64,000 nt of DNA from a virus, in IMG/VR virus record IMGVR_UViG_3300030430_004661, positions 1-64,000 of that record. One strand, given 5' to 3'. The position numbers and the translations under genes were made by a program. Positions 1 to 64,000 of the stretch are shown here, in pieces. A model generated the notes under the pieces. That model searched no databases and was not told where the DNA came from. It saw nothing but the letters and a program-made list of their open reading frames with translations. Numbering within the stretch: position 1 is the first letter of the stretch; each line of letters opens with the position of its first letter.

Positions 1-209
1 TGGCTATAGCCATACCATACATAAAGGACATGGTTGACAGTAGCAACGAAAATAAAAGCGAAAATGTAAAAGCCATCGACAAAATCCTTCAAGATGCCGG
101 CATGCCTGAACTCGGATCAGGCGCATATAAACAAAAGCCCGAAAAATCTCTCGAAAATGCACGCAAGCGCTTGCAAGCCATGAAAGCAGCTCGCAAAGAA
201 GAAGTATAA
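1..209 (+). CDS. C-terminal end of an unrecognised protein (5' truncated by window edge)
   Basis: Open from the window edge in the frame starting at base 3 and closing with TAA at 207-209. About 68 residues are visible, beginning AIAIPYIKDMVD and ending MKAARKEEV. The tail is charged and helical, with two short Lys/Arg/Glu-rich segments and no cysteine or membrane segment. I do not recognise a family. It runs in the same direction as everything downstream and is followed by 75 bases that carry a promoter-like motif and a hairpin, so it is probably the last gene of the preceding transcription unit. The reading frame is well supported; the function is unknown. Confidence 0.6.
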   Translation, partial: AIAIPYIKDMVDSSNENKSENVKAIDKILQDAGMPELGSGAYKQKPEKSLENARKRLQAMKAARKEEV

Positions 210-245
210 AAATAATCGTCGTAAATAAACGATTTAACGTCATAG

Positions 246-253
246 TTATTTAT
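246..253 (+). promoter_or_regulatory. Candidate late-promoter motif TTATTTAT upstream of 285
   Basis: A variant of the CTATTTAT motif that recurs just upstream of 1875, 11751, 31136 and 40042. It lies 31 bases before the ATG at 285. There is no sigma-70 -35 box at the expected distance. Promoter function is inferred from recurrence only, and this copy has T in place of the first C. Confidence 0.3.
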
Positions 254-255
254 AG

Positions 256-270
256 AGGGGTATTACCCCT
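256..270 (+). promoter_or_regulatory. Small GC-rich hairpin next to the ribosome binding site of 285
   Basis: AGGGG (256-260) and CCCCT (266-270) form a 5-bp stem with loop TATTA, extendable to 7 bp with a single-base centre. It is followed directly by the Shine-Dalgarno GGGAGG (272-277). CCCCT could alternatively pair with the AGGG of that Shine-Dalgarno, so translation control is possible. No T-run follows, so it is not a standard terminator. Confidence 0.35.
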
Positions 271-284
271 AGGGAGGATTATGA

Positions 285-848
285 ATGTTATTTTTATCGT
301 TATTATGGGGGTGTTTCAACCTAGGATTGGATGATTCCGGCCCTGTTGAAAAAGGCTTAAAACCAATTCCAGAACCAAGTCCGATTCATTGGGAGGCCTG
401 CTCCTATCAACTTGGCGATCACGTATGTGATTTTACCTATGCAAATGCAGAGAACACCACGACAAATCTGTACGATCACTACGGAGAAATTATTGTGATC
501 GATTACTTTACTGAGTGGTGTCCTTATTGTCGGCAAGCAGCCGAAAAGGTCGATTACTATATTGACGAGGACGTAACTTTATTTTCTGTCATGGTTCAAA
601 ATCAATGGGGCAACACTCCAAGGGTCGAAGACGTCGAACGTTGGACATCTGCTTACGCACTAGATCCAAACTACGTTCTTGCCGCTGGGGATTACATCAA
701 AGACCCCAACGGAGAGTGGGGTCCGGATATTCAAGCATACCCAAGTTTTATCATTATTGATAGGGACATGATTATACGAGAAAAGGTTATGGGTTGGTCT
801 TTGGAATTAATGCAAGATCTTATCGGCGATATAAAATCTGAAGAGTAG
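285..848 (+). CDS. Thioredoxin-fold (TlpA/thioredoxin-like) lipoprotein
   Basis: 187 residues. A short hydrophobic N-terminus ends in LLWGC, a lipobox with Cys10 as the likely lipidated residue. The body has a redox motif WCPYC (Cys79 and Cys82) followed by an amphipathic helix. About 70 residues on, the sequence AYPSFIIID supplies the expected cis-proline (Pro153). This is the standard order of a thioredoxin fold acting on disulfides outside the cytoplasm. The start at 285 is set by GGGAGG seven bases upstream; an ATG at 281 is in another frame. The next gene encodes a second lipoprotein, so the two probably act together at the host envelope. Finding such a protein in a phage structural neighbourhood is unusual. 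The fold is confident; the substrate is unknown. Confidence 0.75.
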   Translation: MLFLSLLWGCFNLGLDDSGPVEKGLKPIPEPSPIHWEACSYQLGDHVCDFTYANAENTTTNLYDHYGEIIVIDYFTEWCPYCRQAAEKVDYYIDEDVTLFSVMVQNQWGNTPRVEDVERWTSAYALDPNYVLAAGDYIKDPNGEWGPDIQAYPSFIIIDRDMIIREKVMGWSLELMQDLIGDIKSEE

Positions 849-870
849 TTATTAGTGGAGGGTTTGATGG

Positions 871-1845
871 ATGTTCATTATTTTATTTTTTTGGGGGTGT
901 CTTTCTGATCATGCCCTTACTCACGAGGTGATCAAGGAAGTTCCGGTTTACATTACTGATACTGCTTACGTAGAGGTCGAAGTAGAGGTGGAAGTAGAAG
1001 TCGAAGTTGAAGTAGAGGTGCCTGTCCCTGAACAATATCCACTTTGGGTCCAAGCGGTTCTGCAACCAAAACTCGCGAATGGGATTGACATCCTTTGGGT
1101 GGTTGACCCTTCTGGGTCGATGAACAATGACATGCCGCGTGTTGCTGATGGTGTTGCGCAAATGATGAACGCTCTTCCCACAAACGTATTTTGGCGCTTG
1201 GAAATTCTTTCAACTGACTATGTTAGGGCGTTACAAATGGCATCTTTTCCCTTATTACCGGGTGACTCTGACCTTGATGCGCAAAACCAATTAAGCAATA
1301 ATGTTTCGGGTCATCGTGAGGGTGGACTTGAAGCTGTTAAATTTTTTATGACGCAAAACATTGATGCCTATCAATGGTTACGAAGTGATGCCGCGCTGTT
1401 GATTGTGTTTGTTTCGGACGAAGATGATCGAAGTATTGGATTTGATGGTCAAGCGTTTATCGACTGGGTTCGTTTAGCAAGAGAAACAGTCTATGTTACG
1501 GCAATCGTAAATCAAGATAATTCTATAAGTGAGTGTCCAAATACTTTTAGTTCTACTATGGACGTTGGTCGTGAATACATGGATGTTGCAAATTTTTTTG
1601 GCGGCGTAGTTATCGACATATGCTCGGACGATTGGACGCAAGGTGTGGCGCAAGCATCAAGCCAGCTCCAGCTAGTTGAAGAAATTAAACTTGAGCACGT
1701 CCCTGTCTCGGACCAACACATCGAAGTATTTGTTGACGGAGCAGTATGGCCTGATTGGACATTTGATGCCACGACAAACATCGTAACATTTACCGTTATA
1801 CCACCAGAAGAATCTCTTATCGAAGTTGTGTACAATTACCTGTAG
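871..1845 (+). CDS. VWA-domain lipoprotein with (Val-Glu) repeat stalk
   Basis: 324 residues. The N-terminus is hydrophobic and ends FFWGC, again a lipobox (Cys10). Residues 34-50 are an uninterrupted Val-Glu dipeptide repeat, then a Pro-rich linker. A von Willebrand factor A domain follows: ILWVVDPSGSM carries the MIDAS D-x-S-x-S (Asp79, Ser81, Ser83), and FVSDEDD near residue 180 supplies the later acidic metal ligand. The C-terminal 60 residues are a small beta-rich domain (VFVDG, DWTFDA). This layout of lipobox, spacer, DxSGSM VWA and short beta domain is frequent in secreted lipoproteins of Myxococcota and Bdellovibrionota-like bacteria, from general knowledge. It likely binds protein or glycan through a divalent metal at the outer face of the envelope. 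Roles such as superinfection exclusion are inference. Confidence 0.75.
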   Translation: MFIILFFWGCLSDHALTHEVIKEVPVYITDTAYVEVEVEVEVEVEVEVEVPVPEQYPLWVQAVLQPKLANGIDILWVVDPSGSMNNDMPRVADGVAQMMNALPTNVFWRLEILSTDYVRALQMASFPLLPGDSDLDAQNQLSNNVSGHREGGLEAVKFFMTQNIDAYQWLRSDAALLIVFVSDEDDRSIGFDGQAFIDWVRLARETVYVTAIVNQDNSISECPNTFSSTMDVGREYMDVANFFGGVVIDICSDDWTQGVAQASSQLQLVEEIKLEHVPVSDQHIEVFVDGAVWPDWTFDATTNIVTFTVIPPEESLIEVVYNYL

Positions 1846-1869
1846 AATATACTATTTATTGCAGGTGAT
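1835..1869 (+). promoter_or_regulatory. Hairpin with CTATTTAT motif in its loop, covering the Shine-Dalgarno of 1875
   Basis: ATTACCTGTA (1835-1844) pairs with TGCAGGTGAT (1860-1869): 10 bp including two G-U pairs. The 15-base loop contains CTATTTAT at 1852-1859. The 5' arm includes most of the upstream stop codon. The 3' arm contains the likely Shine-Dalgarno AGGTG (1863-1867) for the ATG at 1875. Read-through RNA could therefore hide the ribosome site, while RNA started at a promoter in the loop would not contain the 5' arm. The geometry is seen; the function is inferred. Confidence 0.4.
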
Positions 1870-1874
1870 AAATC

Positions 1875-3875
1875 ATGAAAATAAAAATTATCAAAGAATC
1901 TAATGGTGCTTTTGACGCTGCTATGCAGCACATACACAGCGATCCCGGAATTACTGATCCTGATGTTGCCACAGCACCGATGACCAGTCAACAACAAAAC
2001 CAACAACCTTCTTGGGCAGCTGGATACAAGCACAAGCTGGGACAAAAAACCGATGGACAAATTGCAAGAGAAAAAGCCGAGGAACTGGGGTATACAATTG
2101 TTAAACCTTTGGGTCAAGGTTTTTTTGGCAAAGTCTACTTGGTTAAAAAAGACAACGTAGAGTATGCATTTAAAATGGTAAAAAAATCACCTATAAGAGA
2201 AGTTGAAAACTATAAAACAGTTTCTGAGGCGAGAAAACAGAGCGCCATTGTTGCCAAACATTTTCCAGAGGTTTTCTATGCCGAAGTAGACAAAGATGAT
2301 CGGGGTTACATAATTATGGAATTGTTAACCGACAAAGGCCCCAAGTCCCTTATTATACCAGAATTGGTTGGAGATGGCGAAATGCTAGTGCCTATAAACA
2401 GGGACAATCCGTATAAAAACCTTAAAAATAGAATGTACATGTATCTAACAAATGAAAACATTCGAGAGGGTGTTTTATTTGGAATGTTTAGTTTATTTAT
2501 GGCACCTCCTCACATTAAAATACCAATAGAAAAAGCACTGAAGTATAGATTTGGTAAAGATTTTGGCGTTGAGTATCTAAAAACAAAATCAATAGCAGGA
2601 GATCAAAAACTAATAGATGACTTAGAGAGGAGAGCTAGAAAGGTAATCTCACCGGATGAAGAGGAATTTATTTTTGATAGAAGCGGGGCCCTGAAGGATG
2701 AATTTGTAATCAACCCCGGTGCTCTTACATTTTTAATTATAGCACTAGAAACCGTCAGAGATGCAGACCCATTTAAGGGCACTCCCCAGAGTTGGTACAC
2801 CAGAACGCAAACTGCCGCTGTTGTAGAATTTATGACCTTCTACAGACAAGGGGCGCCTGTTCCTTTTAATTATGGTGACATGGGAACCAAGGGCGGAGCA
2901 CCGGAACAAGTTGCCAGCGTCTATAAAGACGCCATGTCAATCAGAGAAGCAATGAAAGAATTAGCAAATATTACTGGTCTTTTTGCAAAAGATGTACATG
3001 GTGGTAATATTATGATAAGACCAAGCACGCAAGACTTTGTGGTTGTTGACCTTGGATTATTTAAGCCTCGACCAAAACAAGGATATTACGAAGGTAAACG
3101 TTGGTCTAAGAAACAACGAAACAAAAGAAAAAAAGGATGTGCAAACCCGAAAGGCTTCACAATGAAACAATTTTGTAAAAACCAGAGAACAAAATCTAAA
3201 AAAGGTGAAAGAACAAATGAAGGAATTGAGCGTAACATAGTGACTGTAAGAATTACTAAGGACCTTGACGAACGTAGAAAAAAACGTAACAAAGGTGGCA
3301 AATGTCAAAAAGGCTATAAAACACATCCGACTCGCAAAACAAAAAAAATGTTTGGTAGAAGGTACCGCAACTGTGTTAAAGCAGAAGGTCAAATAGATGA
3401 AAGAGAATTGACTCCCGCTGAATATGAAAAGAAAAAAGAAATAGCAAAGGGTATAAAAAAAAGTAACCCATCAATGCCAGATGACAAAAGATATGCAACA
3501 GCAACAAAATTAGCAAAACAACAAGATCTTGATGAACGTAAAAAAAAGCGAGATCCCAAAAAGGGAACCGGTAAAAAACCAAAAGGCTCTGGTAGAAGAT
3601 TATATACGGACGAAGATCCAAGTGATACAGTGTCCGTAAGTTTTAAGTCTGTTTCGGCAATAAAGAAAACTTTAGCCAAACCTTCTTTCAAATCTAAGAG
3701 TCATAAACGACAGTCGCAAATAATTAATTTGATACACCAAAGATCCAGAGCAGCTTACAGAAATGCAAAAGACCCAAAGGTAAAAGCAAGATTAAAAAAG
3801 GCATTTAACTATGCCAAGAAGCGTAAAGAGGCTTCTAAAAAGAAAACTATTCGTATGAGGAAAAAGAAAAAATGA
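1875..3875 (+). CDS. Protein kinase-like protein with C-terminal basic modules (possible capsid cargo)
   Basis: 666 residues. Residues about 75-395 match a protein-kinase fold: glycine loop LGQGFFGKVY (79-88), Lys100 in AFKMV, hinge-like YIIMELL (145-151), catalytic loop KDVHGGN (Asp373 to Asn378) and DLG (392-394) in the place of DFG. Residues 400-666 are a chain of Lys/Arg-rich modules: KKGCANPKGF with paired cysteines, GKCQKGYKTH ending RRYRNC, a segment with NPSMPDDKRYATA, and GTGKKPKGSGRRLYTDEDP. The last recalls a domain (DUF5824, from memory) shared by marine phages and giant viruses. Modules begin after L-x-E or I-x-E at 464-466, 507-509 and 552-554, which fits T4-type prohead protease sites. 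The next gene overlaps by ATGA. Kinase residues look intact, so activity is plausible; targets are unknown. Confidence 0.7.
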   Translation: MKIKIIKESNGAFDAAMQHIHSDPGITDPDVATAPMTSQQQNQQPSWAAGYKHKLGQKTDGQIAREKAEELGYTIVKPLGQGFFGKVYLVKKDNVEYAFKMVKKSPIREVENYKTVSEARKQSAIVAKHFPEVFYAEVDKDDRGYIIMELLTDKGPKSLIIPELVGDGEMLVPINRDNPYKNLKNRMYMYLTNENIREGVLFGMFSLFMAPPHIKIPIEKALKYRFGKDFGVEYLKTKSIAGDQKLIDDLERRARKVISPDEEEFIFDRSGALKDEFVINPGALTFLIIALETVRDADPFKGTPQSWYTRTQTAAVVEFMTFYRQGAPVPFNYGDMGTKGGAPEQVASVYKDAMSIREAMKELANITGLFAKDVHGGNIMIRPSTQDFVVVDLGLFKPRPKQGYYEGKRWSKKQRNKRKKGCANPKGFTMKQFCKNQRTKSKKGERTNEGIERNIVTVRITKDLDERRKKRNKGGKCQKGYKTHPTRKTKKMFGRRYRNCVKAEGQIDERELTPAEYEKKKEIAKGIKKSNPSMPDDKRYATATKLAKQQDLDERKKKRDPKKGTGKKPKGSGRRLYTDEDPSDTVSVSFKSVSAIKKTLAKPSFKSKSHKRQSQIINLIHQRSRAAYRNAKDPKVKARLKKAFNYAKKRKEASKKKTIRMRKKKK

Positions 3876-4456
3876 ACGAAGAAGAGCTAGAAGAGAAAAA
3901 GAAGCGTCGTAAAAAACGTAAGAAAAAGCGTAAAGTCAAAAAGAAAAAAGGCAAACGTGACGCATGCTATTACAAAGTCAAAGCAAGATATAGTGTGTGG
4001 CCGTCTGCTTATGCTTCTGGTGCTCTCGTAAAATGTCGAAGAGTAGGTGCCAAGAATTGGGGTAACAAATCAAAAAAGAATGAGTCTTTAAATGAAGAGT
4101 TTAAGCCTCACATGATGTATGATCCAAAGACTGGTAAATCAGAAAAAGCAAATAAAAAAGAAGATCACGAAAGATTGGCTAAGCAAGGCTATACCCATGT
4201 TGATCCTCAAGAGCTAGAAAAAGTACTACGAGATGAGGGTGGAGCATCAGGTATGGACCCCTTTGTTAAGGCTGTTGGTAAAGGCATGGAAGATGAAATA
4301 GAAGATACTCTTGATGATATGCCAAACGTCGGACAACATACGGACAAAGACTACATCTTAGATGATGGAGAAGAAATAAACATACAAAAAGAACAAAAAT
4401 TGTTAACAAAAAAGATTAGAGTTAGAATCAAAAGAAAACTTGAGGAAGGAATATGA
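3872..4456 (+). CDS. Highly basic modular protein, possible internal head protein
   Basis: 194 residues, starting in an ATGA overlap with the kinase gene. MNEEELEE is followed by about 25 residues that are nearly all Lys or Arg. Next comes a module DACYYKVKARY...VWPSAYASGALVKCRR of a type I recall from many marine phage proteins of unknown function. LNE then precedes an acidic half (MMYDPKTGKSEK, EGGASGMDPFVKAVG, DILDDGEEI). The GGASGM segment resembles EGGAAGMEAL in the protein at 7800, so modules are shared between neighbours. The C-terminus KKIRVRIKRKLEE resembles the N-terminus of the kinase. The basic stretch suggests DNA or head-interior binding; no catalytic motif is visible. Confidence 0.6.
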   Translation: MNEEELEEKKKRRKKRKKKRKVKKKKGKRDACYYKVKARYSVWPSAYASGALVKCRRVGAKNWGNKSKKNESLNEEFKPHMMYDPKTGKSEKANKKEDHERLAKQGYTHVDPQELEKVLRDEGGASGMDPFVKAVGKGMEDEIEDTLDDMPNVGQHTDKDYILDDGEEINIQKEQKLLTKKIRVRIKRKLEEGI

Positions 4457-5403
4457 CCGGATCTATTATAGAGCAGGATGTTCTAAACGAAGAAAAAAAA
4501 GAAAAAAAGTGCAAGAGATGTGGCACTATGAACGCATGTGGTAATCAAAAATGCACCAACTGTGGTCATGACAAATTTGGTCCATGTAACGAATCAATCG
4601 ACGAAAAAAAGAAGCGTCGAAAGAAACGAAAAGTAAAGCGCAAGAAAAGAAAGGGCGGCAAACGCGATGGCAAAGGAGCCAGTAGTAAAGGCTATTCCCT
4701 TCGTGACTGGTTTAAAGGTGGGGGTTGGGTTCAGACTGGTGGAAAGTATGACGGTAAGCCTTGCGCAAAGCAACCCGGTCAAAAAACCAAACCTTATTGT
4801 AGAGATCCTGACGATAGAGCCAAGATGAGTAAGAAAGAAAGAGACAAAAGAGCTCGTAAAAAACGTAAAGAAGATCCAAATCCAAACCGAAGAGGTAAGG
4901 CCAAAAACGTAAGGCAGAAAAAGAGTAAAAGGAAAAATGAAAGTATGTTGACACCAGATTTTATGATGACATTAATTGAGCAGGAGTTAAACTCTATGCT
5001 TAATAGTGGAGAACTTTATGAACATTTTCTGATTGAAAACGGCAGTTATGAAGATGGATCTCCGCTAGAAGAGGATTTTGAATTTTTTGAAGTCCTGAGT
5101 GAGGATGAAATCGAAGAAGCAGTTTACAGAGGTAAAACTGTTAAACTAAATAAACCAACAAGAGGTGATGTAAAGAAATTTAAAGTCTACGTTAATTCTG
5201 GACGTAAAGACAAGAAAGGTCGAGTAATAGCCAAAAAAGTAAACTTTGGACACGGAGGTTCAAGTGCAAGAAAAAAAGGCGAAAAGACCATGAGAATCAG
5301 AAAAAATAATCCAAAAGCAAGGAGAAATTTTAGAAAAAGGCACAACTGTGCCAATCCGGGACCTAAAACCAAAGCTAGGTACTGGTCATGTAAAAAGTGG
5401 TAA
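4453..5403 (+). CDS. Zinc-ribbon and basic-module protein, possible internal head protein
   Basis: 316 residues, overlapping the previous gene by ATGA. A zinc-ribbon-like start (CKRCG, CTNCG, further Cys at 25-46) follows VLNEEK. IDE at 49-51 then precedes another run of Lys/Arg. A module SLRDWFKGGGWVQTGG...CAKQPG...KPYCRDPDDRAKMS resembles a family I recall as DUF5872. A middle acidic helical part contains the segment ELNSMLNSGELYEHF. The C-terminus is a third recurrent phage module, RHNCANPGPKTKARYWSCKKW-like, with conserved Cys and Trp. These modules occur singly or fused in marine phage genomes and none has a known function. Together with the two upstream genes it forms a tight three-gene set. 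Confidence 0.6.
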   Translation: MTGSIIEQDVLNEEKKEKKCKRCGTMNACGNQKCTNCGHDKFGPCNESIDEKKKRRKKRKVKRKKRKGGKRDGKGASSKGYSLRDWFKGGGWVQTGGKYDGKPCAKQPGQKTKPYCRDPDDRAKMSKKERDKRARKKRKEDPNPNRRGKAKNVRQKKSKRKNESMLTPDFMMTLIEQELNSMLNSGELYEHFLIENGSYEDGSPLEEDFEFFEVLSEDEIEEAVYRGKTVKLNKPTRGDVKKFKVYVNSGRKDKKGRVIAKKVNFGHGGSSARKKGEKTMRIRKNNPKARRNFRKRHNCANPGPKTKARYWSCKKW

Positions 5404-5419
5404 GGAGGTATCATGACAA

Positions 5420-5662
5420 ATGGAAATTTTATTGGAATCTTTGGCTCAATATGGGCCTTTGGGCCTGTGGACTGCTTCGCTTCTGTATGCGAACTATCAA
5501 ACTAGAAAGGAAGCTAAAGAAGAGGAACGTATACTACAGGATAAAATCATAGATAAACTAGATAAGCAAAATACTATGTTAGAAAAAACACTTGATAAGC
5601 TGGATCTAGGTTTAGATAAGATGAAAGAACAGAGAATAAGAGAGCTAAACACTAGAACTTAA
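5420..5662 (+). CDS. BhlA/holin-like small protein with one membrane segment and coiled coil
   Basis: 80 residues. The N-terminal 25 residues (LAQYGPLGLWTASLLYANYQ) are hydrophobic and can span a membrane once. From residue 30 the protein is a charged helix with heptad-like Leu/Ile spacing (IIDKLDKQ, LEKTLDKLDLGLDKMK), expected to form a coiled coil. This layout matches BhlA-type holin-like proteins. A strong AAGGAGG (5402-5408) lies 11 bases upstream. The in-frame TGA at 5414 excludes an earlier start. A lysis or membrane-anchoring role is likely but unproven, and no endolysin gene lies beside it. Confidence 0.55.
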   Translation: MEILLESLAQYGPLGLWTASLLYANYQTRKEAKEEERILQDKIIDKLDKQNTMLEKTLDKLDLGLDKMKEQRIRELNTRT

Positions 5663-5713
5663 TAGTTTATGAGTTATAATATAATAAAAAAGAAAATTAA
5701 TAAAAGAAAAAGC

Positions 5714-5742
5714 TTGACATGTTACCCTCCAGATGTTATAAT
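5714..5742 (+). promoter_or_regulatory. Sigma-70-type promoter for the 5804 unit
   Basis: TTGACA (5714-5719), a 17-base spacer and TATAAT (5737-5742), preceded by TGT as in an extended -10. Both hexamers match the bacterial consensus exactly. The gap 5663-5803 is the longest in the window; the rest of it is A/T-rich with no further gene. ATGTTATA (5733-5740) is repeated inverted as TATAACAT (5783-5790). Confidence 0.8.
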
Positions 5743-5803
5743 TAAGTTGTAAGTAAAATGACAATTAACAACATACTAACAATATAACATATTTTGAGAG
5801 GAT

Positions 5804-7039
5804 ATGCAAGTGAAAGATAAAAAAAAGATTATAAGTTTTGACTTTGACAATACAGTAGCCATTACGTATGTCGAATTTGAAAAAGATTCAGATCCTGAGC
5901 CTGTATTTTTAGAGTACAATAACAAAATTGTGTCTCTTATGAAAGAGCATATTGATAATGGTGATGATGTTTACATCGTAACATCCAGATACCGACACCT
6001 AGAGCAGGAATACCCTGAGCAAGATGTACCTTATCACCTTAATAAGCTTGGTTTGACAGAATATTTCTGGCCCGACAGGGTATTTTACATGAATGGTGGT
6101 CTAAAAGATGAAAAATTAAGCGAGCTCAACGTTGATTTACACTATGATGACTCCATGGAAGAACTTTTAGCATGCAGATCAGCCGGTATACCATGTAAAA
6201 ACCCCTTAGACTTCTACAAAGATGCGAATGTAGTCGGTAAATCAGTAATATATGACGACTCAGATAAAATTTTGATCCTGAAAAGAGGTGATAAAGGCAC
6301 AAAATGGGACTTACCCGGTGGCCACATCAAAGAAATAGAACTTCAAAGAGGTCAATTCGGTCTCCAGAAGGGTTTAGAAAGGGAAGTTGCTGAAGAAACT
6401 GGTATAATTTTACCAAACGAAGAGTTTTACTACGACTTTAGTAATACTTTTGAGGACAAAACAAACCAAGTTCATATTTATTTAACAAAGATGGACACTG
6501 TTGAACCAGATGTTGACCTTGAAGTGCAAGAATTTAGAGAAAATATTGATTACAAGTGGGTACCAATAGACAAAATGGATCAATATATGGCCAATGGTAC
6601 CACACTTTTTGTTGAAGTTATGGAAAAATTAAGAAAAGATGGCAAAAAAATGACTAATGAAGGCAAATATCTTGCTGCGCAACACAAAAACTGGCGAAAA
6701 ATGAAGACTAAGTTGATTGGAACCGGTAAAAACAAGCATAAGGGCGGCGGAAAGGGTCACAAAGAGACAGATATGGGCCCATCTAAGAACGTTTTGGCGT
6801 TATATGAAGAAGATGATAAAAAAAAAGCAAAAATTAAGGTAAAAATCGTAAAAAAAGACGAAAATCTTGATGAAAAGAAGAAAAAACGTCGAAAAAAACG
6901 AAAAAAGAGCAAAAAATCAAGACATCAGCCCAAAGCTGGGCGCTCAAGTAAGTATTTTGGCTCAAGTTACTTTGATTATGGCCTATTTGACGGAGAATCG
7001 GGTGATTCTGGCGGTGGAGACGGCGGTGGAGGTGAATAA
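5804..7039 (+). CDS. HAD phosphatase-NUDIX hydrolase fusion with basic C-terminal module
   Basis: 411 residues. Residues 8-135 form a HAD-like domain: DFDNT (Asp13, Asp15), IVTSRYRHLE near 58-67 and YDDS near 114-117. Residues 143-270 are a NUDIX domain. WDLPGGHIKEIE gives the first half of the box and REVAEETGI (193-201) the second, but six extra residues lie between them compared with the usual Gx5Ex7REUxEExGU. The last 130 residues hold KNWRKMKTKLIGTGKNKHKGGGKG, then LDE (355-357) directly before a run of Lys/Arg, and a Gly/Ser/Tyr-rich end. Fusion suggests two-step processing of a phosphorylated nucleotide-like compound. The tail shares the junction pattern of the three preceding genes. 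It has its own sigma-70-type promoter, and RBS GAGAGG lies upstream. Confidence 0.75.
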   Translation: MQVKDKKKIISFDFDNTVAITYVEFEKDSDPEPVFLEYNNKIVSLMKEHIDNGDDVYIVTSRYRHLEQEYPEQDVPYHLNKLGLTEYFWPDRVFYMNGGLKDEKLSELNVDLHYDDSMEELLACRSAGIPCKNPLDFYKDANVVGKSVIYDDSDKILILKRGDKGTKWDLPGGHIKEIELQRGQFGLQKGLEREVAEETGIILPNEEFYYDFSNTFEDKTNQVHIYLTKMDTVEPDVDLEVQEFRENIDYKWVPIDKMDQYMANGTTLFVEVMEKLRKDGKKMTNEGKYLAAQHKNWRKMKTKLIGTGKNKHKGGGKGHKETDMGPSKNVLALYEEDDKKKAKIKVKIVKKDENLDEKKKKRRKKRKKSKKSRHQPKAGRSSKYFGSSYFDYGLFDGESGDSGGGDGGGGE

Positions 7040-7177
7040 ATGGATAATTTTGTTGAAAAATGCACTTATTTTGCTGTTTTATTCATATTTTTCATGATTT
7101 TTTGTTCGATTATTGGCTTTGAGAGCACAATCATAACAATTTTACTACTTATATTAGCAAACATGAGGTACAAATAA
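7040..7177 (+). CDS. Small two-helix membrane protein
   Basis: 45 residues, beginning MDNFVEKCTYFAVLF and ending ILANMRYK. Two hydrophobic stretches (about 9-25 and 29-41) can each cross a membrane, separated by GFES. The ATG follows the previous stop codon with no gap, GGAGG lies about 8 bases upstream inside the preceding Gly codons, and its TAA overlaps the next ATG (TAATG). This tight coupling makes it a real gene despite its size. The size and topology fit a holin, a lysis regulator or an immunity peptide; nothing decides between these. Confidence 0.65.
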   Translation: MDNFVEKCTYFAVLFIFFMIFCSIIGFESTIITILLLILANMRYK

Positions 7178-7551
7178 TGAAGTTTTCAAAGCAGAGAATG
7201 GTAGAAATTATCAAAGAAGAAATGGAAAAAATGGACCACTCTCATCATAAATTGCATGATAAAGAGGGAAAAATGGCAAAAAGTCAACTTTATCAGCTCT
7301 CAAGGTACTCTGCAATGCTACATGATGCCCTAGAAGAAGACGATCAGTTAGAAGCTTGGGTTCAATCTAAGATAACAAAGGCTATGGACTACATTTCAAA
7401 AGTAAAACACTACCTAGAGTATGAAATGGACCTAGAATATACAGAACCAAAGGTGGATCTCCACAAATCAACAGAATCAGGGTGCGGACCAAGTCCTCAA
7501 ATGGAACCAAAGACTTACGTCTATGAAGTTGCTGATGATCTAGAGGAATGA
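7177..7551 (+). CDS. Conserved small phage protein, unknown function
   Basis: 124 residues, mostly helical and charged. After MKFSKQRMVEIIKEEMEKM comes a block MAKSQLYQLSRYSAMLHDAL...LEAWVQSKITKAMDYISKVKHYLEYE. I recall this block as a recurrent element of marine phage proteins, often fused to basic modules like those at 1875-5403. The C-terminal 35 residues are acidic and proline-containing. No catalytic residues stand out. It starts in a TAATG overlap with the small membrane protein and ends in an ATGA overlap, so it belongs to the same operon. Confidence 0.6.
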   Translation: MKFSKQRMVEIIKEEMEKMDHSHHKLHDKEGKMAKSQLYQLSRYSAMLHDALEEDDQLEAWVQSKITKAMDYISKVKHYLEYEMDLEYTEPKVDLHKSTESGCGPSPQMEPKTYVYEVADDLEE

Positions 7552-7796
7552 AGACAAGGATCATGTCACTAGGTGAGATATTTTTAAAAAATTTTAATGT
7601 TGGTGACTATGTGACATGGAGAGTACTTTCCGGTAATATAGAGGTACACTATTGTCAATACCAAGGAATCATTACAGAGATAGTTCATTATGACGATGAC
7701 ATAAGACCTGTGTACTATGCTAAAATTTTAGAAAACAAATCTGCTCAAATCTTTTGCGTTGTACTATCTTGTTTAACAAAAATAGAGACTAATTAG
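7548..7796 (+). CDS. Small beta-rich protein, unknown function
   Basis: 82 residues. Pattern FNVGDYVTWRVL...YQGIITEIV...VYYAKILE alternates short strands and turns as in small SH3-like barrels. The start at 7548 overlaps the previous stop (ATGA) but has AGAGGA immediately against it. An in-frame ATG at 7563 has AAGGA only two bases away. Either start gives the same domain. No family recognised. Confidence 0.5.
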   Translation: MKTRIMSLGEIFLKNFNVGDYVTWRVLSGNIEVHYCQYQGIITEIVHYDDDIRPVYYAKILENKSAQIFCVVLSCLTKIETN

Positions 7797-7799
7797 TAT

Positions 7800-9149
7800 A
7801 TGCATTGTAAAATAAATAACAAGTCAAATTACAATATAAAAGAGTTTGAACCTCTAGTACAAGATATGTACAAGTTTGGTGATAAAAGGTTTGGTTTTAA
7901 AAAACCACCAGTAATCAATTTTGTCTCTGACACAAACAATCATCATTTGCTTGGTAAAACAGGCCAATATGATCCTAGCACTATGGAGATAACAATCTTC
8001 ACAGACAACAGGCATCCAAAAGATATGATGAGATCGATTGCACATGAACTTATCCACCATGTGCAGAATTTGAACAATCAATTTGACATGCATACTCAAA
8101 CCTATGCTGGCTATGCACAAAAAGATCCTCATATGAGAAAAATGGAAGCTGATGCCTATTTAAGAGGAAACTTATTGTTTAGAGATTGGGAAGATGGATA
8201 CAAGTCTCGACACAAAGATATTTTTTACGAAAGGAGAATACACAAAATGTCTACAAAAAAATGGAAAAATAAAGAGCTTAACGGACTCTTGAATGAACGT
8301 TGGGGATTCTCCATGGATCTCGGAATGCTCAATGAGCAAAAGATGCCAATGAAAAAAGATACTGATGATGTCGATGAAGATGGTGACACAGATGAGATGG
8401 TTCCCGCCTTCCTAGACAAAGGTGATGTTAAAAAGCCAAAGAAATCTGGAAACCCACAGCCTCCACAACTTGCAAAAGCACAAGGTAAAAAAGCAGATGA
8501 TAACGACGAAGAAGAAAGTGATAAAAAAGAAAACAACGACGATGAAACGTCAGACCTTGAAGCAGAAATCTTAGGTGTACTAGAAGCAGAAGGTGGAGCC
8601 GCTGGTATGGAAGCACTAGAGAAAGAACTCGATGCATCAAAAGATCAGATCCGTAGAGAAATCGAAAAATCAGACAAGATGGAAAAACACCGAGACGGGG
8701 ACATTATTGATATAACCGGTCTTGAGGATCACGATGATAAAGATGATGACGAAGAAGAAGAAAATGAAAACCTTTACGAAAGCTGGGGTTTCTCGATGAA
8801 CCTTAATAAATTGAACGAGTCAAAAGATCTTGAAGAAATGCGTATTGTAGCCACTGGCGAAGATAAAGGTGCTGGTATGAAAATGAGTGACATGAAACCC
8901 ATGGGAACCATGGATATGGCTGCTCAACAGCACCCTGACAACTTGATGGCTCTTTTGCAAGACGTTGTTGGCTCTCAAGCACCACAGATTGATATTGAAG
9001 AGTTGGCTGCAAAGATTCGTGCTGCAATGGGAATGGAACAACCCTCAGCCGATATGCCTCCTGCTGAAATGCCACCCATGATGGAAAAGAAAATCAGAAA
9101 AGCAGCAAAAGAAGCCTTGCGTCGTATGGCAGCACAAAAGAGAAAGTAA
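7800..9149 (+). CDS. Zinc metalloprotease-like (HExxH) protein with repeated scaffold-like modules
   Basis: 449 residues. Residues 15-130 form a zincin-like domain: IAHELIHHVQN gives HExxH (His82, Glu83, His86) and EADAY (Glu116) is a candidate third zinc ligand. Behind it are two copies of a motif, LLNERWGFSMDLGMLNE (about 168-184) and LYESWGFSMNLNKLNE (about 328-343), separated by acidic segments. These include DDVDEDGDTDE, which resembles a calcium loop, and EGGAAGMEAL. The C-terminus is Met/Pro-rich and then basic. The copies are bounded by L-x-E tripeptides, as in the capsid-like modules at 1875-7039. It may be a head-packaged protease or a scaffold-associated protein with a vestigial protease. 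No good ribosome site precedes 7800. Confidence 0.6.
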   Translation: MHCKINNKSNYNIKEFEPLVQDMYKFGDKRFGFKKPPVINFVSDTNNHHLLGKTGQYDPSTMEITIFTDNRHPKDMMRSIAHELIHHVQNLNNQFDMHTQTYAGYAQKDPHMRKMEADAYLRGNLLFRDWEDGYKSRHKDIFYERRIHKMSTKKWKNKELNGLLNERWGFSMDLGMLNEQKMPMKKDTDDVDEDGDTDEMVPAFLDKGDVKKPKKSGNPQPPQLAKAQGKKADDNDEEESDKKENNDDETSDLEAEILGVLEAEGGAAGMEALEKELDASKDQIRREIEKSDKMEKHRDGDIIDITGLEDHDDKDDDEEEENENLYESWGFSMNLNKLNESKDLEEMRIVATGEDKGAGMKMSDMKPMGTMDMAAQQHPDNLMALLQDVVGSQAPQIDIEELAAKIRAAMGMEQPSADMPPAEMPPMMEKKIRKAAKEALRRMAAQKRK

Positions 9150-9150
9150 T

Positions 9151-10038
9151 ATGAAAAAGAAAGTAACTATAACCTCACTAGAAGAATTAATGGAATTATC
9201 TGGTATGTCTGCTGGGGGGGCCGGAATAGAAGGAGCACCTGCTAAAAAAGAAACGACTCAAACCGAGGCGTTACTGAGATCTCATATAAGAAACAAAATC
9301 AAACAATTTAAAAAACAAGAGTATTTGAAAGAGAAACAACTTCGAGCACTGATAAGAAAGTATCTTAAAGAAGCAAAAGAAGTAGCCAATCCTCACCCCA
9401 ACACGGGGATCAACAAGTTACGTGATGCTTTTAGAAAAGCAAAACCAACAATCAAATCTCAGTTTCAGCAGTTGACTACTTCAGAAGATCAACGAACTTC
9501 ATTTGTATCTCACTTGTTAGCTGCTTTTGTTCGCTTGTTTGATCAACTGGATGCTATGAATGCTTCAGGAGCAACACCTGAAGAAGCAGCAGATGCTGCC
9601 GATCAAGACGCAGCAGACTTAGCCGCTGGAGGTGACTTAGCAGCACCAGATGCTGGCGCAGCAGAAGATATTGAAGATGAAGTAAAAGATCTTCTCGAAC
9701 AGGTTGGTATCGATATTGTAACAGACGAAGAAGAAGCTGCTAAACCAAAAAGTCAAGTTGAAAAAGATGTGGCTAAAAAACAAGACCAAGATGCTGAGCG
9801 CGAAGAGTTTGCCGCTGGATTAGAAGGTGAAACCACCGGTAGAAATCAGGCATTTGACGCGTTCAGATTGACACAATCATATTTTTCTGATGCTTACTTA
9901 GATCTTGCAGATCCAACAGATAAGCAAATGTTTAAAGACTGGTGTTTATACAACATGGATCTTTTGCTAAAATCATTTGAAGAAGAAATTAAGCCTGATT
10001 TAGAAAAGCCTGAGATTGATTCTCCTGAAGGTGCCTAA
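9151..10038 (+). CDS. Acidic, helical phage protein, unknown function
   Basis: 295 residues. The N-terminal region holds LEELMELSGMSAGGAGIEGAP, like the GGA-G-M segments of neighbouring proteins, followed by a Lys-rich helix. Residues 130-225 are very Ala/Asp/Glu-rich (AADAADQDAADLAAGGDLAAPDAG). The C-terminal part is a compact helical domain (DAFRLTQSYFSDAYLDLADPTDKQMFKDWCLYNMDLL). Acidic, helical composition is typical of head-scaffold or core proteins, but no signature proves it. The start is two bases after the previous stop and the end overlaps the next gene (TAATG). Confidence 0.55.
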   Translation: MKKKVTITSLEELMELSGMSAGGAGIEGAPAKKETTQTEALLRSHIRNKIKQFKKQEYLKEKQLRALIRKYLKEAKEVANPHPNTGINKLRDAFRKAKPTIKSQFQQLTTSEDQRTSFVSHLLAAFVRLFDQLDAMNASGATPEEAADAADQDAADLAAGGDLAAPDAGAAEDIEDEVKDLLEQVGIDIVTDEEEAAKPKSQVEKDVAKKQDQDAEREEFAAGLEGETTGRNQAFDAFRLTQSYFSDAYLDLADPTDKQMFKDWCLYNMDLLLKSFEEEIKPDLEKPEIDSPEGA

Positions 10039-10391
10039 TGTGGCAAAAGAAAAATCAAGAGTATAAGGGAAAGTCTTATCACTATTCTTTTATTAATAAA
10101 CTTAAGAAACGTAAAAGAATTACTAGTGAGTTTGAAGTTATACTTTCTACACTTACGCTTGAAGAAATAATTGCGATGAAATTGGAGCTATCCTCCAGAT
10201 ATATAAACAATAGGCTTTATAACTTTCCCATCTGGTCATCTCTAAATAATATTATCAAAGAAGCAGTGTTAAAGTACGCCCTTTCAGCATGTAGGTCATA
10301 CTCGGACTCTGCTTCTTTTTTAGGTATAAATCAAAGAGAATTTAAAAATTTAATAAAAAAATATAATTTAGAGCTTGACAAAGAAGAATAA
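10038..10391 (+). CDS. Probable HTH DNA-binding protein with Fis-like C-terminus
   Basis: 117 residues. The middle (FEVILSTLTLEEIIAMKLELSSR) is helical. The C-terminal 40 residues (ALSACRSYSDSASFLGINQREFKNLIKKYNL) fit the spacing of a Fis/NtrC-type helix-turn-helix: a helix, a turn at FLGIN and a recognition helix with basic residues. Related small proteins are common in marine phages. It may be a phage transcription regulator. Its last codons contain the -35 box of the promoter for the next gene. Confidence 0.6.
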   Translation: MWQKKNQEYKGKSYHYSFINKLKKRKRITSEFEVILSTLTLEEIIAMKLELSSRYINNRLYNFPIWSSLNNIIKEAVLKYALSACRSYSDSASFLGINQREFKNLIKKYNLELDKEE

Positions 10392-10403
10392 TAATGTTAT
10401 AAT
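10375..10403 (+). promoter_or_regulatory. Sigma-70-type promoter for the 10425 unit
   Basis: TTGACA (10375-10380), a 17-base spacer and TATAAT (10398-10403), with TGT directly before the -10. Both hexamers are perfect. The -35 lies in the end of the preceding gene. RBS GGAGG follows about 15 bases downstream. Confidence 0.8.
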
Positions 10404-10424
10404 ATTTTATACAATGGAGGAATT

Positions 10425-10694
10425 ATGTTAGATGAACAAATAGATAGGATTATTGCTAAATTTAAAGGTAAAGGTGGAGACGATGAAGCCGAGTGCATAC
10501 TAATTGACAACAATGCCGACAGAAAAGAAGGCTACGTCTCAGTGTGGGGCTGCAACCACAATATAGCAAAAATAGCAAATAGATGTAGAAAAGATATCAT
10601 AAGAATTGATGAAAATTGTGATGGAGTATCTCTTTATATTAAGAGGAAAGCATTTCGAGGTGTTGTATATGCTTTTCGCAATACAAAGGACTAA
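10425..10694 (+). CDS. Small unknown protein, first gene of its unit
   Basis: 89 residues. A helical N-terminus (LDEQIDRIIAKFKGKG) precedes a mixed alpha/beta part with Cys25, Cys43, Cys54 and Cys65 (AECILIDN, VWGCNHN, ANRCRKD, ENCDGVSLY), too irregularly spaced for a clear zinc site. GGAGG is placed seven or eight bases before the ATG, and a consensus promoter lies right upstream, so this gene should be expressed early. No family recognised. Confidence 0.55.
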   Translation: MLDEQIDRIIAKFKGKGGDDEAECILIDNNADRKEGYVSVWGCNHNIAKIANRCRKDIIRIDENCDGVSLYIKRKAFRGVVYAFRNTKD

Positions 10695-10697
10695 AAA

Positions 10698-11108
10698 ATG
10701 AAAGATGACAACAAACCAGTATCGTCAGACGATATGATAATGAAGCTAGCAAGTATTATAAAAAACGGACTAGCATTTGATGAAAAAATCACAGACCAAC
10801 AAAAAGACACTTACAGGGCTGATCTAGTTGCATTTATAGCAGAAACGCCTTATTATGCGGCTTTTTATGATCATGATACCATGACAATAATGGTTGAGAC
10901 TAGTTACTTTGATCCCCTCCTTTGTGTAGATATCACAAATGATGGGATCTATTTTCTTCCACTCACAGAAAAGGGATATTACAGAGCATTTATAAAAGTA
11001 GTAGAGTTTATCATGCTACAGAAAAAGAAATTTAATGACGTACAAGAAGAACAACAGCAGGAGAAAGAAGTTGAGCCCAAGCAGATCCCAAACTTCGACT
11101 TCTTATAG
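10698..11108 (+). CDS. Unknown protein, 136 residues
   Basis: Helical N-terminus (SSDDMIMKLASIIKNGLAF), a central beta-rich part (YYAAFYDHDTMTIMVETSYFDPLLCVDITNDGIYFLPL) and a Gln/Glu/Lys-rich tail after residue 110 (QEEQQQEKEVEP). No motif of a known enzyme family is visible. It follows the previous gene by three bases and belongs to the same unit. Function unknown. Confidence 0.5.
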   Translation: MKDDNKPVSSDDMIMKLASIIKNGLAFDEKITDQQKDTYRADLVAFIAETPYYAAFYDHDTMTIMVETSYFDPLLCVDITNDGIYFLPLTEKGYYRAFIKVVEFIMLQKKKFNDVQEEQQQEKEVEPKQIPNFDFL

Positions 11109-11115
11109 AAAAGCT

Positions 11116-11445
11116 ATGAAAGTATTTTACTTAAATCGCCTTGAAGATGAATCCGGTATATCAGGTACCGGTCGTGTAGCTCAGGGTTTTATATTTGACA
11201 ACGGCAAGGTTGCTCTGACATGGCTTTCAGAACACCCGTCAGTCACAATTTATGATAATATTGGTGAGGTTAGAGCAATCCACTCTCATGATGGTAAAAC
11301 CGAGATTGAAATGGTACCAGACTATAAGAGAGCATTTAACGAATTAAAATCGTTCATGGATAACTTTTCACTAAAAGAGGCTTTTTCTTCAAAAGTCCCA
11401 GTGGATTCACCAGCAGCAAAAATGTTAGACAACAAGGAGAACTAA
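11116..11445 (+). CDS. Small conserved phage protein, unknown function
   Basis: 109 residues from the ATG at 11116 (MKVFYLNRLEDESG). An earlier in-frame start at 11035 would overlap the previous gene by 74 bases and adds only low-complexity residues, so 11116 is preferred. The core ISGTGRVAQGFIFDNGKVALTWLSEHPSVTIYDN is a short beta-rich fold seen in many unrelated phages and, as far as I recall, uncharacterised. Its end overlaps the next ATG (TAATG). Confidence 0.55.
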   Translation: MKVFYLNRLEDESGISGTGRVAQGFIFDNGKVALTWLSEHPSVTIYDNIGEVRAIHSHDGKTEIEMVPDYKRAFNELKSFMDNFSLKEAFSSKVPVDSPAAKMLDNKEN

Positions 11446-11693
11446 TGGACAGCATATCAGACAACCTAATGGAGCTCTCAAAGCTTCTACAAGACAGTGA
11501 TCCAGAAACTCAAGTAATGTTTGCGCAAATATTTGAACTTTCTAGAAAAATGGCCGAAAAAGGAATAACGGTACAACACCTACAAATGTTAGTTATTGTC
11601 GGCCATCAAGTATCACAAAATCCTGAACTAAAGCAAATGTATCAATATCTTTTCAACATGACGAAATTTAATCCAAACGATACATTTCATTAA
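11445..11693 (+). CDS. Small helical unknown protein
   Basis: 82 residues, almost entirely helical (LMELSKLLQD, VMFAQIFELSRKMAEKG, HLQMLVIVGHQVSQNPELKQMYQYLF). No cysteines, membrane segment or catalytic motif. RBS AAGGAG lies just upstream of the TAATG overlap. It is the last gene before the terminator at 11712-11747. Confidence 0.5.
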   Translation: MDSISDNLMELSKLLQDSDPETQVMFAQIFELSRKMAEKGITVQHLQMLVIVGHQVSQNPELKQMYQYLFNMTKFNPNDTFH

Positions 11694-11711
11694 CATATTA
11701 GGACTAATCTG

Positions 11712-11747
11712 CCTCGTTTCTCTATTTATAGTGAACGAGGTTTTTTT
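11712..11747 (+). terminator. Intrinsic terminator whose loop carries the CTATTTAT motif
   Basis: CCTCGTT (11712-11718) pairs perfectly with AACGAGG (11734-11740) and is followed by seven T residues (11741-11747). The loop contains CTATTTAT. The 3' arm ends in GAGG, which is also the only Shine-Dalgarno candidate for the ATG at 11751 (10-base spacing). It should end transcripts from the 10425 unit. Confidence 0.75.
11722..11729 (+). promoter_or_regulatory. Candidate late-promoter motif CTATTTAT upstream of 11751
   Basis: Lies 21 bases before the ATG at 11751, the same distance as the copy at 40013. A transcript starting roughly ten bases downstream would lack the 5' arm of the terminator hairpin and leave GAGG free. 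Promoter function is inferred from recurrence. Confidence 0.45.
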
Positions 11748-11750
11748 ATT

Positions 11751-14700
11751 ATGAATAGAAGATTGATCGGGGCTAGTGTATTGAAGCACCCCATTGTCAA
11801 GAGGCTGTTAGAGTCTCGCATGTTTACCACCAGCGAAGTTATAAGGATAGTTGCTGAAGAGCTTTCTGCCGAAGAGGTAAACGCTTTTTTAAATGCAGCA
11901 AAAGAAGATCCCAAAAAAGGTGCCACAAAAGCCTACAGAGATTTAGCAAAAAAATATCATCCTGATAGAAATAAAGACGACCCAGAAGCAGAGGTTGCAT
12001 TTAAACAAGCAACTAATTTGAACAACATTATTAGCGGTAAAGACCCTAGCATGCTAAAAGATGAATTGACTGTAAAAGCACTTAAAGCCGCTGGATACTC
12101 TGATCAACAAATCCAGTCTTTTCAAGGATCTCAAAAAATAGATTTACAAGCAGAGCCGGGTAAAGAAACAGAAGATAAGCCCGCAGCAGGACAAGAAGAC
12201 ATTGATGCAACAAAAGAAGAAGTCATATCTGCTAAAAAATTCCAAGAACAGTTAAAATCTGTCTACGATGCTTTCGAAGCAGTATTAAAAAAGTACGCCG
12301 ACAATGCTGAGGGACTTTATTCAATAGAGGCTGTTAAGGAGTTGGTTCCTGTTTTAAAAGAAAACATGTTGACCGAGCAAGATGAAGATATTGAAAAGCT
12401 CATCACGGATGACGCAACAGAATCTATCAAGAGAATAGCAAAAGCACTGAACGATCTGAAAGCAGAAATAAATAAAGAAGTCCAAGAGATCATGAAAGCC
12501 ACACAGGAAGAAACTGCTGTTGCCGTAACAGAAGAGAGAGGCTCTGGTGCTTTTTTGAAACCAAAAGAATTTAAAGATTGGTATAAGAAAAACATAAAAG
12601 ATAAGTTTCCCGGAGCCAACCTAGGTAAAATATTGCAAGTTCTTAAGAAAGAACTAGCAGATGTTGGAATAGGGTACGGAACACTTTTAAAAGAGTACTT
12701 AGATAAAAATGATTTAATGAAAGCATTAGTAGATGCTGGTGCTATACCTGATAACCAAATAGCGCCACAGTTGACTGGTCAAATTGTAATTTTCTTAAAA
12801 TCTATGGCTCAAAAACACAAATGGCCAGATCCTAAAAAACCAGAAGAAGCAACTCCTGAACCTGCCCCTCTAACCGTTCAACAAAAGTCTTTTCCACTTG
12901 CTGTCCTCATGAAAGGTGAGTTGACAACGCAAGAGCATGGGCAACTTGTTAAGGCCACAAAAATATACGGAGATCTATACAAAAGAATACAGCGTTGGGT
13001 TAAAATTTATGGTTTGCTTGCTAGGTTTATTAGTAGTAGTACAAAGAAATTAACAGGACAAGAAGATCCTCCACAGCAAAAATTAATCGCTCAGGTGCAA
13101 CAACTACAGTTGCCTAAATTACCAGACCCTCCACCTCCTGATCCCGATCCTGATCCAACTCCAGAGCCCGATCCTCAGCCCGAAGAAGACGAAGAAGAAG
13201 AGGAAGACGAAGGTATATTTATTCCTGTGCAAGAGTTCAATAAACTGTTTGATGCCTTGGAGCCAAACTATGAAATGTTTGAAAATAGATTTCTTAAGAC
13301 ACCATTCCTAGGAACAGCTGCAAAAATCTTTAACGGCCTGTATGACGGGCTAAAACAGTTTGACAATGCTGCTCAACAAGCAGGGCAAGCAAACCTAACG
13401 ACAGCAGATATTGCTGATGAACAATCACCAGCAACAGATAGACAACAAGCACCAGCAAAAAGAGATGACCTTTATGAACAAGACACTGGTCTTGGAGAAA
13501 ATATTAGACCGCAACTTATGGAAATATTAAAAGAGTTGAGGCCTCAAGTTAAAGAAGTTGTTGATCTAATCGATAGATATTTTGAAACTGTCAAATCACA
13601 ACCAACAGGTGAGGATGATGAAAGATCTACAACCATTGGTGGTGGGGTTATAGAAGAAAAAATAACCACAATAATGGATTCAATACAGAATAATTTAGGT
13701 GAACTTAACGAGCTTCTATCAAGACTCGGTGCTAAAAAAGGTGATTTCTATTCTTTGAAAGAACAAGAAGAGGAAGCAGGAGCACCAGATACACCAGAGT
13801 CATTTACCGATAAAGGCAAGGGTAAGAGAAAACGTAGAAACAAAGTTCCAAGGGCTGAGCGAATAAAAATGGTCAGAAATGTTTATAGGCAAGTTGTTTC
13901 TAACTTAGTTGAGTTTATCACCGCTGTTGAAGGTCTAAGAGGCGTAGACTCAGTGGACTACACAAAGCAAATGAGGCCTTTAATTGAGAACTCCCTAGAC
14001 GAACTTGATACCATAAGAAACTTTTTTCCGACAATGGCTCCTTTTGGCAAGGCTAAGAACGCCAAAGAAAAAAGAGAAGTAAGAAAACAAGCAAAAAATC
14101 TTGGTCGAAAACTTAATGATATCGTTGACCGTCTCAATAGAATGGTCAGACAGAAAGATCCTGATAGAAAAGAAAAACAACAGTCTCGCGGAGGAGTGCC
14201 CCAACAAGGCGATCAGACAGTTCCAGATCAAAAAGTTGACAATTTACAAGAGCAACAAAACTTTGATAAAAGCACCTTGAAAGAATTAATTGAGTTGACA
14301 TTAACATCTTCTAAGATGATTCAAGATGCATTCGGAGCAGACTCAAAGATAGGAAAGGTCGTCGCTCAAAAGAGAGAAATCAAAGATACAGATGCTGCCC
14401 CTACGGCTGCTGGTGAAAAGGCAATTAAAGCTGGAAAAGCCACAACACCAGAGGATCCTGTGGCCGGTGAAGAAGATGAATCCAAAGCAGCGTTCAACGA
14501 AGTTGATAGTCCTCAAGAGGCCTTAACAGCATACAGAGATTTAAAATCAGTTATAAAAACCAGAATGGGAATTATAAAAGATCTTGCTCCTAACAGCTCG
14601 TGGAAAAATGATCCAATGTATACATACATATTTTATGTTTTTCTCAAAAATGATTTTGAAAGTGTGGTCAAAGAACAGGATGAACCTAAGATAGGGTCAC

Positions 14701-15098
14701 CAACTGGGCCCGGACTTGATAAATTAGGCTTAACAGTTGACAAGGTTAAGTTTTTGAAAAACGTTGTGAAAGCAAGGGCACTAAAGAAAGACGATGATGG
14801 AAACCCAGATAATCCTGATCTATACTTTTTCTACACCGGAGTAGCAAAAATAATATCAGACCCCAAAAGAAGAAGAATATTCATGGAGAAAGTGATAGAA
14901 CCTTTAGACGATAGAACAAAGAAACAACAAAGAAAATTCAACCTCAATGCACAAGACTTGAGAACATTTATTGTGAAAGCGGTAGAGATGAGAGATGCTG
15001 CGGAAAGAGATCCAACTGCTGGAACTGCCAATGAAAACTTAGAAAGAAAAATTATTAACAAACTCAAACCAATTATTGAAAGGATGTTACATGGCTAA
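11751..15098 (+). CDS. Giant protein with partial DnaJ domain, probable virion or scaffold-related protein
   Basis: 1115 residues. Residues 60-95 hold the central part of a J-domain (AYRDLAKKYHPDRNKDDPEAEVAFKQ) with HPD at 70-72, suited to stimulating an Hsp70 ATPase. The first helix of a J-domain is replaced by unrelated sequence. The remainder is long, mostly helical and charged. A Pro/Asp/Glu-rich spacer near 452-487 (PPPPDPDPDPTPEPDP then acidic) separates two halves, and a Lys/Arg-rich segment sits near 688-700. Similar short helical blocks recur (LRPQVKEVVDLIDRYF, LDELDTIRNFF). No catalytic motif beyond HPD. The candidate late motif upstream suggests a structural or assembly role with host DnaK. 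Confidence 0.55.
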   Translation: MNRRLIGASVLKHPIVKRLLESRMFTTSEVIRIVAEELSAEEVNAFLNAAKEDPKKGATKAYRDLAKKYHPDRNKDDPEAEVAFKQATNLNNIISGKDPSMLKDELTVKALKAAGYSDQQIQSFQGSQKIDLQAEPGKETEDKPAAGQEDIDATKEEVISAKKFQEQLKSVYDAFEAVLKKYADNAEGLYSIEAVKELVPVLKENMLTEQDEDIEKLITDDATESIKRIAKALNDLKAEINKEVQEIMKATQEETAVAVTEERGSGAFLKPKEFKDWYKKNIKDKFPGANLGKILQVLKKELADVGIGYGTLLKEYLDKNDLMKALVDAGAIPDNQIAPQLTGQIVIFLKSMAQKHKWPDPKKPEEATPEPAPLTVQQKSFPLAVLMKGELTTQEHGQLVKATKIYGDLYKRIQRWVKIYGLLARFISSSTKKLTGQEDPPQQKLIAQVQQLQLPKLPDPPPPDPDPDPTPEPDPQPEEDEEEEEDEGIFIPVQEFNKLFDALEPNYEMFENRFLKTPFLGTAAKIFNGLYDGLKQFDNAAQQAGQANLTTADIADEQSPATDRQQAPAKRDDLYEQDTGLGENIRPQLMEILKELRPQVKEVVDLIDRYFETVKSQPTGEDDERSTTIGGGVIEEKITTIMDSIQNNLGELNELLSRLGAKKGDFYSLKEQEEEAGAPDTPESFTDKGKGKRKRRNKVPRAERIKMVRNVYRQVVSNLVEFITAVEGLRGVDSVDYTKQMRPLIENSLDELDTIRNFFPTMAPFGKAKNAKEKREVRKQAKNLGRKLNDIVDRLNRMVRQKDPDRKEKQQSRGGVPQQGDQTVPDQKVDNLQEQQNFDKSTLKELIELTLTSSKMIQDAFGADSKIGKVVAQKREIKDTDAAPTAAGEKAIKAGKATTPEDPVAGEEDESKAAFNEVDSPQEALTAYRDLKSVIKTRMGIIKDLAPNSSWKNDPMYTYIFYVFLKNDFESVVKEQDEPKIGSPTGPGLDKLGLTVDKVKFLKNVVKARALKKDDDGNPDNPDLYFFYTGVAKIISDPKRRRIFMEKVIEPLDDRTKKQQRKFNLNAQDLRTFIVKAVEMRDAAERDPTAGTANENLERKIINKLKPIIERMLHG

Positions 15099-16422
15099 AA
15101 AAAATTACGTGATCGATACGTCGGTCTTTTTATCTGATTCTCGTTGTATATACAAGTTCGGAAATGCAGACTTATTCATTGCCTATAAAGTTCTAGAAGA
15201 AATTGATAAACACAAGAAGCGACAGGACTCTGTTGGTTTTCATGCACGTCAAACAATCAAGATCTTAGATGAACTTCGTGCAAAAGGGTCTCTTGCAACT
15301 GGCGTAAGACTTGAAAAAGGTAAGGGAGTGTTCAAAGTTGAAGAAGGACAGATAACTCTACCAGACGGACTTTCTATGAAAGTACCAGATCATCAAATAT
15401 TGGCAACTGCTCTATACGTCAAAGAGTCCAATCCTAGACGAAAGACAATTGTTGTGTCGCGTGACATAAACATGAGAGTTATAGCTGATGCAATTGGCAT
15501 TGAAGCAGAGGAATACCAAACAGTCAAAGCAGTTGAAAGCACTGACAAGATCTATACAGGCTATCAAGAGATTGTTGTTGACGACGAACTGGTTGAACAA
15601 TTTTACAACGACGAAGAAATACGACTCGACGAAGAGTTGTTAAAAACACAAAAAGTCAAGCTCTATGCAAACCAGTTTGTTATGTTAATTTCTTCCTCTA
15701 ATCCGAAGAAAACTGCACTTGCAAGGTACATAGATATGGTACACCCCCTTGACAAGATTAGAGATCGAAAACATGAGACATCTTGGGGAATTTTACCAAG
15801 AAACAAGGAACAAACGTTTGCGTTTGATCTGTTGTTTGACGACACAATTCCATTTGTCTCTTTGATTGGTCGAGCAGGCTCTGGAAAAACTCTCATGGCA
15901 ATCGCTGCTGGGATGGAGCAAACACTAGGAATGCATGGTAATAAGTACAGAAAGCTCGTAGTGTCAAGACCCGTACAACCCATGGGAAAAGATATTGGCT
16001 TCTTACCCGGTGACCTAAAAGAAAAAATGATGCCATGGTTGGCACCGATCCAAGATAACCTTGAAATGATAATAGGACAGGATAAAGTCGTATTTAAGCA
16101 GTTTTTAGAACAAGGAAAGATCGAGATAGAGGCCCTTACCTATATTCGTGGTAGATCGATTAACAACGCCTTTATGATCATTGACGAGGCACAAAACCTC
16201 ACAGCACATGAAGTTAAAACAATCATCACTAGAGTTGGTGAAAACACAAAGGTTGTTCTAACCGGCGACATTGAACAGATAGACAATATCTATACAAATG
16301 AAACCTCAAACGGGCTCACTTATGCCGTTGAAAAGTTCAAAGAACACGACCTCGCCGGACATGTTACCTTTATGAAAGGTGAAAGGTCGCGAATCGCTAC
16401 CTTGGCATCAAAGATCCTCTAA
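15091..16422 (+). CDS. phoH: PIN-PhoH family ATPase
   Basis: 443 residues from the ATG at 15091, with AAGGA about seven bases upstream; a TTG at 15076 is less likely. Residues 1-150 are a PIN domain (NYVIDTSVFLSD, EEIDKHK, VVSRDINMRVIAD) with the expected acidic residues of a Mg-dependent ribonuclease. Residues 225-443 are a PhoH-type ATPase with Walker A GRAGSGKT (about 260-267) and Walker B AFMIIDEAQN. The PIN-PhoH arrangement is known in bacterial PhoH2/YlaK proteins and is proposed to unwind and cut RNA. PhoH-type ATPases are very common in marine phages, but the PIN fusion is less so. It overlaps the previous gene by eight bases. Confidence 0.85.
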   Translation: MAKKNYVIDTSVFLSDSRCIYKFGNADLFIAYKVLEEIDKHKKRQDSVGFHARQTIKILDELRAKGSLATGVRLEKGKGVFKVEEGQITLPDGLSMKVPDHQILATALYVKESNPRRKTIVVSRDINMRVIADAIGIEAEEYQTVKAVESTDKIYTGYQEIVVDDELVEQFYNDEEIRLDEELLKTQKVKLYANQFVMLISSSNPKKTALARYIDMVHPLDKIRDRKHETSWGILPRNKEQTFAFDLLFDDTIPFVSLIGRAGSGKTLMAIAAGMEQTLGMHGNKYRKLVVSRPVQPMGKDIGFLPGDLKEKMMPWLAPIQDNLEMIIGQDKVVFKQFLEQGKIEIEALTYIRGRSINNAFMIIDEAQNLTAHEVKTIITRVGENTKVVLTGDIEQIDNIYTNETSNGLTYAVEKFKEHDLAGHVTFMKGERSRIATLASKIL

Positions 16423-16447
16423 ATGAAATTTTAGAATATATTTATAC

Positions 16448-16476
16448 TTGACAACCGATTGGTTGTGTGTTATATT
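16448..16476 (+). promoter_or_regulatory. Sigma-70-type promoter for the 16500 unit
   Basis: TTGACA (16448-16453), a 17-base spacer and TATATT (16471-16476), with TGT before the -10. The spacer contains the inverted repeat ACAACC-gatt-GGTTGT (16451-16466). Confidence 0.75.
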
Positions 16477-16487
16477 ACTAATATAAC
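16469..16487 (+). repeat. Perfect inverted repeat over the -10 box, candidate operator
   Basis: GTTATATT (16469-16476), three bases ACT, AATATAAC (16480-16487). The left arm contains the whole -10 hexamer. It could bind a dimeric repressor or form a leader hairpin. Confidence 0.45.
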
Positions 16488-16499
16488 GCTGGAGACATT

Positions 16500-17171
16500 A
16501 TGAAGTGGATTTCAAATTCAATTAACGAATCACAAATCTTAAAGGATCATTACACATTGCATAGTATAGATATAATAGTAAAAGATACATTACCTGACAA
16601 CGTCGATATAGACTTTGTCATAAAATATATCACTACCAGAATACCAAAGTTTTTGATAACTGGGGTTGATATTATATATGTTGGACAATTTGATCATCTT
16701 ATTGAGAAGGGTGTGAACGCCTTGTATGAGGACGGAGCAGTATATATAACAAATGATCAAGATGACGAAATGGATATGATTGATGATATAGTGCATGAGC
16801 TAGCACATGCTGTCGAGGTCAATTATTTTGATGTTATCTATGGTGATGGCACTTTAGAAGCAGAATTTTTAAGAAAGCGTAATCAATTACATGACATATT
16901 GAAATTAAGCAATTTAAAGCCACCTCCGCAACTTTTAATTAATGTGTCGTTTGATCAAGTTATCGATGATTATCTGTACAAAGAAGTTGGGTACACAGCC
17001 CTTTGGAATTACGTTGTAGGAATATTTCCTTCACCTTACGCAGCGACAAGCTTAAGAGAATATTTTGCTCGTGGCTTTGAAGAATTTTTTATTGGAAACA
17101 GAAAAAAGTTGACATATTTTAATAGTGTGTTATATTCTAAGTTACAAGATCTTGTAGAATTGGAGGAATAA
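16500..17171 (+). CDS. Zinc metallopeptidase-like protein (HExxH)
   Basis: 223 residues. IVHELAHAVEVNYF gives HExxH (His99, Glu100, His103). About 90 residues later REYFARGFEEFFIG supplies Glu187 or Glu194 as a third zinc ligand, an arrangement seen in gluzincins such as anthrax lethal-factor-like catalytic domains. YEDGAVYITNDQ ahead of the helix resembles their preceding strand. No signal peptide, so it acts in the cytoplasm or in the virion. It is the first gene after a consensus promoter, has GGAG upstream and overlaps the Cas4-like gene by one base. The protease fold is fairly sure, the substrate unknown. Confidence 0.65.
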   Translation: MKWISNSINESQILKDHYTLHSIDIIVKDTLPDNVDIDFVIKYITTRIPKFLITGVDIIYVGQFDHLIEKGVNALYEDGAVYITNDQDDEMDMIDDIVHELAHAVEVNYFDVIYGDGTLEAEFLRKRNQLHDILKLSNLKPPPQLLINVSFDQVIDDYLYKEVGYTALWNYVVGIFPSPYAATSLREYFARGFEEFFIGNRKKLTYFNSVLYSKLQDLVELEE

Positions 17172-17947
17172 TGCATATATCTTTTTCAGAACTTAAAATG
17201 TGGGCAGAGTGTCCATGGAAGCACCGGCTTGTCTATATTGATAAAATAAAGAAGTTTGTCGGAAATGAATTTACAGCCTTTGGATCAGCGCTTCACACTC
17301 TTTGTGAGCATGCGATTGTTGATAAGATCCAAGACGATGAGTATGATGAATTTTTCGAACACAGCTTTGAAAAAGAAATCGCAAAACTACTCGTACGAGG
17401 AGCTGAGTTTGATCAAAAACTCGTTGATGACATGCTCGATCAAGCAAAAATCCTGTCACCACAAATCATACCAGAGGTTGTAAAACACTTTGATAATTAT
17501 GAAGTAGTCTCCGTAGAAGAAATGTTATACGAAGAGATTAAAGACTTTCAGACAGATCATAAGTTCAAAGGCTATATAGACCTAGTTCTCAAAACACCAG
17601 ACGGTAAATATCACATTATTGATTGGAAAACATGCTCTTGGGGTTGGGATGCTAAAAAGAAGTCTGACAAGCTCATAACATACCAATTGACACTGTATAA
17701 AAAGTTTTTCTGTCAAAAACATGATATAGATCCATCGCTTGTTGAAACTCATTTTGCACTACTAAAAAGAACTGCCAAGAAAAATAACGTTGAGATATTT
17801 CGTGTGACATCAGGACCTAGAAAAACAACAAATGCAGTTGATTTATTAACAAGAGCAGTTAAATCAATAAAAAGTGGCCTTAAAATAAAAAATAGAAACT
17901 CTTGCACATTCTGTGAATTTAAGAACACAACTGACTGTCCAAGATAA
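17171..17947 (+). CDS. Cas4/RecB-like PD-(D/E)XK exonuclease with Fe-S cluster
   Basis: 258 residues. Cys14 in ECPWKHRL, then FGSALHTLCEH (38-46), the core GYIDLV (Asp137) and IIDWKT (Asp151, Lys153), a Gln in ITYQLTLY (Gln172), and three C-terminal cysteines (Cys245, Cys248, Cys256). One N-terminal and three C-terminal cysteines around a PD-(D/E)XK core are the signature of Cas4/AddB-type nucleases, which hold a 4Fe-4S cluster and degrade single-stranded or broken DNA ends. No cas1, cas2 or repeat array lies nearby, so a role in phage recombination or replication is more likely than CRISPR adaptation. Confidence 0.8.
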   Translation: MHISFSELKMWAECPWKHRLVYIDKIKKFVGNEFTAFGSALHTLCEHAIVDKIQDDEYDEFFEHSFEKEIAKLLVRGAEFDQKLVDDMLDQAKILSPQIIPEVVKHFDNYEVVSVEEMLYEEIKDFQTDHKFKGYIDLVLKTPDGKYHIIDWKTCSWGWDAKKKSDKLITYQLTLYKKFFCQKHDIDPSLVETHFALLKRTAKKNNVEIFRVTSGPRKTTNAVDLLTRAVKSIKSGLKIKNRNSCTFCEFKNTTDCPR

Positions 17948-17971
17948 AATTAATTTTTTTTATTTTTTTTC

Positions 17972-18000
17972 TTGACAAAGTAATTTAATCGTGTTATAAT
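17972..18000 (+). promoter_or_regulatory. Sigma-70-type promoter for the glycan cassette
   Basis: TTGACA (17972-17977), a 17-base spacer and TATAAT (17995-18000), with TGT before the -10. Both hexamers are perfect. Two runs of eight T just upstream could act as an UP-like element; no stem precedes them, so they are not a terminator. Confidence 0.8.
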
Positions 18001-18016
18001 ATATTAAACAACACGA
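17989..18016 (+). repeat. Inverted repeat enclosing the -10 box, candidate operator or leader hairpin
   Basis: TCGTGTT (17989-17995) and AACACGA (18010-18016) are perfect complements with 14 bases between them. The -10 hexamer begins at the end of the left arm. The right arm runs into GAGG (18015-18018), the likely ribosome site of the TTG start at 18025. Confidence 0.45.
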
Positions 18017-18024
18017 GGTACGAC

Positions 18025-19284
18025 TTGTCAAAGAAAAAAATATTAACACTATCTGATCATCCTCTCTCGCCGTCCGGTGTCGGAACCCAAACAAGATATA
18101 TTTGTGAGGCTCTTCTTGATACCGGGCGGTATTCTATTATTAGTTTGGGAGGCGCGATCAAACATAAGGATTACAGACCAGTTCAGCTAGAACAATATGG
18201 TGATGACTGGAGGATAATCCCTATAGATGGATACGGCACTCAAGAAATGATCCGATCTATTTTAAAAACCGAAAAACCAGATGTCATTTGGTTCATGACC
18301 GATCCACGATTCTGGGGCTGGCTATGGGAGATTGAAAATGAAATTAGGCCACTTTGCCCAATGGTGTATTACCATGTATGGGACAACTACCCTTATCCTT
18401 TTTACAACAGGAATGCTTATTTGTCTAACGACCACATTGTCACTATTTCTAAAGTTACTGACGATATAGTAAGAAATGTAGCACCAGAAGTAAAATGTAC
18501 ATATTTACCACATGCAGTAGATTTAAACTTCTTTAAACCGATGACCGATGAAGAAATTAAATCAATTAGAGATACAACGTTACCAGAACAAGATCGTGAT
18601 AAAGTAATTTTCTTCTGGAACAATAGAAATGCACGTCGAAAACAATCTGGTACGCTCATATGGTGGTTCAAAGAGTGGTTAGATAAAAAAGATTTGCACG
18701 ACAAAGCACAGCTCATAATGCACACTGAACCTAAAGACCCTCATGGACAGGACCTAGAGCACATAATTAATCATCTTGGGTTGGACCAACGCCAAGTCCT
18801 CCTATCAACTCAGAAAGTACCACCTGAGCATCTAGCATCAATGTATAATTTTGTTGATTGTACAATTAATGTTTCAGATGCTGAGGGATTTGGTTTGGCC
18901 ACTCTTGAATCGCTATCCTGCGGCACGCCTATTATCGCCACGATGACAGGAGGTCTTCAGGAGCAAATCACAAACGGTTCTGATTGGTACGGCGTTGGTC
19001 TCTTCCCTACTTCAAAATCAGTCATTGGATCTCAAGATGTTCCGTATATCTATGAAGATAGAATAGATAAAGCGCAGTTTCATTCTGCACTGACCAAGAT
19101 CTATTCCATGGGTCATGCAGCCCGAAGAGAAATGGGATTGCAAGGTAGAGATCATGTGATGAAAAACTACAATTTTATCGACTTCAAATCTAAGTGGATC
19201 GATCTTATGGACAGCGTGCTAGAAAGTGGATCTCATGAAACACGAACAGGATATAACGGAATCAGATTTAAGGAGGTCGCATGA
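18025..19284 (+). CDS. Glycosyltransferase, GT4-like
   Basis: 419 residues, starting at TTG with GAGG about seven bases upstream. N-terminal Rossmann domain with SPSGVGTQTRYICEAL, a nucleotide-sugar GT-B hallmark. C-terminal domain with VSDAEGFGLATLESLSCGTPIIAT, the E-x7-E element of family 4 retaining transferases. It transfers a sugar from a nucleotide donor; donor and acceptor cannot be read. First gene of the thirteen-gene cassette, directly behind a consensus promoter, and overlaps the next by ATGA. Confidence 0.8.
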   Translation: MSKKKILTLSDHPLSPSGVGTQTRYICEALLDTGRYSIISLGGAIKHKDYRPVQLEQYGDDWRIIPIDGYGTQEMIRSILKTEKPDVIWFMTDPRFWGWLWEIENEIRPLCPMVYYHVWDNYPYPFYNRNAYLSNDHIVTISKVTDDIVRNVAPEVKCTYLPHAVDLNFFKPMTDEEIKSIRDTTLPEQDRDKVIFFWNNRNARRKQSGTLIWWFKEWLDKKDLHDKAQLIMHTEPKDPHGQDLEHIINHLGLDQRQVLLSTQKVPPEHLASMYNFVDCTINVSDAEGFGLATLESLSCGTPIIATMTGGLQEQITNGSDWYGVGLFPTSKSVIGSQDVPYIYEDRIDKAQFHSALTKIYSMGHAARREMGLQGRDHVMKNYNFIDFKSKWIDLMDSVLESGSHETRTGYNGIRFKEVA

Positions 19285-20501
19285 AAACCAACATATTTGT
19301 AAAAGGCCCTGTATTGTCACAAAGTGGCTATGGCGAACAAGCTCGCTTTGCATTACGTGCATTGCGAAGCAGAGAAGATCTATTTGATATATACATACTA
19401 CCTATCAACTGGGGAAAAACAGGCTGGATATGGGAAAATAGTGAATTTAGATCTTGGATGGATGAAAGAATAGCAAAAACACAAATTGCAATAAATAACA
19501 AATCTCTAAAAGCAGACGTATCGTTACAAATAACTATACCAAATGAATTTGAAAAAATATGCCCGGTAAACATTGGGTATACCGCTGGTATAGAAGCAAC
19601 CAAATGCTCACCGCAATGGTTACCTAAAGGTAACGAGATGGACAAAATTATTGTTGTTTCTAGCCATGCTAAAAACAGTTATAAAAATACAGTAGCAGAG
19701 GCAATAAACAATGACACTGGTGAAAAGTTTGAGTACAAGCTGAACACAGATATTAAAGTTGTTGGAGAATGCACACCAAGACACGAACCAGAAGCAATCG
19801 AAGGTTTTGAGTTGGATTATGACAAGAATTTTCTGATGGTATCCCAGCTCGGACCACGAAAAAACCTTGAAAACTCAATATGTTGGTTTGTAGAAGAGTT
19901 TATCGATAAAAAAGTCGGATTGGTATTGAAGACTAATTTCAAGAACAATTCAATATCAGACTTTAGCACGATCTCAAATCACCTCTCTACTTTACTAGAG
20001 AAATATAAAGATAGAAAATGTAAGGTCTACTTGCTTCACGGAGATCTCAAACCATCACAGATGACTTGGCTATACCAGCATAAAAATATTAACGCTCTTA
20101 TTAATGCATCTCACGGTGAAGGTTTTGGCTTGCCATTGTTTGAAGCAGCAAGAGAAGGTATGCCCGTTGTTACGCTTGGCTGGTCTGGACAGTTAGACTT
20201 TTTACACCATGATGGCGATGACTATTTCCAATCAGTTGATTACACCTTACAGCCAATCCAACCACAAGCAGTGTGGCCGGGAGTTTTAGAAAAAGAGGCT
20301 ATGTGGGCATTTGCCGATCAAGGCAGCTACAAGATGACCTTAAGAAAAACACTTAGAGACTATAGAAAAGTTAAACAAAAAGCACAGAAGTTAAAGACTA
20401 TCATTGATCAAAAATTTAGCGAAGAAAAACTATACGCTGATTTCATAGATGCCTTACAGATTGCACAACCTGAAGAAGAAACACAGGTGGTCATACTGTA
20501 A
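19281..20501 (+). CDS. Glycosyltransferase, GT4-like
   Basis: 406 residues. The start VKGPVLSQSGYGEQARFAL parallels the glycine-rich loop of the preceding gene product. The C-terminal domain has NASHGEGFGLPLFEAAREGMPVVTLGWSGQLDFL, again the E-x7-E donor-binding region. Middle LMVSQLGPRKNLENSICWFVEEF is the usual start of the second domain. The two transferases are related but clearly diverged, so they probably add different sugars. Starts in an ATGA overlap and ends in a TAATG overlap. Confidence 0.8.
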   Translation: MKTNIFVKGPVLSQSGYGEQARFALRALRSREDLFDIYILPINWGKTGWIWENSEFRSWMDERIAKTQIAINNKSLKADVSLQITIPNEFEKICPVNIGYTAGIEATKCSPQWLPKGNEMDKIIVVSSHAKNSYKNTVAEAINNDTGEKFEYKLNTDIKVVGECTPRHEPEAIEGFELDYDKNFLMVSQLGPRKNLENSICWFVEEFIDKKVGLVLKTNFKNNSISDFSTISNHLSTLLEKYKDRKCKVYLLHGDLKPSQMTWLYQHKNINALINASHGEGFGLPLFEAAREGMPVVTLGWSGQLDFLHHDGDDYFQSVDYTLQPIQPQAVWPGVLEKEAMWAFADQGSYKMTLRKTLRDYRKVKQKAQKLKTIIDQKFSEEKLYADFIDALQIAQPEEETQVVIL

Positions 20502-22471
20502 TGAAAGTTATTTTTTCTAGTCAATTCAGAGACAGTAGTGGTTATGCATCCGCAGCAAGATCTTATCTAAAGTCAATAGACACAGTTATAGAAAACTATG
20601 ATTATGACTTTAAGATACTATCAATTTCTGTGGAAGACCACAGTGCTGTTTCTGATTACTATGAACAATTAATTTCAAAGTACGAGATAGATTTAGATTC
20701 AATTGATGAGTATATCAAAGAAGATTATCTACTCATATGGCACCAACCAGCAGGAATGGTGATGTATGGAGACTCTAACAAAAGTAATGATCCTGAATGG
20801 ATAGCGTTCAAAAAGCTGTTGGATAACTCAACCAAGAATGTGAACATGACAGTTTGGGAGTCTGATAAGGTTCCAGATATGTGGTCTGCAATACACAAGA
20901 AGTATAAAACAACCTCAGTCATAGTCCCTTGTCAACAAAACAAAGACATTTTTGAAACATCAGGTATCTCCGCTCACCTGCTACCTCACGTGATTGAAGA
21001 TCCAATGAAAAATCCCAAAGAGATAAATGGGTTTCCTATAAATCTAGACGACATGTTTACTGTGTTTTCTATGTCACAGTGGATTAATCGAAAGGGTTAT
21101 GATGCTTTAGTAAAGGCATTCTCTATGGAGTTTGACAACGTTCCAGACGCTATCATGATAATAAAAACTTACGTGACAGCAATGAACACAAAGCAGTTTC
21201 CGTTCAACAAGCAAGCAGAACATGTGCAAAGTGAGATCGTCGCAGTCAAGAGGACAGTTTTAAAACACGGTCGACCATCTAATGCTAAGATAGCAGCGAT
21301 CTGCAATGTTCTTCCATATGAAAACATATCGTGGCTATATTCAAAGTCTGATGTCTTTGCGTTAGCGACAAGAGGTGAGGGCTTCGGTTTGACCATATCG
21401 GAAGCTATCATGCATGAGAAACCTGTTGTGGTGTCATCTGCTGGCGGACATTTGGATTATATAAATCCAGATGACGCCTTTTTGTTTAATGGCTACAAAC
21501 ATCCATACATAGGGGATCCAACTTATGATTACGATATGAATTGGTTTGAGCCCGACATACTTGATATAAGAAAAAAATTAAGAACATGTTATAATCTATG
21601 GAAGTCGAATAGAGAAAAACTTGCTCAAATGGGCAAAAATCTGAAGCAACATATCTTGTCTAATGGATACGACTATGAATCAATTGGAAACAAGTTTTTT
21701 TCCATAATATCAAAAGAAATCAACTATAGAAGCGATAATTTGAAAGATATGATAAGGTCTTTTTCATCTGATAGAAAAAAGTTAGACCTTTTGAAAGACA
21801 AATACAAAGATCAAGACTGTTACATCTTAACATGTGGCCCATCTCTTAGCAACTATTCTGAGGAGTTTTTAAACGAAGCACTTTCAGATAAACTAGTGTT
21901 CGCAGTTAAGCAAGCATACAATCAGGCACCAGATATTGTTGATTTTCACTTTTTTAACTCAAACAACTTTGAAGTATATAACTATAAGGAAGATAGGCCC
22001 ATAGTGTTTGCAAGCTCGGCTGAGAGTGAGATAGCCATGATCTATCACATTTGGTCCAACAACCAAGAGTATGACATTTTTAATTTCATACCAGATGATA
22101 GAGACATGTCCAAGTCGATTTGCAAAAGTTTGAACTTTGAAAAGCATACATATGAAAACACAATCGAAAGACCATGGGGGCCCGGTATTATGACTGAAAT
22201 GGTGTTCTACTTAGCGGTACACATGGGCGTAAAGAACATATACACCATAGGTTGGGACTTAGAAAAGCCCGGATCCACAAAGTCAAACCATTTTTACAAG
22301 GATAGATCAGTAATAAGACCTGCTGATGATATGCCTAAAGATGAAATAAATAATAACATAAACATGTCGAAGCACTTAAACGAGTGGTTAAAAACAAAAG
22401 GAATTAATTTATATGTAGCAAATGAAGGGTCTTATGTACACAATTCAATACCTAGGAGAATATTAAAATGA
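20501..22471 (+). CDS. Two-domain protein: GT4-like glycosyltransferase plus G-P-S (GT42/DUF115-like) domain
   Basis: 656 residues. Residues 1-400 are a GT-B transferase (RDSSGYASAARSYL near 8; ATRGEGFGLTISEAIMHEKPVVVSSAGGHLDYI near 288). Residues 420-656 are a second domain: CYILTCGPSLSNYSEEFL, FAVKQAYNQAP, and TEMVFYLAVHMGVKNIYTIGWDLE. The G-P-S loop at the start and the A-x-x-G-x-x-x-I-x-x-x-G-x-D strand near the end resemble DUF115/MptE-like and GT42 sialyltransferase proteins. The domain assignment is by motif recall, not a search. Fusion would couple two successive sugar transfers. It overlaps neuB by ATGA. Confidence 0.65.
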   Translation: MKVIFSSQFRDSSGYASAARSYLKSIDTVIENYDYDFKILSISVEDHSAVSDYYEQLISKYEIDLDSIDEYIKEDYLLIWHQPAGMVMYGDSNKSNDPEWIAFKKLLDNSTKNVNMTVWESDKVPDMWSAIHKKYKTTSVIVPCQQNKDIFETSGISAHLLPHVIEDPMKNPKEINGFPINLDDMFTVFSMSQWINRKGYDALVKAFSMEFDNVPDAIMIIKTYVTAMNTKQFPFNKQAEHVQSEIVAVKRTVLKHGRPSNAKIAAICNVLPYENISWLYSKSDVFALATRGEGFGLTISEAIMHEKPVVVSSAGGHLDYINPDDAFLFNGYKHPYIGDPTYDYDMNWFEPDILDIRKKLRTCYNLWKSNREKLAQMGKNLKQHILSNGYDYESIGNKFFSIISKEINYRSDNLKDMIRSFSSDRKKLDLLKDKYKDQDCYILTCGPSLSNYSEEFLNEALSDKLVFAVKQAYNQAPDIVDFHFFNSNNFEVYNYKEDRPIVFASSAESEIAMIYHIWSNNQEYDIFNFIPDDRDMSKSICKSLNFEKHTYENTIERPWGPGIMTEMVFYLAVHMGVKNIYTIGWDLEKPGSTKSNHFYKDRSVIRPADDMPKDEINNNINMSKHLNEWLKTKGINLYVANEGSYVHNSIPRRILK

Positions 22472-23292
22472 AAACATACGTTATAGCGGAAATAGGAATA
22501 AACCATAATGGTTCGTTAGACATCGCCAAGAAGCTGATTGATGTAGCGGCTGTCTCAGGATGTGATGCAGTAAAGTTCCAGAAAAGAAATCCCGATGTCT
22601 GTGTACCTGAGCACCAAAAATCAGTCATGCGTGAAACTCCGTGGGGTACCATGACCTACTTGGACTATAAATATAAGATGGAGTTCGGCAAAGAAGAGTA
22701 TGATGAGATCGATAGATACTGTAAACAGAAGGGTATCGAATGGTCTGCTTCCCCATGGGATCTCGACAGCTTGAAGTTTTTGATGAATTATGATTTACCA
22801 TGGCTTAAAATACCATCTGCCATGATAACCAACGAGGAATTAATGACTGCGTGTGCTGCAACTGGTAAAAAAGTTATCTTTTCCACTGGTATGTCAACTT
22901 ATGACGAGATAGACCAAGCAGTAGAATGGCTCAATGGCTCTGATACTTTAATGCTTCACTGTAATTCTAGTTACCCGGCGCCGTTAGAAGATTTAAATCT
23001 AAAATGCATACAGACTCTCAAGAAAAGATATGGCTGTGAAGTAGGCTATAGTGGTCATGAGTTTAGGCTTGGCACATCTGTAGCAGCAATATATTTAGGT
23101 GCAACTTGTATCGAGAGACATATAACTTTAGATAGAACAATGTGGGGTTCTGACCACCTATCTTCAGTCGAACCTCAAGGGTTGATCAAGATGGTGAGGG
23201 GTATTAGAGAGCTGGAAGTAGCACTTGGAGACGGTGTGAAAAGGGTTACAAGCGGCGAGCTTGCACCAAGAAAGAAACTTAGAGGTTACTAG
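22468..23292 (+). CDS. neuB: NeuB-like nonulosonic (sialic) acid synthase lacking the C-terminal SAF domain
   Basis: 274 residues. AEIGINHNGS (8-16), KFQKR (36-40), FSTGMSTYDEID (139-149), HCNSSYPAP, GYSGHE (193-197) and ERHITLDRTMWGSDHLSS are the conserved NeuB blocks; the His and acidic residues of the metal and PEP site are present. NeuB condenses PEP with N-acetylmannosamine or a related aminohexose to give a nine-carbon nonulosonate. Usual length is about 340-350 residues with an antifreeze-like SAF domain that covers the active site of the partner subunit. Here the protein stops at PRKKLRGY, before that domain. The next gene starts at once (taGTG) and encodes an oxygenase, so no SAF fragment follows. 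Confidence 0.85.
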   Translation: MKTYVIAEIGINHNGSLDIAKKLIDVAAVSGCDAVKFQKRNPDVCVPEHQKSVMRETPWGTMTYLDYKYKMEFGKEEYDEIDRYCKQKGIEWSASPWDLDSLKFLMNYDLPWLKIPSAMITNEELMTACAATGKKVIFSTGMSTYDEIDQAVEWLNGSDTLMLHCNSSYPAPLEDLNLKCIQTLKKRYGCEVGYSGHEFRLGTSVAAIYLGATCIERHITLDRTMWGSDHLSSVEPQGLIKMVRGIRELEVALGDGVKRVTSGELAPRKKLRGY

Positions 23293-24131
23293 TGTTCCAA
23301 GAACAATGGATCTGCCCAGAGAGACTGGGTGGATCAAAAGCAATAGATATGTATAATCTATATTTGAACAATAGAAGAGACCAGCTTCCATATGCTGATC
23401 TAAAGTATTCTCATGTTGTTGACAAAGTTCACGAAGAAGGATATGCGATAGTTCAATCCTGTGTCGATGTAGATCTCATAAATGAGATATTGACGAACAC
23501 GGAAAGCATTTTCTTAGACCCAAGACTTTTAAAAACAAATAATGAAAAATATAAAACTGTTAGGCACCCATTTATTGACTGCCCACAAATATTGAATCTT
23601 GCCCTATCAGAGACAATTTTCAATGTTGTTAGTCAATTTTATGGGTGCGTTCCAGCTTTAACGGGCGGAAAAATACACCGATCCTACGCCTTCACAGGAC
23701 AAAAAACAGGTACACATTTATATCATATAGATAAAAACAGTCTATGGTTTATAAAAGCTTTTATCTACTTGAATGATGTAGGTATAGATGGCGGGCCATT
23801 TACATATGTTAAGGGAAGCCACAAAGATAGATTTGCTGGTTGGAGAGACAATTATAGATATAGTGACGAACAAATCACAACTTATTACGGTAAAGATCGC
23901 ATAAAGCACCTAACTGCTTCAGTTGGCGATGTAATATTTGCAAACACTGTAGGGATGCATAAGGCACTTACTATGGATAAAGGACACAGAACAATGGTGA
24001 CTTTGAATTTTTGTGTTCACCCAGAAGACTGGTCACCAGAGTCTAAGTTTATGTTTATGCACAAAAATGATTACGAAAGGATCAGTGCTAACAAAACAAG
24101 GCTTTTTGATTATATAAGGAAAACATCATGA
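23292..24131 (+). CDS. Phytanoyl-CoA dioxygenase family Fe(II)/2-oxoglutarate oxygenase
   Basis: 279 residues from a GTG overlapping the neuB stop, with AGAGG six bases upstream. YHIDKNSLWFIKAFIYLND gives the H-x-D metal pair (His145, Asp147). GPFTYVKGSHKDRF is the typical PhyH loop. GDVIFANTVGMHKAL supplies the second His (His223) and GHRTMVTLNF the Arg (Arg233) that holds 2-oxoglutarate. It should hydroxylate a small substrate, in this context probably a sugar or nucleotide sugar. Ends in an ATGA overlap. Confidence 0.75.
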   Translation: MFQEQWICPERLGGSKAIDMYNLYLNNRRDQLPYADLKYSHVVDKVHEEGYAIVQSCVDVDLINEILTNTESIFLDPRLLKTNNEKYKTVRHPFIDCPQILNLALSETIFNVVSQFYGCVPALTGGKIHRSYAFTGQKTGTHLYHIDKNSLWFIKAFIYLNDVGIDGGPFTYVKGSHKDRFAGWRDNYRYSDEQITTYYGKDRIKHLTASVGDVIFANTVGMHKALTMDKGHRTMVTLNFCVHPEDWSPESKFMFMHKNDYERISANKTRLFDYIRKTS

Positions 24132-24925
24132 ACAAATATAGAAAAAACATAGATCACGGTGGGTGGTTTAGTTTTAACGCAACGCAAGAAGAATGGAAGT
24201 CAAACTACGCTGAAAAAATGTTAGATTACTTTTTTACCTCGTCGATTATAGAGAGGAGCTTTGGCGGATACACAATAACAGATGAACTCTTGATTACAAA
24301 TAACCTAAACTTTTCTGGTGTCAAAGAGAGGAGTGTTCTTGTCATAGGAGCAGGTCCATCTTCATCCTTGTTAACGCAAGAGTTACTTGATTCCTATGAC
24401 TATGTTTTTACATGCAATCACTTTTTTAAAAACGATTTTTTGAATGGCACCAAAGTCAACCTAGTCTTGATTGGCGACGAAGTCAGTCTGAGATCACCAC
24501 ACTTTCTAAAATATATCGAGAAACACTCTCCAATTATAGGATTTGAACACTCCGCCAGAAGAACCATGCTTGAAGTCTTAGATTTTAAAAGATCTTATCC
24601 TAGAAGCTTTATTTATCTGACTAGGTACTTTTCAAGGTTGGGATATGTTGCTAGAGCATGTGTTCTTGCAAGGTGTATGGGTGCCTCAAAAGTTGATTTT
24701 GTGGGTATGGATGGTTTCAAGAAGAGGGTCCATCTTTTTCAAAAAGGCAAAAAACCACCATCCTTTAACGATCCAGACAAGTTTAGAAAACAAGCAAAAA
24801 TATTTTATGAATATATGTTGAATGATTTACGTATAACTAAGGATAATTTTAATAACCTTGGAGAAAATCACGAATCCAGCATATACACCGGAATCATGAA
24901 TGAGGTAAAAAATGAAACAAATTGA
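24128..24925 (+). CDS. G-P-S-loop transferase-like protein (GT42/DUF115-like)
   Basis: 265 residues. SVLVIGAGPSSSLLTQELLDSYDYVFTCNHFFKND resembles the N-terminal loop of bacterial GT42 sialyltransferases (A-G-N-G-P-S...D-x-F-x-C-N-x-F). Later RLGYVARACVLARCMGASKVDFVGMDGF fits the matching helix-strand near their active site. It sits between a nonulosonate synthase and a CMP-sugar-synthetase-like gene, which supports a CMP-nonulosonate transferase. A DUF115/MptE-like role remains possible. The last bases overlap the next gene by 14. Confidence 0.55.
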   Translation: MNKYRKNIDHGGWFSFNATQEEWKSNYAEKMLDYFFTSSIIERSFGGYTITDELLITNNLNFSGVKERSVLVIGAGPSSSLLTQELLDSYDYVFTCNHFFKNDFLNGTKVNLVLIGDEVSLRSPHFLKYIEKHSPIIGFEHSARRTMLEVLDFKRSYPRSFIYLTRYFSRLGYVARACVLARCMGASKVDFVGMDGFKKRVHLFQKGKKPPSFNDPDKFRKQAKIFYEYMLNDLRITKDNFNNLGENHESSIYTGIMNEVKNETN

Positions 24926-25586
24926 AGAGATAGCGGTAATAATACAAGCGAGACTTAACTCACAAAGAATACCTAAAAAAATGATCAAGCCATTTTCAGG
25001 GACAACTTTAACAGATATATTTCTAGAGAAAGTTAAAAAATGTAGAAGTTTTCCAATGTCTAATTTTTATTTGTCTGTCTACGAAGATGAGTTAGTTGAT
25101 ATTGGGATCAAACACGATGTCAACATATTCAAAAGGTCAAAGAAATCCGCCTTTTCGGAAGGTACCCCGATGACTCTTATGTATGAGTGGCACAACAAAC
25201 TACCTTTTAAATACTGTGTTCTAATAAATGCCTGTGTTCCTTTTTTAAAGCCTGAGACTATAGATGATTTCATTAGGCTATACTGTCTGTCAGACCATGA
25301 TGGCATGTTTGCAGTTATGGAAAAGAAGAATTATTTTTGGAACCAAAACGCAGATCTTCTAACACCATTAACCGAAGATGTTATGAACACAAAAACAGTT
25401 CAGAAAACTTACGAAGCAGCACATTGCCTTTATGCTGGTAAGATGAGTAGCATAAAAGACGGTGTGTGGATGGGTGACTTCATGAAAAATGAAGTAAAAC
25501 TTTTCCCAATTCAGGAACGTGAGGCATTTGATATCGATCACCCATGGCAGTTTGATCTGTGTGAAAAACTATGGGAGTCTAAATGA
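24912..25586 (+). CDS. NeuA/SpsF-like cytidylyltransferase (CMP-sugar synthetase)
   Basis: 224 residues. AVIIQARLNSQRIPKKMIKPFSG is the nucleotide-binding loop of sugar nucleotidyltransferases and is closest to the CMP-sialate and SpsF-type pattern (A-R-x-x-S-x-R-x-P-x-K). NACVPFLKPETIDDFI matches their Q-P-T-S-P-L-R region loosely. FDIDHPWQFDLCEKLW is the usual C-terminal I-D-x-x-x-D-F element. It would activate the NeuB product with CTP. Size fits the family (about 225-240). It overlaps both neighbours. Confidence 0.7.
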   Translation: MKQIEEIAVIIQARLNSQRIPKKMIKPFSGTTLTDIFLEKVKKCRSFPMSNFYLSVYEDELVDIGIKHDVNIFKRSKKSAFSEGTPMTLMYEWHNKLPFKYCVLINACVPFLKPETIDDFIRLYCLSDHDGMFAVMEKKNYFWNQNADLLTPLTEDVMNTKTVQKTYEAAHCLYAGKMSSIKDGVWMGDFMKNEVKLFPIQEREAFDIDHPWQFDLCEKLWESK

Positions 25587-26350
25587 TATTTTATTCTGAG
25601 CATTACGAAAAATGTAAACATGATCAACCTAGCCTGTACGACTATGTGTTTGAGATGAACCCTTTTATCCTTGATAAAGGAGACGTTAGAACATTGGCAA
25701 ACACAGTTGATGGCATGATATCATATAACAATGGGTGTCTAGAAGACCAATGGTCGATAAAACTTGAAAACATATCGTTTATACCACAGCTGGAGTCAAT
25801 ATGCAAACAATTAGCAATGCAGATAGAAAGTAGGTACTTTGGATCTTACTGTAAATTTGAGTTTATACATTGCTATAGAAACAAAACAACAGCCACAAAA
25901 GAGTCTTCATGGAAATGGCACTATGATGATTGTCCTAGAGAATTTATGAAAGTTGGACTTTACCTGAATGATGTTAATACCGACAACGGATGTATGCAAA
26001 TTTTAAACTCTATGGACGGACCCAAGGAAGTTAAGTCCTTCAGAACACACCCAAACGCAGTAAAAGGTGATCCTCCACCAGTTTATCCAAAATCAAGAAT
26101 ACCGGATGCAGAGATAAGCAGACTTTTATCGAATGGGTATAGAGAACACAACGTCGTAGGTAAATCAGGAACAAACTTTCTTTTCACACCAAACATAATA
26201 CACAGAGCAACGATTCCAAAAGAAGGTGTCACCCCAAGAGATGTCATAATATTTTTTGTAAGACCGAGTCTGAAGAAGATAACAAACTATACTAGTGTAG
26301 CAAAATATTTTAGATCTGGTAAAAACGTGAAGAGGTATGAATTAGATTGA
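25583..26350 (+). CDS. Fe(II)/2-oxoglutarate-type oxygenase
   Basis: 255 residues. WKWHYDDCPREFMKVGLYLND provides H-x-D (His113, Asp115). MQILNS and TNFLFTPNIIHRATIP give the second His (His207), and RDVIIFFVRPS the Arg (Arg219). It is the same fold class as the gene at 23292 but not a recent duplicate. Likely substrate is the cassette's sugar or lipid intermediate. It starts within the stop of the NeuA-like gene (ATGA). Confidence 0.65.
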   Translation: MIFYSEHYEKCKHDQPSLYDYVFEMNPFILDKGDVRTLANTVDGMISYNNGCLEDQWSIKLENISFIPQLESICKQLAMQIESRYFGSYCKFEFIHCYRNKTTATKESSWKWHYDDCPREFMKVGLYLNDVNTDNGCMQILNSMDGPKEVKSFRTHPNAVKGDPPPVYPKSRIPDAEISRLLSNGYREHNVVGKSGTNFLFTPNIIHRATIPKEGVTPRDVIIFFVRPSLKKITNYTSVAKYFRSGKNVKRYELD

Positions 26351-27207
26351 TGTTTAGAAGTAGAAAAATAAATAAAAATCAATGGATCGACACCAAAACA
26401 AACACTGTTTTTGAAACTGGTTTGATTAAAGGTAGGCACGGTAAGAAATCAAGTTTTCTGGACACCCCAGATAGTTTTCTTGGTGGACACTATGGAGAGT
26501 CGTATTACTTAGATTTCTACGACAGGATTCAACACGATGTGGATGATTACACAACCAGCAACGAGGTTATCTATAAACGCCATGATAATAAACTAGCGGG
26601 TAAGAAGGTTCTGATTGTTGGTGGCGGACCTTCGTCTAATGACCTCAAATGGCAACAACACTACGACTACGTGATTACTAGTAATAATTATTACAAAAAG
26701 TTTCCTGATAATAAACCATACATAATAAACTTTACACCTTACATGGATCTAAGCGATTCAAAGTTGCTGTCTTTTTTAGATTCTGGAGATTTTTATATTG
26801 GCTTTGAAGCGGATGCTTTTTTAAAAAACCATGAGATCTCTATGATCCATACGTTTTGGCCAAAGTATAGAGATAGAATAATTCTGTTCCACACCAGATA
26901 TTCATCAGCAATTGGTGTCTCAACCCGTCAAGCAGTCTTTGCGATATTGATGGGAGCTGATGAAGTTCACCTATGTGGCATGGACCTATTCAAAGACAAG
27001 GACAGTGTTAGACACTCCTTTGAGGATAACAAGGGTCTTCCACGATGGCGTCTCGCAGGGGGAGAAACCCTTCAACAACAATTAGTAGTTTCTTTTTGGG
27101 AATACGTTAAGCAGATCGGCGCTACAAACGACTGTAGAGTTATCAACCTAGCGAGACACTTCGATTACAATTGCCTAGGTCAACCATCAATAGGAGAACT
27201 ATCATGA
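26350..27207 (+). CDS. G-P-S-loop transferase-like protein (GT42/DUF115-like)
   Basis: 285 residues from the ATG at 26350 (TGATG overlap); a TTG three bases earlier is less likely. KKVLIVGGGPSSNDLKWQQHYDYVITSNNYYKK is the same loop and strand as in the 24128 product. SSAIGVSTRQAVFAILMGADEVHLCGMDLFKD is the later helix-strand. The two proteins align along most of their length by eye and are probably ancient paralogues. It would be a second nonulosonate or polyol-phosphate transferase. Confidence 0.55.
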   Translation: MFRSRKINKNQWIDTKTNTVFETGLIKGRHGKKSSFLDTPDSFLGGHYGESYYLDFYDRIQHDVDDYTTSNEVIYKRHDNKLAGKKVLIVGGGPSSNDLKWQQHYDYVITSNNYYKKFPDNKPYIINFTPYMDLSDSKLLSFLDSGDFYIGFEADAFLKNHEISMIHTFWPKYRDRIILFHTRYSSAIGVSTRQAVFAILMGADEVHLCGMDLFKDKDSVRHSFEDNKGLPRWRLAGGETLQQQLVVSFWEYVKQIGATNDCRVINLARHFDYNCLGQPSIGELS

Positions 27208-27998
27208 AGATAGCACTGTGTTACTCAGGTCAAATTGGTGCTTTTCATAAAGCATTACGCAGCCAAAGAGCTTCGTTTCTGACTAACGACATGGATATCT
27301 ACGTTTACACTTCAGACGTAGTGTCACAGAAAAACAATACTATAGTTAACTTGCCGACTTCATCGGACGTACACGAATATCTGATAGCCGGAAAAGGTTG
27401 GAGAAAAAACACCAACACTTATGGTATAGTGTATAAGATCCCATCAGATTACATCGTGAAATCACTAAAACCAATAGAAAGACAAATAGTTCACATGAAA
27501 GTCCAAAAAGAGGATCTATATGAAACACTGAATGATTGGGACATGTCAAAATGGAAATGGCTAAGAAAAAGACAGCTCTGGAAAATGCACCAGTGCAATG
27601 AGATGGTAAACAACAGTGGTAATGACTATGACATAGTGGTTAGATCGAGATTTGAGTTTGGTCCAAATGTAAAGATAGATATACAGAAAATTGTATCAAG
27701 CACCGATAACTTGGATAATAAAATTTTTATGTTTGGTGGTTGGAACTGTGTTCCTCCAATGGTTTTTATGGATGAATTTATTTGTGATGGGTTTGCCTTT
27801 GGAAAACCTGAAGTTATGAATAAGTTCACATCTCTCTATTTAAATGAAGATCCATACCCGTATGATCCGAAATATAAAGAGTGTTGGGAAAAGTTTGGTG
27901 ATAACGTTGAATATCAATTAAAAACTCACCTTGATAAACACAACATTGAGATTGTGTATATTGGTAATAAAAGAAACATGTATCATTTATGGAGATAA
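27204..27998 (+). CDS. Glycosyltransferase-like protein of the polysaccharide type
   Basis: 264 residues from the ATG at 27204 (ATGA overlap; AGGAGA upstream). An earlier start at 27171 adds 11 residues inside the previous gene. KIALCYSGQIGAFHKALRSQRASF, DIYVYTSD and YDIVVRSRFEFGPN are the pattern of a group of LPS and capsule transferases with a GT-A-like D-x-x-x-R-x-R-F core. DGFAFGKPEVM is the typical later loop. Donor unknown. Confidence 0.5.
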   Translation: MKIALCYSGQIGAFHKALRSQRASFLTNDMDIYVYTSDVVSQKNNTIVNLPTSSDVHEYLIAGKGWRKNTNTYGIVYKIPSDYIVKSLKPIERQIVHMKVQKEDLYETLNDWDMSKWKWLRKRQLWKMHQCNEMVNNSGNDYDIVVRSRFEFGPNVKIDIQKIVSSTDNLDNKIFMFGGWNCVPPMVFMDEFICDGFAFGKPEVMNKFTSLYLNEDPYPYDPKYKECWEKFGDNVEYQLKTHLDKHNIEIVYIGNKRNMYHLWR

Positions 27999-27999
27999 A

Positions 28000-28626
28000 G
28001 TGAAAAAAGTATTTATTGACTGTGGTAGTTACGACGGCTGTAGCGTGAGAAAATTCTCTGATCTGTACGACAAAAAAGCAGATTATCAGTATCACTGTTT
28101 TGAGGGCAATCCGCTATTGGCCAACTATCACCCTGTGAACGAAAGGTGTGTGTTTCACAACACCATAGTACTAGATACCGAAGATGAGGTTACATTTTAT
28201 GTACATTCCACTACAGGAGGGAGCACAATCAGTCAACAGAAAAACCAGAGGTATAAAAACAAAGATGAATCAAAGTATGGCGATACGGAGGAGATAGTTC
28301 TAAGACCAATAAGACTATCAAGCTATATAAGCGACAACTTTAGCCCTGATGATAATATAATTTTAAAAATGGATATTGAAGGTGCTGAATATTGCGTCCT
28401 TAGAGACCTTATCAAATGCGACGTATTGTGGTACATTGATAAGATCTATATCGAATGGCACATAAATGATAGAACAGAAGAGCCTCAACCCGAAGAGTTT
28501 ATATCAGAGTTCGTTGAAATATGTGATGAAAACGATATATGTTTGGATACTTCTTGGGACTCGATGCATGAGCCGTACATGAAAGAAGAAAGAAATTCTG
28601 AATACAAAAAAAAGAGGAAAAAATGA
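28000..28626 (+). CDS. FkbM-family SAM-dependent methyltransferase
   Basis: 208 residues from a GTG at 28000, one base after the previous stop, with GGAGA upstream. FIDCGSYDGCSV (6-17) is the SAM-binding loop, CFEGNP (33-38) binds the ribose, and LKMDIEGAEY (122-131) is the FkbM hallmark. FkbM enzymes O-methylate sugars, so capping or decoration of the cassette's glycan is the natural role. A Lys/Arg-rich end overlaps the next gene by ATGA. Confidence 0.75.
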   Translation: MKKVFIDCGSYDGCSVRKFSDLYDKKADYQYHCFEGNPLLANYHPVNERCVFHNTIVLDTEDEVTFYVHSTTGGSTISQQKNQRYKNKDESKYGDTEEIVLRPIRLSSYISDNFSPDDNIILKMDIEGAEYCVLRDLIKCDVLWYIDKIYIEWHINDRTEEPQPEEFISEFVEICDENDICLDTSWDSMHEPYMKEERNSEYKKKRKK

Positions 28627-28931
28627 TAATTTATGTAGACATAGATGAAACAATATGTGTTTCACCACCAAACCGAGATTATTCACAAGCAGTTCCAATA
28701 GCAAACCACATCAGTAAAATCAATCAACTTTATGATTCTGGTAACACGATTGTATATTGGACTGCTAGAGGCACTGGATCTGGTATTGACTGGAGAGAAG
28801 TGACAGAAAGACAGTTTGAAACTTGGGGGGTAAAGTATCATGATCTTAAGTTTGGCAAACCAATATATGACTTGTTTGTTGATGATAAAAATATAAATTG
28901 TGAGAGGTTTTTTCATAATGAAAATATATGA
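28623..28931 (+). CDS. Small HAD-type phosphatase
   Basis: 102 residues. IYVDIDETIC carries the D-x-D of the HAD nucleophile, VYWTARGTGSG the second motif, and LFVDDKNIN the last acidic pair. Small cap-less HADs of this size are typical of capsule-gene clusters. It could dephosphorylate a sugar phosphate in nonulosonate synthesis. It overlaps both neighbours. Confidence 0.65.
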   Translation: MIIYVDIDETICVSPPNRDYSQAVPIANHISKINQLYDSGNTIVYWTARGTGSGIDWREVTERQFETWGVKYHDLKFGKPIYDLFVDDKNINCERFFHNENI

Positions 28932-29658
28932 TAAAATAAACCAAGAACGTAAAGATATAATAAACAAAACAAAGCATACGATTAGCGATGTTCCTAGGGC
29001 GCAAAAAGAAGTAGCTGAGTTGCTTCCTGATCTTTTTGAGAAGAAAAGGTTTTATAAAATGCATCCTAGGCCAAATGATCACCCACAATCCAGAGAGTAT
29101 CAGTACTATGAATATTGTATTAGTGCTGTTGAGATTGATGGCTTGTGGTTAGAATTTGGTGTCTACAAAGGTGCTAGTAGTAAGTATATTAGCAAGATAA
29201 AGAACGAATTGCACCCCGAATCAGATAAGGGATTTCATGGGTTTGATTCATTTGAAGGTTTACCAGAAGATTGGACTGGAAATGGATCTCCAAAGGGTAA
29301 GTTTAAAACAAAAGTTCCTTCCGTTCCCGGAGTGACCTTTCACAAAGGATGGTTTAGTGACACCATACCAAAATTTTTAACATCATACAAAGGTCAATGT
29401 GCATTTATACACATCGATTGTGACATATATTCATCAACAGTGGATATTCTAGAAAACTTGTCACCAAGAATAGTACCCGGAACTGTTATTCTTTTTGATG
29501 AGCTTACTGGATATGACGCTTGGAAAGATCATGAATATAAAGCGTTTATTGAATTTGTTGAAAAATATGATGTTGAATATGAATGGCTAGCATATGTGGC
29601 AAATGCAGGCCAAGCAGCATGTAAAATAACTAAAATAGGAGTACATAATGAATTATAA
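28918..29658 (+). CDS. TylF/macrocin O-methyltransferase-like SAM methyltransferase
   Basis: 246 residues from the ATG at 28918. WLEFGVYKGASSKYISKI is the SAM loop, FHGFDSFEGLPEDW the typical TylF motif, and FIHIDCDIYSSTVDIL then GTVILFDELTGYD the metal and catalytic part. Family members methylate sugar hydroxyls. With the FkbM gene it gives the cassette two O-methyltransferases. This is the last recognisable sugar gene of the cassette. Confidence 0.75.
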   Translation: MKIYDKINQERKDIINKTKHTISDVPRAQKEVAELLPDLFEKKRFYKMHPRPNDHPQSREYQYYEYCISAVEIDGLWLEFGVYKGASSKYISKIKNELHPESDKGFHGFDSFEGLPEDWTGNGSPKGKFKTKVPSVPGVTFHKGWFSDTIPKFLTSYKGQCAFIHIDCDIYSSTVDILENLSPRIVPGTVILFDELTGYDAWKDHEYKAFIEFVEKYDVEYEWLAYVANAGQAACKITKIGVHNEL

Positions 29659-29857
29659 ATTTTCAGACCAAGCCATTGGCGCATTGATGATGGCGCTACA
29701 AAAATCATTACTAGAGCAAACCGACATAGTTCCGGTGATCAAAAACTTTGATGTTCAGATAGATGATACAAATCATTTGATAGTGGTTAACCCACCACCA
29801 GTAAAGGCACCTAAAATAGAAGCAAAGCCTAAAATACTTTTACCGGATGAAGATTAA
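29648..29857 (+). CDS. Small unknown protein
   Basis: 69 residues, overlapping the methyltransferase gene by 11 bases with AGGAG upstream. A helical N-terminus (AIGALMMALQKSLLEQTD), a short beta segment (FDVQIDDTNHLIVVNPP) and a Pro/Lys-rich end. No family recognised. It is coupled to the FmdB-like gene by TAATG. Confidence 0.5.
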   Translation: MNYKFSDQAIGALMMALQKSLLEQTDIVPVIKNFDVQIDDTNHLIVVNPPPVKAPKIEAKPKILLPDED

Positions 29858-30108
29858 TGCCTAGATACTTTTATGAATGCTCAAAGTGTGGATCACAATT
29901 TAAAACTGTGCATGGCATGAATGAAACACAAGATCATTGTGAGGTCTGTTTTTCTGATGCTGGAACACTTCGAAGAATTCCACAGCTTACCACCACCCTC
30001 AAGCCTCTATCTAAAGAGGCACAGAGAGTTCGGGATGCTATTGAGGATAATAAAAATATTCTAAAAGAAATGGATAAAGAAGCGAGGAATACAAGTTATG
30101 ACGATTAG
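29857..30108 (+). CDS. FmdB-type zinc-ribbon protein
   Basis: 83 residues. RYFYECSKCGSQFKTVHGMNE and HCEVCFSDAGTLRRIP form two C-x-x-C knuckles with the aromatic start of the FmdB/regulatory zinc-ribbon family. The C-terminus is a charged helix. Such proteins are common in marine phages near transcription genes; the gp55-like sigma gene follows two genes on. Confidence 0.7.
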   Translation: MPRYFYECSKCGSQFKTVHGMNETQDHCEVCFSDAGTLRRIPQLTTTLKPLSKEAQRVRDAIEDNKNILKEMDKEARNTSYDD

Positions 30109-30493
30109 CACTGGATTAAGTTTAGCCCTAGGAATATCTATAATATTAAACATTTTTACTGTTTGGTACATTAGAGCACTATTGGGTCGTTTTAATTGGA
30201 TTAGTCAAAATATTAACGATCTTGTGCAAATAATTGGTGTATTTAGGGCACATTTGCAAGACGTGCGAAAGTTAGAACAGTTCTATGGAGATCAAGAAAT
30301 AAAAAATCTTGCTCTGCATACAGCTTCGCTTATGGATGTGTTACAGGATTATGAAGACGTAGTCTTTATAACAGAACCAATAGAATTTGTAGAGGATGAA
30401 TCAGATACTCAACAACAGGAAGAACAAAATGCCGAGGAAGAAGTCCAAGAAAAACATGTACTTTACGCAGGTACACGAAAACGCAATAATTGA
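30098..30493 (+). CDS. Membrane-anchored helical protein, unknown function
   Basis: 131 residues. One membrane segment (LSLALGISIILNIFTVWYI, about 8-26) is followed by a long cytoplasmic helix and a Gln/Glu-rich tail. It overlaps the FmdB-like gene by 11 bases, and its last 65 bases overlap the start of the sigma gene in another frame. Function unknown. Confidence 0.55.
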   Translation: MTISTGLSLALGISIILNIFTVWYIRALLGRFNWISQNINDLVQIIGVFRAHLQDVRKLEQFYGDQEIKNLALHTASLMDVLQDYEDVVFITEPIEFVEDESDTQQQEEQNAEEEVQEKHVLYAGTRKRNN

Positions 30494-31118
30494 ATATTGT
30501 CAACCAAGCACAACTTATAACAGAAGGTGCGAGCTTTACGAACACCTGATTCAACCAGCCTTCAACGAGATGGTTGACAAGATAGTATTTACGTATCGCT
30601 TTACATCTTTACCAAATATTGATGAATTAAGGCAAGACTGTAAGGTCTGGCTTACAACCATATTGGCCAAGTATGATCCTAATCGAGGTTCAAAGGCCTT
30701 TTCGTATTTTAGTGTCATAACAAAAAACTGGTTTATACATCAGGTTAAAAAGACCGCAAAAAGAGCTAGTCGAGAGGTTGAATACGAAAAAGTAGGTAAG
30801 GAACTCAACAGCGCACAGAATATATCAAATGACCCTGTCATGGAAAATATATTACAAAAAGAGTTTTGGATATCATTTTACGATGAGCTTGGATCGTGGG
30901 ACTCATCAAAGATGTCAGAAAATGAACTTTTAGTTTACAACGCAATACGTGAGTTGTTTGCCTCTGTGGACGATCTTGATATGCTAAATAAGAAGGCTGT
31001 GTATCTGTATATGAGAGAGATTACTGGACTCAATACAAAACAAATAGTATCACAGCTTAACAAGATGAGAAAGAGGTACAGAAGTTTTAAACGCAACTGG
31101 GACAATGGTAAAATTTAA
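30429..31118 (+). CDS. 55: Late-transcription sigma factor, T4 gp55-like
   Basis: 229 residues from the ATG at 30429, with AGGAAG seven bases upstream; an ATG at 30396 is in frame but lies deep in the previous gene. KYDPNRGSKAFSYFSVITKNWFIHQVK (about 81-107) is the region-2-like block of T4 gp55, which binds core RNA polymerase and opens late promoters. The C-terminal half holds a helical part with NTKQIVSQLNKMRKRYRSF. T4 gp55 is about 185 residues, so this one is longer. It lies at the border between the accessory and the tail genes, and probably drives the latter with a sliding clamp encoded elsewhere. Confidence 0.8.
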   Translation: MPRKKSKKNMYFTQVHENAIIEYCQPSTTYNRRCELYEHLIQPAFNEMVDKIVFTYRFTSLPNIDELRQDCKVWLTTILAKYDPNRGSKAFSYFSVITKNWFIHQVKKTAKRASREVEYEKVGKELNSAQNISNDPVMENILQKEFWISFYDELGSWDSSKMSENELLVYNAIRELFASVDDLDMLNKKAVYLYMREITGLNTKQIVSQLNKMRKRYRSFKRNWDNGKI

Positions 31119-31124
31119 ATTTGT

Positions 31125-31132
31125 CTATTTAT
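31125..31132 (+). promoter_or_regulatory. CTATTTAT motif at the start of the tail module
   Basis: Lies in the 17-base gap between the gp55-like gene and the ATG at 31136, only three bases before that codon. If it is a promoter, the first gene would be leaderless or the transcript would serve 31422 onwards. No hairpin flanks this copy. Weakest of the exact matches. Confidence 0.3.
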
Positions 31133-31135
31133 GGT

Positions 31136-31429
31136 ATGAGTAAAAAATTAGATAAATTCATAGAGGAAGCGATTGATAACATTCGTAAAGATAGGGAGGT
31201 CACCAAAGATCTGCTTAATGATGCCATTGGGTATCTGTCAAAAGACGAATCTAGACATCGAGACATAGGCATAACATTGGCCAAGTATGTGGAAACACTA
31301 CAGAGATCCAATGAGCAGCTTGTTAAGATTACTTCTCTTGTGGCCAAACAAGAATCAAAGTCAGACGGTCTTACACAAGAAGACATGGAACAAATTTATT
31401 CCGCTATAAAGGATGATCCAGATGAGTAG
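31136..31429 (+). CDS. Small helical phage protein, unknown function
   Basis: 97 residues from the ATG at 31136; a TTG at 31121 adds five residues. Strongly helical: FIEEAIDNIRKDREVTKDLL and ITLAKYVETLQRSNEQLVKITSLV, a pattern I recall in small proteins next to tail genes of marine T4-like phages. No Shine-Dalgarno is visible. It overlaps the hub-like gene by eight bases. Confidence 0.55.
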   Translation: MSKKLDKFIEEAIDNIRKDREVTKDLLNDAIGYLSKDESRHRDIGITLAKYVETLQRSNEQLVKITSLVAKQESKSDGLTQEDMEQIYSAIKDDPDE

Positions 31430-32708
31430 GATAAAATCAATATTCAATGTGTTTTCTAATGAAAACGAGATGGTTGGTGGCAATTCACAGTCTCGTTGGA
31501 GTAGAACGCTAGACAATATTCAACAAATGACAGAAGAGTTTTTTAGTAGAACAGAGCCTGAAAGAATATACGCTACTATTGTAGACGCACCCGGAAGCAC
31601 CGGTGAAGCGATAAATGCTGAGGGTGGTCCGAAGCAATACCAAGCAGCAAGAATAAGAATAGAAGGAAGCACTGATTTTATGATTCCCGATCCAGCAGAT
31701 TTAGCAGAAAGAGGGTTTACTAACGGGGAGATACTCAACAGTATCACCATGCATCCCATGGCATACTCTGTTGGTGAGGTTGGAGGAGACGACCAACAAG
31801 CACCACCTCCGGTGCAGGGTGATGTTGTTGAGGTTTTCAGAGAAGGTAATGGCTGGAGGTTTGGTAAGAAACTTAGAGATAATCTAAGAATAAAAAATCT
31901 CCCTATTGACAGAAGTACCGCGAATCTCAGCGCCGTGCCAACAGGACCGGCGCAAAGTTCATTTGACTCCGCAACTCCTACTTTGTCTGGAGACTTACCC
32001 GGCATTAACTTTGAAGCAGCAGAGGCTATTGAGCTAGCAAACCCTGAAATAGTCATACAAGATCTACAAAATCTATTTACACAAAAAGGCTATGTTTGGG
32101 ATCCTGAGTTTAACCTAGTCGGCGTAAGAAGCTTCCCACAGACAAATAATAAGTTTACCGACTACATGATTGTGTCATTCGTTCAAAATGGAGTTAGTCG
32201 AGTATACAGGATGATCATGACGACAGTTCCCGGCTACGATAGAGGTCAGACAATATTCTATGGTACACAAGGCAGAGCAGTAATGAAAGAAGGACAATAT
32301 ATTGACGCTTATGGAGTCGGACTACATGCAAGCAAATACACAGCACTTGTGAACAGAGATGGAAAAAGATACCCAGACTTCTTTAGAGACGTTAATGGTG
32401 ATGGTATACTGGACATAAGTTCTCCACCGTCAGTTTTGAATGAAAATAAACTAGTTGGACTAAACATACACTCAACGAGACTTAACAGCTCTCCGTATTC
32501 AAACGTTTATAATTGGTCAGAGGGTTGCCAAGTTATACAATGGTGGCAAAATTTTAAGCACATGATGGCCGTTGTTAATGCTCTTGGTAGAAAACTATAT
32601 GATTATACATTGATCAATAGTAATGATATAAATATTGCATCTTACCCATTTAAAAATGCGTCAAGCAACGGCAGGATTACTAACGCTCCTGAATATGAGA
32701 ATTTATAA
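31422..32708 (+). CDS. Baseplate hub-like protein with OB-like part and L,D-transpeptidase-like (HxnSxGC) domain
   Basis: 428 residues from the ATG at 31422 (AAGGA upstream). Residues 40-160 (IYATIVDAP, QAARIRIEG, GDVVEVFREGNGWRFGKK) look like the OB-type start of gp5-family hub proteins. The C-terminal part has NIHSTR (His350) and NWSEGCQVI (Ser366 to Cys369), spaced as in YkuD-type L,D-transpeptidases (H-x14-17-S-H-G-C), with Glu in place of the second His. DVNGDGILD just before is a calcium-loop-like motif. It probably sits at the tail tip and cuts or docks to peptidoglycan. No lysozyme motif is present. Assignment rests on motif spacing. Confidence 0.55.
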   Translation: MSRIKSIFNVFSNENEMVGGNSQSRWSRTLDNIQQMTEEFFSRTEPERIYATIVDAPGSTGEAINAEGGPKQYQAARIRIEGSTDFMIPDPADLAERGFTNGEILNSITMHPMAYSVGEVGGDDQQAPPPVQGDVVEVFREGNGWRFGKKLRDNLRIKNLPIDRSTANLSAVPTGPAQSSFDSATPTLSGDLPGINFEAAEAIELANPEIVIQDLQNLFTQKGYVWDPEFNLVGVRSFPQTNNKFTDYMIVSFVQNGVSRVYRMIMTTVPGYDRGQTIFYGTQGRAVMKEGQYIDAYGVGLHASKYTALVNRDGKRYPDFFRDVNGDGILDISSPPSVLNENKLVGLNIHSTRLNSSPYSNVYNWSEGCQVIQWWQNFKHMMAVVNALGRKLYDYTLINSNDINIASYPFKNASSNGRITNAPEYENL

Positions 32709-33637
32709 TGAGATATAAACAGATAAATTATTTAAACAAAACACCAGAGGATGTTAAGTCTCTAATTGAACTTGGAACTTACACAAATGGTCTTTATAAC
32801 ACTATCAAAGAAGATGAGCTCAATCCTACTTACGAGATAGCAGAAAATGAAATAGTATATTCAAATAAGAACTCGCATATAATACTGGGTAAGGATAGGT
32901 TTGGTGATTATAAGACTGGCTTTGGAGGACTAGGATACGCAGCATCAAACGCTGTAGATATTGTAGTTGGTTTGGCTTCCTCTTATATGCCACTAGATAA
33001 GAAACTAGGACCAACTGATGAGATAGGAAAAAACTTTTTTACCGATGCCGCAAGAGTTTACATAAGCCAGAGGTGTGACATAGATAAATACTTCGCCATA
33101 GAAGAGGGCACACAGTATTCAGATTTTGGAAATGAAGGTGTTTCTGGCGCTGCGATCAAAGCAGATTGTGTGGCAGTTATTGGCAGAAGAAATGTCAAAA
33201 TCAAGGCCGGCCCTTCAAGACTGAATATTGGTAAAGAAAAGGACTCACAAGGTCAAAAGATTACGGATTCTAGAATAGAGTTGATTGGTGGAAACAAAGA
33301 CCTAGAACCCCTAGTTCTTGGGTTTAAACTTGTCAAGTTACTAAAAGAAATGCAAGAAGAAATACAATACCTTAGAGGAGAGGTCACAAATTTACATTAT
33401 AAAAATGCAAAATTAAACACCAAATTGGCCTTACACATTCATGGTGACCCCTTTACCGTGGTAACCCTGCCCTCCCCTGATTTAGCAGTTAGTGCGATAA
33501 TAGAAATACCTCAAAATATCCAAAATGTGGTTAAGGGAATAGTCGATAAATATATTGACAAAGTTAGAGAACTCAATTCTACACAAATTCCCAATGACGC
33601 CGATTATATATTAAGCAGAAACGTATTTACAACGTAG
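32708..33637 (+). CDS. Tail or baseplate structural protein
   Basis: 309 residues, TAATG overlap with the hub-like gene. NFFTDAARVYISQRCDIDKYFAI and GAAIKADCVAVIGRRNVKIKAGPSRL resemble the repeat-bearing region of myovirus hub or spike partners that I recall from large marine phages. A helical segment LVKLLKEMQEEIQYLRGEVTNLHYKN follows. No enzyme motif. The position between the hub-like and wedge genes supports a baseplate role. Confidence 0.5.
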   Translation: MRYKQINYLNKTPEDVKSLIELGTYTNGLYNTIKEDELNPTYEIAENEIVYSNKNSHIILGKDRFGDYKTGFGGLGYAASNAVDIVVGLASSYMPLDKKLGPTDEIGKNFFTDAARVYISQRCDIDKYFAIEEGTQYSDFGNEGVSGAAIKADCVAVIGRRNVKIKAGPSRLNIGKEKDSQGQKITDSRIELIGGNKDLEPLVLGFKLVKLLKEMQEEIQYLRGEVTNLHYKNAKLNTKLALHIHGDPFTVVTLPSPDLAVSAIIEIPQNIQNVVKGIVDKYIDKVRELNSTQIPNDADYILSRNVFTT

Positions 33638-33646
33638 GAAAATAAC

Positions 33647-36600
33647 ATGTCTGAATTTAAAGATTTACAGGTCGATATATGTGAAATAGATGAAGCATTA
33701 GCACCCAAAGACGACAGACCGGAGTGTCCGGACATTGTCATAGAGATACCTAGACCCGAAATAGACTTACCCTCTTTCGATCCAGATATTGACTTTTCTG
33801 ATATCACAAGGCTGGATTTCAGCTTTGGCGATCTAAAAAAGTTGAGGAAACTCAAGCTGCTATTTAAAAAATTTTCACAATTGCAAGTTATACTTAAATC
33901 TAGTAGTGGTATATCATTTATACAAGACGTACCAGATCCCGGCTTTGAAACAGGAAGAAGAAAATTTTACTTAAAAAAGTTTGAACTGTTAATTGATAAG
34001 TTTGAAATATTGATTGAAGATTTTTTTGATCGTGAAGGTATAGATTTCGATCCAGATATAATTGAAAAAATTAGCTTCGAGTTTGATAAATTCGACCCAC
34101 TCAATCCTTTTAAGGTTGAAAGGTTTACCATCCTAGACAGGGCTGGAAAGTTCTTTGATGTGCCAAAGATTGATTTTGATCCAGTTCTGCAAGACCCCAC
34201 GCTTATGAAATACTTTATCGATATAGATTCTATATTTGATAGGCTGACTGTAGATACGTCTTGGATCGATATCATGCTAGAGATAACATACCCAAGGATA
34301 CAGATTGATTATGGATCTTTTGATGACCTAGACATAGACTTTGGAGACTTAGACTTTAGCCTGAAGTTTAGAGATCTTGCATTAGGTAGCTTTAAGTTTC
34401 CTGATATAATGATGTATTCCTTGGAAATACCAAAAATAAAATCAATAGATTTCAATAAAACAAAGTACAGCTTGCTAAGGCAAGGTTTGTCTGTGTTGCC
34501 ACCTGACCTAGATTTCTCACAGTTACCAGACATTAACCTGAAACAAATAGAAAACATATTTGATGAATTCAATATTCCAAAGTTAGATCGTGGAGCACTT
34601 ATGGAACTCTACAATAGGTTTGGACCAATTGACAAATTTAAGGCTCCAAAAGTTCTTAAGCCATTTGGTGATTTTGACTTCGAAAGATCTCAGCTTTTGG
34701 ACTTTCTAACACCTTGTAAATGGAAAGAGGTTCTTGAGGAGACACTAAAGAGTAAACTATCTGATAAAACTCTGGAACAAGCAACCAGAATAATAATAAG
34801 AACAGCCCTGCTTTCAGCGTCTCCTCTCGTGCTACGTAAAATATACGGTGAGTTAGCACAGGACGTAACACAAGAAATCGAACAGGAAATCAGATCAGAA
34901 CTTCAAATAGATTCATTTGCTTACCCATGGGATGTAATACAGGAAGTTGAATTAGAAAGATCTATTCTAGATAGGCAAAAGATATTGGACCAACTTGAAG
35001 AAAGTTTAGATGAAGAAATAGACGCACAAGTCAAACGCTTGATGGTTGAAAAGATAATAGAAAAATCAAACATAGACAAGCTTTCTGAGTTTTTCGATAT
35101 GATTCCCGGTGCCGACATATACAAGCTAGCAGTGTTATCGGACGAAGTCCCGTTTACACCCAATATAAATGCAGGGATAGAAAAGATTGTCGGTGTTGGG
35201 GGAGTTGGCTTATGTGATGATGGAAGGTTTATAAAAAAGGGCCTACCACAACTTCCAAAAATGAAAGAGCTTAGTTTCAAATTTTTGCTGGATGTGTTAA
35301 TTAAAGAATTTAAAAAGCTACTTATCAAACTTCTGATAAACGTTTTACTATCTATAGTTATAAAGTTTATAGACAAAGCAGTTTCATCATTTCCGCCACT
35401 ACCAGATTTGCCACAGCTCCCAGACGTCCCAGACATATCAGACATCCCACCTATAAGTAATTTTCCTGATTTGCCAAATCTGCCGCCATCAGGGAGATTA
35501 GATCCTTCTAATTTAATGAGAGACTTGAATGATGTTAATTTTGGTACAGCATTATCAGATGTGTTCTTTGGACCACCAGAATTGGGAGACACCGCAGCAG
35601 GAAAATTTTTAGAGATAAGTGGTGTTCCAGCCAGATCTAGAGATAGATTGATAAAAGCAATATCCAACACCTTAACAGCAAAAGAATTAAAAGCCGCCAT
35701 GGCAGCGAGTCCGGAAAACCAAAATGGTGCTGCAATTGCTGCTGTCTATACTGCCATTAGAGGCACTGGATTTGAAGTTCCCGGTGTTCTTTCAAGCCCT
35801 GAAGATGTTCAAGCAATGTTTGCAAATATAAATTCATATCTAACACCAGATCAAAAAGCCAGAATATTAAACAGTATTACACCTGAAGACGACATGCCCA
35901 TTAACAAATCAATATGTCTTACAAAAGAAGAAAGGTGCATGTGGAATGATCAAAGGCTTGATGCATTTAAAGATCTTGGTTTTAATGATGACGAGGCAAA
36001 CGATTTCTTAGATAGACTTAATGATAAGTCTGATCAAGACCTTGCAGATGTGGTTGATGCCTTATTTAACGCTCCTGATAATATTTTAGGTGACGCTCTG
36101 GACGCAGCACTAGACAACGCAGTATCTGGTAAAAATGATATTGGTGAACCTCAAAGGCTACAGAAAGCAGATGATTATGACGAAGACAACCTAGGAGACT
36201 TGGATGACAAAGATATCTGTTTCGACGTATTTTTTGAACTGACAGGTCAAACTGGTAACAATAGTATAACAATACCAACTGATATGAAAAACTTATTTAA
36301 AAATATGAACAGGGATGTCTTTAGAATGTTAAATTTTGCCTTCTCAAATGATCTCATAGGTAGACGAAATTCATTTTTTGAAAACGTGTTAGCAGACAGG
36401 AGAGGCACAAAGCTTACAGCCGGCTTATTTGACCATGAAACTAGGGTACGTCTTAGATATCCATTCCCAAATGCCGCTGATACCGAGGAACAACACGCAG
36501 AAAAATTCGATGGTGCTGGTAAGATCCTAAAAAGAGTTATGGAGAAAACCCGGATTATGGACAAAGGTGAAGAAGACCCCGCCCAAGGCGACCCTAGTAA

Positions 36601-39600
36601 CCTCTTTCCCTTGACGGTTGGAATACACATGAAAAATCAATTGCATGCGACTTTGAGTGACCTTGGGCAAGACAATTTTGAGCTTAGAACCGAAATGAAT
36701 CCCAAAGGTAAGGCAAAAAAAGCCGACTTCAGATTAGAATTTAGAGACAAAGTGTTTGATGAAGACCCTCCAAGAGATTTTGAATTTGGTAACGACATAT
36801 TGTATAGAGATTTTACGTACCCAAACCAGACATTTACTAAAGATGGACTATATGAACTAGCAAAAATAGATAAATTGCCGCAAGGTGGAAACTTCAAGGA
36901 TGTTAAGGTTCAAGCTAGTTATGGATTAGAAAAATTTTCTGACATCATAGAAGAGATAGACGTAGAAGAGTCAGAGCTTGTGCAACCATACATTGTGCAT
37001 TTATTTAAAAACTTTTTTGCGGGAAACTTAGATTCTCTTGGCGTTTCTAATATTTCTATTGACCAAGCAGCACAACAATACGAAAGTATGTCGAGAAATA
37101 TTTTTTCAGATGTTATAAACGCAATATTTCCTAACGACGGTACTTTTCCAAGAAAAGGTTTTGTCTTTGGATATGTCGACGACAGGATTAAATATGAAAA
37201 TTTACTATATGTAGGTCCAAACGCAACAAGTAATAAAAACACTTGGAAGTATGAAGAAGATGAAGAGGATAAAATATTAGGCAAAGCAGCCGTTGCACAT
37301 GATAGGGTCAAGTTCCTAGATCCTGCTATTCATGGTGGATCTTATGTTAGACCAAAAATTTATATTGAACCAACTCAACACGTGGGTTGGATGGGCTTTA
37401 TGCAGACACTAATGCCAGAACCAGACGGTCATGAGCCAAAAAGTGAAGATTTCTTGTTTGTTAGCGATATTTCCAAACGCATAAGCGATAAACAGCTTAG
37501 TCCGAACGTTGATGACAGACTCAGACTAGATCCAGAATACAGGGTTGAAGGGGCGTTTAACAAAGTATTGACTCCGTCATCTTCTGCTTATTTAGAAGGT
37601 ATAGTAAGAATGACAGTACGCGCATATTGTATGGAATTTATGCTCAGATGTTATCCAGTTATACAAAACCTAAAGCTTGATTTTGATAGTAACTTTGACG
37701 ATGGCATTTTATCGTTTATAGCTGCTAAAATGGAACAAGGTATGAGAGAACAGGATGGGTTCGGAAGAATTAAGGAAGACAAGTATTGGTTATTGTTTTG
37801 TGAACAAGCAGTACAACAAGCATATGGTTTAGTTGAAGATGAAATTCTAGAACCAGATGCTGAACTAATAGAGCTGTTACAGGAGGGCATAGATACGACT
37901 AATGGTTTTATGATACCTAATGACGAAGATAGAAAGCTTTTGCTATTGGTTGAGAGCTGGGATAAAAGTAGTTTTTTAAACAGAGTTGCTCGTGCTTTTT
38001 TTAGAGACGGCTTACAGGTTTCTGATAGACAAGAACGTAGAATTGTTCACATATTAAATGCTTTGTTGTATTACTCAAAAGGCGAATATTATGAAGACTA
38101 TATTGGAAACAAACAAGATAGGACATTTTCATACAGACCCATGATTACAAAATATATGACCGTTAAGTTTTTGAGAAAAGCCGTACGAGAATATGATGTA
38201 AGAAATAGGATGGCACTCTGTAGAAAAGTTTTAAAATATTATATCAAAAAAGAATTACAATTTTACGCAGATAAATTTAATGAAAACATGCCATTCCCAT
38301 CTAGGATAGATAATCTGCAAGAAGAACTTTTGGGAGATATGTTTATTAGCAAGACGCCTCTAGATGTGATTCCTCGCGAACCCCTCGCCAATCCGCCTTT
38401 AGATGGATTAAATATAACCGAAGGACAGTATTCTTCTTTGCTTGCCAATGGCTCTTTTTACATAGAAAAATATGCTATCCTTGTAACAAACAACCAGACA
38501 ACACCGGACTACTTTAAACCATTTGATGGCATCAATCGAATAGATGAGTTGCAAGATGTAGTTAATTCATACACCGGAGATAAAAATGTTTATGTGTCTG
38601 ATGTATTTGGCACTGCGAGTGTGCTTGGATCAGGACGCCGCCGCAACAATAACGAAGAAGAAGAAACAGGCAAACCAACTCCAAAGAGCCAAAAAGAAAA
38701 GCGTGACGAGCGCAAACAAAAGCGTAAAGAACGCAGAGAAGAGCGAGCAGAAGATCGCGAGAGACGTAGAGAAGAACAAGCAAATGGCTATGCAGGATCT
38801 ATAGGGATCAGAATGGGCCTAAGAGTAATGTACTGTCCACAACCCGAAGTGGAGCCACTGCTTGAGTCAATCAATTTCGACCCAGAAACGGGTGAATCTG
38901 GCGGATCTGGACTTCCTCTTTTCCCAAGCGGTGGTGAATCTGGAACGTTTGTTATGGGAAACTTGAGTAACATACAAAATCCCTCTGAGATGGCTTTGAG
39001 TGCCGACGGACCAATCCAGCAATTATGGGGCGGATTATCCGGAGGTTATTTTATTGTCGATGGTGTTGAGAAATATTATAATTCTATGGGCGACTCTTTT
39101 CCTATCTTTTCATATGAAAGAGACATAAAGGATGTAAAATTGAAAGATCTAAGATTAGACTTAGAGGATTTAGATTGTTATGTGGACGAGTTGATAAAGT
39201 CTAGAAAATTTAATTTTTTCTTCGGATCAGTATTACCAGTTAGAAGAGCAGCAAGTATGGTTGCTATCTACTGTTACGATGGATTTGTCCAGTCAGTTGG
39301 TCTAGGAGACGACGAGAGAGAAGAAGGTGAAGAGGGATCAAGAGGAAGATGGCGACAGAAATTGTTGAAAAGAACCAAGAGAAACCTGTACCATATGTTT
39401 GTGTCTAATTTAAAATCTATGTCGAATAGAAAAGATAAATTTGATGATGGTAATCGATCACAAAAAAGATTTAGAAGAAAAAGATTTCCTAGGCAACTTC
39501 AAAATATTGACAAAGGTGTTAAGTGGTGGCAGCTTAGAAAGAAAGTTGGAAGACCGTTTGATAAAAATGGAAACCCGAAGATAGATATTGTAAATATGTT

Positions 39601-39613
39601 GTTTGGAGATTGA
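33647..39613 (+). CDS. Giant virion protein, probably baseplate or tail
   Basis: 1988 residues. The first 400 are rich in Asp, Pro, Ile and Phe (PDIVIEIPRPEIDLPSF, DPDIDFSDI). A proline-rich linker near 583-617 repeats PDLP and PDVP units. Residues about 1682-1713 are almost entirely charged (Arg/Glu/Lys), a long single helix. In the middle, LEGIVRMTVRAYCMEFMLRCYPVIQNL suggests a buried helix. No enzyme motif is visible. Order (hub-like gene before, gp25 and gp6 after) points to a baseplate-associated protein. The start has AGGA eight bases upstream. No family recognised. Confidence 0.6.
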   Translation: MSEFKDLQVDICEIDEALAPKDDRPECPDIVIEIPRPEIDLPSFDPDIDFSDITRLDFSFGDLKKLRKLKLLFKKFSQLQVILKSSSGISFIQDVPDPGFETGRRKFYLKKFELLIDKFEILIEDFFDREGIDFDPDIIEKISFEFDKFDPLNPFKVERFTILDRAGKFFDVPKIDFDPVLQDPTLMKYFIDIDSIFDRLTVDTSWIDIMLEITYPRIQIDYGSFDDLDIDFGDLDFSLKFRDLALGSFKFPDIMMYSLEIPKIKSIDFNKTKYSLLRQGLSVLPPDLDFSQLPDINLKQIENIFDEFNIPKLDRGALMELYNRFGPIDKFKAPKVLKPFGDFDFERSQLLDFLTPCKWKEVLEETLKSKLSDKTLEQATRIIIRTALLSASPLVLRKIYGELAQDVTQEIEQEIRSELQIDSFAYPWDVIQEVELERSILDRQKILDQLEESLDEEIDAQVKRLMVEKIIEKSNIDKLSEFFDMIPGADIYKLAVLSDEVPFTPNINAGIEKIVGVGGVGLCDDGRFIKKGLPQLPKMKELSFKFLLDVLIKEFKKLLIKLLINVLLSIVIKFIDKAVSSFPPLPDLPQLPDVPDISDIPPISNFPDLPNLPPSGRLDPSNLMRDLNDVNFGTALSDVFFGPPELGDTAAGKFLEISGVPARSRDRLIKAISNTLTAKELKAAMAASPENQNGAAIAAVYTAIRGTGFEVPGVLSSPEDVQAMFANINSYLTPDQKARILNSITPEDDMPINKSICLTKEERCMWNDQRLDAFKDLGFNDDEANDFLDRLNDKSDQDLADVVDALFNAPDNILGDALDAALDNAVSGKNDIGEPQRLQKADDYDEDNLGDLDDKDICFDVFFELTGQTGNNSITIPTDMKNLFKNMNRDVFRMLNFAFSNDLIGRRNSFFENVLADRRGTKLTAGLFDHETRVRLRYPFPNAADTEEQHAEKFDGAGKILKRVMEKTRIMDKGEEDPAQGDPSNLFPLTVGIHMKNQLHATLSDLGQDNFELRTEMNPKGKAKKADFRLEFRDKVFDEDPPRDFEFGNDILYRDFTYPNQTFTKDGLYELAKIDKLPQGGNFKDVKVQASYGLEKFSDIIEEIDVEESELVQPYIVHLFKNFFAGNLDSLGVSNISIDQAAQQYESMSRNIFSDVINAIFPNDGTFPRKGFVFGYVDDRIKYENLLYVGPNATSNKNTWKYEEDEEDKILGKAAVAHDRVKFLDPAIHGGSYVRPKIYIEPTQHVGWMGFMQTLMPEPDGHEPKSEDFLFVSDISKRISDKQLSPNVDDRLRLDPEYRVEGAFNKVLTPSSSAYLEGIVRMTVRAYCMEFMLRCYPVIQNLKLDFDSNFDDGILSFIAAKMEQGMREQDGFGRIKEDKYWLLFCEQAVQQAYGLVEDEILEPDAELIELLQEGIDTTNGFMIPNDEDRKLLLLVESWDKSSFLNRVARAFFRDGLQVSDRQERRIVHILNALLYYSKGEYYEDYIGNKQDRTFSYRPMITKYMTVKFLRKAVREYDVRNRMALCRKVLKYYIKKELQFYADKFNENMPFPSRIDNLQEELLGDMFISKTPLDVIPREPLANPPLDGLNITEGQYSSLLANGSFYIEKYAILVTNNQTTPDYFKPFDGINRIDELQDVVNSYTGDKNVYVSDVFGTASVLGSGRRRNNNEEEETGKPTPKSQKEKRDERKQKRKERREERAEDRERRREEQANGYAGSIGIRMGLRVMYCPQPEVEPLLESINFDPETGESGGSGLPLFPSGGESGTFVMGNLSNIQNPSEMALSADGPIQQLWGGLSGGYFIVDGVEKYYNSMGDSFPIFSYERDIKDVKLKDLRLDLEDLDCYVDELIKSRKFNFFFGSVLPVRRAASMVAIYCYDGFVQSVGLGDDEREEGEEGSRGRWRQKLLKRTKRNLYHMFVSNLKSMSNRKDKFDDGNRSQKRFRRKRFPRQLQNIDKGVKWWQLRKKVGRPFDKNGNPKIDIVNMLFGD

Positions 39614-39615
39614 AC

Positions 39616-39996
39616 ATGGAAAAAACTGTAACTGTAAAATGGCCGTTTAAGCAAGACGAAAATGGAGGGTTTGATAGCATTCCAGAAAGAGATTTTGTTG
39701 ATGCTATAAAGTTTTCTATAAAAAATATATTACTAACAAACCCCGGTGAAAAAATATCAGATCCCCAGTTTGGAATTGGCTTACGACGATATTTGTTCTC
39801 CTTAAGTACCGAAGATCTTTCTTCTTTACAGGGAGAGATCACGTTTCAAATAAGAAAATATTTGCCATACTTGACCAAATTCAACGTGTCATTAGACCTT
39901 ACGCAAGTTGATTACAACAGATTTGCAGTAAGGGTTTCGTTTGAGGTTGGGCCAAAAGAAATCAAAGATTTTCTAGATGTTGTGGTTAGTGTTTAA
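39616..39996 (+). CDS. 25: Baseplate wedge protein, T4 gp25-like
   Basis: 126 residues from the ATG at 39616 with GGAG upstream; a TTG at 39610 is less likely. DFVDAIKFSIKNILLTNPGEKISDPQFGIGLRRYLF contains the GPW/gp25 signature (N-P-G-E-x...P-x-F-G-x-x-L), and the rest is the alpha/beta end of that fold. gp25 is a sheath-initiating wedge protein. Its neighbour is gp6-like, the same order as in T4-type phages. Length fits (T4 gp25 is 132). Confidence 0.85.
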   Translation: MEKTVTVKWPFKQDENGGFDSIPERDFVDAIKFSIKNILLTNPGEKISDPQFGIGLRRYLFSLSTEDLSSLQGEITFQIRKYLPYLTKFNVSLDLTQVDYNRFAVRVSFEVGPKEIKDFLDVVVSV

Positions 39997-40004
39997 CAAA
40001 AATT

Positions 40005-40026
40005 CACAAAAACTATTTATTTTGTG
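40005..40026 (+). promoter_or_regulatory. Hairpin holding a CTATTTAT motif upstream of the gp6-like gene
   Basis: CACAAAA (40005-40011) pairs with TTTTGTG (40020-40026) around an eight-base loop. CTATTTAT spans 40013-40020, 21 bases before the ATG at 40042, the same distance as at 11722. GAGGAA (about 40030-40035) is the ribosome site. No T-run follows. Confidence 0.45.
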
Positions 40027-40041
40027 CTTGAGGAACTTTTA

Positions 40042-41841
40042 ATGCCAAAAAGAAAAAATATAAAGATAAATTACACGAATAGAGATTTTGATTCTATCAA
40101 AACAGATCTGGTTGAATATGCCAAGAGGTATTATCCAGACGTATACCAAGACTTTACAGATGCGTCATTTGGATCAATGGTGTTTGACTTGGTTTCTTAT
40201 GTTGGCGACAACATATCTTTTTACTTAGATTACCAAGTTAATGAGTCATTTTTAGAAACCGCAATAGAACCAGCAAACGTCCGGAAACATTCTAAAAGTC
40301 TAGGTTATACTTACTATGGTAGCCCTGTATCTTTTGGTGTAGCGTCGTTTTACATAATGGTTCCGGCAAACGCTGATGGTTTGGCCCCAGACACAACATA
40401 TATACCGACTTTAAAAAAGAACTCGACGTTTAAGTCTTCAAATGGTGTGAGCTTTGTTTTACTTGAAGATGTTGACTTCTCAGATTCCAAAAACGATGTG
40501 GTTGAGGCAAAGTACAATTCTACAACAGGCGGTCCAACTTATTATGCGATTCGAGCACATGGTCAAGTTTCATCTGGAAAGCTTCAAATGGTTGAGGTTG
40601 ACTTATCTAATTCGTCATTTAAAAAGTTTAGAAGAGTTAGAATAGGTAATTCTGATATATCAGAGATAATAAAAGTTGTCGATGATAGCGGAAATGAATA
40701 TTTTCAAGTTGACTATCTTAGTCAAGAAACAGTGTTGATGGATACAACTAATCCAAATGCAAGAGCAGACGGTGTTAGAAGCATCATGAAGCCTTTCGTA
40801 ACTGCTCGACGATTTGTGCTAGAGCAAGATCCAAGCGGAACATACTTACAGTTTGGTTTTGGATCTGAGAGTGATGATGACTCTGGATTAGCAGACCCGT
40901 CCCAAGTGGCAATAAACCTACACGCAAGAGATTACATCAGCGATAAATCTATCGACCCCAACAAGCTCTTGGGCACTGATAAGCTAGGAGTATCTCCAAC
41001 CGGTGTTATCCTAAAGGCAATATACAGAGTCAACGACTCAAGTAACGTAAACGTCGGTGCTAGAAAGCTTGACAAAGTTAACAATGCAACTCTGACGTTT
41101 AATGACCCAGATGTTTTGAATAGTAATATCAAATCAATTGTTGTCGGCTCCCTAGAGGTAACAAATGAAGATCCAATCGTAGGTCAAGTTGTCGATCAAA
41201 ATGCTGAGGAAATAAAAATATTTGCAAAAAATACATACGCTGCTCAAAACCGAGCAGTGACTAAACAAGACTTTGAGGCCATAGCATACAATATGCCAAC
41301 CAAATTTGGACAAATAAAAAGAGTTAACGTTATTAATGACCCGATGTCAACAAACAGAAAGCTTGCAATGTATGTACTAGGATCAGATAATGATGGTAAT
41401 CTTGTTAGATCAAACGACAGAGTGAAACAGAATCTTAAAACTTGGTTGTCTAGATACAAGGGTATAAACGATCACATTGAGATCTTTGATGGAAAGGTGG
41501 TAAACTTTGGAATTGACTTTGAAATAGCAGTTGACAGAAGGTTTAGCAACGATAACATCCTAAATGAATCAATAAACAACTTAAAGAAGTTCTATAATAA
41601 CAAGCTCTACATGGGCGAGCCAGTATACATAACCGACATTTACAATGTTCTAGCAAAAACTAAGGGCGTAATAGATATTAAAAAAGTTGATGTATTTAAT
41701 AAATATGGTGGATCATATTCCACAATTCCACTAGACTTTGAGAAAATACGATCAAAAGATGGAACTTACTACAAAACACCTAAGAATGTGGTGATGGAGC
41801 TAAAATTCCCAGAAAGAGATATAAAAGGAATCGCTAAATGA
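40042..41841 (+). CDS. 6: Baseplate wedge protein, T4 gp6-like (J-type)
   Basis: 599 residues from the ATG at 40042, preceded by GAGGAA; a GTG at 40024 is in frame but lies before the ribosome site. INYTNRDFDSIKTDLVEYAKRYYP and FGSMVFDLVSYVGDNISFYLDYQVNESFLETA are the start of gp6-like wedge proteins. NRAVTKQDFEAIAYNMPTKFGQIKRV is the conserved middle. The C-terminus NNKLYMGEPVYITDIYNVLAKTKGV closes the J-like region. It joins six wedges in the baseplate ring. It ends in an ATGA overlap. Confidence 0.85.
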   Translation: MPKRKNIKINYTNRDFDSIKTDLVEYAKRYYPDVYQDFTDASFGSMVFDLVSYVGDNISFYLDYQVNESFLETAIEPANVRKHSKSLGYTYYGSPVSFGVASFYIMVPANADGLAPDTTYIPTLKKNSTFKSSNGVSFVLLEDVDFSDSKNDVVEAKYNSTTGGPTYYAIRAHGQVSSGKLQMVEVDLSNSSFKKFRRVRIGNSDISEIIKVVDDSGNEYFQVDYLSQETVLMDTTNPNARADGVRSIMKPFVTARRFVLEQDPSGTYLQFGFGSESDDDSGLADPSQVAINLHARDYISDKSIDPNKLLGTDKLGVSPTGVILKAIYRVNDSSNVNVGARKLDKVNNATLTFNDPDVLNSNIKSIVVGSLEVTNEDPIVGQVVDQNAEEIKIFAKNTYAAQNRAVTKQDFEAIAYNMPTKFGQIKRVNVINDPMSTNRKLAMYVLGSDNDGNLVRSNDRVKQNLKTWLSRYKGINDHIEIFDGKVVNFGIDFEIAVDRRFSNDNILNESINNLKKFYNNKLYMGEPVYITDIYNVLAKTKGVIDIKKVDVFNKYGGSYSTIPLDFEKIRSKDGTYYKTPKNVVMELKFPERDIKGIAK

Positions 41842-43274
41842 CAATAAAAAGATACTTCGCAGAAGCGGACAATACAATTACAAACGCATTTCAAGAAAAC
41901 TTGACACTGCGAGGTACTGGCTCAAATATGGGAGCAGCAGATATATTAGAGGTTTTTTCAATATATGGTCAAGCAACTACGTCCTCCGCAGAGCTTTCAA
42001 GAGTGTTATTACAGTTCAATGTGGATGATATTTCAACAGACAGAACTAATGGAAAAATTCCTGCGTCCGGCAAGGTCAGCTTTTTCTTAAAGATGTATAA
42101 CGCCGAACATACAAGAACCACACCAAGAGATTTTAGGCTAACAGTTTCGGCTGTGTCACAATCTTGGCAAGAGGGTTCCGGTCTAGACATGGAAAACTAC
42201 ACAGATAAGACTTTTAGTATCACTGGATCTAACTGGGTCAAAAGATCGGGCTCAGCTGCTTGGGAGTCGGCTGGTGGTGACTATCATGCATCCCCAACTT
42301 TCGAAGCCAAATTTCAGAACGGTCGTGAAGATATGGAGTTAAATGTTACATCCTTGGTTGAGGAGTGGATAGCAGGAACTAAAAGCAACTATGGCTTTGG
42401 TGTAAAACTTACAGATGCATCAGAGGCTATGCAAAAGTCTTTTTATACAAAAAAATTCTTTTCTCGAACAAGCGAGTTCTTTTACAAAAGACCGGTTCTA
42501 GAGGCTAGGTTCAATAATGCGATAAAAGACGACAGAGGATATTTTTATGCATCCTCGTCCTTAGCACCCCCAGATGACAATATAAACACAATATACCTAT
42601 ACAACGTAATAAGAGGCAGACTTAGGAATATTCCTGCCGTTGGCGATGGTGCAGTGTATGTGGATCTTTATGATGCGACTGGGTCATCACATGAGGCTAG
42701 AAGCTTGTGTATAAATACGCCTGCAACTGGCGGTATACATTCAACAGGGATTTACTCTGCGTCAGTTTGCATAAGTACCACTGCTTCAATTTTGCATGAT
42801 GTTTGGCACAACGGCGCAGGAACACAATACCACACTGGCACAATATACATAAAAACATTTGAAGCGGAAGATTACAATCCAAACACAAAATATGTTTTGT
42901 CAATTAGCAACATAAAAGAGTACTATCAAACATCAGAAGTTGCTAGATTTAGACTCTATACAAGACCAAAAAATTGGTCACCTACGATATATACTGTCGC
43001 CTCAAGTGTACCAGAGACAACAATCATACCATCTGGCGCATTCGAGATTAAAAGAATAACCGACGGTTTAAAAGTTATACCATTTGGAACTGGTTCAGAT
43101 CTACATACAGGATTATCTTATGACGTTAGTGGAAACTATTTTGATCTAGATCTATCGATGCTAGAGGGTGGGTATTCGTATGGCATAAAATTTGCATTTT
43201 ATGATGATATAAGATCATCGTGGCAATGTCAACCCTATGAGTTTAAATTTAAAGTGAGAGAAGATGAGTATTAA
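41838..43274 (+). CDS. Beta-rich tail or fibre-attachment protein
   Basis: 478 residues. The N-terminal 200 (LLQFNVDDIS, LTVSAVSQSWQEGSGLD, MELNVTSLVEEWIAG) resembles DNRLRE-type beta-sandwich modules of secreted and phage proteins. Two further beta-rich parts (YVDLYDAT, YIKTFEAEDYNPNTKYVLSISNIKEYY) follow. No catalytic motif. It overlaps both the gp6-like and the giant LamG gene, so it is probably the adaptor or fibre next to the baseplate. Confidence 0.55.
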   Translation: MTIKRYFAEADNTITNAFQENLTLRGTGSNMGAADILEVFSIYGQATTSSAELSRVLLQFNVDDISTDRTNGKIPASGKVSFFLKMYNAEHTRTTPRDFRLTVSAVSQSWQEGSGLDMENYTDKTFSITGSNWVKRSGSAAWESAGGDYHASPTFEAKFQNGREDMELNVTSLVEEWIAGTKSNYGFGVKLTDASEAMQKSFYTKKFFSRTSEFFYKRPVLEARFNNAIKDDRGYFYASSSLAPPDDNINTIYLYNVIRGRLRNIPAVGDGAVYVDLYDATGSSHEARSLCINTPATGGIHSTGIYSASVCISTTASILHDVWHNGAGTQYHTGTIYIKTFEAEDYNPNTKYVLSISNIKEYYQTSEVARFRLYTRPKNWSPTIYTVASSVPETTIIPSGAFEIKRITDGLKVIPFGTGSDLHTGLSYDVSGNYFDLDLSMLEGGYSYGIKFAFYDDIRSSWQCQPYEFKFKVREDEY

Positions 43275-46200
43275 AAGACCAGCAATTTTTAAATCAGCCA
43301 ATTCGGCTTCTGTGAAGATAGAGTCACCTAACTTAATAACAAGAAAAATGCAAGAAAGGGAGACGTTCGTACCCCCAATAGATTTTTCAAGCGCCTCTAA
43401 CTTTGTAAGATTTGGATCAGCCAAAGAATATTATGCTGAAAGTATAAAACGAATATACACAAACTACCCATACGATGGATCTGCTAAAGAGAAGCTCGTA
43501 TTTGAACTATCATCTTCATTTCTGGACAGATACGTCCTAAATCAGTTGTATCCAAAATCAAAAGGATCGGCTCGATTTGGCTACGATTCGCACGTTGTAA
43601 TTAATAGAGGATTCCAAGAGGCGACAACAGATTTCACACAATCACTTTCAAACTTATTTAGAAATAAAAATGTTCCACATGATACTTCGAAAAGAAGAAA
43701 GCAAACTTTCTTTTTTAATTTCGATGATGGTTTTACTTTTGAATGGTGGATGCGAAAAGGTGGATGGACTAATGCATCGGAGACACTTTTTGAGGCTTCA
43801 TCATCTCAAGGTTTTCTAAAAATTATGTTGTCTGGATCAGATGATGGCACAGGACCAGTAAGATTTTACGCTTCATCTTCTACTGAGATACCATTAACAT
43901 CTTTGGCATCGTCCACGATCACCACAGCATCGGTAGGTGATGGGACATTCCACCACTATGCGCTCACTCTTTTCAGATCAGCATCTTCAATAGTAAGTAA
44001 TTTTTACATTGATGGTGTATCAAATAACAGAATCACAAACCACACTGACATAACCAATATAACAGACATGATTACTGGCTTCTTGGGTTCCGGATCATAC
44101 GGTTTGCTTTCTGCGTCTGTTGATGACTTTAGGTTTTGGAACAAAAAGCAAAGTTCTGAGAAGATATATTACTATTACAAAACAGGTGTTGACGGTGGCG
44201 CTAGTACAGACGACTACAGAAAAGAACTGGGTGTGTACTACAAGTTCAACGAGGGTATAACGAACACCGCATCAGTAGATAGAATAGTTCTTGACTATTC
44301 CGGTCGAATTGCTAATGGATATTGGAACAATTATGTCGCCGCTAACAGATCTACTGAATCTGGTGTCCCGAACGAGGTTGGCGATTTCATAGTCAGATCT
44401 AACCACCCAGAGGTGGTCGGTTTAAACACCAGACTTGAAACAAGCGGATCACAATATGACTCAAGTAACTCTATGTCTCTGTACGATTTAGTACCAGCAT
44501 GGATTAGAGAGGACGACGAGGCCAGCAACTCTGAATTGAAAAAGCTAGTTCAAATAATAGGGTCTTACTTTGATACGTTATTTTCGCAGATTGAATCAAT
44601 TGTAGATCTTAAATCTAAAAGATACTTTCAAACGACAGACAAGCCGCTACCATTCTCCAGACAACTCCTTGAAAACCAAGGAATCGTAGCACCAGAGATT
44701 CTCATAAATAAGACTGTTTTAAACTTCTTCTCCGAACGAGATGAAAACGGAGTTATATACGAAAGAGATCTAGAGGAACTAAAAAACCTAATATACAACA
44801 ATATATACGCTAACATTGACTTCATTCTAAAATCAAAAGGAACGTACAAGTCATACAGGAATCTTATAAGGTGTTTTGGTGTAGATGACGAACTTGTTAA
44901 GCTAAACTTATACGTTGATAATGCCACACAATACTTGCTGGACAAAAATTCACATACATCTGAAAAAACAAAACACATAAACTTTAACAACCCAGATAGG
45001 TTTGGAGCAAGTGTATACCAGCAAAATACCATTTCTGGCTCAATGGGAGCCCAATTAGAGAAGAATTTGGCCATAACTGCTGAAGTTGAGGTAATGGTAC
45101 CTAAGAAACCTGAGCAGACTGATTCTTTCTTTTTTAACACTCCATTTTACACATCTTCTGTATTTGGTCTAGACTCGGTAGATCGAGATGGTGTACAATA
45201 CAGCTCATCGGCTTTCTATGATAACTTTCAAGTTTATCTGGTTACAAGCCCACTAGACCCAAATCGTGCCAAGTGGATGCTCAAGCAAATAAGGCACTCT
45301 GACTCAACTACTGTTTCCCTTCTGACAACAGACATGTACGCAGATATCTATAACAATCAAAGGTGGAACATCGCAGTAAAAGTATACCCACTAGGATATC
45401 CGTTTGCTGGATCTTTCTCTACGTCTGACGATCCCGACTATACAGTTGAGTTTTACGGTGTTTCACACAATATGGACGAGGTATTGCACGAGTTCAAGCT
45501 CACCTCTTCGATATCAGGTGAAAATGCAAGATCACTACTATCTTCCAACAAAAAGTTGTATGTTGGTGCGAGACGTAGTAACTGGACAGGATCTGTGCTG
45601 CAAAAGAGCGACGTAAAGATTGCCGCTGCATCACTGTATTTTGACAAGCTTGATGATGCTTCTATAAAGGCCCATAACAAAGATCCATCCAATTATGGTC
45701 ACAATAAAGTATTTGGAAACCCTACGGTATTTGCCACTGACATAACAGACAGACACATACCAGCACAACACAGCTTGGCACTGCATTGGGACTTTCAAGC
45801 AGTAACTTCATCCGACTCAGCAGGTACATTCACAGTTGAAGACTATTCTAGTGGATCTTCTGTCGGCAGGTACAACTGGCTTGAGAACATTATCAACGCC
45901 AAGCATCAAGGAGCAGGGGTTGGTTTTCCCGTGTCATCAACAAAAGTAATCTCCAATGAATTTATATTCGCTAGTAAGAAGAACCTACCAGAAATATCTT
46001 TTGACTCTGATACCACAAAGATCATGACAGATAAGGATATCTATCTTTTTGAAGATGAGGATATCAATGACAATATTTTTATTTTTGAAAAAAGCATGTA
46101 TCAAGCAATTTCTCAAAAGATGTTGGACATGTTTACCAGTATTCATGAGTATTCTAATCTGTTCGCTAAACCCATAGATCGATACAAAAAGGACTACAAA

Positions 46201-49200
46201 AAGCTAGCCCATATCCGAAGGTTGTTCTTTGAAAGAGTTAGTGGCTCGATGGATCTGGATAGATTTACAAATTACTTCAAGTGGATTGACGCATCGATAT
46301 ACAAGTTCATAGAACAATTGCACCCCGGAAACGCTAAGTTTCTCGCTGGCATAAACGACACTGTAGAGTCTCACATATTAGAGAGACCAAAATATCAACA
46401 TCTTCTTCCAACCCTGACAAAAAGAGACGAGTTACCAGAGGGTATTGTAAAAGGCACAAATGAGCTTCGCTATAACTGGAGAGTTGGACACGCTCCTTTA
46501 CTACCGGCTGCTACAGGAACCGTAACTTTAAATAACGTTGGGATTGGTAATTTTTACAACACTGTGATAAGACTTACTGATACCGCCGGTGTATTGAAAA
46601 GATATATTTTAAAGAACACTGCAACCTCCGACACAGGAACCCTTGAGGATCTTGATCCGGGCTCAGGCACTGTTAGTCATATCGTGGTAGGAATACAAGG
46701 TTTGACATATCAAACAGCCGTCAATCAGTTAATTGCAGCCATTGAGTCACAAAACGGTCATCGAGGCAGCATAATTGCAACGAGTCCTAGTGCCGGTGTG
46801 CTAGAGCTAAAACAAGAAACTGGAGGAGAATCAGGAAACGTTGACATTGTGGCACAAGTAACCTATGTCGATGGATCTACGACTTGGGCAGCTTACGGTA
46901 TAGGTACAGTGTCAGGGTTCTCCGGTGGTGAAGACAAGAATAACACAAATTGCCTATGGCAAAAAGAAAGAAAAGAACTGGGATCTGACAGGCATAAGCT
47001 TAGATCCGCAATAATAACGCACACAACTGGAACCGTGCCATCATTTGGCGACAACAACAGAGATATCTACGGAGGGTCGTCATATGCCTTGAAAAGATTC
47101 TCGAAGCCATACAACTTTGAAGGCACTGAGCAGGTTACAATACACGGTGGAACAAACTATGCAAGAGGCAAAGATAGAGATTTTATCAAACCTTTGATAT
47201 ACATTCATGGCCCCAAATCAAACATCGGTGTTCCCTTAAACGTTGTGGTTCTAGGTGTTGGTGAAGGTAAGGGCATAGTGGGTGTGGACTCCTGTCAAGA
47301 CGATAGAAACCACCCACTTAATAAACCAAAATACGGCACGACTGCTATTGTCGGCAGATTCTCTGATTTAGATGGCAGCTCGCCAATTAGCAGTTCTAAC
47401 CTCGCAACGGTCACTACATCAAACTTTGTTTATAACATAAAGGGTGACAAAGTATTTCCATTCAACTTGGTATCGGGATCTGAGAGCACTGGATACAATG
47501 AGACTGTTTTTAACAATTATGAAGACAACGCCATAATTACTAACCTGCATTCAGATACTACCGATGCTACAAACGAGATTCCCATGCAAGGGCCTTTTAC
47601 AGAGCAGTGGGTTGGTGGTAGACAATCTAGACATGTCGGACTAAACAGACACAACAGCACATTCTCATCTCTTAATAAAATAGATGGCCCAACCAATCGA
47701 GCAGAGGAATGGCGCTTACTTTTTGGCGAACATCCGGATGAATCTATCAAAGACGGAGCGCTTGGATTTACAGGGCCAGACTATGGCGGACCATACCCAG
47801 ATGAAACTAGGCCTTTTGCTATTCACTACCGTGATGGTCGTGCAAAGCGTCCTTTGAATGTTGCTAACATACAATATGGAACTGGATCAAAAAATATAGG
47901 AAACTATCAAAACTCATATGAGATAGTAAACACTGTTGGTAGAAAAGAGAACAACTCTCTATTCAAGTTCTTGGGAAGCACTACGTCATTCTTGCCGGGT
48001 GATATATTGAGCATCTTGCCACAAACAACAAATCCACTAAATCTTTTAAGGGTTAATTACAACAGTAGGCAAGGTAATGTTTTTGGAACAGGTGAGTCTG
48101 GTAGAATCAACGCAGTAAGAGACTTTGCTTTAGCAGACAATCTAGCGTTCAAGTCTGGGTCTTTTGCGTCTGGATCTTTTGTCGTTACAGGTGCTGCACA
48201 GTTTAGAACGAACTACACTGGATCGTTTACAATTCAGCCCATTCCAAAAGCAGGAACCCATTCAACTGTAACTTTTACTGCTACTGGATCGACCATTATT
48301 GAAAGACCTTACTCAGCTTCGTTTACAATGGGCACAGTGCCAAGAACAGGAAAGTCTGCTTATTTTGACTACAACCTTAGTGGTCACGCTTCTACATGGG
48401 ATGCAAACACTGTCGCTCTAGAAAACTTCACAGTATCAGCATCGTCTGACACCGGCTCTGAAATATTTAGAGTATTTCTAGACAAAGACGGAAACAACCC
48501 CAACACTGGAGATAGAGATCTAGTAGTACCCGGATTTAGAAGAGCAGTTGAGGCAACAGGTCAGCTCATTGCACTGGCTACCGCTGATCCATTTACTGGG
48601 CTAAATGACAATGATTTTACGGTTTCGTTCTGGTTTAACAATAAGATGGCAGATATCAACTCATCCAATATGATACAGTTTGCCGACAGCGGAAGTATGA
48701 TTCATGCAATTTATCCAGATGATGATATTCGAGTAACCATAAGAAGTAGTGCAACTTTTAAAAATGTTGATTTTGATGCCAACACAGCAACTGCAAAGAG
48801 TGGATCGTGGCACCACTATGTTGTTACCATGCCGATTACTGCTGGCTCTAGTTCTGTACCTTTTATGTACGTTGACGGAGTTTTTCTAACAGCGTCTCAA
48901 GGAGCACAGACTTTGGGTGGCTCTAGTCGAAACGTTGATAAAATGATTCTAAAAATAGATGATGGTGCTGCTTTTCAAGACATAATTTTGTACAATAGAA
49001 TACTAACTAGTGAAGAAGCAGTGTCCGTATATAATGGCGGTTCAAATTTTGATCCATCCACAGCAGCATTTTCCAGCAACGTTGTAAGTTGGTTTAAACT
49101 TGGAGAAGAGAGAGATTGGTATGAATTAGGTTACCAACTAAGTGGAACACTAGATGATATTGGAGGAAACGACGATAGATTCTTCAGTTCAAGCTTTGGA

Positions 49201-52200
49201 ACAGATGCAAACAAACTACTTGTAGGACATGCGGAAGATCAAAACTTTAGGTTTACAAAGGGTGTTGGGTATAGGGATTCGGATGATATTTGTAGGTTCA
49301 TTACTTCATCTTTTAACTCAAAGTTCGGAAACTGGACATCTTATTATGTGTCGGGATCTAGACATCTAGTTAATAATGGAAGTTTTCAAATAAATTTTCA
49401 ATCTAAACAAAAAAGAAAATATGTTTTTACCGCTGTTGATAACTCGACGAACGCTGGTCTTCTAACAGCCGCAGGAACAAGGGGCTACAACGCTGTCACA
49501 GGATCAACATTAGAGAACAGCAGCTCGATAACGATTGACAATATTCAACACACTCTTTATCACAACTCTGCTTCTGTTGGTGAGTCAACTGCACTCACAA
49601 CATATACCAGAAGACCTGCTATATACTTTGAACCCGATACGCAATATTACCTATCCTCGTCAGACTACAGAGGTCCAGACTATAAAAACAACGCTATAAC
49701 CATGACCGCATGGGCCCGAAGACTTCCTAACGATAGCGATCAAAAATTCGTCTTTTCTCTCAAATCCAGTGGGGGATCGGCTATTGCTAATCTTCGGTAC
49801 AGCAACGACGATTTTATTTTGTTCACATTATCAGAGAACAGTGGTTCTGGAAATCTTACAGACACCTCCAATGTAAACAACGTATTTTCTTCCCCAGCCG
49901 TTGCTGTGGGTGACTTTTTTCACTTTGGGCTTGTTTTATATACAGACCATGAGACAACACCACAATTTTATATTAACGGAGAAGAAAAATCAGTAACCAA
50001 TTGGGAGGCTCTTGGAGGTGGATTATCTCCAATAAATGAATTACACATTGGAACGTCATTTGACGGAACGTCGCCTTTTGAATCCTCTTTATCTGACCTC
50101 TGTATATGGAACACTGCGCTTACACAAGATGCTGTTCGTGAAGCGTATAACTCAGGATCGTGGTGCGATCTCAGAAGTCATGTATCTGCATCTAGCATAT
50201 GGGACTGGTGGACATTAGACGGAACTAATTCTGGTAGTTATGTAGCGCCGGGAACAAGCAGATTCAAACCAGAGATCGGTAGAAATATGTTGGACGTCGG
50301 AGGTCAAAGTACAGGAAATGGACTCTTGGTTCAAGATGGTATATTTGAACTTAGAGAACAGGATAACTTCAGGCAGCATGTTAGGGACGTAATAGAAGCT
50401 AGCACTGGATTTACAACTGGTCAAACAGGATCAACCAACATAACAACTGTGAATATAAACAAAATGTCCAAAACAGTTCCACCAAACATATCGGAGACAG
50501 GAAACACCTTTGCGATAACCAGTCAAATGGCTGCTGGCGCAACTGCAACTCGAAGACTTGCGGGTGCTGTTGATAATGAATTCATACAAATAAACAGTGT
50601 TAGATTTCAGGTTGATTCTGACGGAGCCAACTCAGGCGACTCTTATGCTGAAGTTGGGGGAATATATTATGTCTACTCAAATTACACTACTGCTAGTGTC
50701 AATACTGGTTACTGGAATAATTTAACTGGTGCAATACAAGCGGGCTTGCCCGGATATACCGCAAGTTATCTTGTCACCGCCGAGTCTGCTAGTTTCTTTG
50801 TAAGAAACAAAGATGCTGGTGCAAATTCTGTCAGTATCTCAGAAAGTGGCACTGGTGATTCAACCTTTAGCAATGGCAGTACTCATGTTGGCCAAGCAGC
50901 AGTTGCCTCTGATCTAAAAGGCGGAGATAGGCTTACAATAAATGCGGTCAACTTTGACATAGCACACACAACATCAGGCAGCCAAGGTGTTGTTAATTCA
51001 ACCGAGATCAATACCGCCACGTCATTTCGTAAGGCTTTATTCTGGCAACCAACAACCAACGGTGGTGTTTGGGCTAACAATCAAGCTTACACAAATCCAG
51101 ATGGATCAAAGCTTACAATTTCATTTTGGGCAAACTTTGGTAATGTTGATGGAAATAGCAAATTTGTTTTGAATTTTTTAAACGCCGCTGCTGAGGCTAC
51201 AATTACCATAAACACAACAACTACGAGATTGGCTATAGTTGTCAGCGACAACAGCAATGAAAACTCATTTGCTTGGAATACTGCGCTCGCTGCTAATATA
51301 TGGAAACATTATACAATAGTTATTGATAAGAACTTATCAAATAATTTAGTCCTATATATAGATGGGGTCCTCACAGCACCGGACTTGGCAGAGCAAAATA
51401 CCACAGGAACTTTGAGAAATATAGAGCAAGTATTTATTGGTGATAAAAGCGGCACTAGCGCACTTTTTGAAATGCAAGGAGCCTTGCAAGATTTTGTAAT
51501 ATGGAACACGGATCTAACAAATGAAGACGCCAGAGTTTTATATAACTCAGGATCTTGGTTTGACATCCATCAACATGCTAGTGCCTCGTTAATATGGGAC
51601 TGGTGGTTGTTCGGGCAAGAATCAAATATTGGACAAACGTCCGGATCAGCGCTAAGCAGTGGTACTGCTGTTACCTCTATATCACCAACTGTGGGAAGGC
51701 ACCCTCTAGCATTTAACTCAAACGCAGATGTTTTCGTGACTGACGGTATATCGTATGTTCTTAAAGACAACAATACTTTCTGGAGCGACATAGCACAAAC
51801 AATAAGCCTAAGCTCATCATATAGCAATGTTAGTTCATCATTCTCAAGCACAGCAACACTTACAGTTATTACATCTTCACACTCCGGCACTCTTGATCTA
51901 AATAATTCTATATCAGAGACTGGAACAACTTTCGGTGTTACAAATGCTGGTACAGGAAACGGAGCAAACATTGCCGAAGGTCGTGTTCTTGGGGCATTTG
52001 ATGCTAAGTCCATAACCATTGGGTCAATAACATTCACCACAGATGAAGACGCTAGCACCTCTGGGGAAAACTTTACAAAGGTAGGATCAACTTATCATAT
52101 CAATACAAGTGGTTCTAACAACGCCATGTTCTGGAACAGAATTAGTGGCGCAATAAAAGCAGAGTTTGGTGACTATAACACAACGTACACAGACTTGGCC

Positions 52201-53697
52201 AACGGCACTGCTTTGTTTGAGATAACAGCATCAGTCACTGGATCGAAAGAAATAAGAAACATTAGTGCTGCTGATGGTGTGACGTGGTTAGCAACTTCTT
52301 TTCACGGTATAACTGGTGGTACTCCTGTTGAATTTGAGTCCGGCATACTAAATGTCATGGAAAGACTAACATCTAGCACAAGGCAGAAAGCTGTAATATC
52401 TTCAAGATTCTCTGCACCCGGAGGTCCTGAAGTACAAACTTACGGATACCTAGACGCCTACGCTCAAGAATACTCTGTGTATAACTCTATGAATTACAGG
52501 AATTTTAGCGTGAGAGGCTCCGGCAGTGGTGAAACTGGTACGATAAGAGTCAACTCTCATGCTCAAAGGCGAGAAGGTTTGAGGTCGCTCCTATCTAGAC
52601 ATTGTGGAAGATTTGGTCTCGATTCTTCCCACGGCGGAGCAGATCAAACAGACTATGTATCATCAGCATCTGTTGGTGGAGGATACGAAGCATCTTTCCA
52701 CAAAGTGCATAGAAACACCCTCACCAGAGCAGTGATTGACAAAGCACTTCGAATGCCTTCAACATCAGATTCGATAACAGGAGTTATCACAGGAGATGTA
52801 CAATCAACTTATCCAAGTTCTGGCAACTTATCTGTTTCATTTTGGGCCAAGTTAGATGAAGACAATTCAGTCGACTCCAACAAGTTTATTGTTGAAGCCG
52901 ATGACAATTCAAATAACAACGTTTTTATAATAGATTTTTTTGAAGGTTTTTTAAGAGTGAAGTACTTTCAAGGCGCCGGAGGAGGCTCTACGGATAATAT
53001 ATACAGATTCGACATTAGTAATGAAACTTCTTGGACTCACTATGTTATCACAATAAACATAGACCAAGCACAAACAGCACCCACAGGTTTTGTAAACAAA
53101 GCACCAGTTACATTTACAAAGCAACAGGGTGATCGCACAGGTAACATAGGCACCGTCGCTGGTCGCTTGGCATTGATGGGGAACGATGCGGTTTCAACCT
53201 TCTCCGAATTACAAGGATCTCTTCAACATTTTGCCTTTTATAATAAAGAATTGTCTCAAGCAGAAGTTAACGAGATCTATAATTCTAAATACTTAGTGAA
53301 CACTTCTTTAGTGGGGAGCATAATCGACTATTGGCAGTTAGGAAACGAAAGTGAGTTTGATAGCTTTAACGAAGGGAGCGCTGTTACCAATGGATTAGGA
53401 TTTGAAGCAACCATAGGATCCACCTCCTTAGCGATTGATGAGAATATATTTATAAGTAAAGGTGTTGGACCTCATCATGTGGATAAGAAGAATAACTTCT
53501 ACGTTCAATCAATCTTGCCTCAATCTGACTACAATTATAGTTGGGTAACTTCTTCTTTGGGAAGTATTTACTCTGTTAGAAGTGGAGTTCAAAAAGTGTA
53601 TGGATATTGGCCTAGAAATGGAATTTTATCTTCCTCTGTAGGTTTTGATTCTGCTATCACTTTTCCCACAGCCAGTACTGATATAAAAGGGAGTTAA
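43264..53697 (+). CDS. Giant fibre-like protein with about six LamG/concanavalin-like domains
   Basis: 3477 residues. LamG-like units (F-x-x-x-W-W or S-F-W-A, then H-Y-x-x-x-x-x, Y-I-D-G, F-x-I-W-N-x-x-L) lie near 154-309, 603-810 (weaker), 1783-1926, 2143-2296, 2615-2763 and 3187-3339. The last three are followed by a shared block (YNSGSWxD...SASxIWDWW), and the stretches 2400-2580 and 2880-3030 repeat another block (SETGxTF...LGAxD...SGAIKAE). Between them is Ser/Thr/Gly-rich sequence, typical of extended fibres. LamG domains bind glycans, so this is a receptor-binding candidate. N-terminal 550 residues (LKKLVQIIGSYFDTLFSQIESIVDLKSKRYF) are more helical and probably attach to the baseplate. 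It starts 11 bases inside the previous gene. Confidence 0.7.
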   Translation: MSIKRPAIFKSANSASVKIESPNLITRKMQERETFVPPIDFSSASNFVRFGSAKEYYAESIKRIYTNYPYDGSAKEKLVFELSSSFLDRYVLNQLYPKSKGSARFGYDSHVVINRGFQEATTDFTQSLSNLFRNKNVPHDTSKRRKQTFFFNFDDGFTFEWWMRKGGWTNASETLFEASSSQGFLKIMLSGSDDGTGPVRFYASSSTEIPLTSLASSTITTASVGDGTFHHYALTLFRSASSIVSNFYIDGVSNNRITNHTDITNITDMITGFLGSGSYGLLSASVDDFRFWNKKQSSEKIYYYYKTGVDGGASTDDYRKELGVYYKFNEGITNTASVDRIVLDYSGRIANGYWNNYVAANRSTESGVPNEVGDFIVRSNHPEVVGLNTRLETSGSQYDSSNSMSLYDLVPAWIREDDEASNSELKKLVQIIGSYFDTLFSQIESIVDLKSKRYFQTTDKPLPFSRQLLENQGIVAPEILINKTVLNFFSERDENGVIYERDLEELKNLIYNNIYANIDFILKSKGTYKSYRNLIRCFGVDDELVKLNLYVDNATQYLLDKNSHTSEKTKHINFNNPDRFGASVYQQNTISGSMGAQLEKNLAITAEVEVMVPKKPEQTDSFFFNTPFYTSSVFGLDSVDRDGVQYSSSAFYDNFQVYLVTSPLDPNRAKWMLKQIRHSDSTTVSLLTTDMYADIYNNQRWNIAVKVYPLGYPFAGSFSTSDDPDYTVEFYGVSHNMDEVLHEFKLTSSISGENARSLLSSNKKLYVGARRSNWTGSVLQKSDVKIAAASLYFDKLDDASIKAHNKDPSNYGHNKVFGNPTVFATDITDRHIPAQHSLALHWDFQAVTSSDSAGTFTVEDYSSGSSVGRYNWLENIINAKHQGAGVGFPVSSTKVISNEFIFASKKNLPEISFDSDTTKIMTDKDIYLFEDEDINDNIFIFEKSMYQAISQKMLDMFTSIHEYSNLFAKPIDRYKKDYKKLAHIRRLFFERVSGSMDLDRFTNYFKWIDASIYKFIEQLHPGNAKFLAGINDTVESHILERPKYQHLLPTLTKRDELPEGIVKGTNELRYNWRVGHAPLLPAATGTVTLNNVGIGNFYNTVIRLTDTAGVLKRYILKNTATSDTGTLEDLDPGSGTVSHIVVGIQGLTYQTAVNQLIAAIESQNGHRGSIIATSPSAGVLELKQETGGESGNVDIVAQVTYVDGSTTWAAYGIGTVSGFSGGEDKNNTNCLWQKERKELGSDRHKLRSAIITHTTGTVPSFGDNNRDIYGGSSYALKRFSKPYNFEGTEQVTIHGGTNYARGKDRDFIKPLIYIHGPKSNIGVPLNVVVLGVGEGKGIVGVDSCQDDRNHPLNKPKYGTTAIVGRFSDLDGSSPISSSNLATVTTSNFVYNIKGDKVFPFNLVSGSESTGYNETVFNNYEDNAIITNLHSDTTDATNEIPMQGPFTEQWVGGRQSRHVGLNRHNSTFSSLNKIDGPTNRAEEWRLLFGEHPDESIKDGALGFTGPDYGGPYPDETRPFAIHYRDGRAKRPLNVANIQYGTGSKNIGNYQNSYEIVNTVGRKENNSLFKFLGSTTSFLPGDILSILPQTTNPLNLLRVNYNSRQGNVFGTGESGRINAVRDFALADNLAFKSGSFASGSFVVTGAAQFRTNYTGSFTIQPIPKAGTHSTVTFTATGSTIIERPYSASFTMGTVPRTGKSAYFDYNLSGHASTWDANTVALENFTVSASSDTGSEIFRVFLDKDGNNPNTGDRDLVVPGFRRAVEATGQLIALATADPFTGLNDNDFTVSFWFNNKMADINSSNMIQFADSGSMIHAIYPDDDIRVTIRSSATFKNVDFDANTATAKSGSWHHYVVTMPITAGSSSVPFMYVDGVFLTASQGAQTLGGSSRNVDKMILKIDDGAAFQDIILYNRILTSEEAVSVYNGGSNFDPSTAAFSSNVVSWFKLGEERDWYELGYQLSGTLDDIGGNDDRFFSSSFGTDANKLLVGHAEDQNFRFTKGVGYRDSDDICRFITSSFNSKFGNWTSYYVSGSRHLVNNGSFQINFQSKQKRKYVFTAVDNSTNAGLLTAAGTRGYNAVTGSTLENSSSITIDNIQHTLYHNSASVGESTALTTYTRRPAIYFEPDTQYYLSSSDYRGPDYKNNAITMTAWARRLPNDSDQKFVFSLKSSGGSAIANLRYSNDDFILFTLSENSGSGNLTDTSNVNNVFSSPAVAVGDFFHFGLVLYTDHETTPQFYINGEEKSVTNWEALGGGLSPINELHIGTSFDGTSPFESSLSDLCIWNTALTQDAVREAYNSGSWCDLRSHVSASSIWDWWTLDGTNSGSYVAPGTSRFKPEIGRNMLDVGGQSTGNGLLVQDGIFELREQDNFRQHVRDVIEASTGFTTGQTGSTNITTVNINKMSKTVPPNISETGNTFAITSQMAAGATATRRLAGAVDNEFIQINSVRFQVDSDGANSGDSYAEVGGIYYVYSNYTTASVNTGYWNNLTGAIQAGLPGYTASYLVTAESASFFVRNKDAGANSVSISESGTGDSTFSNGSTHVGQAAVASDLKGGDRLTINAVNFDIAHTTSGSQGVVNSTEINTATSFRKALFWQPTTNGGVWANNQAYTNPDGSKLTISFWANFGNVDGNSKFVLNFLNAAAEATITINTTTTRLAIVVSDNSNENSFAWNTALAANIWKHYTIVIDKNLSNNLVLYIDGVLTAPDLAEQNTTGTLRNIEQVFIGDKSGTSALFEMQGALQDFVIWNTDLTNEDARVLYNSGSWFDIHQHASASLIWDWWLFGQESNIGQTSGSALSSGTAVTSISPTVGRHPLAFNSNADVFVTDGISYVLKDNNTFWSDIAQTISLSSSYSNVSSSFSSTATLTVITSSHSGTLDLNNSISETGTTFGVTNAGTGNGANIAEGRVLGAFDAKSITIGSITFTTDEDASTSGENFTKVGSTYHINTSGSNNAMFWNRISGAIKAEFGDYNTTYTDLANGTALFEITASVTGSKEIRNISAADGVTWLATSFHGITGGTPVEFESGILNVMERLTSSTRQKAVISSRFSAPGGPEVQTYGYLDAYAQEYSVYNSMNYRNFSVRGSGSGETGTIRVNSHAQRREGLRSLLSRHCGRFGLDSSHGGADQTDYVSSASVGGGYEASFHKVHRNTLTRAVIDKALRMPSTSDSITGVITGDVQSTYPSSGNLSVSFWAKLDEDNSVDSNKFIVEADDNSNNNVFIIDFFEGFLRVKYFQGAGGGSTDNIYRFDISNETSWTHYVITINIDQAQTAPTGFVNKAPVTFTKQQGDRTGNIGTVAGRLALMGNDAVSTFSELQGSLQHFAFYNKELSQAEVNEIYNSKYLVNTSLVGSIIDYWQLGNESEFDSFNEGSAVTNGLGFEATIGSTSLAIDENIFISKGVGPHHVDKKNNFYVQSILPQSDYNYSWVTSSLGSIYSVRSGVQKVYGYWPRNGILSSSVGFDSAITFPTASTDIKGS
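49690..53280 (+). repeat. Three internal repeats within the giant LamG gene
   Basis: Units begin near 49690, 51110 and 52826, each with a LamG-like domain. The first two are followed by a TATAACTCAGGATC-like joint and an IWDWW block, then a shared beta block. DNA similarity at the joint is still visible (TATAACTCAGGATC at 50148 and 51540), so at least one duplication is fairly recent. Edges are approximate. Confidence 0.55.
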
Positions 53698-53698
53698 A

Positions 53699-56600
53699 AT
53701 GGCGACAACAATTAATTTAGATTTTGTAGGGTTAAATACACTAGTTAATGAACCTATAACGTCATCTACAAATACGATTGGGCATGCCCTAGGTACAACA
53801 TCATCCGCATATGTCAACACTATTACCATAGGTGATAATGATAGCATCTCTATAGCACATGATGATTACCTAGTCGCTCTAAATATTCATCGTAATGGGC
53901 CATACGGAACTCCTATATTTAAACAATTAAGAGCCGCCAACAATCCGTTGACCAGATACCACAATAGAAACAATATTTTTTCTTATGTTACAGATCAGGG
54001 AAGAATTAGACAATCATTTAGGAACAACAGAGTTACTAACTCCTTTAGAGAGAGAAGATCAAAGCTTAGGCAAATTGTAGAAACACCTGTTTATGAAAAT
54101 AAACCAATAACCATTGTTGGCTCTGTAACTGAAATAGATCCTAGGACTGGTAAGGAAATCAAACAGCGTGTTGAGATAAAAGCGTCATTTAATAATGAGA
54201 CACAATACTTTGGGAATCGCAAAACTAACAGAGAGCTTGAAGCAGACTTCGAGATCGATGAAGGTTACGAACAATTGACAGACTTATATCTAGACGGCGG
54301 TTTGGATGCAGACGACTCCCCAATCGACGAGGTAGAATTAGTAAAATACGAAACCACGATCTATCCTAGACAAGAAGTAGTGGGAAGAACCAATAGAAGA
54401 CCGAATTTTATTTATAAACCGTGGCACAGTGACAGACAACAACGACAAGATGGACCATTTATAGACACAGGTTTTGGATATTTTATACCATCACAATCAT
54501 TGTGGCCACTAGATATTGGTCCGGATGAAAGTGGATTACCTGTTTTAATGCACAGACCTGCACTGCAAGACTCTGCCTCTATTGGGAAAGATCCGGCTGA
54601 TCATGTAGGATTCCAGAAGGTTTCCTCGGAAGGAGACACAACAGTGTTCGATCATTATCCGGGTATCTTAAATTTTTCACCGGATTTTGGAAACGATAAG
54701 ATATATGATGGCATAGTCTCTCCTAGGTATGCGTTTTTTCAAACCAATAATTCTACTTCCTCATCATTCAATCCATATGGAATACCTTATGAGGGCAACT
54801 TTCCATTGGTTACCGTAAAGTCAAACATGATCTCCACTGAAAACTATGAAGGTGCAGCCTTCTTAGCAACAACCTCACCTTTTTTAGGCACCACTGATTC
54901 TGTGGTGCTGGGCGGATCACAAAAATGGGAAGCTCCTAAATTTTCTGGTAGGACTCCTTTTTACGATTCATATGAAGAATATTGTGAATTAATATCAAAA
55001 CTCGGCAACACTTACACGGTTGTCCCAGAATTTATCATGTCTGATTTTGTCGAGGAGTTTTCTAACAAAGGAAAACTAAGCGCTGAGTTGTTGTCAAAAG
55101 CACTGTTGTCGATCACTGGAGGCATAGAATCGTCAGACACAAGTGCTGAAAGAGGATTTTATAAGATTTATTCGACAACTGATTTTTTGAAAAACTTTGA
55201 CATTATTCAGGAAGATCATGATGATTTTATAAATCCGTTTAAACTTACTTTAAAATGCAAGTCCATATTAAAATTTCTACCGTACGAAGGGTTTTACCCA
55301 GTCGAGAGAACAGTAGAGTTGTCAAAAAAGTTCTTTAAACATTATTCTAAAAATCTTATTTATGAAAACTCTAGAAACACAGATAATCCTCACACGTCTT
55401 CTGCTGGCCACTTTCAAGCACAGATGAATGCTCTATTTGCACCGGGAGTGCTTTTTAATACAATTAAAAGCGGAATGGCATGTGACTATCCTATAAATAC
55501 TGATTTCAAATCTGCGTTTGACTTTAAAGTTGAAAATGGTGCCAATCCGACAAAGTATGCTAACTATGTTAGTCATAGCACCAGCTTTGCTAGCAAAAAT
55601 AGAAAAGCCAGAATAAAATTGTCAAATTCAGACAGACTTTTGTATACACCGGACTTTCAGCCATTTGTTAGATCAACAGCATCTGGTAATTCGCAACCAA
55701 TTAAGATTTTTGCTGACTCTAGACTTAGACAATTGAGTTTTGCTGGTAACAGCTCTGAGGATGAATATCTAAGCTTAAACGATGGCACGGTTACTATAAA
55801 TTTTAACGAAAGAGTGCCTTTTGAAGCAATAATAACTCCGGGTGAGTTTTTGAGAAATAAAAAAATATCATGCATAGATTCTGACAGTGCCATTAAGCGC
55901 GGATCTTCAATAATGACGGCTAGAGATAACAAAGATTACATAAAATTTGCATCTAACTTTTTAGCAGAGGTTGGAGACTTTTTTCTAGAAAATAAAAATT
56001 ACACCACTTTAGCATCCTTACCACAGGAAGACCCTAACTTCGGAAATGCAAAAGCAGGTAGAAGATATATGATGCGTTTAAAAGTTTACAGGTCAATGAG
56101 TGGAAGCAAACCCCTGCAAACATCCAGCTTGGGTGAATACTCTGTCCCACAAGATAGCGGAGATATTAGAGAGACATTTACAATGTACAGTAATCCAAAA
56201 AACTTTGGTGAGTTAAAGATACTAGATAGCCCATTAGGCAACGATACTGAGCCCCAGTCTGAGTCAGACACCTTATACAACAACTTTACAGATGATTATG
56301 AAAGCTTTTTGTCGGATAATGAAAGAGTGGGTGTGCCATTTGATAATTTATACGAAATAAATCAATGGAGGTCTTTTGTAAAAAACGATCTTGCTTTTTC
56401 ATATAAACCGGGAAGGTATTGTTTTAACTCCGGTTCAGGAGCGGAAAACTTTCTATTTTTCTCAGGGTCCTATTGTTCAGTTGGTAATGATATCACTCAA
56501 GGTGAAAATTTTCCATACACTCCTCCATATTACCATGGGGAAGCATGGGCAGACTTTACATTTTTAGCAACAGAATCCAAGAAATATACCCTTGCAGAAA

Positions 56601-58594
56601 TTCTAAACGACACGTCGATTGAGTTTTATAGGTATTATTGTGAAGACGTCCCACTAAATGCCGAGTCCGTGGGTCAAATAAAAACCAGCAGGGTTTTTGA
56701 TACATCAAAGCTGTCTTCGATGACTAAGATATCTTTTATGTTCCCTAGACAATACGCTGCGATTGGAACAGGCATCGGGCCTTTTGCCAGTAGTTCGAAT
56801 GTTGCTACTACTTATAAACAGACCATAGTTTTTGCGTCCGCTTCTTTGTTTGCTGGGACACCAAACAACAATGAAATCTATATAAATTATCAAACTTCTG
56901 GTGATTTGCCTCTATTGCATGCAACGCTTTTAGCAAAAGCCATCAATGGAACAGCTGATGGTGATATCAAATTCGGAACTATGTCAGGTAGTGTTTCAGG
57001 GATTCATTATTTTACTGCTAATGTTGATGAGGTACATACTGAAAATCAAGACGTTAACGACTCACAGGTAAAGTATGTGTCTTTAACAGGTAGCAGTGCT
57101 CTTGGTGGCTATGGTAATCGTAATATTGAAACTTTACCCACTATAACTTGTGATAGGGACAATGTGGTATATAGAACCGTAACCGACACAGATGCTTATG
57201 ATGAAGACAGTGACAGAATGAATGTAAGAACTGGACTTGTTTATAAGAAAAATTTAATTAAAAACTATAGAATGATTAATGAACAAGCGATGCAATTGGC
57301 ATCAAGTGTTAATTTGTTGTCTAGGGGAGTCCTCACAGATGATGACTTACTAACTCAAAACGGTATAGTCACCTCTTCACCCGTAGACGTAGACACAGAT
57401 ACACAAAACTCTTCTAGGTGGATAATACAGTCTAAATTTGAAACACCAATGTTAAATTTCAATCACATGAGGTTTGATCAAGTTCACCAGCAACTTATTT
57501 ATTCAGCATCTGCTACAACTATTGGAATGTGGCACCAGTACGGCTTATTACCACAAAGTTCCTCTGAGGGAGTGTTTATGCAACTAGAAGCAGTACCAGA
57601 AAATTGGATTCAAAATGTTATGGGCGGTGAGCAGAATGCAACAGGTTCTTTACTAGATCTTTGCGGCTTCAATAGAAACCCAATAAGAATGGGAGAAGTT
57701 GCAGACTCTAAAATAGTTAAAGAGGCGATTGTTGCCGTTCCGTTTTTACCAAGAGGCGGACAGAGAAAGTTTTTTAATTTAGATCCAAAAGACGTTAGAA
57801 ATGCTCAAGATCCAGCAAGACAAAACCTTGTCGGCGAATCTGTCTTAAATCAAATTAATTTAATGAAAGATTTCGTATTTCCACCCTCAATGGATTTTAT
57901 CACGAACAACTCTGTCGACCCTTTTGCAATGTATATATTTCCTTTTGAGCACGAATTTACCAAACAAGATCTCTCTTACATTTGGCAAGGACTATCACCA
58001 GATCTGGGTATCAGCCATAAGACATCTGAGTCAACGATATCACATGAGTTATTGTTTCATGAATTGTTGGGTAGAGGCGCCATATTAAAGCCCGGAAACA
58101 ACACTGAAAAAGAGCTTGTAAAAAATGCTAGATTTAAAAAAATAAATAGTAGAATTAGATGGATGGTATTTAAAGTCAAACAAAGGGCAAATACCAATTA
58201 TTTTGATAAAGTGTTTGCATCAAATGAAGCATCAAGACGCAAGGCAAGAAGACAAAAAAGAAAAATGAGGAGATTGAACAGACTACTGGAAACAGATCCC
58301 ATTCAATATAATTGGCCTTATGATTTCTTTTCGCTTGTGGAGCTAGTTAAGATTGATGCCGAGATTGATTTTGCCAATCCGGATGACGACCTAACACAGG
58401 ACAACAGAACAGTGATCAGACCGAGAGAAAAAGTTCCACGACCACCCGGACCAACAAAAGAAGAGAGACTGGCGAGAGCAGTGCTTGGAGAGCCTCAAGA
58501 AGAAGAGCCGGCGATTATTTCAGAAAGCGTTAAAAAATCCAATCCAAAAGGCGGTAAAACAAAGAGAAAGGAAACTCTTAGGAGGAAGAAGTAG
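53699..58594 (+). CDS. Giant virion protein, unknown function
   Basis: 1631 residues, starting one base after the previous stop with GGGAG upstream. The N-terminus (TINLDFVGLNTLVNEPITSSTNTIGHALG) and RQSFRNNRVTNSFRERRSKLR are followed by a long mixed region. YPVERTVELSKKFFKHYSKNL and QLIYSASATTIGMWHQYGLLPQSSSEGV are helical or beta islands. The C-terminal 170 residues are basic (RRKARRQKRKMRRLNRLLE, ending KGGKTKRKETLRRKK). No enzyme motif and no family recognised. Position after the LamG fibre suggests a fibre-linked or tail-surface protein. Confidence 0.55.
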   Translation: MATTINLDFVGLNTLVNEPITSSTNTIGHALGTTSSAYVNTITIGDNDSISIAHDDYLVALNIHRNGPYGTPIFKQLRAANNPLTRYHNRNNIFSYVTDQGRIRQSFRNNRVTNSFRERRSKLRQIVETPVYENKPITIVGSVTEIDPRTGKEIKQRVEIKASFNNETQYFGNRKTNRELEADFEIDEGYEQLTDLYLDGGLDADDSPIDEVELVKYETTIYPRQEVVGRTNRRPNFIYKPWHSDRQQRQDGPFIDTGFGYFIPSQSLWPLDIGPDESGLPVLMHRPALQDSASIGKDPADHVGFQKVSSEGDTTVFDHYPGILNFSPDFGNDKIYDGIVSPRYAFFQTNNSTSSSFNPYGIPYEGNFPLVTVKSNMISTENYEGAAFLATTSPFLGTTDSVVLGGSQKWEAPKFSGRTPFYDSYEEYCELISKLGNTYTVVPEFIMSDFVEEFSNKGKLSAELLSKALLSITGGIESSDTSAERGFYKIYSTTDFLKNFDIIQEDHDDFINPFKLTLKCKSILKFLPYEGFYPVERTVELSKKFFKHYSKNLIYENSRNTDNPHTSSAGHFQAQMNALFAPGVLFNTIKSGMACDYPINTDFKSAFDFKVENGANPTKYANYVSHSTSFASKNRKARIKLSNSDRLLYTPDFQPFVRSTASGNSQPIKIFADSRLRQLSFAGNSSEDEYLSLNDGTVTINFNERVPFEAIITPGEFLRNKKISCIDSDSAIKRGSSIMTARDNKDYIKFASNFLAEVGDFFLENKNYTTLASLPQEDPNFGNAKAGRRYMMRLKVYRSMSGSKPLQTSSLGEYSVPQDSGDIRETFTMYSNPKNFGELKILDSPLGNDTEPQSESDTLYNNFTDDYESFLSDNERVGVPFDNLYEINQWRSFVKNDLAFSYKPGRYCFNSGSGAENFLFFSGSYCSVGNDITQGENFPYTPPYYHGEAWADFTFLATESKKYTLAEILNDTSIEFYRYYCEDVPLNAESVGQIKTSRVFDTSKLSSMTKISFMFPRQYAAIGTGIGPFASSSNVATTYKQTIVFASASLFAGTPNNNEIYINYQTSGDLPLLHATLLAKAINGTADGDIKFGTMSGSVSGIHYFTANVDEVHTENQDVNDSQVKYVSLTGSSALGGYGNRNIETLPTITCDRDNVVYRTVTDTDAYDEDSDRMNVRTGLVYKKNLIKNYRMINEQAMQLASSVNLLSRGVLTDDDLLTQNGIVTSSPVDVDTDTQNSSRWIIQSKFETPMLNFNHMRFDQVHQQLIYSASATTIGMWHQYGLLPQSSSEGVFMQLEAVPENWIQNVMGGEQNATGSLLDLCGFNRNPIRMGEVADSKIVKEAIVAVPFLPRGGQRKFFNLDPKDVRNAQDPARQNLVGESVLNQINLMKDFVFPPSMDFITNNSVDPFAMYIFPFEHEFTKQDLSYIWQGLSPDLGISHKTSESTISHELLFHELLGRGAILKPGNNTEKELVKNARFKKINSRIRWMVFKVKQRANTNYFDKVFASNEASRRKARRQKRKMRRLNRLLETDPIQYNWPYDFFSLVELVKIDAEIDFANPDDDLTQDNRTVIRPREKVPRPPGPTKEERLARAVLGEPQEEEPAIISESVKKSNPKGGKTKRKETLRRKK

Positions 58595-59556
58595 TGTCAT
58601 TTTTCAACAATAAAGAAGATGTGTTACACATAGAACTCACACCACTCGGAAGACAAAAGCTTTCTGAGGGTAGACTCATGCCGGCATATTATTCTTTTTT
58701 GGATGAGGATGTGCTTTACGATCTTGGTGCCGCTAACTCTAGTGAATTAAATCATCAAGTGAAAGATAGAATTCTAATTGAAACTCCGTACCTAAAGCCA
58801 CAAACAAACTTCACAGACCTTGAGGCCAAGATTGTTGAAAAAACACCAGACCTTACTAGTGACACGATTAAGTATAACTTAAACACTATGGGTACATCAA
58901 AAAACGTTGATGACTTCGCTCCAACATGGGAGATTGTATTTCTCAAAAACGAAATAGTCGATTCGGCTAGAAACCTATCGTCAAGCTATGGGTTTCACCA
59001 AGTCCCGCAAATAGATTTAGAGATAGAGTATACAATATCAGCAGGCAATATCAACATTGATATAACAGACTTAGGAACGTTTGGTAGTCCCAACTTAGCA
59101 CCAGACGAAGTCTTTCCAGATGGCACATATTTAAAGATCGAAGAAGAAGAAATTCTTGCTAGGATCTTAGAAAGAAATGGTTTTCTTCATGGAAAGTCTA
59201 TACAAGTTGAAGCGTTTAAGTTTGACAACCCAACATCAGAAAGGTTGATACCACTTACGTTTTTAAAAAGACAAGAGCTTATACAAGGAGATATTTTGGT
59301 AGATCAAGAAGAGATCGAGCTCAACCCAGAAAGAACACCACAGAATGTGGAGTACTATTTTGATTTTCGAGTAGACAAGGAAATACCAATACTAGAAATA
59401 TGCAAGGGCATTGGTAAACTAAATAGCCAGAACCCGATATCAGATTTTGAAATAGTGTGTCCAGATATTAGAAAACGCAACCCGACAGATATTTATGGTA
59501 GTAACATTACAGATCAAGATATAGAAGACTGTACAACGAAAGAGGAGTGTGACTAA
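58594..59556 (+). CDS. Tail-associated structural protein
   Basis: 320 residues from a GTG overlapping the previous stop (taGTG), with a perfect AGGAGG eight bases upstream. The start FFNNKEDVLHIELTPLGRQKLSEGRLMPAYYSFLDEDVLYD is one I recall in structural proteins of large marine phages. DRILIETPYLKPQTNF follows. The rest is beta-rich and acidic, ending TTKEECD. No catalytic motif. TAATG overlap with the next gene. Confidence 0.55.
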   Translation: MSFFNNKEDVLHIELTPLGRQKLSEGRLMPAYYSFLDEDVLYDLGAANSSELNHQVKDRILIETPYLKPQTNFTDLEAKIVEKTPDLTSDTIKYNLNTMGTSKNVDDFAPTWEIVFLKNEIVDSARNLSSSYGFHQVPQIDLEIEYTISAGNINIDITDLGTFGSPNLAPDEVFPDGTYLKIEEEEILARILERNGFLHGKSIQVEAFKFDNPTSERLIPLTFLKRQELIQGDILVDQEEIELNPERTPQNVEYYFDFRVDKEIPILEICKGIGKLNSQNPISDFEIVCPDIRKRNPTDIYGSNITDQDIEDCTTKEECD

Positions 59557-62500
59557 TGAGCATACCAGAAGTGGGCTTAGAAAATCTTCCGAACTGCTAT
59601 ATCAACGGCGTAGAAATATACAAGGGCGGTAGAAAAAAAAATAAGTATGTTATATCGGTCTCTGTAAAAGATGTGAAGCAATTTGGTTCATGGACTTGGT
59701 ATGATGAAAAACAATTGTATAATAATATGCAAATGATTGTGGTTCTCTCGCACAATGAAAGTTTTAATTCCGACGTAGAATCCGGGTCAGTTGTGCTTAC
59801 TAGAGACCTAATGAACAACTATAAAGAAAATTTAGACTATAAAGTTGTGAACGTGAAGAAAAAGTGGGATTTAGAAAAAATACCCAAAGAAGAAACAGAA
59901 AACGGAGTAATCCACACTTTTCCTTTTACTTTTAAAATGTTTAGTAGAAAAGATGCACAAAATTTAAGAGTATATGCTGCGTTGTTTATAAACAGATCAA
60001 AGTTTTCTGCTAGCAACGCTGTAGACCTATATTCTAAATCCTTAGCATATGGAGGACCAGTAGCCTCTGATCGTATAAAACAAAACGGCAAATTGAGAAG
60101 ACGCGCCAATATACTTACAAAACCAGACGGATCTATTCACATAGGACCATATCACCTCCATAGAAGAAAACGTATGGAGGGGTCTTTTCATACACCAGCG
60201 CCACATAAAAACTTAAATCGTAAGAAAGTACAAAATCCAAAGATAAAAGACTATACGGACAGGAAATTTCCACGCCCTACTATGGACACTATTGACAAAG
60301 GACAGATGTTTTTCAAGACTTATGCCTGCAAAAATGATAGATCACTTTCTATGTTTTTCGGTTTTGACACAAGAGCAATTTTGTTAAATAGAAGTAAGAT
60401 GGCACAAAAAATTGCAAACTTTAATCCAATTTTTGTCAATGATCTTTTGTCTAGAATTAAAATAGAAAAAATGACAGTGATGAAAACAAAAGTTATGAAA
60501 GCTAGGGGTTTTTCTAAACTAGGGGTGCCCAAGTTTAATAGAAGAAGAAGCCTACACAGAAAATTAGTTTCAAGGTCTAGAGATAGGTTCCCTTCGGTTT
60601 TTGAGGCAGATGACAACATAAAAGAAGTTTTCTTGTCCCCAAACCCAGCACATAGACAGTTTAAACTAACAGAGCAGTACCATGCAAACTCACAGTATCC
60701 AAAAGGCGATTATACATACTCATTGCAGCTAACTTTTACTGATCCATCTTATGATTTTGTAAATGCGATGATAGAAGAGATAAAAGAAGCAAATGCAAGA
60801 TTCAAGACTTACTTATTTAGGCTTGATCGGCCATCAAGTGTTTTAAGTGACGACAACACCCTATCAGAAATGTTTAAAAGTCGGGAGATGTCTTTGAAGC
60901 CTAGGGTTGAAGATTTGGATTGGTTTGTTGCACTAAAGATGTACGTAAAATATTATTCAATTATTTTAAATTTGTCTACCCAAGAGGAAAACGATCTTCT
61001 CAGAAAGACGTCATTTATGGTTCACCCTTTATTCGCAACTAGAAGAAGCATACTGTTTTTTAGTAAAAAATTTAGAAAAATGTATTTTTATATAAGAAAG
61101 TTTTTTAACTTCTCTGTGAAGACAAATAGCGATGTAGGTACACAAGGCGTTGGCTCCTCAGCATCGGAAAAAAACAAAATACAAATTAGAAAAACTTTAA
61201 AGCGAAATCTAAACTTTGAAACTGAAGTGGCGTTTATAAGTTATATTCATTCAAAAAACGGTATGATTAGAAAAGCAAAACTAAAGCAAATTGCACAAAG
61301 AAACCGAAGCAAATTTTTTCGGAGAAAACCAAACTTTTCAAATACTCAAATATCTAGAATCAACACTAGTGCTGACAACGGTATTTTGGCAGCATTTAAT
61401 AATATTAGTAATTCAAAAGTTAGCTTTTTATCCCCAGTATCAGTATCAGAAAAAGATAGAAATGATGAAATAAAACTAGGCAGTCTAAATTCTTCATTTA
61501 GACAAAGAAAAGAAATATCAGAAATGATGGAAAGAGTAAGAAACAAAGAAATTAAAAAAGACAGTCCAACAAAACCTAGTAATAAAAGAAAAAAAAACAA
61601 GTTAGTAATAAAGTCGGCAAGAGAACGAGAATTTTACACTGAAAACAAACGAGATGCTTTTAAAGATACAGATAAAAACTTGGGAAAAAACAACCAGTTT
61701 CAAACAGAGGATCCCGATTTTAGAGAATCTCAATCACAGAGAAGATCAAAATCTGTTAAGTCTTCCAAATTTAAAAAAAATAAGAGAAAAAACAACAAAT
61801 ACGTTGCAGCGTCAAATCCTGACACAGCAAAACTATTAACTGCCGCCAACAATAACAAATCTAAAGCACATAATTTACCACTGTCAATGAGGGCGTTATT
61901 TGGATCCGAATCAAGATCGGTAGTTTCAAATGTAAAATCAATTGGCTCCAATCCTGACATATCTGCCGATCATGAAACGTCAGACGTTGTTGATTTAGTT
62001 TTCAATACACCGGCTAGAGTTGAGTATCTTAGTGGATATAGGACAAACTCTAAGGGAATATTGAATGTTAAGGCTCCCATTTTTAAGCTGCTAACAGACT
62101 CAGAGCTGGATAATTTACAGACCCCGTTCATGTGTAGAATGAGCTTTTACGAGTTAAAGGGAATTACTGAAGAAAAAGAAGGTTTTGAAATCGCAAATAA
62201 ATACTTTATTGTTAATAGCAATACAGACGTGAGTGCAAAAAACCAAATTCAAGTAAGCACGGAATTTATCACAGATCAGCAAGTCTTAAAAATGTTTGAA
62301 GGATTACAAGCTACAAAAATAGAATACTTAAGCTCAAACTTTGTACGCCAAGCTCGTGAGCGCCTCGGTCCAATCGACGCTCAGAACATCCCAGTTCAGA
62401 AAAGAAAAGCTATTCCGGCGCCTAGGCCAAAGAGATCCAAGCTTCCAGAAAACGAAAGGCCAGAAAGAAACATCAGTCCAGCACCGAAGCCCCGAAGGAG

Positions 62501-62750
62501 CCCTAGAAGACCACAGGCTGGTGCATCTGGTACAACAGAAACAAGTGAATCTAACACCGCAGTAGAGACACAAAGTGAATCTAGGCAACGCCCGAACCGT
62601 AGACGTCAGCGGTCTAGGCAGCGTGCAAACCGTAGACGTGAGCAATCTACCACAAGGACAAGATCAGAGAGATCATCGCGGTCAAGATCTAACTCAAGAA
62701 GATCATCGCGATCTAGAACGAGAGGAAGATCTGGTGGAGGAGGATACTAA
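59556..62750 (+). CDS. Large tail protein with Arg/Ser-rich C-terminal tail
   Basis: 1064 residues. NCYINGVEIYKGGRKKNKYVISVSVKDVKQFGSWTWYDEKQ is a beta-rich start, and GPYHLHRRKRMEGSFHT a motif I recall in similar phage structural proteins. Residues 480-760 are very Lys/Arg/Asn-rich. The last 75 residues are an Arg/Ser-rich tail (repeated RS and SR, ending GGGGY) that looks like an eukaryotic RS domain. The DNA for this tail (about 62340-62750) is visibly richer in G and C than the rest, with short direct repeats (AACCGTAGACGT twice). No enzyme motif. TAATG overlap downstream. Confidence 0.55.
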   Translation: MSIPEVGLENLPNCYINGVEIYKGGRKKNKYVISVSVKDVKQFGSWTWYDEKQLYNNMQMIVVLSHNESFNSDVESGSVVLTRDLMNNYKENLDYKVVNVKKKWDLEKIPKEETENGVIHTFPFTFKMFSRKDAQNLRVYAALFINRSKFSASNAVDLYSKSLAYGGPVASDRIKQNGKLRRRANILTKPDGSIHIGPYHLHRRKRMEGSFHTPAPHKNLNRKKVQNPKIKDYTDRKFPRPTMDTIDKGQMFFKTYACKNDRSLSMFFGFDTRAILLNRSKMAQKIANFNPIFVNDLLSRIKIEKMTVMKTKVMKARGFSKLGVPKFNRRRSLHRKLVSRSRDRFPSVFEADDNIKEVFLSPNPAHRQFKLTEQYHANSQYPKGDYTYSLQLTFTDPSYDFVNAMIEEIKEANARFKTYLFRLDRPSSVLSDDNTLSEMFKSREMSLKPRVEDLDWFVALKMYVKYYSIILNLSTQEENDLLRKTSFMVHPLFATRRSILFFSKKFRKMYFYIRKFFNFSVKTNSDVGTQGVGSSASEKNKIQIRKTLKRNLNFETEVAFISYIHSKNGMIRKAKLKQIAQRNRSKFFRRKPNFSNTQISRINTSADNGILAAFNNISNSKVSFLSPVSVSEKDRNDEIKLGSLNSSFRQRKEISEMMERVRNKEIKKDSPTKPSNKRKKNKLVIKSAREREFYTENKRDAFKDTDKNLGKNNQFQTEDPDFRESQSQRRSKSVKSSKFKKNKRKNNKYVAASNPDTAKLLTAANNNKSKAHNLPLSMRALFGSESRSVVSNVKSIGSNPDISADHETSDVVDLVFNTPARVEYLSGYRTNSKGILNVKAPIFKLLTDSELDNLQTPFMCRMSFYELKGITEEKEGFEIANKYFIVNSNTDVSAKNQIQVSTEFITDQQVLKMFEGLQATKIEYLSSNFVRQARERLGPIDAQNIPVQKRKAIPAPRPKRSKLPENERPERNISPAPKPRRSPRRPQAGASGTTETSESNTAVETQSESRQRPNRRRQRSRQRANRRREQSTTRTRSERSSRSRSNSRRSSRSRTRGRSGGGGY

Positions 62751-64000
62751 TGGCACTAGTACAAAAAAAGAAAATAACAGACTCTACTACACGTAGGAGG
62801 TTTTCAAAAAAATATAAATCAAGAATTACTTTTCTTACTTCTGCTGAGAAGAGTATTGGTTTTATACGAGAGAAGGTGGTAAAACAATCGGCTGACTGGA
62901 GGGGTACAACAGTGGGAACTCGACTTGCTGGGTTAGACCACACAGTATCATATAATGAACCAGCGATCATAACGCAAGTAGAAATGAAAGACACTTCAGC
63001 CGGTGTGTCTTACTATTTTGTTGAGCCGACTTTTAACTTTCTCTCGTTAGAGTGGGAAGATTTTTTTGCTGAGAGACGTGAAACCTCTGCGCCATGTATA
63101 TATTCAGAGACCGACTTCACACCAGAGCTCAAGGCATTTCCGAAAAGAAGGATTAACCGACAAACATCTGTGAACTTTAATTTACTCTTGAAAGATAATC
63201 ACACAGCGGCTAATCAAGTTCGCCATGAGAACGTTATGTTTGTGAAAAATTACAATTATAAATCAGATAACTACAAAAAGAAAGATTACCCGTATTACAT
63301 AAACATTGCTTTGGCCAACAGAACCAATACAACATTTAGAGACAAACTCGTGGAATTAAACTTATTTAACTTACTATTGGAGGATTATATACAAAGCGAA
63401 AAACAAACCAGACGCTTTGGAGATCTTGATCTATCCATATTCAACCTTGAAACATGGGTGGGCAACAGCGACTTTTCAATCGGAGCAGATAACTTGGTTG
63501 TTCTGGGCGATGCTAGGATGCAAGATAGTACGTTCACAAGAGGCTTAAAGAAGCTAGAGTTTTTGGGTTTCTTAAGAAAAAAGATGAAGGAAAAACAAAG
63601 AACTTTAAAAGAGATCCTCACAGGTCAACCCTGCTACACAGAAGTTTTATTTTACAGAGTTGATAAATTTGATGAACAAGATGTTTTCATACAAAGTTTT
63701 TGGATTCCCGCCGAAGATACTTTCAATCTCATGGACACACAAGTCAAGTACGGTGTTAAGTATAAGTATCAGTGCTCATCATACAATGTAGTGGTCGGCG
63801 CAAACTACAGATATGAAGTCAAAAGAAACACCGTTGATGCCACAATAGAACACTCGGTTCAGCTTGTAGAGATACCAATGTTTCGCGATGAATGCAGAAT
63901 AGTTCAACCTCCTCAGCCTATGCCAGAGATTATGTTTCACAACAACAAGTATAGCAGAAGCGAAATCAAGATGTCTTTGCAACTAAATCCAAACACTTAC
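62750..64000 (+). CDS. Tail structural protein (3' end outside the window)
   Basis: 417 codons are open to the window edge without a stop, starting at an ATG in a TAATG overlap with GGAGG upstream. The N-terminus is basic (ALVQKKKITDSTTRRRFSKKYKSRI). NFLSLEWEDFFAERRETSAPCIYSETDF, KFDEQDVFIQSFWIPAED and NLMDTQVKYGVKYKYQCSSYNVVVG follow. The last resembles the D-T-Q-V-x-Y-x-x-x-Y motif of fibronectin-type-like domains in marine phage tail proteins that I recall. Function unknown; structural by position. Confidence 0.6.
   Translation, partial: MALVQKKKITDSTTRRRFSKKYKSRITFLTSAEKSIGFIREKVVKQSADWRGTTVGTRLAGLDHTVSYNEPAIITQVEMKDTSAGVSYYFVEPTFNFLSLEWEDFFAERRETSAPCIYSETDFTPELKAFPKRRINRQTSVNFNLLLKDNHTAANQVRHENVMFVKNYNYKSDNYKKKDYPYYINIALANRTNTTFRDKLVELNLFNLLLEDYIQSEKQTRRFGDLDLSIFNLETWVGNSDFSIGADNLVVLGDARMQDSTFTRGLKKLEFLGFLRKKMKEKQRTLKEILTGQPCYTEVLFYRVDKFDEQDVFIQSFWIPAEDTFNLMDTQVKYGVKYKYQCSSYNVVVGANYRYEVKRNTVDATIEHSVQLVEIPMFRDECRIVQPPQPMPEIMFHNNKYSRSEIKMSLQLNPNTY

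Follow-up and report, generated by a model that had tools for sequence, protein, structure and literature searches.

Five neighbouring genes on the plus strand of a marine myovirus record raise the question of what strings of small, mostly basic modules joined at L-x-E or I-x-E do for a phage, and why some of them are fused to enzymes. The window analysed here is the stretch from position 1 to 64000 of a linear virus record of 74,511 bases, whose readable genes encode gp25/gp6-like baseplate, PhoH and gp46/47-like proteins. The gp6-like protein, through which lineage relatives were picked, has Flavobacterium phage immuto and Microcystis phage Mel-JY01 as its full-length isolate matches (~31%); the profiles PF12236 and phrog_138, used for sorting contigs by phage type, did not resolve the contigs, and a scan for relatives of gene 11751 found none. 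A preliminary description had singled out the reading frames 1875–3875, 3872–4456, 4453–5403, 5804–7039 and 7800–9149, all of which exist as described, and the LDE, IDE, LNE and LYE sites that it listed are present where it placed them. We propose that the cluster encodes internal head polyproteins, in which modules would be linked by sites of the (L/I)-x-E type cut by T4 gp21. The precursors would enter the prohead core, a protease would cut the module junctions, and the basic beads would remain associated with the DNA after packaging and reach the host together with it. In this lineage the module strings appear to be fused to a kinase, a HAD-NUDIX protein and possibly a zincin, and such fused enzymes would thus be packaged, cut free and delivered. 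We consider it probable that the genes encode internal head proteins of modular build that a prohead protease cuts; the whole explanation, with fused enzymes packaged and delivered, seems moderately likely.

The kinase-like enzyme and its module string are encoded by gene 1875 (1875–3875, 666 aa). Its kinase domain (residues ~73–396; 2091–3062) is defined by Pfam and by invariant residues: the Pkinase match lies below the curated cut-off (E=2.5e-6, score 27.5 vs. 31.7), and the kinase-type G-loop, Lys, Glu, DxHxxN and DLG residues are invariant across six orthologues, so that the elements expected of a kinase fold (G-loop, Lys, Glu, catalytic Asp/Asn, DxG) are all in place. A medium-confidence model searched with Foldseek against the PDB returned kinase matches (E~3e-5). 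Past the domain border, which reads YYEGKRWSK and is not a canonical LxE, four basic modules follow: 'GCANPKGFTMKQFCKNQ..' (3138–3212; HMM matches in 43 proteins of related phages), 'KCQKGYKTHPTRKTKKMFGRRYRNCVK' (3300–3380; 47 matches, with [LI]xE upstream in 26 of 31 nonredundant cases), 'EYEKKKEIAKGIKKSNPSMPDDKRYATATKLAKQ' (3420–3521; HMM search) and 'DPKKGTGKKPKGSGRRLYTDEDPSDTV..' (3552–3674; 35 matches), the last leading into a basic C-terminus that extends to 3872. Between them lie an LDE junction ahead of a K/R run (residues 464–466; 3264–3272), an IDE junction (residues 507–509; 3393–3401) and a further LDE ahead of a K/R run (residues 552–554; 3528–3536). Among the kinase orthologues of relatives, module sets and orders differ, with insertions, losses and reordering at LxE junctions; in two of these relatives (L005 and L052) the kinase carries a basic/GGD tail like that of the window's HAD-NUDIX protein.

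Genes 3872 and 4453 encode module proteins that belong, by module sequence, to the phrog_727/T4-GC119 family. The first (3872–4456; phrog_727, function unknown, E=6e-25) consists of LEE at residue 6, a basic run, the 'DACYYKVKARYSVWPSAYASG' module, LNE at residue 73, an HMMYDPKTGK module and a C-terminal LEE; its PSAYASG module (3956–4069) is found in 366 phage records. The LEE-basic junction at its start was absent from the sites listed in the preliminary description. The second (4453–5403; phrog_727, E=3.5e-26, and phrog_7595, E=2.7e-8), with matches in 299 GenBank phage records, has LNE at residue 11 with a zinc-ribbon-like segment, IDE at residue 49 with a K/R run and the GYSLRDWFKGGGW module, and LSE and IEE before a KPTRGDV module. 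Its DWFKGGGW module (4690–4887; 133 matches) is 76% identical to its counterpart in the virion protein S-CREM2 gp160, and the KPTRGDV module (5119–5400; 132 matches) starts immediately past I-E-E|A. The predicted structure of the 4453 protein was uninformative (pLDDT 48), and the modules gave no usable structure prediction.

The HAD-NUDIX gene (5804–7039) encodes a HAD-like domain, weakly matched (phrog_415, E=5e-4), a NUDIX hydrolase (E=1.1e-13) and a Lys/Arg tail with a GGD region; the LDE junction ahead of KKKKRRKKRKK (residues 355–357; 6866–6874) is kept in the relatives L003 and L051. Inside the same interval, gene 7177 (7177–7551) encodes a small protein with an N-terminus resembling a capsid-targeting sequence (CTS), MKFSKQRMVEIIKEEMEKM, and a C-terminal LEE. 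Gene 7800 (7800–9149) encodes a zincin-like protein (HELIHH at 8043–8060; Pfam M76 at E=0.06 only) in whose acidic tail LNE/LYE flank both of two WGFSM repeats. With 15% K+R and 21% D+E the protein is acidic, outside the composition of basic cargo; a dedicated scan found no relatives, and syntenic orthologues were seen in other loci. It is the weakest member of the set and the poorest fit to the pattern.

Counting [LI]xE followed by at least five K/R within eight residues gave six junctions in the five proteins against 0.23 expected from shuffles, and one against 0.29 expected in the remaining 22,148 aa encoded there. The proposal that basic modules start right after L/I-x-E thus holds for genes 1875, 3872, 4453 and 5804, which contain all six junctions and have the composition of basic cargo (22–28% K+R in the first three, a basic tail in the fourth), and fits the acidic gene 7800, which contains none, least well. 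In four module families, the 30 aa preceding the module contain [LI]xE in 25/33, 37/54, 26/31 and 26/30 of the nonredundant examples (shuffle means 10.7, 17.7, 13.2 and 15.0), which is also well above same-protein controls. The constraint is sharpest exactly at the module edge: 21 of the 26 nonredundant KPTRGDV modules abut [LIVMFY]xE, with Glu at P1 in 21/26 and Leu/Ile at P3 in 18/26, and at the edge of the FGRRYRNC module P1 and P3 are again among the columns of lowest entropy. In both families, constraint across relatives is strongest at Glu in P1 and Leu/Ile in P3. Such edge-placed constraint is what a site for a T4 gp21-type protease would be expected to look like, in agreement with the site assignment first made for this locus. 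In S-CREM2, virion and non-virion proteins cannot be told apart by overall LxE density: it is position, not number, that counts. A beta-strand motif, KIKIKIVKxLEE, precedes some junctions with modest enrichment (15 vs. 3) and is kept as a lead.

The modules are recurrent, mobile families that, judged by sequence matches, extend over hundreds of marine phages. Profile searches covering ~200 viral contigs found 133 DWFKGGGW, 123 PSAYASG, 132 KPTRGDV, 47 FGRRYRNC, 43 FTMKQFC and 35 KKGTGKK domains, and the GenBank holders of the 4453 protein and the PSAYASG module are mostly cyanomyoviruses; Pfam has no family covering the modules. The preliminary description had suggested looking for fusions to other enzymes, and one occurs in Methylophilales phage Melnitz, where a nucleotidyltransferase is joined to the same modules after LDE; cytidylyltransferases of this enzyme type are reported from cyanophage virions. 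Very basic composition would also fit nucleic acid binding, and stand-alone modules do occur in phages that lack the protease, as expected if the modules acted as nucleic-acid binders in the infected cell, with LxE as a structural linker and nothing packaged. That reading we regard as quite improbable: it does not account for P1/P3-specific constraint at module edges or for the detection of gp160 in virions, and both complete protease-free phages have no LxE. Indeed, in the complete non-T4 phages Kolga and CRP-902, whose module proteins start MAKYQG.. and MATYKG.., the T4-gp21-type protease family phrog_207 is absent and the module stands alone, whereas all nine T4-like genomes inspected, complete or nearly so, encode phrog_207. 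On several small contigs, too, a lone module sits at the very N-terminus with no LxE; being fragments, these contigs cannot prove that the protease is absent. A search with the module frame of CRP-901 returned an unrelated frame and was discarded.

No such protease was recognised on the record, which counts against the internal-head explanation, as do the acidic composition of gene 7800, the module-free kinase of relative L051 and the N-termini of the five genes (below). A PF03420 search of the 74.5-kb record gave no match, a null that carries no weight because the controls were silent as well. In the lineage, by contrast, each of the seven relatives that reach 100 kb encodes phrog_207, and in most of them the protease N-terminus contains ..LL[NTS]E. 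The record appears to end just short of its own head genes. Since the family of its last gene (73851–74405) adjoins the terminase–portal–protease cluster in relatives G006 and G007, the phage's protease would be expected a few kilobases past the end of the record.

Virion data come from related proteins. S-CREM2 gp160 joins a major-head-protein N-terminal segment (phrog_696, E=4.8e-10) to three modules known from the window, which follow LSE, LEE and ISE. Table 3 of the virion study lists it among the proteins detected in virions purified on CsCl, with 7 unique peptides and 13% coverage (PMC10665884); its homologues from S-B68 and S-E7 bear the annotation 'T4-like structural protein, GC0119'. 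In the same S-CREM2 account, the authors allow that non-structural proteins of the virion sample could be carry-over. The modules could instead belong to the core or scaffold, being packaged, cut and mostly expelled before DNA packaging, so that they would aid assembly and not be delivered, and the enzymes would be lost or stay in the producing cell. Fragments released by prohead proteases are generally expected to exit the head, which also counts against our own explanation, and CTS-like proteins adjoin the protease in relatives. Peptides of gp160 nevertheless remain detectable in virions, and a scaffold would hardly be expected to be fused to catalytic domains whose active sites are conserved; we judge this alternative unlikely. 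The internal head polyprotein reading is well supported by the junctions, the protease in the lineage, gp160 in virions and the lack of LxE in Kolga and CRP-902.

Whether the enzymes travel with the modules is a separate matter. Kinases and cytidylyltransferases are reported in virions of the cyanophages S-CREM2, S-CRM01 and S-SM1, and other enzymes too have been reported from cyanophage virions; the published work leaves cargo versus contamination open. The CTS of T4 IPIII reads MKTYQEFIAE. Within these ten residues, positions 4 and 7 matter for targeting and 8 and 10 for processing (PMC9026906). A T4-register CTS pattern (aromatic at 4, F7, L/I8, E10) follows the T4 mutagenesis, though it was written after the sequences were seen; among the 219 S-CREM2 proteins it picks out five, every one of them detected in virions (Fisher p=6.5e-4). 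It also fits two enzymes listed among virion proteins in their reports, the kinase of S-CRM01 (MISFDQFLSE) and the cytidylyltransferase of S-SM1 (MKKFSAFLNE). That virion-detected kinases and cytidylyltransferases start with such a CTS makes enzyme packaging credible. The portions of the S-CREM2, S-CRM01 and S-SM1 virion reports drawn on here contain no discussion of a CTS on these enzymes, and full-text searching that paired 'capsid targeting sequence' with 'cyanophage' brought up a T4 review only.

The T4-register CTS fits none of the five named N-termini (0/5). Another N-terminus, MKITKSQLKQIIKEELxxVLxE, begins 48 nonredundant proteins against 0.19 expected, including gene 7177 and none of the five named genes; the window lineage seems, from these N-termini, to use this MKIT type as another candidate CTS. 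Modules that themselves serve as the packaging tag, as first suggested, are not supported: virion-detected cyanophage enzymes carry a separate N-terminal CTS, the window enzymes have no T4-register CTS, and the L051 kinase is module-free. This reading was set aside as unproven.

At the L051 locus the kinase is kept, and kinase tail, 3872 and 4453 are missing together as one contiguous cassette. This bears also on the view that the modules alone are head cargo and that the kinase, which would owe its fusion to lying upstream of the cassette, is released by cleavage and works in the cell that makes the phage; the window enzymes, having no recognised CTS, would fit this too. All other kinase orthologues recovered retain the fusion, however, enzyme–module fusion recurs in HAD-NUDIX and in the Melnitz nucleotidyltransferase, and kinases are reported from related cyanophage virions, which leaves this view with a rather low probability. 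For the kinase and the HAD-NUDIX protein of the window, we judge packaging and delivery plausible, at about even odds; for the zincin the case is weaker. The explanation as a whole builds, on the sequence side, on modules, junctions, module shuffling at junctions and a protease in the lineage, and, through mass spectrometry by others, on a homologous multi-module protein and related enzyme classes in cyanophage virions; from these we infer cleavage and delivery.

Compared with known systems, the proposed polyproteins resemble T4 IPI–III and Alt in being small basic head cargo or packaged enzymes, in having (L/I)xE sites at cargo borders and in a lineage with a gp21-family protease. A T4 protein of this kind, though, has a single N-terminal CTS and a single cargo, whereas chains in the window string many modules together, junctions also lie internally and at the C-terminus, enzymes are fused in line, and the five genes carry no T4-register CTS. 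The T4-GC119/phrog_727 proteins (S-CREM2 gp160, S-SM1 SSM1_115, S-B68) share modules and LxE junctions but have no enzyme domain, and gp160 adds its major-head-protein segment. Cyanophage virion kinases and cytidylyltransferases (S-CREM2, S-CRM01, S-SM1) are of the same broad enzyme classes, but have the N-terminal T4-register CTS and no module string, and the kinase similarity is weak (E=0.002). Giant-phage ejection proteins (SPN3US, phiKZ) are likewise numerous, internal, cut by a prohead protease and thought to be ejected, but have long N-terminal propeptides and belong to another protease and genome type.

We tentatively suggest, as a possibility somewhat short of even, a delivery scheme widespread among marine T4-like phages, in which beads and fused enzymes would be sorted into the head, cut by a gp21-type protease and injected, with a lineage-specific second CTS (MKITxxQLKxIIxEELxxVLxE) unlike that of T4. 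Taken together, module edges marked by gp21-type sites and virion enzymes that start with a T4-register CTS would amount to a sequence rule that predicts head cargo; such a rule would span hundreds of uncultured marine phages and is testable on existing mass-spectrometry data.

A capsid-targeting sequence (CTS) exactly in the T4 register (an aromatic residue at position 4, F7, L/I8 and E10) opens cyanophage enzymes found in virions (MKDFDSFLEE, VKRFDAFLTE, MKNFSSFLTE, MISFDQFLSE and MKKFSAFLNE), with CTS-type N-termini located in S-CREM2 (L055 3837-5081 and 10579-12846; L057 24608-25468), S-CRM01 (L260) and S-SM1 (L259 48256-49419). A virion protein annotated as Cas9 carries LRFASFMAE|A close to its N-terminus. 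The MKNFKQFLSE start of an S-SKS1 protein (L255 3078-3386) also resembles the T4-register CTS; we know of no report of this protein in virions.

The virion protein gp160 of S-CREM2 (L057 28342-29235) and its S-B68 homologue (L256 2279-2902) both start by duplicating the part of the major capsid protein that lies past its processing site (..GFTGAAAPEGP.AGYDP). A very basic protein of 70-80 aa, judged by eye to resemble ribosomal protein bS21, lies between the protease and scaffold/capsid genes (L244 5867-6082; L245 6195-6401; L248 3801-4043).

Upstream of the window's kinase gene, two conserved genes (285-1845) encode a thioredoxin-like protein and a protein that combines a VWA domain with an (EV)n repeat, both with likely lipoprotein signals (..WGC); the pair is retained in syntenic relatives extending to that point. 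Downstream, 11751-15098 encodes a highly charged DnaJ-domain protein of ~1,100 aa; comparison with the syntenic relatives L051 (12953-16321) and L052 (14233-17064) indicated that conservation with the closest relative's counterpart is limited to the first ~41 residues. The interval separating PhoH from the tail genes (18025-29658) holds a cluster of genes resembling glycosyltransferases, a sialic-acid synthase, dioxygenases and methyltransferases.

Another N-terminus, MKITKSQLKQIIKEELxxVLxE, is common to 48 small proteins that show no other relationship, with as many as six on a single contig; it occurs in the window's gene at 7177 (N-terminus at 7177-7224) and in L017, L040, L047, L145 and further contigs. 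This N-terminus is a candidate second capsid-targeting sequence.
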